Below the pieces are notes generated by a model. It saw only the letters and a list, made by a program, of their open reading frames with translations. It was not told the DNA's origin and did not search any database. From Limisphaerales bacterium (GTDB taxonomy: Bacteria > Verrucomicrobiota > Verrucomicrobiia > Limisphaerales > SXTU01), in assembly GCA_009773355.1 (NCBI GenBank), contig WRPG01000083.1, positions 1 to 32,887 on the forward strand: a stretch of 32,887 bases of DNA, read 5' to 3'. Every line of letters starts with the position of its first letter. The first letter of the stretch is position 1. Positions 1 through 32,887 of the stretch are shown here, in pieces. The position numbers were made by a program, and so were the translations under genes.

Positions 1-671
1 CCGAGCGCGCCCGAAGTCACCGCGCCGGCGGCGAGGTGCGACGAGGCGACCCCGCCGCTGGCGAGGGAAAACGTCGTGCCCGCAAGCGACAGGCCGGTGC
101 CGGCCGTGTAGGTCGTGCCGCTGGCCGGCGTGGCCCAGGCGACGGTCGAGCCGTTGTAAGTGAGCACCTGCCCGGTGGTCGCGCCGGTGGGGTCGAGTTT
201 CGCGGGCGTGACGGAGGAGGCGGCGAGCTTGGCGGCGGTGATGGCCCCGTCCGACACCGTGCCCGCCACGAGCGCGTAACCGACGGCGGCGATGCGCTGG
301 TCGGGCGTGAGCTGCTGGAAGCCGGAACCGTCGCTGAACCACACGCGCAGGCGCACGTCGGAGTTGGCGAAGACGCTCGCGCCGATGGCCGTGGTCATGC
401 CCGAGACGGTGGTGTCGCCAAGCAGCACGGCGTAGAGGCCCTTGCTCACGGCGAGCGAAACGCCGGTGGCGGGCTGGCCGCTGGCGGTGCCATCGTTGGC
501 CCAGTAGTTGACCGTGCCGGCGGTGTTGACGAGCGCGAACTTGAACAGCCCGGTGGCGTCGTAGTTCGTGCCGCCCACGGTGATGCGGCCCTGGTAGTTG
601 ATGATTTGTGGCACCTGCGCGGACGCGGTGAGCGCGGCGAACAGGCCGAGGGTGATGAGGAGCTTTTTCAT
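1..671 (-). CDS. Exported repetitive surface-type protein, C-terminus beyond window
   Basis: An open frame of 223 codons runs from the ATG at 669-671 to the left edge with no stop, so the 3' end is missing. The product opens with a signal peptide (MKKLLITLGLFAALTASAQ) followed by a QIINYQGRI segment. A beta-rich N-terminal domain of about 130 residues leads into low-complexity repeats of the form VTSxxLAAGAVTSxxL and TYTAGTGLSLAGTTF. This layout is familiar from large tail-fibre-like or chaperone-of-endosialidase (S74) surface proteins of Verrucomicrobiota and Bacteroidota, but the decisive C-terminal domain is outside the window, so the family is inference. It lies 44 bp downstream of the TPR gene on the same strand and is probably the next gene of the same operon. 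No function is assigned. Confidence 0.8.
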   Translation of the reverse strand, partial: MKKLLITLGLFAALTASAQVPQIINYQGRITVGGTNYDATGLFKFALVNTAGTVNYWANDGTASGQPATGVSLAVSKGLYAVLLGDTTVSGMTTAIGASVFANSDVRLRVWFSDGSGFQQLTPDQRIAAVGYALVAGTVSDGAITAAKLAASSVTPAKLDPTGATTGQVLTYNGSTVAWATPASGTTYTAGTGLSLAGTTFSLASGGVASSHLAAGAVTSGAL

Positions 672-715
672 GGTTTCAACTGTGGTGGCGGTGGAGAAAG
701 TGCCGGAATCGGGCT

Positions 716-1462
716 TCATAGTTTCGAGAGCTGGGCCTTGGCGGTGACGTTCTCGGGGTCGAGGGTGACGATGTCGTTGAAAAGCCGTTTGGCCTCGGCC
801 TTGTTGTCCTTGGCGAGCTTGATGAGGCCAAGCTCGGTCAGCAGCGAGATGTCGGTGGGATAGAGGACGAGCATGCCGTTGAGGATGGTCTCGGCGGCGT
901 CGAACTTCTTTTGCAGCCGCCCGACGTAGGCGAGCCGGAGGTTGGCGGTGTAATTCGCCGGGTCCACGCGGAGAACCTGCTTGGCGACGGCCTCGGCCTC
1001 CTCCCATTTCTCCTGCGCCATGAGCGGGAGCGTGTGGCCGAGCTTGGCCTCGATGGAGTCGGGCGCGGTCTTGATGGCGGTCTCGTAATGCTTGCGCGCC
1101 GTGGCGAAGCTGCCGGTGAGGTAGTTCAGCCAGCCGAGGCGGAGGTTCACCGTGTAAGCCTGCGGATACGCGCTGATGACGGGCGCGAGGGACTTGATGG
1201 CGTCGGCGTAGTTCTGGGCCTTCTCGTAGCGGTAGGACTTGTGGTAGGCGTCGCGAATCTCGGCGTCCGTGGGCGCGGCAGCGGTGGCGGGCTGCCAGAA
1301 AAATGGGGACAGAAATAGGAGGGCGAGCAGGAAGGCGGCGCGCCGTGCCGGCGGTTTGCTACCGCCGCCGTTGGCGCTGGGGAGTTCAGGCGCGATCGTG
1401 GATGGGAACGCGGCGGACGGCGATTGCAAATCGCCGGCACGGGTGGGCTGGGTCGTGTTCAT
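716..1462 (-). CDS. Secreted TPR-repeat protein
   Basis: This 248-residue protein has a hydrophobic signal segment at about residues 41-62 (RRAAFLLALLFLSPFFW, then an Ala-rich cleavage zone). About five TPR units fill residues 70-240, with signatures such as NLRLGWLNYLTGSFATA and LRVDPANYTANLRLAY. The TPR part aligns along its length with that of the neighbouring 1470-3077 product (compare IEAKLGHTLPLMA with LEPKLGLLLPLLA, and LVLYPTDISLLTELGL with LELYPSDTGLLYERGL), so the two are tandem paralogues. Residues 8-40 are encoded by a 100-bp element with terminal inverted repeats, so the first 40 residues are unlike a normal leader. No alternative ATG is present. It starts 7 bp after the stop of the barrel gene. 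It is probably a periplasmic scaffold or assembly partner of that protein (inference). Confidence 0.85.
   Translation of the reverse strand: MNTTQPTRAGDLQSPSAAFPSTIAPELPSANGGGSKPPARRAAFLLALLFLSPFFWQPATAAAPTDAEIRDAYHKSYRYEKAQNYADAIKSLAPVISAYPQAYTVNLRLGWLNYLTGSFATARKHYETAIKTAPDSIEAKLGHTLPLMAQEKWEEAEAVAKQVLRVDPANYTANLRLAYVGRLQKKFDAAETILNGMLVLYPTDISLLTELGLIKLAKDNKAEAKRLFNDIVTLDPENVTAKAQLSKL
1343..1442. repeat. 100-bp element with 11-bp terminal inverted repeats
   Basis: The element begins CCGTGCCGGCG and ends with the exact reverse complement CGCCGGCACGG. Inside each end is a small hairpin: GCGGTTTGCTACCGC near 1350-1365 and GGCGATTGCAAATCGCC at 1419-1435. The whole element is read in frame as residues 8-40 of the TPR protein. 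No clear target-site duplication flanks it. The shape is that of a REP/MITE-like element. Confidence 0.7.
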
Positions 1463-1469
1463 GTGCGCT

Positions 1470-3077
1470 TCAGAATGTGTAGCCGAGCATTGTTAAGAAA
1501 GTGTGAGCGGCAGAGGTGGTCGTGCCGCCGAGTTCGCGGAACTCCTCGCGGTTGAAGCGGAACGAGACGGCGGCGCGGTCGGAGAGGGCGCGCTTCACTT
1601 CGGCTCCGTAACCGGTGGTGTGCTTCTCGGGCAGGTTGAAGAGCGTCGCGCCATCCCCCCGCGCGGCGAAGGCCTGCCGGCCCGTCCAGCCGAAGGCGGC
1701 GAAGGTCCAGCGGTCCCAGAAGAGCGTGAGCCGCTCCTCGGCGGAGAAGAAATTGCGCCGGGCAAAGCCGACGTCCTCGCTCGCGTTCACCCAGTAGCCG
1801 TGCGTGTCGGCGCGCAGCGTCCAGTCCGCTCCGGTGGCGAGCACGCGGCCGAACTTGGGCGCGAGCTGGAGCACTTCGAGGCCGGTGCCGAAGTCCTCGT
1901 AGCGCGTGAAGAAGGCGTCGCAGCCCGCGCTCCACTTCGCCGAGCCGAGCCATTCCGCACCGGCGAACGCGCCCCACGCGCCGTCACTGGCGGCGTCGCC
2001 GTTCGCCAGCGTGTGCGCGCCGGCGCGGAGCCGCCAGCCCGCCACGGCGAAGCTGTTGTAGGCCGCCGTGACATCGAGCTGCTTCAGTCGCGGCAGGCCC
2101 ACGCGGTCCACCTCGATGTAGTCGAACGCCGTCTCAATGGCGTGCGACTTGCCCAAGCCGAGCCAGGTCGCCAGGCCCCAGAGCTTGGCCGAGTCCTTCA
2201 CCTGCGTGCCCTGATAATCAATCCAGCCACCGTAGAACGTCGCATCGAGCCGCGCGGGTGTGTCGCCGAGGCGAAAGCCGACGCCGCGCGCGAAGCCGGG
2301 GCTGGCGGGCGCGGTGAGTTCCGCGAGGTCGGCGAAGAGCTTCGGGTCGGCTAGTGCGGCGAAGATGGCGTCGTTGTCGGGGTCGAGCAGCTCGGCCTGG
2401 CCGAGGTAGTAGCGCGCGGCGGCGAACTGCTTTTGAGCGCGCTTTACCAGGCCACGTTCGTAGAGCAGGCCGGTGTCGCTGGGGTAAAGCTCCAGCGCGC
2501 GGACGAGGACGGAGTCGGCGGCGCGGAGTTTGTTTTGCAGGCGCAGCGCGGTGGCGAGGCGGAGGTGGGCGAGGTAATGGGTTTTATTGTCGCGCAGGAT
2601 CTCGCGGGCAAGAGCCTCGGCGGCGGTGAACGGTCCGGTGGCCAGCAGCGGGAGCAGGAGGCCGAGCTTGGGTTCGAGCGAGCGCGGCTTCTCCGCCTGC
2701 GCGGCGCGGTAGTGGGCGAGGGAGTTGGTGTGGTTGCCCTTTTGGTATTCCGCCCAGCCGGAGCGGACTTCGGAAAGGTAGTCGGCGGCGCGGGCGGGGA
2801 AGCTCCAAAGCCCAAATCCCAAGCTCCAAAGAATGACCAAGCTCCAAGCTCCAAGGCGAGGGCGGGGAGCAGGGACGGTTAGCTTGAACGCAAAGGCGCA
2901 GAGGACGCGGGGAGACGCGAAGGGGGAGAGGGGCTGTTCCTCTGCGCTTCTCTGCGTCCTCTGCGCCTTTGCGATGAGGTTTGCACTGCTGCCGCCCAAA
3001 GGGAGCGTGCCCTTTGGAGCTTGGGCCTTGGAGCTTCTTTGGAGCTTGGGCCTTGGGATTTGGAGCTTACTTCCCAT
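1470..3077 (-). CDS. TPR protein with C-terminal outer-membrane beta-barrel
   Basis: The reading frame encodes 535 residues. About residues 99-245 are TPR repeats paralogous to the next gene. Residues 260-535 are an alternating-hydrophobic, aromatic-rich beta-barrel region ending in the aromatic residue F (TMLGYTF), typical of an outer-membrane barrel recognised by the BAM machinery. A plausible Sec signal peptide sits unusually deep, at residues 73-98 (hydrophobic core LGAWSLVILWSLGFGLW, cleavage near ARA-AD). All of residues 3-93 are encoded by a nested palindromic repeat. The ATG at 3077 overlaps the end of the transporter gene by 11 bp. The only later in-frame starts are TTG codons (for example at 2840), which would leave a signal peptide without a positive N-region, so the true start is uncertain. 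It is likely the outer-membrane component of the cluster (inference). Confidence 0.8.
   Translation of the reverse strand: MGSKLQIPRPKLQRSSKAQAPKGTLPLGGSSANLIAKAQRTQRSAEEQPLSPFASPRVLCAFAFKLTVPAPRPRLGAWSLVILWSLGFGLWSFPARAADYLSEVRSGWAEYQKGNHTNSLAHYRAAQAEKPRSLEPKLGLLLPLLATGPFTAAEALAREILRDNKTHYLAHLRLATALRLQNKLRAADSVLVRALELYPSDTGLLYERGLVKRAQKQFAAARYYLGQAELLDPDNDAIFAALADPKLFADLAELTAPASPGFARGVGFRLGDTPARLDATFYGGWIDYQGTQVKDSAKLWGLATWLGLGKSHAIETAFDYIEVDRVGLPRLKQLDVTAAYNSFAVAGWRLRAGAHTLANGDAASDGAWGAFAGAEWLGSAKWSAGCDAFFTRYEDFGTGLEVLQLAPKFGRVLATGADWTLRADTHGYWVNASEDVGFARRNFFSAEERLTLFWDRWTFAAFGWTGRQAFAARGDGATLFNLPEKHTTGYGAEVKRALSDRAAVSFRFNREEFRELGGTTTSAAHTFLTMLGYTF
2800..3068. repeat. Nested dispersed palindrome (AAGCTCCAAAG and CGCAAAGGCGCAGAG arms)
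   Basis: There are two nested inverted repeats. The outer arms at about 2800-2855 and 3011-3068 are built of AAGCTCCAA/CCCAAG units and their complement TTGGAGCTTGGG. The inner arms pair CGCAAAGGCGCAGAGGACGC (from 2889) with its near-complement ending at 2973. A third small stem, CAAAGG...CCTTTG, lies near 2997-3016. The right end touches the stop codon of the transporter gene (3067-3069). The element is translated as the N-terminus of the barrel protein. Confidence 0.85.
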
Positions 3078-5133
3078 CGTCCCTCCTCGTGAGTTCCCAG
3101 TCGCCGTAGGTGACGGTGGCGAAGGCTTTGTTGCGGTCGAAGGTGACGGCCCCGGTTCGCTTCACGCCGAGCACGCGGGACTCAACGGTGGTTTCCACCC
3201 GGTGCTCGCCGACAAAACGTGACGTGACGCGCACGCGGGCGAACCGATGCCACACGGAGCTTGCGACGCCGACCAACGCGCCGCGCAGCCCGCTCGCCAC
3301 AAGGCCGACCGGCACGAAGTCGCGCCAGGTGAGGCCGTCGCGGCAGGCCAGCGGCATCCGGGGCAACGCGAGGAAAATGGCGCGCAGCCGCGGGTCGGAA
3401 CCATCGCAGCGGTAAGCGTAGTAAGTGCCCTCGAAGCGGCCGAAGTAGAGGACGCCCGCGCCGGAGTCGAAGTAGAACGTGCCATCGAGGGCCATGCGGA
3501 CCTTGAGCACGAGGTCGTCGGTGGCGCGGCCCTTGTGCTTCACGGCGTAGCGGTATTCCTCGTCGAGGACGAAGTTCGTGACCGAGTCGAGGCGCTTGTT
3601 CGGGTAGAGGGCCTCGACCTTGCCGCCGACTTTAGGGAGGTCGTTCGCGTGCGCGAGGCCGTCTTCGGAATAACTCACGAAGCTGAATGGAACTGTCGCC
3701 GCGCCGGGCGTCTCGGTGAGCTGGGCCTGCACATGGATGTGCGGCTGGGGCGAGTAACCGGAGTTGCCGCAGAGGCCAAGGACCGCGCCGCGCTCGACCC
3801 AGTCGCCGATTTTCACGCGCAGGGACTTCGCGGCGAAATGCGACAGCTCGACGTGCCAGCCGCGCGGCTCGGCGATGATGAGGAGGTTGCCCCAGTTGTT
3901 GACTTTGTCGGGGTCGTTGATGGGGCTGTCGGGGAAGTCGTCCACGGCGGCGACGATGCGGCCGCGCACGGGCGAGAGGACGGGTTTGTTGAAGCAGTAG
4001 TAGTCCTCGAGCTTCGCGCCGGTGCCGGCGTGTGTCTTGCCGTCGGCGTCGGTGAGCACGAAGTCGTAGGCGTAGCGCCACGCACCCTTGTGCGTCCACG
4101 CGCCGTCGAAGGCCTGCCAGACGGTCCACGCGCCGGCGAAGGGCGGGAGCAGCGTGCGCTCGGAGCCGGGGTAGCGGAGGCGATTGGCGAGATGGGTATC
4201 GAGTGTCTCCTCGGGCGTGAGGCCGATGCGCGCGGCGATGAGCGGGCTGCCCACGAGGCCGAGCGTGTAGAGCGCGAGCAGGGTGACTGTGGCAAACGGC
4301 AGCGTGAACGCCGGGATGCCGTAGTAACTCCAAAAGCCCGCAATGGCGTCCATCACGATGGGCGAGAGCGCGACAGCAATCGCGGCAAGCAAATAACTTC
4401 GCACGGACGGGATGAGGAACACGCCGCCCACGGCCATCGCGATGAGGAGGAAGTTGAAGTTGAGCGGGTCGGTGTAGGCCTTGACCGGCGAGCCAAGCAT
4501 CCAGTGGCGGACGGTTGCGCCCACGACGTAGCCGAGCGCGGCGAGCAGGAAGAGGATGCGCGAGCGGGAGAGAATCAGCGCCGCCAGCCCGGCCCCGACG
4601 ATGACGCTCGGGGTGAAGAGCAGCGAGCCAAAGGCCTTGAAGAAGCCGGCGAGCGCGAGCGGCAGGCCGAGGTCGTCGGCGAGCCATGCAGGCTGGTGCG
4701 CGGGCGCGGCGATGAGGTTGCCGTAGCGCAGCGACGCCATGTAGACGAGCGAGCTGACGACGACGAACGGGAGGCTGAGGAGCGGGAGCTTGAGGAAGGT
4801 GGTGAAGAAGTTGGCCATCGCCACCGTGATGAGCAGCGTGAGCACGCCGGCGGCGACGCAGAAGAAGAGGCCGAGGGCGTTGAGCTGGAAGAGGTGGCCG
4901 ACGGAGAGGCCGACGAGGAGCGGGTTGCAGGTGTAGAAGCCGGACTCGAGGAAGACCTTGCCCATGCCGATGACGCGCGCGAACGCGTAGGCCGCGAGCA
5001 CGGCGACAAAACCCGCGATGCCGAGGCGGAGGTTCAGCATCGTGATGCCGAAAAGCAGGAAGCCCACGATGCCGCCCTGGAGGAAGAACACCTCGGCGTA
5101 GCTGCGGAACACGGCGTGGAGAAGGGGTTTCAT
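3067..5133 (-). CDS. Urea-transporter-like membrane domain fused to M23/LytM domain
   Basis: The product has 688 residues. Residues 15-305 contain about ten hydrophobic segments with urea-transporter (UT) family character, for example FYTCNPLLVGLSVGHLF at 66-82 and LNFNFLLIAMAVGGVFL at 224-240. Residues 330-475 are an M23-type domain with the HxH motif PHIHVQ (H465, H467), the third histidine SHF (H432), and GNSGYSPQPH. The canonical HxGxD zinc motif reads RYAYD (R353-D357), so its first ligand His is not in the usual place and peptidase activity is doubtful. The remaining C-terminal 200 residues are beta-rich. By family, UT domains form channels for urea and similar small amides, and LytM domains act on or bind peptidoglycan. 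It is central to the cluster and probably spans the inner membrane with the M23 part in the periplasm (inference). Confidence 0.85.
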   Translation of the reverse strand: MKPLLHAVFRSYAEVFFLQGGIVGFLLFGITMLNLRLGIAGFVAVLAAYAFARVIGMGKVFLESGFYTCNPLLVGLSVGHLFQLNALGLFFCVAAGVLTLLITVAMANFFTTFLKLPLLSLPFVVVSSLVYMASLRYGNLIAAPAHQPAWLADDLGLPLALAGFFKAFGSLLFTPSVIVGAGLAALILSRSRILFLLAALGYVVGATVRHWMLGSPVKAYTDPLNFNFLLIAMAVGGVFLIPSVRSYLLAAIAVALSPIVMDAIAGFWSYYGIPAFTLPFATVTLLALYTLGLVGSPLIAARIGLTPEETLDTHLANRLRYPGSERTLLPPFAGAWTVWQAFDGAWTHKGAWRYAYDFVLTDADGKTHAGTGAKLEDYYCFNKPVLSPVRGRIVAAVDDFPDSPINDPDKVNNWGNLLIIAEPRGWHVELSHFAAKSLRVKIGDWVERGAVLGLCGNSGYSPQPHIHVQAQLTETPGAATVPFSFVSYSEDGLAHANDLPKVGGKVEALYPNKRLDSVTNFVLDEEYRYAVKHKGRATDDLVLKVRMALDGTFYFDSGAGVLYFGRFEGTYYAYRCDGSDPRLRAIFLALPRMPLACRDGLTWRDFVPVGLVASGLRGALVGVASSVWHRFARVRVTSRFVGEHRVETTVESRVLGVKRTGAVTFDRNKAFATVTYGDWELTRRDDGK

Positions 5134-5136
5134 TCA

Positions 5137-5329
5137 GCCGCGAAAGGGCGCAGAGAACGCAGAGAAGGCGGGGAAAAACGTTCAACGTCCAACGTCCAAC
5201 TTCCAAGGTTGAACGAACAGGTAGTCGAACGCGCAAGGACGAAGGCAGCGCCCTCTGGACGTTGAACGTTGAACGTTGAGCGTTGGACGTTTCGTTTCAT
5301 CCTTTGTGCTCTTTGCGCCCTTTCGCGGC
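5137..5329. repeat. Nested dispersed palindrome filling an operon junction
   Basis: The outer arms are GCCGCGAAAGGGCGCAGAG at 5137 and CTCTTTGCGCCCTTTCGCGGC ending at 5329. The first 15 bases pair perfectly. The inner arms are TTCAACGTCCAACGTCCAAC near 5180-5200 and GGACGTTGAACGTTGAACG near 5257-5275. The element occupies nearly all of the 200 bp between the decarboxylase stop (5334) and the transporter start (5133). It belongs to the same GCAAAG/GCGCAGAG family as 2889-2973 and 28766-28860. Confidence 0.8.
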
Positions 5330-5333
5330 CATC

Positions 5334-6695
5334 TCACTTCCCGTTCTTCAACTCCAAGTGCTTCGGCAGGCGCTCGCGGCGTTGGATGTCGGTGATGTCT
5401 TCGGCTTCGCGAATGATTTCCACTTCGCCGCTCTCGGTGACGAGCACGACGTTGGGGCGATACTCGATGAACTGGAGCCACTGCGTGTTGTTGTAGGCGC
5501 CGACGGGCGAGAAAATCAGCCGCGTGCCGCGCTTGAGCGGCGGGAGCTGGATGCCCTCGTCAATCGCGTCAATGTTCATGCACAGCGGGCCGTAGATGAC
5601 GCTGGTCTCGTTGATGCCGCCGACTTCGCGGTCGAGCTCGACGTTGAACTTATACCAGAAGGCGGTGAAGAGGAGGTTCACGCCGCCGTCGGCGACGTAG
5701 GCGCGCGTGCCGTCGGCGAGGCGCTTGGCGGCGACGATGCTCGTGATGAGGTAGCCCGCTTCGTCAATCACCGCGCGGCCCGACTCGATGATGAGCTTGG
5801 GGAAATCGCCGGGCTTCAGCGCCTCGGAGAACGCGTGCGTGATGGCCTCGGCGAATTCATCAATGCCGGGAATCGCCACCTCGGGCGGGAGGTAGACGCC
5901 CTTCAACCGGCTCTTGCTCGGGAAACCGCCGCCGATGTCGTAGGACTCCATCTCGAAGCCAAACGCCTCGCGCAGCTCGTAGCCAAACTTCACCATCTTG
6001 GTGATTTCGCGCGCGTAAGCCTGTGGGTCCATGATGAACGTGCCGATGTGGCAGTGCAGGCCGTTGAGCTTGAGCCGGCCACCGCGGGCGATGCGCTTGG
6101 CGGCGTCGAGCGCCTGGCCGGATTCGAGGTTGAAGCCGAAGCGCGACCACTGCGGGTAGATGCCGGCATCGAGGTTGAGGCGCATCCCGACGTGGACGGT
6201 GCGGTTGAGTTTCTTGGCGACGGTCTCGAGGTCCACGATTTCGTCGAGGTTGTCCACGTTCACCACCGCCCCCTCGACGACGGCTTTCTCGAGCGCGGCC
6301 ATCGGCTTGTGCGGGCCGTTGAAGATGATTTTCTCGCCCGGGATGCCGAGGAGGCGGGCCTTGTCGTATTCCATCGCGGAGACGACCTCGGCAATCGAGC
6401 CTTCCTGGTGCATGAGGGCGCAGATGGCCTGGAGGTAATTGGTCTTGTAGCTCCAGCCGAACTCGACGTTGGGGTAGCGCGTGGAGAAGGCGTTGAACAT
6501 CTGGCGATACGTGCGCCGCGCGGTGCGCTCGCTGTAGACGAAGAGCGGCGAGCCGAACTGCCCGCACAGCTCGTCCACGCTCACGCCGTCAATGGCGGTG
6601 CGGACCTTGCGCGCGTAGGCGGGACTCCAGCCGAACTTGTTCATCAGGCCGGAGCGGAGCTTGTTGATGACGGGCTTTTCGTAGGGGCGCTTCAT
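5334..6695 (-). CDS. Fold-III PLP-dependent decarboxylase, LysA/diaminopimelate-decarboxylase-like
   Basis: This 453-residue protein carries the full alanine-racemase-fold decarboxylase motif set. These are the PLP lysine in WSYKTN (K84), the HxG loop HCHIG (214-218), the phosphate-binding DIGGGFP (253-259), ESGR (304-307, in place of EPGR), the catalytic-Cys motif YGPLCMNID (C372) and GAY (399-401). Family members remove the alpha-carboxylate of diaminopimelate, lysine, ornithine, arginine or carboxynorspermidine. The substrate here cannot be read from sequence. The active-site Cys motif departs from the usual GPxCxSxD of LysA (N instead of S), and the neighbours are not lysine-biosynthesis genes, so a specialised substrate is likely. 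It is downstream of the ATP-grasp gene and probably co-transcribed with it across a 129-bp gap. Confidence 0.9.
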   Translation of the reverse strand: MKRPYEKPVINKLRSGLMNKFGWSPAYARKVRTAIDGVSVDELCGQFGSPLFVYSERTARRTYRQMFNAFSTRYPNVEFGWSYKTNYLQAICALMHQEGSIAEVVSAMEYDKARLLGIPGEKIIFNGPHKPMAALEKAVVEGAVVNVDNLDEIVDLETVAKKLNRTVHVGMRLNLDAGIYPQWSRFGFNLESGQALDAAKRIARGGRLKLNGLHCHIGTFIMDPQAYAREITKMVKFGYELREAFGFEMESYDIGGGFPSKSRLKGVYLPPEVAIPGIDEFAEAITHAFSEALKPGDFPKLIIESGRAVIDEAGYLITSIVAAKRLADGTRAYVADGGVNLLFTAFWYKFNVELDREVGGINETSVIYGPLCMNIDAIDEGIQLPPLKRGTRLIFSPVGAYNNTQWLQFIEYRPNVVLVTESGEVEIIREAEDITDIQRRERLPKHLELKNGK

Positions 6696-6794
6696 GATGA
6701 TAAGGGAATGGGGTCTAGCGGATAGGGGATAGGGCGGTGGCCGGATGATTCAGGCTGGGATGGACGGACACTGACGACTGGAGCGCGGACACCC

Positions 6795-6822
6795 ATCTGT
6801 GTTTCATCTGTGAAAATCTGTG
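6795..6822. repeat. Three ATCTGTG direct repeats
   Basis: ATCTGTG occurs at 6795-6801, 6806-6812 and 6816-6822, with spacing of 11 and 10 bp. The run lies immediately after the ATP-grasp stop codon. It resembles the short dispersed ATCTGTG/ATCCGTG repeats seen between genes in many environmental bacterial genomes. The rest of the 6696-6824 gap shows GGGATAGGG-type low complexity and no gene. Confidence 0.6.
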
Positions 6823-6824
6823 GC

Positions 6825-7865
6825 TCAACCAACTTCCCCCCGTGTCACGGCCTGCTGGAACTTCACCATGTCCGTCACCAATTCGTAGCTGTAGCGGACG
6901 AAGAGCTTGCCGGCCTCGTAGTCGGGCGCGAGCGGCTGGTCCACGCCGAGCGCGTGGCGGACGAGGCGCGCGGGGAGGTTCACGCCGACGCCGGTGGCGA
7001 AGTAGACCCACGCCGGGAAACGCGGGTTGATCTCGATGAGATACACGTCGTCGCCCTTCACGATGCATTCGAGCTCGAACGGCCCGCGCCACTTCAGCTC
7101 GCGGATAAAGCGGTTCGCCGCGTCGAGCATCGGCCGGTGCTTGATGGTCACGCCGGTCCAGATTTTGCCCAGCGCGGTGACGCTGATTTTCTTGATGCCA
7201 ACGATGCCGAGCGAACCGCCCGCGCCGTCACCCACGCCAATGACGTTGAGTTCCTCGCCGCTGACGATGCTCTGCACGATGACGGGATAGCCCCACTCCG
7301 CCACGAGTGCATGGAAGTGCGAGACCGCCTGCGTCGTCGTGTAAGCCGCGTAGGCCTTGTAGAAACTCCCCTTCACCATCACCGGCAGGCCGAGTTCGTC
7401 CACGGCGGCGATGAGCTGGTCCAGCGACGTGCAAACCTTCGTCTTCGGCAGCTTGATGTCCATGCGTTCGGCGACCTCGGCGAGCTTGTCCTTGCCGCGC
7501 AACTTGAACTGCTCCATCGAGGGCAGGAACGTCGCGATGCCCATGTCCTTCAGCTCGCCGACGCGCTTGAGGTAGAGCGGCAGCTCGGCGTCGAGATTTG
7601 GGATGAGCACGTCCAGCCCCTGCTGGTCGCGGATGAACGCGAGCCGGTCGAAGTAGGCCGCGCCGTCGCCCGACGGATACGGCATGATGAACGACCGGTC
7701 CACGACCCAGTCCATGTAGATGCCCGGCTCCATCGCGTCGTAGGCGAGGCCGATGATGCGGGCGTTGAGGTCTTCGGCTTCCTTGAGCGAGCGGGCGACG
7801 CCGACGCCGGGGCCGGGGTTGTCCACGGCGTTGATGCCGGAGACGCCGATGGCGAGGTCTTTCAT
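6825..7865 (-). CDS. ATP-grasp ligase, carbamoyl-phosphate-synthase-like
   Basis: The product is 346 residues long. The N-terminal 110 residues are a Rossmann-like pre-ATP-grasp domain (MKDLAIGVSGINAVDN...). The ATP-grasp fold follows, with a nucleotide-binding lysine in LPVMVKGSFYKAY and the metal-binding motif LIEINPRFPAW near residues 277-287. By family, such enzymes join a carboxylate (via acyl phosphate) to an amine or other nucleophile. It is shorter than CarB and lacks its duplicated halves, so it is not carbamoyl-phosphate synthase. It begins 1 bp after the PqqD-like stop, indicating tight coupling. With that protein and the decarboxylase it would form the cytosolic synthesis part of the cluster. 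The substrate is unknown. Confidence 0.9.
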   Translation of the reverse strand: MKDLAIGVSGINAVDNPGPGVGVARSLKEAEDLNARIIGLAYDAMEPGIYMDWVVDRSFIMPYPSGDGAAYFDRLAFIRDQQGLDVLIPNLDAELPLYLKRVGELKDMGIATFLPSMEQFKLRGKDKLAEVAERMDIKLPKTKVCTSLDQLIAAVDELGLPVMVKGSFYKAYAAYTTTQAVSHFHALVAEWGYPVIVQSIVSGEELNVIGVGDGAGGSLGIVGIKKISVTALGKIWTGVTIKHRPMLDAANRFIRELKWRGPFELECIVKGDDVYLIEINPRFPAWVYFATGVGVNLPARLVRHALGVDQPLAPDYEAGKLFVRYSYELVTDMVKFQQAVTRGEVG

Positions 7866-7866
7866 G

Positions 7867-8103
7867 TCAGGCGAGGCCGAAATTTTTGAGCTGGCCGCGG
7901 AAGTCCGTGCAATCGCGGCGCGCCTCTTCGAGCGACACCTCGAAGTCGGCGACGAGCTGCTGCGCGGTCTCCTCGTCGCTGCGGCCCTCCTTCAGGGCGC
8001 GCAGCACGGCCATGCCGGTTTCGCTGACCTGGAAGCTGTCGCCCGTCTGCGGGTCGAAGACGAAGCCCTCATCGGAGAGGGCGAGCTGGGAGAGGCGGTT
8101 CAT
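7867..8103 (-). CDS. PqqD-like peptide-binding protein
   Basis: This 78-residue protein matches the PqqD layout. A short beta part (LALSDEGFVFDPQTGDSFQV) is followed by SETGMAVLRALKEGRSDEETAQ and a helical end, EARRDCTDFRGQLKNFGLA. PqqD-family proteins bind a peptide substrate and present it to a modifying enzyme (RiPP recognition element fold). No pqqA-E genes, radical SAM gene or obvious precursor peptide lie nearby, so PQQ synthesis is not supported. As first gene of the minus-strand run, 1 bp ahead of the ATP-grasp gene, it suggests that the ligase works on a peptide or protein-bound substrate (inference). Confidence 0.85.
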   Translation of the reverse strand: MNRLSQLALSDEGFVFDPQTGDSFQVSETGMAVLRALKEGRSDEETAQQLVADFEVSLEEARRDCTDFRGQLKNFGLA

Positions 8104-8126
8104 GTGTTGGTGCGACGGCTGCGCAT
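8100..8126 (-). other. Possible 8-codon leader ORF overlapping the PqqD-like start
   Basis: An ATG at 8124-8126 opens a frame encoding MRSRRTNT that stops at a TGA sharing four bases (ATGA) with the PqqD-like start. It sits just downstream of the 8130-8188 palindrome. The overlap is the kind used for translational coupling, but so short an ORF can arise by chance. Confidence 0.2.
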
Positions 8127-8362
8127 GGTGACGACGGAGCCAACTGGCGGTTACAGGGCCACAACTGGTCCTGCCGATGACCGTCGTCCGATGCTGTTCG
8201 GCCCTGATTCAATGGCGGGATTGTTAAGGGATTATTAAGCCGGCGCAAATTCTGGATCGGGAAATATCCGTAGCCTGCCACGCCCGGACGGACGTGCCAG
8301 CTACAGCCAACACCTGAGCCGCCCCGTGTAACGCCGTTTCCCGCCGACGCTATGACCTTGCG
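8104..8362. promoter_or_regulatory. Divergent intergenic region, probable promoters
   Basis: These 259 bp separate the minus-strand seven-gene run from the plus-strand GH26 gene, so both need promoters here. The only AT-rich stretch in this GC-rich gap is TTGTTAAGGGATTATTAAG at about 8221-8239, a natural place for a -10 element. No convincing sigma-70 pair can be assigned on either strand. No protein-coding gene is visible. Confidence 0.35.
8130..8188. promoter_or_regulatory. Nested palindrome in leader of the PqqD-like operon
   Basis: The outer stem GACGACGG (8130-8137) pairs exactly with CCGTCGTC (8181-8188). Inside it, CGG-CAGG (8148-8157, interrupted by TTA) pairs with CCTGCCG (8170-8176). 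It lies 27 bp upstream of the PqqD-like start and would fold in the operon mRNA or serve as an operator. Confidence 0.35.
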
Positions 8363-11300
8363 ATGAAAACGCGCACCGCTGTCACGCTCGGGTTGGCTCT
8401 GCTCGCTCACAGCCTCGCCAACGGGGCGGACTTGCTCACCAACGGCTCCTTCGAGTCCGCCGCCACGGGCTGGTCGCTCGCGGGCGGCGCGGCGCGTTAC
8501 CAGCAGGTCGGCACGGCTTACGCGGGCACGAACGCGCTGCGCGTCTTCAATCGCGCCAACTTCACCAACGCCCCGCAGCAGGATGTGACCATCGCGCTCG
8601 CCGCCGCGACCAACGGCGGGACGTGGACCACGCGCTTCGCCGTGCAGGTGGCCGCGCCCACGACCGTGCGGGCGTGGTTGCGGGTGGTCGTGGACAACGC
8701 GGGGGTCATCGCCACGAACCGCCTGCTGCTCGCCGAGCACGTGGTGCGTGTGACGAACCAATGGGAGCGCGTCTCCGGCACGCAGACGTTGAACTGGCCC
8801 GGCACGCTGTCGAACTCGCTCTTCTACGTCGAGTGCGGCATGAAGCAGGAGCCAGCCGGCAAGGCGTATCCCGACGCCATCTTCGACGACTTCGCCATCC
8901 GCCCCGACGCGGACGGCGACGGGCTGTGGGATGAGGAGGAAGTGCCTGTGCTTCAGGGCGGACTCGGCACCAGCCCGACGCTCGCGGACACCGACGGCGA
9001 CGGGCTGCCGGATGGCTGGGAATTCTATTCCGGCACTAACCCGCTCGTGGCCGATGCCACGGCGGACCCGGACCACGACGGGTTCACCAACTGGCAGGAG
9101 TTCCGCACCGCGACCAGCGCGACCAACGCGCTCTCGTTCCCCGGCCAGCCCACGCACACGAGCCTCACAACCAACGCCACCGCCGTGCTGAAGTATCTCG
9201 CGAAACTCCCGCTCGCGGCGACCAACCGCTTCATCCCCGGCCAGCATCTCACCGACACGGCGAACGAATGGACCAATCTCGTCGTGCGGCTCCAGCAGCG
9301 CACAGGGCGCTGGCCGGGCTTGGTGAGCTTCACCGCCGAGAGTTCTGTCACGAATACACCGGTGCAGACCGCCGGCATCATCCCCTACGCGCTGGAGACG
9401 TGGACCAACGGCGGGCTGGTGCTCATCAAGTGGGCGCCGTGGAACCCGTGGAGCGGCAAGTTCGGCGCGGCGTCAGTGCCCACGCTGATTGACATTCCCG
9501 AGTTGTTGAACCCCGCGCCCGCGCTGGCCACGAACCAGGTCGCACGCAGCAATTACCTCGCGTGGCGGCAGAGCATTGGCGACGACCTCACGACCTTGCG
9601 CGACGCGGGCATGCCCGTGCTGTGGCGGCCGTTCGCGGAGATGAACGGGACTTGGTTCTGGTGGGGCAACTTGCCGCGCGACCATTACCACTCACTGTGG
9701 CGCGACCTGCACGGCTACTTCACGCAGACGCGTGGGCTGACGAACTTGCTGTGGGTCTTCGAGCCGGACCAGACGGTGCATCTCGTGGCCGGCACGACGA
9801 GTTCCGGCACGCCGCTGGACTACTACTATCCCGGCGACGACGTGGTGGACGTGGTGGGGCACAACTTCTACGACGACGACTGGGCGCTGCCGTTCCGCAG
9901 CGACGAGATTTGGAGCCGCTCGGGGAAAATCTTCGCCGTGCCGCAGGCCGGGCCAAGCCACCAGGTGCGCGACGGCTCGTTCGACAACCTGACGTATCTC
10001 AACGGCATCACGAACACGATTGCCCGGTGCGCGTTCATCGCCGTGTGGAACAACATCACCGCCGGAACCAACACCCAATTGATAGCCATCGCGGACAACG
10101 TGAACGCCAGCAACCTGCTCGCGCATCCGCTGGCCATCACGCGCGGCGAGGTGAACTGGCAGGCGGAACTGCCAGCGGTCACGCCGCCGTTGCCAACGGC
10201 GGAACTGCTCGCCAACGGCGGCTTCGAGTCCGCGCTCACGGGCTGGGTGAACTACGGTCCGCTGGCAACCGTGCGCGCGGTCGTCTCGCCCGGCCACACC
10301 GGCGGCGGCGCGCTGTCCGTCTCGAACCGCAACGCGTTGACCAACGGCCTCGCGCAGGACGTGCTCGCCGCGCTGCTCGCCAACGGCCCCGGCCAGCGCT
10401 ACGTGGCGCGCGCGTGGCTCAAGAGCGACTTGCCCACGAGCGTCCGTGTGCGGCTCGTGCTCACGGATGCGACGGGCGCGAAGAGCCGGTTTCTCCTGGC
10501 CGAGCGGCAGCTCCGCGAGGCGCAGACGAACCAGTGGAATTTCATCGAAGGCGTCCAGACCGTGACGTGGAACGCCACACCGACCAACGCGCTGCTCTTC
10601 TTCGAGGTCGGCCAGTTGGCGGAGAATGTCTTCCCGTCCTACCTGCTCGACGACGTTTCCCTCCAGCCGGACAACGACGGCGACCGCTTGAGCAACGCGG
10701 AGGAACTCGCGCTCGGCGCCAACCCGCTGCTCGCCGACACCGACGGCGACGGCATCCCCGACGGATGGGAAACGCGCCACGGCCTCGACCCGCTGACTGC
10801 CGCCGATGCCGCGTGGGACCGCGACGGCGACGGCTTCACCAACGTGCAGGAGTTCTGGGCCGCGACCGACCCGACGCTGCGCACGAGCTTTCCCGGCAAG
10901 GCCTCCGTGACCAACGCAACCGACGCGGCGCGGCAGGTCCTCCTGCGGCTCGCGGTCGCGCCCAGCCAGCCGACGAACCGTTGCTTCTCCGGGCAGACCC
11001 TCACCGGCGGCAATCTCGGCGTGCCCGCCGAATACACGAATTTCTTTTTGAACCTCGCGCAGCAGTCCGGCCACACGCCCGCCGTGATGCAACTGACTTA
11101 CGAGGTGCCGCCCACGAACGTCCAGGCCGCCGCGATGAATCCCTTCGCCATCAGCCACTGGCAGGCCGGCGGGCTGGTGCTCGTCCATTATGCGCCGCCC
11201 AATCCCGTGAGCAACGGCCATCCCGGCGACCTGACCAACGTGGTGAACCTGACGACGCTCTTCACGCCCGGCACCGCCGCGCACACGAACTGGATGCGCT

Positions 11301-12145
11301 CGCTCGACCTGTGTGCCGACGGCTTGCAGCAATTGCGCGAAGCCGGCGTGGTGGTCATGTTCACCATCCTGCACGAAAACAACGGCAGTTGGCTTTGGTG
11401 GCACAAGCACCCGCGCGCCGACTACGTCGCGCTCTATCGCGGCGTCCACGACTACTTCACGCGCGTCCGGGGCCTGAACAACCTGCTCTGGATTTTCCAC
11501 CCGAGCGAGGCCACGCACGACCTGCTCCCGATGGATTACTACTATCCCGGCGACGAGGTCGTGGACCTCATTGGCCCGAGTGTCTACAACTCGACCTTTC
11601 AATTTCCCTTCCCGATGGACGAACTGTTCCGCGCCTACCCGAAGGCGTTTGGGCTGACCGAGGCGAACGCGAACCGCAACACCAACGCGTGGGACCTGAC
11701 CATCCTCACGACCAACCTCGCCACCACGCTGCCGCGCGCGGCCTTCTTCTGCGCGTGGTCGTCGTTCCAGAACGGCGCGGCCCCGCTCACGCGCTACTCG
11801 CTCGTGCAACACGAACGTGACGGTGCTGCTCAACGCCCCGCACATCGGCAACCGCGCGGCTGTGGATTGGGCCACCTACTTGCCGATGCAACTCAACCTC
11901 CGCCGCCAAGGCCCCGCGTTCGCCGTGGACTGGGTCGGCGGCGCGCTGGATTACTCCACCAACCTGCTGCACTGGACCACGGTGACGAACGCCACCCAGT
12001 CGTGGGCACCGCCGCCCGACGGCATGAGTGTCTTCCGCGTGCGACGCGAACGATGAACGTGTGCCCGCTCGCTCCGCGCGCGCCCCGGTCGTGTGACCGG
12101 GGCGGTTCTTTCAAACCGGCCTCAGTGCGAAGGACGTTGCGTTAG
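8363..12145 (+). CDS. Secreted tandem GH26 (mannanase-family) protein with CBM-like and TSP3 modules, frameshifted near its end
   Basis: The uninterrupted frame gives 1260 residues. A signal peptide ([21 protein letters not shown]) is followed by two copies of the same module. Each has a CBM4/9-like sandwich opening [11 protein letters not shown] or [11 protein letters not shown] (about 22-180 and 615-765), calcium-binding TSP3 repeats ([23 protein letters not shown]), and a GH26 domain (about 265-600 and 850-1145). Copy 2 has both expected glutamates: acid/base E1005 in LHENNGSW and nucleophile E1100 in GLTEANA. Copy 1 keeps the acid/base E426 in FAEMNGTW but has Q528 (AVPQAG) where the nucleophile should be. 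GH26 enzymes mostly cleave beta-mannans. After about residue 1148 the frame turns unrelated. The genuine C-terminus continues in another frame to 12056 (see separate entry). Confidence 0.9.
11808..12056 (+). pseudogene. Displaced C-terminal part of the GH26 gene (frameshift)
   Basis: From 11808 a different frame reads [20 protein letters not shown] and ends with [20 protein letters not shown]...[10 protein letters not shown], a typical Verrucomicrobiota C-terminal beta-domain. Its beginning aligns with the matching place in copy 1 of the same protein: [21 protein letters not shown] against [20 protein letters not shown]. One extra base, or two missing bases, near 11807 would account for the break. 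The stop at 12056 is followed after 25 bp by a hairpin terminator, which supports 12056 as the original end. The result would be about 1230 residues. Confidence 0.75.
12082..12111 (+). terminator. Hairpin terminator after the GH26 gene
   Basis: A perfect 9-bp stem GCCCCGGTC/GACCGGGGC (12082-12090 and 12095-12103) closes a GTGT loop and is followed by GGTTCTTT. It serves the plus-strand gene, because the opposite side has no T-run. It lies inside the spurious extension of the first frame. Confidence 0.7.
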
Positions 12146-13431
12146 AACAGTGCCGCGATGGGCTTACCGTTGTCCGTCACGGGCACGGGGCGGTCGCCGT
12201 CGTAGAGGTATTTCGTGTAGTCCACGCCGACGGCGGCGTGGACGGTGGCGAAGAAGTCGGGGACGCTCACCGGATTGGCGACGATCTTCTTCGCCAGCTC
12301 ATTGGTCTCGCCGTAGGCCCCGCGATGCTTCAGCCCGCCGCCGGCCAGCACGCAGGAGAAGGCGCTGCCCTGGTGGCCGCGCCCGCCGCCGCTGTCAAAC
12401 TCCGGCGGGCGGCCAAACTCGGTGGTGATGACGATGAGGGTCTTGTCCAGCAGCCGATGGTTTTCGAGGTCGGTGATGAGCGTGGCAACGGCCGTGTCGA
12501 GTTCACGAATCAGCTCGTGCTGTTTGAGGATGCCGATGTTGTGGACATCCCAGCCCGCGCCATTGAGGAAGTTCAGGTTGTGCGACACCTCGATGAAGCG
12601 CACGCCGCGCTCGACGAGCCGGCGCGCCAGCAGGCAGCGCTGGCCGAACTCGCCGCCGTAGCGCGTGCGCAGGCCGGCCTTCTCCTCGGCCAGGTTGAAG
12701 CTGCGGGTGAACTCCGGGCTGCTGAACTTCAGGCTTTGCGCGATGGCGGCATCGTAGTCGCGCAGGCGAGCGTCGGCCGTCGCGGGCTGTTCCTGCTGCA
12801 AGTCGCGGAGGAATGCCTCACGCCGCGTCTGCCGGCCGGCGGTGATGCCTTCCGGACGGGAAAGGCCAGCGGGGCCGTGGCCGGTGTCGGTGAGGTAGAG
12901 GTAGCCAGCTTTCGCCCCGAGAAAGCCCGGGCCACGCGTGACATTCGGATAGCCGATGAGCACGTAGGGCGGGGCGCCTTCGGCCGCCGCACCGCGCTCG
13001 TGGGTGACGATGGAGCCGAGCGAAGGATACGTGACCGTGCCGTTGATGGCGCGGCCCGTGTGCATGCGGTTGGTGGCGGCGGCGTGCTCGTCAATCACGT
13101 CGTGGTTCACGGTGCGGACGGCGGTCACACGGTCCATGAGCGGCGCAAGGTTCTTCAAATGCTCGCACAGGCGCACGCCGGGCACGGCGGTCTCGATGCT
13201 GTCGTAGTAGGAGCCGGCGAGCTTCTTCGCCGGGTCGCCGCGGCGCTTGGGGTCGAAGGTGTCAATCTGCCCCATGCCGCCCCCGAGCCAGATGGAGATG
13301 ACGTGCTCGGCCTTGCCCTTGAGCACGGGCGCGGCGGAGGCGGGCAGCAGGCCGGCCCCGAGCATAGTGCCGGAGGCGGCGAGGAATTGTCGGCGGTTCA
13401 TAAAGGTTGGACGGTGTGAATTGGTTTTCAT
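12142..13431 (-). CDS. DUF1501 family protein with Tat-type leader
   Basis: The product is about 429 residues. A twin-arginine leader ([20 protein letters not shown]) begins at residue 11, so export by the Tat system is likely. The body shows the DUF1501 pattern: [43 protein letters not shown], a [10 protein letters not shown] block and [17 protein letters not shown]. The family belongs to the alkaline-phosphatase/sulfatase superfamily and is abundant in Planctomycetota and Verrucomicrobiota. Its reaction is not established. I chose the ATG at 13431 because it overlaps the stop of the upstream cytochrome gene as ATGA. The ATG at 13401, directly before the RR motif, is an alternative. The pairing with a PSD1 cytochrome is the standard arrangement in these phyla. 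Confidence 0.9.
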
Positions 13432-16400
13432 GGCAGCCACACAAATTCCCGCGTGTTCATGACGCTCCAGACGAAGTCCTCGAAGGTCTCGCGCCAGCCC
13501 GGATTCAGCCGCAGGTCGGGCGGCGGACCGAGGCGCGCGCGGCGCTCCAGCTCCTGCGCGATGCGGTTCGCTTCCGAGAGCTGGTGATTATACCACGTCA
13601 CGCGGGGCAAGGGGGGCAATGGCTCCGGTGCCCGCACCTGCGCGGCTGGCATGAGCCGATCGGCAAAGCCCGCGCGCAAGCGGTCGGCGAAGCGCGTCCG
13701 CTCGGCCGCGCCGGGCAACCGGCTGAGGAAGCGGAGGAAGACTGACTCGACCAGCGCCTCGGGTGATGGCGCGCCCACCGCCAGGTCCGCCAGCGGACTG
13801 CGGTGGGCGGCGCGGCTCAAGGCGACGGACAACATGCTGTTCGCGAGCACGCCAGGCTGCAGGACGTTCGGGGCCGTCTCGCGGTCGGTGCGCGGTGACT
13901 GGCGGTTGCCGTTCCACCCGAAGGCTTCCAACACATCGCACACGGCCTGGGCGCGCGGCAGACTGAGGCTGGGACGGTCGCGCTCGTTGGTGAGGCTGCA
14001 CAACATCCACGCGCGCGTGGGTAGGCCCAGCGTGATGCGCTTGCCTTCGTCGCGCCGGCCCGTGGGGTCGAACGTGATTTCCTCCACGTCCATGCGCTGG
14101 CCGGTGGCGGCGAAGAGCGAGTCCACCACCTGTTCGGCGCTGAGGCGGCGGCGTTCCGGGGCATTGAAGAAGCGCAGGTCCGCCGTGGCCGCGAGGTTGT
14201 TGCCGGTAGCGGCGCGCTGATACGTTCGGGAAGTGAGGATGAGCCGCGCGACGTGTTTCACATCGTAGCCGTGCGTGATGAACTCGCGCGCCAGCCAGTC
14301 GAGCAACGCGGGGTGGCTGGGCGTGCGGCCTTCCCAGTCGGCGACCGGCTCGACCAGCCCCGCGCCCATGAAGCGCCGCCAGACGCGGTTCACCATCACC
14401 TGGGCGAAGCGCGTGTTCTGCGGCGCGGTGATGAGCGCGGCGAGCCGCTCGCGCGAGTCGGTGGGCGACTGGAGCAGCGGCTGGAGCGCGTCGGCGTCGC
14501 TGCTGCCGGTGACGGCGGCGAAGGGCCAGACCGGGGCGACCGGCTCGCCGGGCTTCAGCGTGGCCTTGATGAGCGGCTCGCGGACCTGCTTCTCGAAGAA
14601 CGCCGCCGGGACCATGCTGGTCTTCGGCACCGTGACGGTTTTGCGCTCGAACATCGCGGCGAGCGCGTAAAGGTCGCGCTGCTTGGTGCTGTGATACGGC
14701 GAGTCGTGGCAGCGGGCGCATTGGAGTTCGATGCCGAGGAAGGCGCTGGCGATGACCTGCCCCTTGGTGGCGAAAGGCGCGTCGTTCTCGCCCGCCAGGC
14801 CGAAGCCCGCGCTGCCGCCGGTGTGCGGGCTGCCACGCAGCAAAATCAGCTCGGTCACGAACCGGTCCAGCGGCTGGTTGTCGCGGAGCGCGTCGTGCAG
14901 GAACCAGCGGAACGGCCCGGTGCTGTTGAGCGAGGCGTTGATGAGCGCGGGATTCTCGGCCAGCACGTCGAGCCAGTAGCCCATCCAGTGGTCGGCCCAG
15001 CGTTCGTCGGCGAGCAGGCGGTCAATGGCGCGCGGGCGTTTGTCCGGCGCGCGGTCGGCGAGGAACGCGCGCAACTCCGCCTCGCCGGGCGGCACGCCCA
15101 CGGTGTCGAGTGAGAGCCGGCGGAGGAAGGCCGCATCATCGAGCGGCGCAGAAGCGGCGACTTCAGCCGGTGCGAGCGGCGGAGCCGGCCAGAGCGCGCC
15201 TTGCTTCACCCAGTTTTCCAACGCGGCGATTTGCTCCGGCTTCAAGCCCGCGCCTCGGGGCGGCATGCGCTCGCTCTCGTCCTTGGTGCGCAGCCGGCGA
15301 ATCAGCTCGCTGGCCGCGAGGTTGCCGGGGACGACGGCGGGCTTCTCGGATTCCCCGGCCTTGAGCGCGGCAGCGCGGCTGTTGAGGCGCAGGCCGCCCT
15401 TCTCCTTCTCGCCGTGGCAGCGGAAGCACTCGTCGCGGAGGATGGGCAGGATGGCTGCGTGAAACTGCTTCGCCGTCTCGGGCGGCGTCTTCGCGGAGTC
15501 GGCGAGGGCCTTTTGGATTTTGTCGGCCAGGAACGCATCAATGGGATGGCTCGCAACCTTGGGAACCGCCGGCGCGGGCTGCTGCCGCGCCCACTGCCGC
15601 GCCAGCTCATGCCGTTGCCGCCAGAAGTCCGCGCGGCTCGCCGCCGCCGTCCGCCGGGTGGCGTCGTCGTGGCGAGTCAGCTCGTTTTCCATCCGCGCCA
15701 GCGCCGGATGGACGGCGGCATCCCTCAGCGGCAGCGGCGTGGAAATTCCCGTTGGTTGCAGGACATTGAAACTCTTGCCATCCGCCGTCTGCACCGCCGC
15801 GCACAGTTCGCTGGTCTCGGCTCGCATCCGGGGGCCGCCGACCACCGTTTCCAGCACGATGCGACACTTGCCGTCAGCGGGAATCTCCGCCTCGCCGAAA
15901 GTTTCCTGCTGCCAATACGCCGCCGGGCGCACGCCGGGCAAGGGCGGCTGCGCGACTGGAGTCATCGGCTCTTCGCCGTCCGGCGGCGATTTCGTCAGGC
16001 CCGCAGTGCGCGCGACGACCACGCCGTTGACCCACAGCCGGCCCAAGGCCCGCGCGCGCATCACGAAACGCTGTTTGCCCGGCGGCAGCGTCACGTCCGC
16101 CGCGAGGCGCACGAGCAGCGGCGCTTTCCAAGCCTCGCGGATGCCCCAGTCGTCGTAGCGCACCGGCAGGCGCGGCAGAAGGAAACTCTCCCCATCCCAG
16201 CGCGCCGTCTCGTCGGGCCAGACTTCGCCGTCGTTCAGCCAGCGATCGTGCGCCGGCATTTTCTCATGGAACGTCACGCGCACCCGGCCCAGAGGCAACG
16301 CGCCGAGGTCGGGCAACGTTTCCTTCGCCGGCCGCGTCACGACCGGCCCGCCCGTGCGGCGGAAGCGTTGCTTAAGCATCTCGTCGGGGAGCGCGCCGCG

Positions 16401-17135
16401 ATGCACGGCCACGGCATCCAGTGCCCCGCGAAAACTGTTGGCCGGCGCGCCGCCGCTGGAGGAGCCGATCCACACGGCGTCGTTGTCCACGACCGGCGGC
16501 GCCGTGGTCGGCCCGCCGATGTCCCACGCGCCGGGGAGCGATTGGCCGTCCAGCCAGCCGCGCACCGACGCCGGCTCGCCGAAGCGATACGTCAGGGCGA
16601 TGTGATGCCAGCCGGACTTGGGTGCGAAGCCCTCGGCCGTGGTCCAGCGATGCCAGTGTTGATCGGACTTCGGAGTGCCGCTGACGGGCACGGTGGCGAA
16701 CAGGAAACTCACGCAGGCCCGGCCCCGCTGCTCCCGCACGCGCAACGCCCAGTTCTGATTGTCCGCCGTGAAACCCGCCGCGCCGGTGCGGCCCTTGCCA
16801 ATGACGTAAAGGTTTTCGCCCGGACGCAGGTCATCAAGCTTCACCCAGGCTTCCAGCGTGATGGCGTCGCCGTTGGTGAAATCAAAACCGCTCCCACCGC
16901 CGGGGTCGTCAAAGGTGAAGCGCGCGCCGTTGCCGTCGAGTTGCACGGCGGTGTTGCCCGCGTCGAAGTCCGGAAACTCCGGCGGGCGCGGGCCGGGCAC
17001 ATCGCGATGCACGCCGCCATGCGGCGTGAGGCGCGTCGGTTCCTCCGCGCCGAAATCCCAGCGCGCGACGGTGGCCGCCGAAGCGAGCGCGCCGGACAGC
17101 AGCAGCATCATGAGCGAGGCCAGAGCGAGGTTCAT
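13428..17135 (-). CDS. PSD1/PSCyt1/PSCyt2 (DUF1549/DUF1553) cytochrome with LamG-like domain
   Basis: This is a secreted protein of 1235 residues. The ATG at 17135 is chosen because it begins a clean signal peptide ([20 protein letters not shown]); the frame stays open upstream, but those codons look non-coding. The domains in order are a LamG/concanavalin-like sandwich (about 25-250), a beta-rich middle region, a PSCyt1 cytochrome c with heme motif CFRCH (C570), a DUF1549 (PSCyt2) region with a second CxxCH, CARCH (C806), and a DUF1553 (PSD1) C-terminus including [20 protein letters not shown] and [13 protein letters not shown]. The role is not established; an electron-transfer or polymer-oxidising role in the periplasm is inferred from the two c-type heme motifs. 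It is translationally coupled to the DUF1501 gene. Confidence 0.92.
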
Positions 17136-17464
17136 GTGGCCGGAATCATAGGCAAGGCGGCGGCCGGACGCCATAGCCCGAAGTGGCTGGTCGGTGCCGG
17201 GAGCGATTCGACGGGACAGAACGACGCGGGCCGGGCAACCATTTCCCGCAACGACATGCGCAACCGCCTTTGCCTGCTGCCTGGCCTGCTTGCACGCCGC
17301 CCCGCTGGGACTCCGCGCGGCGGGCGTCGCGAGCCGCAATCTGCCGCCATGGCGGCTCGCTGCTGGAGCTTGAGATGGGGCAGGCAGAAACACATGGTTG
17401 AATCCCGGCCGATGTCCCGGCCCGTCCAAGCAGTGCATCCGCACCGCCCATAATGAAGAGCCAC
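17136..17464. other. Divergent intergenic region with a 9-bp inverted repeat
   Basis: These 329 bp separate the divergent PSD1 cytochrome and lipoprotein genes and must hold both promoters, though none can be named. The visible structure is an exact inverted repeat GCGAGCCGC (17329-17337) / GCGGCTCGC (17352-17360) around a 14-base spacer that itself contains GCCGCCATGGCGGC-like symmetry. It could be an operator or a small dispersed palindrome. No gene is seen. Confidence 0.5.
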
Positions 17465-18169
17465 ATGAAAACACTCCCGATCCTCGGCGCGCTCCTGGTG
17501 TTCACCGGCTGCCAGTCCCCGGCCGCCGAGTCAACGGACCTCCACGAAACCTTCGGCCCCGGCTTTGATGCGAAACGTTTCACCACGCCCATCCCGAACA
17601 AAAACACCTCGGTGCGCGAGGGCGTGCTCTGGACGCGCGGGGAAAGCGGCGGGAAGTATCCGCCCATGGTCTATCTGCCCGTCGAGGGAAGGGACATGAC
17701 GATCTCCTTCCGCTACCGCCACCTTGGCGACGGCGGCTGGCTGTGGTTCTTCGTGGATGGTGATGACGGCTTCGGCAGCGTTGACCACATGCTGCGCGTG
17801 AAGCTCCTGCGCCACGGCGTCCAGCTCCAGGTGGACGCGCATTCCAAGGATCCGCACCACCCCCTGCGCCAAAAGCAGGAGCGCCCCGCGGATCCGGTGA
17901 GCGGCGCCTGCCGGCTCAACGAGTTTCTCCCGCTGGAGCAGGCCGATCTCACCAGGAACGAGTGGCACACCGTGAAACTCGTCTTCACCGGCGAAACCGT
18001 TGTCCTCGCGCTCGACGACACGAAATGGACCCGCACCCTCGCGCGCGCGAACTTCAACGCCGCCAAGCGCAAGCTGCTGTGGATGCAAAACGGCGGCGCG
18101 CTGGGCCTCGAACTCGACGACCTCCGCGTGGCACCCAACGCGCCACCATCACAAAAGTCCTCCAAGTGA
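17465..18169 (+). CDS. Lipoprotein with DUF1080/LamG-like sandwich fold
   Basis: The product is 234 residues. A lipoprotein signal (MKTLPILGALLVFTGCQS) has its Cys at residue 16, so it is probably anchored to a membrane. The body is an all-beta region typical of the DUF1080/concanavalin-like group, with segments MTISFRYRHLGDGGWLWFF and TVKLVFTGETVVLALDD and the closing pattern LGLELDDLRV. These proteins are common in Verrucomicrobiota and Planctomycetota and are usually taken as carbohydrate-related. The ATG at 17465 is preferred over 17453 because it gives a standard lipoprotein leader. The stop overlaps the start of the esterase gene (GTGA), so the two are coupled. Confidence 0.8.
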   Translation: MKTLPILGALLVFTGCQSPAAESTDLHETFGPGFDAKRFTTPIPNKNTSVREGVLWTRGESGGKYPPMVYLPVEGRDMTISFRYRHLGDGGWLWFFVDGDDGFGSVDHMLRVKLLRHGVQLQVDAHSKDPHHPLRQKQERPADPVSGACRLNEFLPLEQADLTRNEWHTVKLVFTGETVVLALDDTKWTRTLARANFNAAKRKLLWMQNGGALGLELDDLRVAPNAPPSQKSSK

Positions 18170-19014
18170 AAGTTTCCGCCCTGCTGCTCTGTCTCGCCCT
18201 CGCCGGCCTCGCGCCGCTCCTCGCCGCCGAGAAACCCATCGTCCTGTGGCCCGGTGGCGCGCCCGGAGCGCTTGACACGACGGTGAAGGACATTCCAACG
18301 CTCACGCCTTATCTCCCGGCGAAAGCCAGCGGCGCGGCGATGCTCTTGATTCCGGGCGGCAGCTACAGTGGCATTTACGAGGGACAGGCGGAGCCGTTCG
18401 CACTCTGGCTCAATGCGCAGGGCATCACCGTCTTCGTGCTGCGCTACCGGCTCGGCAGCGCGGGCTATCGCTATCCGGCGCAGCTTCAGGATGCCGTCGA
18501 AGCGATGCGCCAGATTCGTGGCCGCGCGGCACAGTGGAAGCTTGATCCGCACCGCCTCGGCGTGATGGGTTTCTCCGCCGGCGGGCACCTCGTCTCCACG
18601 CTCCTCAACCGCCCCGAGGACGGCGAGATCGCGGGCCGCACGCCGACGGTCAGCCCGCGACCCGACCTGGCCATCCTCTGCTATCCCGTCATCAGCATGA
18701 CCACCAAGCCGCACGCCACATCGAGAAGGATGCTCATCGGCGACCTGCCCGGCGAGGAACTCGTCCGCAAAACTTCCAGCGAGCTGCAAGTGCGGCCCGG
18801 CCTGCCGCCCTGTTTCCTCTGGCACACGACCGAGGACAAGCTGGTGCCCGTCGAGCACGCCCAGCTCTACGCCGCCGCGCTGCACCAGCACGGCGTCCCC
18901 CACGAACTCCATCTCTACCAGCACGGCGACCATGGCACCGGGCTCATCGGCACCCAGCACCCGTGGTTCGCCGATCTGCTGTTCTGGCTGAAGGCGCAGA
19001 AGTTCATCCCCTGA
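18166..19014 (+). CDS. Secreted alpha/beta-hydrolase, carbohydrate-esterase-like
   Basis: The product is 282 residues and starts at a GTG that overlaps the preceding stop as GTGA. This start gives a signal peptide MKVSALLLCLALAGLAPLLA. Motifs of the BD-FAE/acetyl-xylan-esterase-like hydrolases are present: an oxyanion segment LLIPGGSYSG, the nucleophile elbow GFSAGG, the acidic residue in TTEDKLVPVEHA, and the catalytic His in HGDHGTG. Members remove acyl groups from polysaccharides or short esters. The frame is open further upstream to 17962, but that part is a shadow of the lipoprotein gene. With the lipoprotein it forms a two-gene unit probably acting on an acylated glycan (inference). Confidence 0.88.
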   Translation: MKVSALLLCLALAGLAPLLAAEKPIVLWPGGAPGALDTTVKDIPTLTPYLPAKASGAAMLLIPGGSYSGIYEGQAEPFALWLNAQGITVFVLRYRLGSAGYRYPAQLQDAVEAMRQIRGRAAQWKLDPHRLGVMGFSAGGHLVSTLLNRPEDGEIAGRTPTVSPRPDLAILCYPVISMTTKPHATSRRMLIGDLPGEELVRKTSSELQVRPGLPPCFLWHTTEDKLVPVEHAQLYAAALHQHGVPHELHLYQHGDHGTGLIGTQHPWFADLLFWLKAQKFIP

Positions 19015-19143
19015 CGCCCCAGCCGAGTTCGTTGGCCCCAACCCTTCATCCGTTCACACGGCCGCGCCCTCGAACTGCCCGGCCGCCTTGAGTCGCTCCG
19101 CCCGCCGGTGAATAGCGCCCGGTGGTGAAGCGTGGAATGATGC

Positions 19144-21183
19144 ATGCATTCCCGACGCCTTCCCCGCGTGTTCTGGTTTTGGCTGGCCGGGCTGGCGCTC
19201 GGGCCGCTGGGGTCGGCGCAGGAACTGCCGCCGCTGCCGCAAATCGAGGATCTCTACAAGACCGACCTTCCGACCGAGCCGGTCACAACGGCGGACGGTC
19301 GCACCACGTTCTACATCCGCCAGCGGGCTGACCCGCAAACCCGCACCATCAAGCAGTCACTGTGGCGGGTGGATGAAGGCGGCCAGCCGCGCGCGGTGGA
19401 AGCGGGCGAGCCGGATGCCTTCGGCCTGCAACTCTCGCCCGATGGGAAATGGATTCTGTTCCTCTCCACGCGGTCGTTCGCGGATGGCACGCCCGCTTTC
19501 AAACCCGTGCCGCCCTACTCGGACACGGCGGTGGACATCTGGTTGGTGCCCGTCAGCGGTGGCCCGGCTATTCCGTTGGGCGGAAAGGCCAAGCCCTATG
19601 GCCGCGTCATCACGGACAAGTTCTATGGCCGCGTCGCGTTCTCGCCGGATGGACGGCGGCTGGTGTTCGTGGCGGATGACGGGCGCGACTTGCGCACGCA
19701 GGCGGAGCGCCGCAACAACGTCATCGTGGTGCGGGAGGACCAGGGCGAAGGCTACGAGGGCTACGGGCCGATGCAGGTGTGGGTGGCGGACTTGGCTGAC
19801 AAGCCGGCGGCATCGGCAGCCAGCCGCATCACCCGCGTGACGACGGATGATTTCTGGTATGGCGACCCGCAGTGGGCCCCGGACGGCTCGTTCTTGGTGG
19901 TGCATGCGAACCGCACCGCCGACCAGGAATCCGTCCGCTACAGCGTCAATCGCAACTACGATCTTTGGAAAATCCATCTGGCCGACCGTCGTCTGGAACA
20001 GCTCACCACCGGGCCGGGGCCGGAGTTCTCTCCGCGCATTTCTCCCGATGGGCGGCGCATCCTGTGTCTGAGTTCGCCACGGCGCGGGCCACATCAGGAC
20101 GTGTTCAACCTCACGCTGGTGGAACTCGACACGGGCGGGGCGAAGTCGCGCGTTGTCTTCAATCACCACGCGACCGCCAGCGCCCCGGCCCCGCATCTCT
20201 CGCCCGCCCAACCGTTGCCGGACCATTGCTGGCGGGATGCCCGGCGGGTGTTCTTCAACGGCGTCAGCGGCGTGAAGACCCTGCCCCAGCTCGTGGACCT
20301 GGACGTGGGACCGCAGGCCATTGAGGACAAGACACCGCCGTCCGCACGGCGTGGCCCGAAGCTGCCGGCGGCCAATCCGCTCATCGGAGCACGGCTGCGC
20401 GCGCAGGACGAGATCGTGCGCTGGCAGAGCTTCGACGGTCTGGAGATCGAGGGCGTGCTGACGCGCCCGCCGGAGTCCGTCGCGCGCCCGCCTTACAAGT
20501 TGCTGCTGCTGCCGCACGGCGGCCCGCATCATCGCGCGACGAGCGGCGGCGGCTTCGACGTGCAGTTGTTCGCCACGCGCGGCTTCGCAGTGTTCCAGCC
20601 GAACTTCCGCGGGTCCACCGGCTACGGCCTCAAGTTCCTTGATGCGGACCGCAATGACTTTGGCGGCGGCGACATGCGCGACATCCTCACCGGCATCGAG
20701 CAGCTCGTGCGGCAGGGCATCGTGAATCCGAAGCGGCAGTTTGTTTATGGCGTGAGCTACGGCGGCTACATGACCTCGTGGCTCGTCGGCCAGACGCAGC
20801 AGTTTCGCGCGGCGGTCGCGCAGAACGCCGTCACCGACCTCAACGCCATGTGGCATCTCAGCGACCTGCAAAGCTGGACGGACTGGGACATGAGCGGCCG
20901 GCCGTGGGAGATGGCCGCGCGGTTCCGCGAGCACAGCCCGCTCACGCACGCGCCCAAGGTGCGCACGCCCACGCTCATCCTGCACGCGACCAACGACCGC
21001 CGCTGTCCGGTCGCTATGGGCGCCATGTTCCACCGCGCGCTCAAGCAGGCCGGCGTCGAGACCGGGCTGGTGCTGTATCCCGAGGAAGGCCATCCGATCA
21101 AGCAACTGCCGCATCGCGAGGACGTGCTGCGACGGGTGCTGGATTGGTTCGAGAAGCACGACCCCGGTCCCACGAAAAACTAG
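19144..21183 (+). CDS. Secreted S9 family prolyl oligopeptidase/dipeptidyl peptidase
   Basis: The product is 679 residues. A signal peptide (MHSRRLPRVFWFWLAGLALG) is followed by a WD40-like beta-propeller (residues 35-400, with repeats such as LQLSPDGKWILFLS, VAFSPDGRRLVFVA and FSPRISPDGRRILCL). The C-terminal alpha/beta-hydrolase domain has a complete triad: S538 in GVSYGGYM, D618 in HATNDRRCPV and H650 in EEGHPI. Family enzymes cleave short peptides after Pro or Ala, and the propeller filters substrates by size. It is 129 bp after the esterase gene on the same strand. Three ATGs lie close together, and the frame fixes 19144. It probably acts in the periplasm in peptide scavenging. Confidence 0.92.
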   Translation: MHSRRLPRVFWFWLAGLALGPLGSAQELPPLPQIEDLYKTDLPTEPVTTADGRTTFYIRQRADPQTRTIKQSLWRVDEGGQPRAVEAGEPDAFGLQLSPDGKWILFLSTRSFADGTPAFKPVPPYSDTAVDIWLVPVSGGPAIPLGGKAKPYGRVITDKFYGRVAFSPDGRRLVFVADDGRDLRTQAERRNNVIVVREDQGEGYEGYGPMQVWVADLADKPAASAASRITRVTTDDFWYGDPQWAPDGSFLVVHANRTADQESVRYSVNRNYDLWKIHLADRRLEQLTTGPGPEFSPRISPDGRRILCLSSPRRGPHQDVFNLTLVELDTGGAKSRVVFNHHATASAPAPHLSPAQPLPDHCWRDARRVFFNGVSGVKTLPQLVDLDVGPQAIEDKTPPSARRGPKLPAANPLIGARLRAQDEIVRWQSFDGLEIEGVLTRPPESVARPPYKLLLLPHGGPHHRATSGGGFDVQLFATRGFAVFQPNFRGSTGYGLKFLDADRNDFGGGDMRDILTGIEQLVRQGIVNPKRQFVYGVSYGGYMTSWLVGQTQQFRAAVAQNAVTDLNAMWHLSDLQSWTDWDMSGRPWEMAARFREHSPLTHAPKVRTPTLILHATNDRRCPVAMGAMFHRALKQAGVETGLVLYPEEGHPIKQLPHREDVLRRVLDWFEKHDPGPTKN

Positions 21184-21335
21184 CGCGGGTGCGATGCCAC
21201 AGTCAAATGGCGGTCCCCGGCAATTCCCTGTCCGAAGCCCGGAAACCAGAGCGCTTCGCCCGCCCCGCGAAAACCGCTTGTCGCCCATTCGTGCAGGCGC
21301 AACGCTCCTGCTCGCGCTTCACCGCTCAAGCTTTC

Positions 21336-24300
21336 ATGACTATGGCTCCTTTGCGTGCTTGGTTCGTTCCCTTGGCAATCGTCGCCCTCCACCTTGTGAT
21401 GGGCCCTTCGCCGGCGACCGCCGCCGACTGGCCCACCTACCGCGGGGATGCGGCCCGCAGCGGCTACACGGCCGAGACGATTCCGAATCAACTGCGGCTG
21501 CGCTGGCAGCACCGCGCCAGCCGGCCGCCGCAGCCCGCGTGGCCCACCTCGGAGCGCATGGACTTCGACCTCGCGTTCCAGCCCATCATCGTCGGGGACG
21601 TCGTCGTGTATGGCAGCTCGGCCGATGACCAGGTCCATGCGCTGGACGCCCGGACCGGGGCGGTCCGCTGGCGCTTCTTCACCGAAGGCCCCATCCGCTT
21701 TGCGCCGGTGGCGTGGCAGGACCGGGTGTTCGTGGCCAGTGATGACGGCTGGCTTTACGCGCTCGCGCTGGCGGACGGCCGGCTGCTCTGGAAACACCGG
21801 GGCGGACCCGGCGCGCAGCAGGTCTTTGGGAACGAGCGCATGATCTCCCACTGGCCGGTTCGCGGCGGCCCGGTGGTGTTGGGTGACCGGGTGTATCTCA
21901 CCGCCGGCATCTGGCCCAGCGACGGGGTCTTCATCCAGGCGCTGGACGCGGCGAGCGGCCGCTTGGCCTGGAGCAACAGCGAGACGGGCCGGATGCTCAT
22001 GAAGCAGCCCCACGGCGGGGCCGAGGCGGTCAGCGGCGTGGCTCCGCAGGGCTACCTGCTTGCCTCGGCGGACGCGCTCGTCGTCCCGACGGGCCGGGCG
22101 GTGCCGGCGGTGTTCGAGCTCGCGGACGGCAAGCTGCGGTATTACCACCTGCAAAAGAACCAGCAGCGGGGCGGCACGCGCGCGTTGCTGACCGACGCGT
22201 GTTTCGTGAACGCCGGCTGCCTCTTCAATGTGGCTTCCGGTGACCTGACCGCGCAGTTGGGCCTCGGCTGCGCCGTCGCCGTCCCCGGTGGCCTCGTGCG
22301 GGCCGATGGCCGCTCGCTGATGAGCTATCGCTGGCGGGACGTGGAGAAGTTCGACCGGAAGGGGCAGCCCCTCAAGGTTCGTTCGCTGGAGCAGGACCGC
22401 ATCGTGGCCGTGGACCGGGAAGTGCATGAGTTCATCATCACCGGCAGCGAGGCCGTGGTCGGCAGCGACGGGCAGATCAGCGCCATTGATTACAACGGCC
22501 AGCGCACGCAGTGGTGGAAGCATCCGGTGGAAGGCCGTGTCCTCGGCCTGGCCGCCGGGAATGGCCGCCTCGTCGCCACCACCGATCACGGCATGATCTA
22601 TCTGTTCGACGGCAGCCCCGAACCGCGTCCGGCGGCGGTGGCGGCGGAACCCGTTCCATCCACAACGGCTGCCGCCGATCAGGAGGCCAGGGCGATCCTC
22701 GCCGCCAGCGGGATCACCGCCGGCTTTGCGGTGGAACTGGGCGCCGGCGCTGGCGAGCTGGCCCTGGCTCTGGCCCGGCAGTCGGAGTTGCACATTCTCG
22801 CGGTGGAACCCGACGCCACTCAAGCTGCGGCGGCCCGCCGGCGGATTGCCGCCGCCGGTCTCTACGGCTCACGCATCACCGTCCATGTCGCCCCGCTGAC
22901 GGCAACCTCGTTTCCCAAGCACTGCGCCAATCTGGTGATCGCGCCCCGGCTGGCCGCGACCCCGGCGGTGCAAGCCGAGCTGCGCCGGTTGCGCCGGCCT
23001 CACACCGGCCTTATCTGCCAGCGCCAGGGCGGGAAGCTGACCTTGGAAAAAGCCGCCGACCCCGTGGGCGCCGGGAGTTGGACCCACCAGAACGGCAACG
23101 CCGCGAACACCCTTTGCTCCGACGATGAAGTCGTCAAAGGCCAGCTCTCCATGTTCTGGTTCCGGGATGTGGAGTTCGAGGTCGCCAACCGCCACGGCCA
23201 AGGCCCCGCACCGCTCGTGCATCAAGGCTTCATGGTGGTGGGCGGCGTCAACGGCCTGTGCTGCCTCGACGCCTACACCGGCCGGAAGCTGTGGGAAGTC
23301 TCGCTGCCCCAACTGCTGGCCGACTACGACGGCATTCATCACGACGTCGGCGTGGGCGACACTGGCGGACCATTCTGCATCGGCGGCGATTCGGTGTATG
23401 TGAAGCGCGGCGCGAAGTGCCTGCGCTTCGAGCTGGGTTCGGGCAAGCTGCGCGGGGAGTTCACCACGCCCGTCGCGGCGGACGCCGCCAACCGGAACTG
23501 GGGCTATCTCGCCTGGGAAAAGGGCGTCTTGCTCGGCTCCGTGGAAAACCAGGCGCACAATGTCAGCCCGCGCTACCAGCTCTCGGAGCTGCGCACCGAG
23601 TCGGTGCTGCTCTTTGCCCTGGACCCGGAATCCGGCGCGGTGAAATGGCGTTACCAGCCCAAAGGCTCGATCCGCCACAACTCGGTCGCCATCGCCGGCG
23701 AGCGGCTTTACCTCATTGACCGCCCCCTCGTGGAGGCGGATCGCGTCACGCAGTTCAAGCGCCTTGGCAAGGCGGCCCCCAAGCTCACGTCCGCCGACGT
23801 GTCCGGCGGCACGCTGCTGGCGCTCGACCTCCGCACGGGCGCGACCGTGTGGCAGAACGCCAGCGACATCTGGGGCACGCAGGTGGCCGTCAGCGCCAAG
23901 CACAATGTCCTCGTCATGAACTACAAGGCCGTGCGCCACAATTTCTTCGAGGTGCCCTCCGAAGTCGGCGGCCGGCTCGCCGGCTTCGACAGCAACACCG
24001 GCAAACGGCTGTGGGACCAGGAGGCGAAGTATGAAACGCGGCCCGTGATCAACGACTCGACGATCTACGCGCAAGGCGGCGCGTGGGATCTCAAGACCGG
24101 CTCGGTCCTGCCCTGGTCCTTGCAGCGCTCCTACGGCTGCGGGCAAATCTCCGCCAGCCGCAACCTGCTGCTCTTCCGGTCGGCCACGCTGGGCTATGTG
24201 GATCTCGCGCGCTCCGCCGGCACAGAGAACTACGGCGGCATTCGTCCCAGTTGCTGGATCAACGCCATCCCCGCATCCGGGCTGGTCCTGGTGCCCGACG

Positions 24301-24362
24301 GCTCGTCGAAATGCCAGTGCAGTTACCAGATGAAGGCGTGGTTCGCCCTGCAAGGACAGTGA
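21336..24362 (+). CDS. Secreted PQQ-like beta-propeller with embedded methyltransferase-like domain
   Basis: The product is 1008 residues. A signal peptide (LRAWFVPLAIVALHLVMGPS, cleavage near ATAADW) is followed by a PQQ-like propeller (about 30-440, repeats such as VHALDARTGAVRWRF and LYALALADGRLLWKH). Residues 450-570 resemble a class I SAM-methyltransferase fold, with motif I VELGAGAGE (466-474) and an acidic strand end LAVEPDAT. A second propeller half follows (about 580-1008, CCLDAYTGRKLWEV, LFALDPESGAVKWRY, LLALDLRTGATVWQN). The ATG at 21336 is chosen for its signal peptide; the frame stays open to 20778, but that part shadows the S9 gene. PQQ-like domains may bind a cofactor or be structural. 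A methyltransferase-like fold outside the cytosol is unexpected, and its activity is unknown. Confidence 0.88.
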   Translation: MTMAPLRAWFVPLAIVALHLVMGPSPATAADWPTYRGDAARSGYTAETIPNQLRLRWQHRASRPPQPAWPTSERMDFDLAFQPIIVGDVVVYGSSADDQVHALDARTGAVRWRFFTEGPIRFAPVAWQDRVFVASDDGWLYALALADGRLLWKHRGGPGAQQVFGNERMISHWPVRGGPVVLGDRVYLTAGIWPSDGVFIQALDAASGRLAWSNSETGRMLMKQPHGGAEAVSGVAPQGYLLASADALVVPTGRAVPAVFELADGKLRYYHLQKNQQRGGTRALLTDACFVNAGCLFNVASGDLTAQLGLGCAVAVPGGLVRADGRSLMSYRWRDVEKFDRKGQPLKVRSLEQDRIVAVDREVHEFIITGSEAVVGSDGQISAIDYNGQRTQWWKHPVEGRVLGLAAGNGRLVATTDHGMIYLFDGSPEPRPAAVAAEPVPSTTAAADQEARAILAASGITAGFAVELGAGAGELALALARQSELHILAVEPDATQAAAARRRIAAAGLYGSRITVHVAPLTATSFPKHCANLVIAPRLAATPAVQAELRRLRRPHTGLICQRQGGKLTLEKAADPVGAGSWTHQNGNAANTLCSDDEVVKGQLSMFWFRDVEFEVANRHGQGPAPLVHQGFMVVGGVNGLCCLDAYTGRKLWEVSLPQLLADYDGIHHDVGVGDTGGPFCIGGDSVYVKRGAKCLRFELGSGKLRGEFTTPVAADAANRNWGYLAWEKGVLLGSVENQAHNVSPRYQLSELRTESVLLFALDPESGAVKWRYQPKGSIRHNSVAIAGERLYLIDRPLVEADRVTQFKRLGKAAPKLTSADVSGGTLLALDLRTGATVWQNASDIWGTQVAVSAKHNVLVMNYKAVRHNFFEVPSEVGGRLAGFDSNTGKRLWDQEAKYETRPVINDSTIYAQGGAWDLKTGSVLPWSLQRSYGCGQISASRNLLLFRSATLGYVDLARSAGTENYGGIRPSCWINAIPASGLVLVPDGSSKCQCSYQMKAWFALQGQ

Positions 24363-24428
24363 AAGGTGCGCGGCAGAGGCCAAACAGGCGCAGCCAACCC
24401 AGGCGGGCGGTGAAAGGGAATTCCTGAA

Positions 24429-24505
24429 TGGTCGGGACGACAGGATTTGAACCTGCGACGTCTTGGTCCCAAACCAAGTGCTCTACCAGGCTGAGCTACG
24501 TCCCG
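24429..24505 (-). tRNA. tRNA-Pro (anticodon TGG)
   Basis: The minus-strand sequence gives a full 77-nt cloverleaf with encoded CCA. The acceptor stem CGGGACG/CGTCCCG is followed by A then CCA. There is a D-arm AGCTCAGCCTGGTAGAGC, an anticodon stem-loop CTTGG-TTTGGGA-CCAAG with TGG as anticodon, and a T-arm with GGTTCAAATCC. It lies between two plus-strand genes. No copy of its 3' end was seen nearby, so there is no sign of use as an integration site. Confidence 0.97.
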
Positions 24506-24509
24506 AGCC

Positions 24510-24549
24510 GTTGCGCCGCATAGTTCACGGCCGGCAGCCACGGCGCAAC
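24510..24549. repeat. 9-bp inverted repeat upstream of tRNA-Pro
   Basis: GTTGCGCCG (24510-24518) and CGGCGCAAC (24541-24549) are exact complements separated by 22 bp, directly upstream of the tRNA on its own strand. It may be a regulatory or processing hairpin. The rest of 24550-24739 must contain the promoter of the next plus-strand gene, but no clear box is visible. Confidence 0.4.
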
Positions 24550-24739
24550 CCTCATTTCCAGCGCGGGGCCGGTGCGCCGCTCCCGGTGGCGATGTTCCGC
24601 CGCAGGTGGACACGGGAAGAACCAGCGATGGCCGAAGCTGGTTTGGCTGCGGGCGCACAACCGGCCTGACCAGCCCCGCCGCCCCACGCCCCTGAATTCA
24701 CCCTTTCAAGCCGCCGTCGGTTCAGGGCATTTTCAAACC

Positions 24740-27700
24740 ATGAAAGCTCTCCGCTTGTTCGCCTTCGCTGCCGTCTTGGCGGTCGTTCACACCGTCACCG
24801 CTCAGACGCCCGAGTGGGTTTGGCACTCCAACAACGGCAAGCCGCCCGGCAGCAACGAGCGCCGCTTCTTCCGCAAGACCTTCACGCTGCCAGCCAAGCC
24901 CGCCAAGGCCGTGCTCGCCGCCTCGGTGGACAACGAGGGCACCGCCTTCGTCAACGCCAAATCCGTCGGCACCATCACCGCGTGGGAGCAGGCGGTGACG
25001 GTGGACGTGACGGGCGACCTCGTGGCGGGCGAGAACATCCTGGCCGTGCGCGGCATCAACCACGGCGGCGCGGCGGGCGTCGTCGCGCGGCTGGAAGTCA
25101 CCTTCGCCGACGGCAAGAAGCAGAGCATCGTGACCGACACCACTTGGCTCACGCACACGGAAGATGTCGCGGGCTGGCAGCAGTTGACCTTCAAAACGGA
25201 CGGCTGGGCGAAGCCCGTTTCGGTCGCGAAGCTCGGCGCTGGACCGTGGGGTGACGTGCTCGGCGGCGGCGCGAAAGGCGCGGCGAAGGCCGCTCCTGGC
25301 GGCAAGCGCGAGGCCACGCCGGCCAGCCAGCTTTTCGTCGCGAAGGATTTCAAAGTCGAGTTGCTCCACAGCGGCGACCCGGAGGAAGGCTCGTGGGTCA
25401 ACCTCTGCAAGGACAACCAGGGCCGGCTCATCCTCAGCCCGCAATATCGCGCGGCGAATCCCGACGGCGGCCTGCTGCGTGTGACGCTCGGCAAGGACGG
25501 CAAGGTGGCCAAGCGCGAGTTCATCGCCAAGCCGCTCTACGACGCGCAGGGCATGGTCTTCGCGAATGGCGCGCTCTGGGTCGTGGTGAACAAGTATTCC
25601 ACCAAGTTCGCCTCCGGCCTCTACCGCATCACGGACGATGGCAGCGACAAGTGGGAGAAGATTGAGCTTACCAAGGCGCTCCCGGGCGGCGGCGAGCACG
25701 GCCCGCACGCGGTCGAGCTGGGGCCGGACGGAAATCTCTGGGTGATGGCCGGCAACCACACCAAGCCGCCCGCCGACCTCGCGCCGACTTCGCCGCACAA
25801 GAACTGGGCCGAGGACCACGTCCTCCCGCGCCAGCCCGACGGCAACGGCCACGCCACCGGCATCATGGCTCCGGGCGGTTACGTTTGCCGCGTCAGCCCG
25901 GACGGGAAGAAATGGGATTTCTTCTGCGCCGGTTTCCGCAACCAATTTGACTTCGCGTTCAACTGCGACGGCGAGCTGTTCGTGTATGACGCGGACATGG
26001 AGTGGGACTGGGGCATGCCGTGGTATCGCGCCACGCGTGTGAACCACGCCACCAGCGGCGCGGAGTTCGGCTGGCGCTACGGCACCGGCAAGTGGCCCGA
26101 TTACCACGCGGACAGTCTCGGCTCCGTGGTGGACATCGGCATCGGCTGCCCGACCGGCGTCGGCAACGGCAAGGGCGCGAAGTTCCCCGCCAAGTATCAA
26201 CGCGCCATCTACATCATGGACTGGACCTACGGCCGCCTCATGGCCGTCCACCTGAAGCCCGACGGCGCGAGCTACACGGCGACGTGGGAAAACTTCGTCG
26301 CCCCCGCCGGCCTGATGAAACCCGGCGCACCGAAGCCTCCGCTCAACGTGACCGACCTCATCATCGGTGACGACGGCGCGATGTATTTCACCATCGGCGG
26401 ACGCGGCACGGCGTCGGGCCTCTACCGTGTGACTTACACCGGCAAGGAATCCACCGCCGCCGCGTGGGAGCCAAACAAGGAAGGGGCCGAGGCCCGCGCG
26501 TTGCGCCGCAAGCTCGAAGCCTTCCACGGCAAGGCCGACCCGAAGGCGCTCGACTTCATCTGGCCGCACTTGAACAGCCCCGACCGCGCCCTCCGCTTCG
26601 CCGCGCGCGTGGCGTTGGAGGCGCAGCCGGTCGCGACATGGCAGGCCCGCGCGCTTGCCGAGAAGGCTCCAGACGCCGGCCTCACTGCGCTGCTCGCGCT
26701 CACCCGCCTCGGCGGCAAGTCCGCACAGGATGAGTGCCTCCGCGCGCTCGGCAAGTGGCCGCTTGCCTCGCTCCCCGAGCGCCAGCAGCTCGACAAGCTG
26801 CGCGTCATTCAAGTGTCCATCGCCCGCAACGGCCTGCCTTCCGCCGACGTGGTGAAGCTCGCGACCGAGAAGCTTTCCACGAGCTACCCGAACCAGAGCA
26901 ACCTCGTGAACCGCGAGCTTTCACAGGTGCTCATCGCCCTCGGCGCGCCCGACGTGGTCGGCAAGACCCTTGCGCTCATGGCCAGCGCCAAGACGCAGGA
27001 GGACGTGCTGCACTACCTCTTCCACCTCCGCACGGCGAAGCACTGGACGCCCGTCCAACGCCAGGAGTATTTCGGTTACTGGACCAAGGACCGCAAAGGC
27101 TGGGCGCACCAGGGCGACACCGTGAAGTGGTTCGACGAGGCGGGCCGGCCCTACGGCGACGGCTCCAGCTTCAACAACTTCCTCAAAAACTTCCTCAAGG
27201 AGGCGCACGGAAACCTCGCGCCCGGCGAACTGGCCGAGTTCAGCCCCATCGTCGCCAAAATCAACGACGGCCTCGCCACCGGCCGCCGCGCGCAGAGCGA
27301 CTTCCCCGCCGCGAAGCAACGCAGCTTCGTGAAGGCGTGGACGATGGCGGACTTCCCCGACCTCGACGCCGTCGGCAAGGGCCGCAATTTCGAGAAGGGT
27401 CGTCAGGCGTTCGTGGACGCGCAATGCCTCGCCTGCCATCGCTTCGGCCTCGAAGGCGGCGGTGTCGGCCCCGACCTGACGGCGGTCAGCGCGCGCTTCA
27501 GCCGCCGCGACGTGCTGGAAGCCATCCTTGATCCCAGCAAGGTCGTCTCCGAGCAGTTCCAGAACACGACCGTCTGGCTCAAGAACGGCGACGACCACAC
27601 CGGCCGGCTCGTGAACGAAACCACCGACACCCTCGTGCTCGTCCCGAACCAGCTTCAGCCCGACACCAAGACCACCGTGAAGAAGTCCGACGTGACCAAG

Positions 27701-27829
27701 CGCGCCTTCTCGAAAATCTCCCCCATGCCCGCCAATCTCGCCGACGGCCTGAGCCGCGAGGACATCCTCGACCTGCTGGCCTTCATTGAGAGCGCCGGAC
27801 GGAAGCAGCACACGGCGTTTGCCAAGTGA
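24740..27829 (+). CDS. PVC-type heme-binding CxxCH protein (propeller, HEAT-like helices, cytochrome c)
   Basis: The product is 1029 residues, with a signal peptide (MKALRLFAFAAVLAVVHTVTAQ). A galactose-binding-like sandwich follows (about 25-170, VWHSNNGKPPGSNERRFF). A sugar-dehydrogenase-like beta-propeller covers about 205-570, with FKVELLHSGDPEEGSWVNL, AVELGPDGNLWVMAGNH and ADMEWDWGMPWYRATR. A helical HEAT-like stretch spans about 575-860, and the C-terminal cytochrome c has CLACH (C896) and GGGVGPDLTAV. This layout matches the membrane-bound dehydrogenase and Pirellula/Verrucomicrobium-type heme-binding families. It is probably a periplasmic redox enzyme with unknown substrate. The ATG at 24740 is selected for the signal peptide; the frame is open upstream to 24572. 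The end overlaps convergent ribF by 47 bp. Confidence 0.92.
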   Translation: MKALRLFAFAAVLAVVHTVTAQTPEWVWHSNNGKPPGSNERRFFRKTFTLPAKPAKAVLAASVDNEGTAFVNAKSVGTITAWEQAVTVDVTGDLVAGENILAVRGINHGGAAGVVARLEVTFADGKKQSIVTDTTWLTHTEDVAGWQQLTFKTDGWAKPVSVAKLGAGPWGDVLGGGAKGAAKAAPGGKREATPASQLFVAKDFKVELLHSGDPEEGSWVNLCKDNQGRLILSPQYRAANPDGGLLRVTLGKDGKVAKREFIAKPLYDAQGMVFANGALWVVVNKYSTKFASGLYRITDDGSDKWEKIELTKALPGGGEHGPHAVELGPDGNLWVMAGNHTKPPADLAPTSPHKNWAEDHVLPRQPDGNGHATGIMAPGGYVCRVSPDGKKWDFFCAGFRNQFDFAFNCDGELFVYDADMEWDWGMPWYRATRVNHATSGAEFGWRYGTGKWPDYHADSLGSVVDIGIGCPTGVGNGKGAKFPAKYQRAIYIMDWTYGRLMAVHLKPDGASYTATWENFVAPAGLMKPGAPKPPLNVTDLIIGDDGAMYFTIGGRGTASGLYRVTYTGKESTAAAWEPNKEGAEARALRRKLEAFHGKADPKALDFIWPHLNSPDRALRFAARVALEAQPVATWQARALAEKAPDAGLTALLALTRLGGKSAQDECLRALGKWPLASLPERQQLDKLRVIQVSIARNGLPSADVVKLATEKLSTSYPNQSNLVNRELSQVLIALGAPDVVGKTLALMASAKTQEDVLHYLFHLRTAKHWTPVQRQEYFGYWTKDRKGWAHQGDTVKWFDEAGRPYGDGSSFNNFLKNFLKEAHGNLAPGELAEFSPIVAKINDGLATGRRAQSDFPAAKQRSFVKAWTMADFPDLDAVGKGRNFEKGRQAFVDAQCLACHRFGLEGGGVGPDLTAVSARFSRRDVLEAILDPSKVVSEQFQNTTVWLKNGDDHTGRLVNETTDTLVLVPNQLQPDTKTTVKKSDVTKRAFSKISPMPANLADGLSREDILDLLAFIESAGRKQHTAFAK

Positions 27830-28745
27830 GGGAGCGCGCGGCGGCGAGGTCGCGGATGATTTGGGCCTGGAGCGCCTCGACATCCGGGAACTTTTGCTCG
27901 TCACGGAGCCTGGCAACAAAGTTCAGCTCCAGCTCCGCGCCGTAGATGTCCTCGGCGAAATCGAGGAGGTGGACTTCGCATTGCAGGCGTGGCGTCGGGC
28001 TGGCGAGGGTGGGGCGGAAGCCGAGGTTCAGCGCGCCGCGATGCTCGCGGCCGGCCACGCGGGCATGGACGGCATAGACGCCGTTGGGCGGGAGGATGAG
28101 GCCGGACACGTCGAGGTTCGCGGTGGGGAAACCGAGCTGACGGCCGAGCTGGTCGCCGCGAACCACCGTCCCGGCGATGGCATACTCGCGGCCGAGCATC
28201 TGGCTCGCGGCATCGAGGTCACCGGCGCGGACGGCCTCGCGGATGCGCGTGCTTCTGACCGGCTCGCCATCCAGCGCAAGGGTGGCGAGGCCGTGGACGG
28301 TGAACTTGAGTTCCGCGCCGAGCTGCTTGAGCAAGGCGACGTTGCCGCTGCGCTTGTAGCCGAACGTGAATTCGCTGCCGACGCACACGCTGTGCAGGTG
28401 GCCGAAGTCGCGGGCGAGACCACGGATGAACTGCTCGCCGGTCTGCTCGCTGAAGGCGCGGTCGAAGCGGATGAGCAACGTGTTCGCCACGCCGAGCGAC
28501 GCGATGGCGCGGAGTTTTTGCGGCAGCGAGTAGAGCATCGGCGGCACGCGGTCGGGCGCGACGACGGCATTCGGATGGCGGTCGAAGGTGATGACGACGG
28601 GCACGCCCTCGTGCTGGCGCGCGTCGGCAAGTGTCTGCCGGATGACCTGCTGGTGGCCGAGATGGACGCCGTCGAAGACGCCGATGGCCACGCAGACCTT
28701 GCGCGGGCCAGGCTGAAGTTCGGTGGGGGTGGAGAGGACGGTCAC
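27783..28745 (-). CDS. ribF: Bifunctional riboflavin kinase/FAD synthetase
   Basis: The product is 320 residues from a GTG at 28745; a TTG at 28769, inside a palindromic repeat, would add eight residues. The N-terminal FAD synthetase domain has the nucleotidyl-transferase signature IGVFDGVHLGHQQVI and FDRHPNAVV. The C-terminal riboflavin kinase domain has GTVVRGDQLGRQLGFPTANL and PNGVYAVHARV. The enzyme phosphorylates riboflavin to FMN and adenylates FMN to FAD in the cytosol. It is the last gene of the infB-rbfA-nrnA-truB-ribF run, the usual place for it in bacteria. Its final 47 bp lie antisense to the 3' end of the heme-binding protein gene. Confidence 0.93.
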   Translation of the reverse strand: MTVLSTPTELQPGPRKVCVAIGVFDGVHLGHQQVIRQTLADARQHEGVPVVITFDRHPNAVVAPDRVPPMLYSLPQKLRAIASLGVANTLLIRFDRAFSEQTGEQFIRGLARDFGHLHSVCVGSEFTFGYKRSGNVALLKQLGAELKFTVHGLATLALDGEPVRSTRIREAVRAGDLDAASQMLGREYAIAGTVVRGDQLGRQLGFPTANLDVSGLILPPNGVYAVHARVAGREHRGALNLGFRPTLASPTPRLQCEVHLLDFAEDIYGAELELNFVARLRDEQKFPDVEALQAQIIRDLAAARSLTWQTPCAASVRRSQ

Positions 28746-28765
28746 AAGCGTTCGTTGAATCCGAC

Positions 28766-28860
28766 TCAACGCAAGGACGCAAGGGCGCAGAGTCGCAATG
28801 AAAGGAGATGGAAACTGTCTTCTCCCTTTGCGGCCTTGCGCCTTGGCGTCATTGCGTTGA
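28766..28860. repeat. Dispersed palindrome in the truB-ribF junction
   Basis: The left arm TCAACGCAAGGACGCAAGGG (28766) pairs imperfectly with the right arm CCTTGGCGTCATTGCGTTGA (ending 28860), with a small AAAGGAGA/TCTCCCTTT stem in the centre. It nearly fills the gap between the truB stop (28878) and the ribF start. It belongs to the same GCAAAG/GCGCAGAG family as the elements at 2889-2973 and 5137-5329. Confidence 0.75.
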
Positions 28861-28877
28861 AATCAGTTGCCTGACGT

Positions 28878-29588
28878 TCACCGGGCAAGTTGAAGGAAGG
28901 GAATCACGCGCTTCTCCAACTCGTCTGGCTTGAGCGCAAGGATGGCATCAAGAGCGAGGGCGTCGGCCACGTCCCATTTGCCGGAGGTGACGCGCCGCAG
29001 CGTGGCGAGGTGCGCGCCGCAACCGAGCTTCTGCCCCAGTTCATGCGCGAGCGAGCGGACGTAGGTGCCCTTGGTGCAGGCGACGCGGAATTTCGCCAGC
29101 GGCTCGGCGTAGGCGGTGAAGCGGTAGTTGAAGATGTGGACGAGGCGCGGCTCGCGGACGACTTCGATGCCCTTGCGCGCGAGCTTGTAGAGGGCGACGC
29201 CGCCCTGCTTCTTCGCGGAAACCATGGGCGGGATTTGCTGAAGGTCGCCGATGAATGTGCTGGCGGCCTCGTTCAACTGGTCGAGCGTGAGCGGCGGGAC
29301 GGGCTGCGTGGCGGTCACGACCCCGTCGGCGTCGTAGCTGTCAGTGGCCTCGCCGAACTTGATGTCGCCCTCATAGACCTTGTCGTCGGACATGAGCTTC
29401 TCGGAGAGCTTGGTGCCGCGGCCCAGCACGATGATGAGCAGGCCAGTGGCGTTGGGGTCGAGCGTGCCGCAATGACCAACCTTCTTGATGCCGAACTTGC
29501 GGCGGATGTCGTCCACCACGTCGTGCGAGGTGCAGCCGGCGGGCTTGTCCACGAGCAGGGCACCGTCAAGGGGGTCGAATTGGAGCAT
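28878..29588 (-). CDS. truB: tRNA pseudouridine-55 synthase
   Basis: The product is 236 residues, usual for short TruB forms without a long C-terminal PUA extension. The N-terminus has GALLVDKPAGCTSHDVVDDI. The catalytic motif GHCGTLDPNATGLL contains the active-site Asp (D44). Other family blocks are KVYEGDIKFGEATDSYDADG, IPPMVSAKKQGGVALYKLAR and CTKGTYVRSLAHELG. It isomerises U55 to pseudouridine in the T-loop of tRNAs. It starts 26 bp after the nrnA stop, with no Shine-Dalgarno-like sequence. Confidence 0.95.
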   Translation of the reverse strand: MLQFDPLDGALLVDKPAGCTSHDVVDDIRRKFGIKKVGHCGTLDPNATGLLIIVLGRGTKLSEKLMSDDKVYEGDIKFGEATDSYDADGVVTATQPVPPLTLDQLNEAASTFIGDLQQIPPMVSAKKQGGVALYKLARKGIEVVREPRLVHIFNYRFTAYAEPLAKFRVACTKGTYVRSLAHELGQKLGCGAHLATLRRVTSGKWDVADALALDAILALKPDELEKRVIPFLQLAR

Positions 29589-29613
29589 GAGAAATCAGAC
29601 GGACGAACGCCGC

Positions 29614-30597
29614 CTACTTGGCGGCATCCAGGGCTTTCTTGAGGGCGGCGATGACCTTGCGCTGCACGGAGAGCGGCTTGCCGGGGATGCGCGCGCCTGC
29701 CGCCGCCGGGTGGCCGCCGCCGCCGAAAAGTCCGGCAACTTCATTCACGTTCACGCGTTCGCTTTTGGAGCGGAGGCTGATGCGCGTCAGCTCCGGCTCC
29801 ACTTCCTCGAAGACGCAGGCGACGACCACCGGCTCGATGTCGCGGATGTGGTCAATGAGACCCTCGCTGTCGTTGGTGTCCGCGCCGGTGCGGGTGTAGT
29901 CGCGTTTGCGCAGCCAGAACCACGCGATCTGGTCGCCGTGCGTGGTGCGGAAGCTGTTGAAGACGTGGCGCAGCAGCTTGGCGCGCGACAGCGGATAGCT
30001 CTGATAAACCTCATTGCAGACGCGCGCGAGGTTTGCGCCGTTACGCACGAGGTCGGCGGCGACGTGGTAGGTGCCAGGCGTGGTGCTCGGGTAGCCGAAG
30101 CTGCCGGTGTCGGTGGAAATCGCGGTGAAGAGGCAGTCGGCAATCGCCGGCGTGACGGGCCAGCCGGCGTGCTTGAGCAGCTCGTAAATCAGCTCGCCGG
30201 TCGCGGGCACGCGGGCGGAGACCCAGTTGAGCTTCGCGTAGCGCGTGTTGCTCTCGTGGTGGTCAATGTTGATGAAGTCGCGGTGCTTCTCGGTGGCTTT
30301 TCCGGCGGTGCCGAGGCGCTCGAAGCTCGCGCAGTCGGTGGCGATGACGAGGTCGAACTTCTGGCCGGACTCGGGCTTCCTCACGAGGCCGTTGGGCACC
30401 ATGAAGCGGAGCTTCTGCGGGACGGGATCCTGGTTCCAGACGGTGACTTGCTTGCCCTGGTTCTGGAGCGCGAGGGCGAGACCAACTTGGGAGCCGATGC
30501 AATCGCCATCGGGCCGGACATGTCCGACGACGCAGATGGTCTTCGCGCGGCGGATGCCGTCGAGAATCTCGTCGAGGATGTGGGTGTAGCCGGTCAC
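29614..30597 (-). CDS. nrnA: DHH family phosphoesterase, NrnA-like oligoribonuclease/pAp phosphatase
   Basis: The product is 327 residues, starting at a GTG that overlaps the rbfA stop as GTGA. DHH domain motifs are VVGHVRPDGDCIGS, VIATDCAS and the signature INIDHHESN. Further on are CLFTAISTDTGSFGYPST and the C-terminal DHHA1 motif GLFGGGGHPAAAGARI. Family enzymes hydrolyse nano-RNAs and 3'-phosphoadenosine 5'-phosphate with Mn2+. Its place between rbfA and truB is the same as in many bacterial infB operons. Confidence 0.93.
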   Translation of the reverse strand: MTGYTHILDEILDGIRRAKTICVVGHVRPDGDCIGSQVGLALALQNQGKQVTVWNQDPVPQKLRFMVPNGLVRKPESGQKFDLVIATDCASFERLGTAGKATEKHRDFINIDHHESNTRYAKLNWVSARVPATGELIYELLKHAGWPVTPAIADCLFTAISTDTGSFGYPSTTPGTYHVAADLVRNGANLARVCNEVYQSYPLSRAKLLRHVFNSFRTTHGDQIAWFWLRKRDYTRTGADTNDSEGLIDHIRDIEPVVVACVFEEVEPELTRISLRSKSERVNVNEVAGLFGGGGHPAAAGARIPGKPLSVQRKVIAALKKALDAAK

Positions 30598-30947
30598 TTC
30601 GGCGTCTCCTTCTTTTCCAACTCCTCCAGGATGGAGAGGACGCGGTTGCCGCGCTCGACGCTTTCGTCGAGGTGGAACTCAATCTTCGGGGTGTAGCGCA
30701 GGACGATGGAGCGGCCCAGCTCGTATTGGATTTCGCCACGCTTCCCGTTCAGGTGGCTCATCGCGCGTTTCTTCGCGTCGGCCTTGCCCACCACGCCGAT
30801 GTAAACCTTTGCCTCCTTCAAATCCGCCGAGACGGTCACGTCGGCGACGGTGATGAGGCCGTGGTCGCCGGGCGGGAAGTCGCGGCGGATGATTTCGCCC
30901 AGCGTGCGCTTGAGCATCTCACGCACTCGTTCGAGGCGGACTTTCAT
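30594..30947 (-). CDS. rbfA: Ribosome-binding factor A
   Basis: The product is 117 residues from the ATG at 30947; a GTG two codons upstream (30953) is also possible. Typical RbfA features are VRLERVREMLKRTLGEIIRRD, a VTVADVTVSADLKEAKVYI-like central strand-helix, and RYTPKIEFHLDESVERGNRV at the end. It binds the 30S subunit and helps 16S rRNA 5'-end maturation, especially in the cold. It sits between infB (19 bp away) and nrnA (4-bp overlap). Confidence 0.94.
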   Translation of the reverse strand: MKVRLERVREMLKRTLGEIIRRDFPPGDHGLITVADVTVSADLKEAKVYIGVVGKADAKKRAMSHLNGKRGEIQYELGRSIVLRYTPKIEFHLDESVERGNRVLSILEELEKKETPK

Positions 30948-30966
30948 GGGCACTGATGAACTGCGT

Positions 30967-32887
30967 TCAGCTCAACGCCTGCTTCACCTTCTCGACGGTG
31001 TAGCACTCGATGGCGTCGCCAATCTGGAACTCGTTGAAGCCGTCAATGCGGATGCCGCATTCGAGACCGGAGCGGACCTCGTTGACCTCGTCCTGGAAGC
31101 GGCGCAGCGAGAGGGTGACGCCCTCGTAGAGAAGGTTTTTCTTCCGCATGACGCGGACCTTGCCCTTGACGATGCGGCCCATCGTGACGGCGCAGCCGGC
31201 GACGGCCCCGCCCTTGGACAGCTCGAAGATCTGCCGGACCTCGGCGCTGCCGACGACGACATCCTTGAGCACGGGCGGGAGCAGGCCGGCCATGGCCTCC
31301 TTCACCTCGTCAATCAGCTCGTAGATGATGGCGTAGAGCTTGATCTGGACGCCGTATTGCTTGGCCTTCTCGTTCGTGCCGGAGTCAATGCGGGTGTGGA
31401 AGCCAAGGATGACGCACTTGGACGCGCCGGCGAGGTCCACGTCCGACTCGGTGACGGTGCCGACGGCGTGGTGGACGATTTCGAGCGCGACCTTGCTGGC
31501 CTCGATTTTCTTGAGCGCCTCGACGATGGCCTCGACGGAACCCTGCGTGTCCGCCTTGACGACGACCTTGAGCGTGAGCTGCTGGTCCTCGGCGATCTTC
31601 GCGAACAGGTTCTCCAACGTGACGCGTGGCTGACGCTCCTCGGCCTCGGCGGCCTTGTCGGCGAGCGCGCGTTCCTCCGCGATGTCGCGGGCGGCGCGCT
31701 CGTTGTCAACGACCACGAATTCCAGGCCGGCCTCGGGCACGCCGTTCAGGCCGAGCACGCGCACGGCGACGGACGGGGTGGCCTGCTTGAGGCGCTCGCC
31801 CTCCTCATTGATGAGCGCGCGGACGCGGCCGTAATGCGAGCCGCAGAGGATGATGTCGCCCACCTTGAGCGTGCCCTTGCGCACGAGGACGGTGGCGGTC
31901 GGGCCGCCGGCTTGCAGGCCGGACTCGATGACGTTGCCCTTGGCCTTGCGGTCCGGGTTCGCCTTCAGCTCCAGCAGGTCAGCCTGGAAGACAATCATCT
32001 CCAGCAGCTTGTCAATGCCCTGCTTGGTCAGCGCCGAGCAGTCCACGAAGAGTGTCGTGCCGCCCCATTCGTCCGAGGTGAGCCCCCTTTCCTGCAACTG
32101 CTGCCGGACCCTCAGCGGGTTCGCGTTCGGGTGGTCGCACTTGTTGACGGCGACGAGGATGGGGACTTTCGCCGCCTGCGCGTGCGAGAGGGCTTCCAGC
32201 GTCTGCGGCATGACGCCGTCGTTCGCGGCGACGACGAGCACGACGAGGTCGGTGACGTTCGCGCCGCGCGCGCGCATGGCGGAGAAGGCGGCGTGGCCGG
32301 GGGTGTCGAGGAAGGTGATCTGCGCCAGCTCGCCCTTCTTCTCCGGGTGCGGGACGGTGATGGTGTAGGCGCCGATGTGCTGGGTGATGCCGCCGGACTC
32401 GCCGGCGGCGACGTTGGCCTTGCGGATGACGTCGAGGAGCGAGGTCTTGCCGTGGTCCACATGGCCCATGATGGTGACGACGGGCGGCCGGGTCTTGAGG
32501 TCCTCGGGCTTGTCGTCAATCGGGTCGGCCTCGACCTTCTTCGGCGCGGCGTGGACCTGGCCCTCGCCCTTGGCGCGCTTCTCCACCTCGAACTTGAAGC
32601 CGTGCTTGGCGCAGAGCTTGATGGCGACCGGCTCGTCAACGGCCTGGTTGACGTTGGCGAAGATGCCCATCTGCATCAGGTCGGCGATGAGCTGGAAGGG
32701 CTTGCGCTTCATCTGGTCCGCGAGGTCGCGGACGACGATGGGCGGCTTCATCGTGATGACCTGGGCCGTGGAGGGGAGCGCGGCGCGCGGATCAACGGGC
32801 TTCGGAGCCGGCGGCGGAGCGGCGGGGCCGCGCTGCGGCTGGCCGTAGCCGGGCCGACCGCCTTGGAAGCCGCGATTGTCGCCGGAG
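30967..32887 (-). CDS. infB: Translation initiation factor IF-2, N-terminus beyond window
   Basis: The frame is open to the right edge, so the 5' end is missing; about 639 residues are present. The upstream visible part is a Gly/Pro/Arg-rich linker ([13 protein letters not shown]), normal for IF-2. An IF2_N domain with [22 protein letters not shown] follows, then the GTPase domain with G1 [10 protein letters not shown]2 [11 protein letters not shown]3 DTPGHAAF and G4 NKCD, then domains II, III and IV (ending [13 protein letters not shown]). IF-2 brings fMet-tRNA to the 30S subunit and promotes 50S joining. It heads the downstream rbfA-nrnA-truB-ribF run. Confidence 0.96.

Follow-up and report, generated by a model that had tools for sequence, protein, structure and literature searches.

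A conserved gene unit of diderm bacteria combining a PqqD-like protein, an ATP-grasp ligase, a PLP decarboxylase and a urea transporter-M23 fusion

Gene layout of the locus

The window analysed is the whole of contig WRPG01000083.1 (32,887 nucleotides), part of a draft Limisphaerales genome of 6.16 Mb that is 95% complete. Six genes, all on the minus strand, were confirmed at the positions given by an earlier reading of the letters alone (the original prediction), as was the 1 bp gap between the PqqD-like and ATP-grasp genes, and Pfam confirmed the families. The coordinates of the genes and of their domains are listed in Table 1. The TPR-barrel gene overlaps the gene of the urea transporter (UT)-M23 fusion by 11 bp. 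The ATP-grasp protein matches several Pfam ATP-grasp families, the best at 2.7e-7 and the others more weakly. A scan of positions 600-8400 revealed no sigma-70-like promoter, and terminators occur there near chance level. The unit contains no genes of the lasso cyclase, radical SAM or PQQ type.

Table 1 Genes and features of the unit.
Feature	Position	Strand	Remarks
PqqD-like discrete RRE-type protein, 78 aa	7867..8103	-	core gene 1; Pfam PqqD 1.7e-10
ATP-grasp ligase, 346 aa	6825..7865	-	core gene 2; Pfam and NCBIfam ATP-grasp matches
AR-fold PLP decarboxylase, 453 aa	5334..6695	-	core gene 3; Pfam Orn_Arg_deC_N 3e-32
Decarboxylase N-terminal leader-like tail, residues 5-20, YEKPVINKLRSGLMNK	6636..6683	-	predicted PqqD-like docking site
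UT-M23 fusion, 688 aa	3067..5133	-	core gene 4; Pfam UT 1.7e-52 and M23 7e-9
UT channel domain, residues 1-305	4219..5133	-	Foldseek dvUT 3k3g, target TM 0.83
M23 metallopeptidase domain, about residues 335-490, predicted cytosolic	3664..4131	-	Foldseek EnpA 6smk, target TM 0.76
Beta-rich C-terminal domain of UT-M23, about residues 505-688	3070..3621	-	confident AF2 strands; without named family
TPR and 14-strand outer-membrane barrel, 535 aa	1470..3077	-	common accessory gene; AF2, Foldseek
Secreted TPR protein	716..1462	-	paralogue of the barrel protein's TPR part; Pfam TPR_16 5.8e-20
Secreted fibre-like protein, N-terminal 223 residues	1..671	-	contig start truncates gene; Verrucomicrobia-specific addition

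Conservation of the genes as one unit

When 84,980 species genomes were scanned with the ATP-grasp protein, 152 places were obtained, and the neighbourhoods of the best 80 (L042-L121) were extracted. The gene order PqqD-like, ATP-grasp, PLP decarboxylase, UT-M23, outer-membrane barrel, TPR recurs around these ATP-grasp homologues in many phyla. Among the best 80 of the 152 places, the PqqD-like gene adjoins the ATP-grasp gene in 76 of the 77 loci with room, the decarboxylase is present at 72 of 77 and UT-M23 at 64 of 74, counts that are slightly low because the counting script loses a few genes through ORF-start artefacts (L070). By record title, the same 80 loci span many phyla, including the Aquificota, Thermodesulfobacteriota, Gemmatimonadota, Ignavibacteriota, Kapaibacteria, Calditrichota, WOR-3, Campylobacterota, Wallbacteria and Cyanobacteria. 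A number of bin labels are clearly mistaken (e.g. Klebsiella), and therefore about a dozen phyla are claimed here, versus the nineteen in the record titles. The genes flanking the unit vary from phylum to phylum.

Full-length UT-M23 was found in 11 of 146 genomes of the order and the ATP-grasp search returned the identical 11, while both searches of 388 genomes of the phylum returned an identical set of 7; the genomes in each sample are kin, so these counts represent non-independent events. In the relatives within the order, decarboxylase and barrel genes flank UT-M23 as far as the contigs extend. The pairwise divergence of the six proteins correlates (r 0.74-0.90). The ATP-grasp gene occurs in 39 of 121 genomes of an Aquificota sample. 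In four divergent variants from the phylum, the PqqD-like, ATP-grasp, decarboxylase and UT-M23 genes stand in the same order, with identities of 24-48%, and the barrel is missing. The minimal core is therefore the first four genes, and the barrel and TPR genes are common additions.

The original prediction had proposed one shared unit and had named in advance a lack of shared neighbourhoods elsewhere as its refutation. That refutation failed: the order is conserved in other phyla, and ATP-grasp and UT-M23 co-occur exactly in both genome samples. These comparisons make it almost certain that the genes are inherited as a single functional unit in diderm bacteria. We found no paper in the open-access literature that describes or names this gene system, and an earlier mention is possible. 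UT-M23 sits elsewhere in the genome in some Persephonella-type genomes, and one genus relative (G026) is without the unit. No UT-M23 was found in viral contigs.

The PqqD-like protein and the tail of the decarboxylase

The PqqD-like protein belongs to the RRE/PqqD group, with 41.5 bits against PF05402 (cut-off 23.4) and a free-standing chain well within the 110 aa limit. Its top NCBIfam match is a lasso-peptide PqqD family, with a score under the family cut-off. The first 20 residues of the decarboxylase carry the pattern YEKPVIxKLxxGxMNKFG across phyla, and the tail motif YxxPx[I/V/L], with its Tyr and Pro, is present in 67 of 68 decarboxylase homologues. In the lone exception (L060), the chosen start codon lies at the MNKFG step, apparently cutting the tail. 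The tails of the divergent variants read FxxPxL, LxxPxL and FxxPxI. Discrete RREs bind [Y/W]xxPx[L/V/I/F/A] leaders (PMC13381572), and a YxxP to LxxP variation has been described for RRE leader motifs (PMC12710340). Looser matches to the motif lie close to the N-terminus in 13 of 55 UT-M23 proteins, 5 of 32 barrel proteins and 2 of 43 TPR proteins, and in none of the ATP-grasp or PqqD-like proteins.

No separate precursor peptide was found in the 500 bp upstream of the PqqD-like gene, where a conserved motif-bearing short ORF is lacking and 74 loci gave three chance-like matches. In the genomes tested, a single copy of the tail was detected in each, one weak match aside, and no credible second protein with it was found. 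The PqqD-like protein had originally been expected to bind a peptide; the motif frequency and the lack of an upstream precursor suggest instead that its partner is probably the decarboxylase's own tail.

The decarboxylase and the ATP-grasp ligase

In profile matches, the closest solved structure to the decarboxylase is the N-citrylornithine decarboxylase 7KH2 (9e-69), against 3e-48 for the DAP decarboxylase 1TWI and 1e-31 for BtrK. At least 68 of 69 sequences share K84, H216, E304, R307, C372, M373, T344 and W347, which the variants of 45-48% identity also retain. The HMMER alignment pairs FigC T327, T330, Y331, M355 and H357 with T344, W347, Y348, M373 and I375, respectively; at all five positions, the four divergent variants have the same residue. 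A Met adjoining the catalytic Cys (C372-M373) is common to both enzymes. In FigC, T327, T330, Y331 and M355 replace the usual Asp/Arg determinants (Asp for ornithine, Arg for DAP) and H357 is the likely citrate contact (PMC7857480). FigC has been grouped with SbnH, AcsE, MccE and BtrK, alongside DAPDC and D-ODC, and these five enzymes decarboxylate amino acids that are already joined (PMC7857480).

The original prediction described the protein as a LysA-like PLP decarboxylase, of which the PLP decarboxylase stands and a simple likeness to LysA does not. It scores 205 bits against TIGR01048 (LysA), under the curated cut-off of 297.9, versus 464 bits for a true LysA elsewhere in the genome, in view of which a LysA role for the operon enzyme was rejected. 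The LysA signature, a specificity-helix Arg and an acidic residue beside the catalytic Cys, is missing, with T344/W347/Y348 and M373 there. The score against NF041039 (N-citrylornithine decarboxylase FslC/FigC) is 199 bits, below the cut-off of 500. Match score and the Cys-Met pair place the enzyme as a predicted member of the conjugate decarboxylases of the FigC/BtrK type. Conservation at the positions aligned with FigC, in the homologues and in the variants, points to one conserved substrate, which would be other than DAP or any free basic amino acid.

The nearest solved chains to the ATP-grasp ligase are 2PN1 and carbamoyl-phosphate synthase, and its residues K165, E266, E278, N280 and R282 are conserved even at 34-44% identity. 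Because FigC-group enzymes work on amino acids already joined, ligation seems, by analogy, rather likely to precede decarboxylation; this order, which was the one originally put forward, is the best reading of the two enzymes.

The UT-M23 fusion

The AlphaFold2 model of the fusion combines a UT fold and an M23 fold (pLDDT 90.6), and both the fold and the Pfam match assign the first domain to the urea transporters. Across 42 sequences, the equivalents of dvUT F27, L84, F190, F243 and L247, which form the hydrophobic pore, are kept. The polar pair Q24 and E187, the urea binders of dvUT, is mostly replaced; the Q24 equivalent is Glu in 28 of 42 sequences and the E187 equivalent is Ala, Ser or Thr in 40 of 42. 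The zinc ligands and catalytic His residues of the M23 domain (H348, D357, H432, H465 and H467) are invariant in 42 of 42, and all five are also kept in the four divergent variants, where UT-M23 is 27% identical. The His-Asp spacing exceeds the usual HxxxD, and an invariant Cys lies within the M23 core. The C-terminal domain has no Pfam match.

UTs have 10 TM helices (PMC10541013), which places both ends of the UT domain on one side of the membrane. With the helix order taken from the model, the face holding the N- and C-termini carries a mean of 8.9 Lys and Arg residues versus 2.2 on the opposite face, and the excess is found in 42 of 42 sequences. This bias, together with the location of both ends on the same side, predicts that the M23 domain lies in the cytosol and not in the periplasm, an orientation that we regard as likely. 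The characterised M23 enzymes are peptidoglycan hydrolases, which counts against a cytosolic M23. The fusion of a membrane channel-like domain to LytM/M23 that was originally noted is borne out by Pfam and AF2, and its periplasmic placement is probably incorrect.

The barrel, TPR and fibre-like proteins

The AF2 model of the barrel protein comprises TPR helices (residues 78-255) followed by 14 strands (residues 275-534). Its signal peptide (by eye), antiparallel barrel and aromatic C-terminus identify it as an outer-membrane barrel. BcsC (9b8a) is the top Foldseek match, and OmpG- and CymA-type channels also match. Homologues in other phyla are about 290 aa long, with a signal peptide (by eye) and a mostly aromatic C terminus; the TPR-barrel fusion is the Verrucomicrobial form, and the barrel-only form occurs in most other phyla. 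The secreted TPR protein shares about 41% identity with the TPR portion of the barrel protein, and most of its homologues carry signal peptides (by eye). AF2, Pfam and the signal peptides agree with the original description of an outer-membrane TPR barrel and a secreted TPR paralogue, both of which fall outside the minimal core. Both are missing in several lineages, and therefore export through the two proteins cannot be universal.

At the Verrucomicrobia loci, full-length fibre-like homologues with a C-terminal Peptidase_S74 domain lie downstream of the TPR gene and are followed by a secreted Ig-like/TSP3 protein. The Verrucomicrobial fibre-like protein is GGG-rich with YadA-head-like repeats (by eye). 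The unit had been bounded at 716-8103; the genes are as described, but the end is not, because the unit of the relatives continues into the fibre/S74 gene, which starts here at 671 on the minus strand.

Proposed mechanism and alternatives

From the computed unit, catalytic residues, tail motif, folds, charge asymmetry and barrel we infer a pathway that, taken as a whole, falls a little short of an even chance. The PqqD-like protein would grip the YxxPx[I/L] tail and thereby keep the decarboxylase beside the ATP-grasp ligase. The ligase would couple an amino acid to a carrier or a second small molecule, and the docked decarboxylase would strip the carboxyl group off the already-joined amino acid to yield an amine. 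The conjugate would reach UT-M23, where the M23 domain, predicted to face the cytosol, may trim it or set it free next to the UT pore. The fragment freed in this way may then pass the inner membrane via the UT domain and exit through the TPR protein in the periplasm and the barrel of 14 strands; export as the direction of transport is a tentative assignment. The original outline of ligation, decarboxylation and UT transfer to a periplasmic and outer-membrane assembly keeps its two enzymatic steps, and the transfer to a periplasmic LytM probably falls, with M23 predicted to be cytosolic.

Four other explanations were weighed. Peptidoglycan or envelope modification, in which the ligase and the decarboxylase produce a diamine-bearing precursor and a periplasmic M23 cuts peptidoglycan to anchor the outer-membrane barrel or fibre, would suit two envelope proteins and an M23 domain whose characterised matches hydrolyse peptidoglycan, and diamines do occur on the peptidoglycan of some diderms. 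It is nonetheless unlikely: the positive charge puts M23 in the cytosol in all 42 sequences, the M23 core has its invariant Cys, and UT-M23 persists in variants without the barrel or TPR.

We also consider it improbable that the unit serves uptake and sensing, with the barrel, TPR and UT proteins importing a small, polar, nitrogen-containing compound for conversion by the cytosolic enzymes. UT proteins conduct passively in both directions, the barrel is similar to channels of the OmpG/CymA type, and in one variant family a Ser/Thr kinase lies directly upstream together with an FHA protein; however, ATP-grasp ligases form bonds, which fits synthesis better, and the urea-binding residues are mostly lost.

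A RiPP-like scheme has a still smaller chance. Here the decarboxylase tail itself would be the substrate of the ligase, possibly at the near-invariant Asn19, and would replace the free precursor, of which no gene was found upstream. The tail resembles a leader joined to a conserved stretch, NKFG, and the Asn is retained in distant variants (by eye), yet RiPP cores are usually variable whereas this stretch is invariant, a typical RiPP protease or exporter is absent, and plain docking is simpler. That unrelated genes came together by chance or linked transfer, with no common pathway, is exceedingly improbable and, within the reach of comparative genomics, already refuted: the relative without the unit suggests that it is mobile or easily lost, but the order survives differing flanks and 27% UT-M23 identity, and ATP-grasp and UT-M23 co-occur exactly.

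To return to the docked ligase-decarboxylase pair, the unit is kept in order across many phyla and is probably useful to its hosts. It may, with some reservation, represent a new class spread over about a dozen diderm phyla, in which a leader-binding RRE/PqqD protein docks an enzyme via a leader-like tail and a cytosolic M23 on a repurposed urea-channel fold cleaves the product. If so, leader-recognition domains would steer enzymes and not precursors, a metallopeptidase family thought to be extracytosolic would work inside the cytosol, and the urea-channel fold would gain a new role. The cultured members Thermodesulfobacterium hydrogeniphilum and Thermodesulfatator autotrophicus carry the unit, which makes the system testable.

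Comparison with known systems

BtrJ of butirosin biosynthesis is an ATP-grasp enzyme. The BtrJ/BtrK/BtrI system likewise pairs an ATP-grasp ligase with an AR-fold decarboxylase, BtrK, whose substrate is a conjugated amino acid (PMC7857480). In contrast to butirosin, with its BtrI, there is no acyl-carrier protein here; the PqqD-like partner and the tail are found instead, and membrane and envelope proteins are added. The FigC/FslC enzymes of the rhizoferrin pathway share the substrate-pocket Thr, Tyr and Met with the operon decarboxylase, whereas His357 and Thr330 of FigC are replaced by Ile and Trp, respectively. FigC works with an MFS exporter, and no NIS synthetase was seen in the present operon. 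Discrete RRE systems (PqqD/lasso B1) likewise combine a PqqD-family protein with a YxxPx[I/L] peptide, but the motif resides here on the N-terminus of an enzyme and not on a short precursor. The UT domain has the same fold as dvUT and keeps its hydrophobic pore residues; it differs in being fused to M23 and in the equivalents of Gln24 and Glu187, which are mostly Glu and Ala/Ser. BcsC/PgaA-type exporters likewise place a TPR domain before an outer-membrane barrel, whereas the barrel here has 14 strands and belongs to a unit without a polysaccharide synthase.

Variation around the unit

Loci L042–L121 are the best 80 of the 152 ATP-grasp places from the scan of 84,980 species genomes, and L122 carries a divergent variant of the unit. 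The frame joining UT-M23 (the urea-channel-fold domain fused to an M23 metallopeptidase domain) to TPR domains at L071 is 1,085 residues long, with a signal-like hydrophobic stretch ahead of the TPRs; either the two genes are naturally fused here or a stop codon between them has been lost. The opposite-strand call at L117 reflects either a local inversion or an assembly fault. At three Hydrogenothermaceae loci (L093, L096 and L102) the PqqD-like, ATP-grasp and decarboxylase genes lack an adjoining UT-M23 gene, which in the L093 genome is located on a different contig.

Coordinates of variant and neighbouring features.
Locus	Source	Positions	Feature
Window	Limisphaerales bacterium	8363-12145	Divergent neighbour of the unit; product with two GH26 glycoside hydrolase and two CBM_4_9 domains and TSP3 stretches
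L071	Planctomycetota bin	3165-6422	Single reading frame, UT-M23 and two TPR domains
L084	Calditrichota bin	15473-17110	Secreted FG-GAP protein with C-terminal sorting domain, inserted between barrel and TPR
L095	Thermovibrio bin	167-917	Second PqqD-like gene and partial ATP-grasp frame, upstream of the full unit
L112	Brasilonema	12455-16094	Broken UT-M23 frame, then OprB-type SLH porin
L117	Aquifex bin	2615-4714	UT-M23 between decarboxylase and barrel
L122	Complete genome G460	13530-15687	FHA-domain protein and TPR-bearing Ser/Thr kinase, immediately upstream of the PqqD-like gene

The verrucomicrobial unit also occurs in near-identical copies under record titles naming Proteobacteria or Klebsiella (L042, L044 and L046), and these bins look mislabelled.
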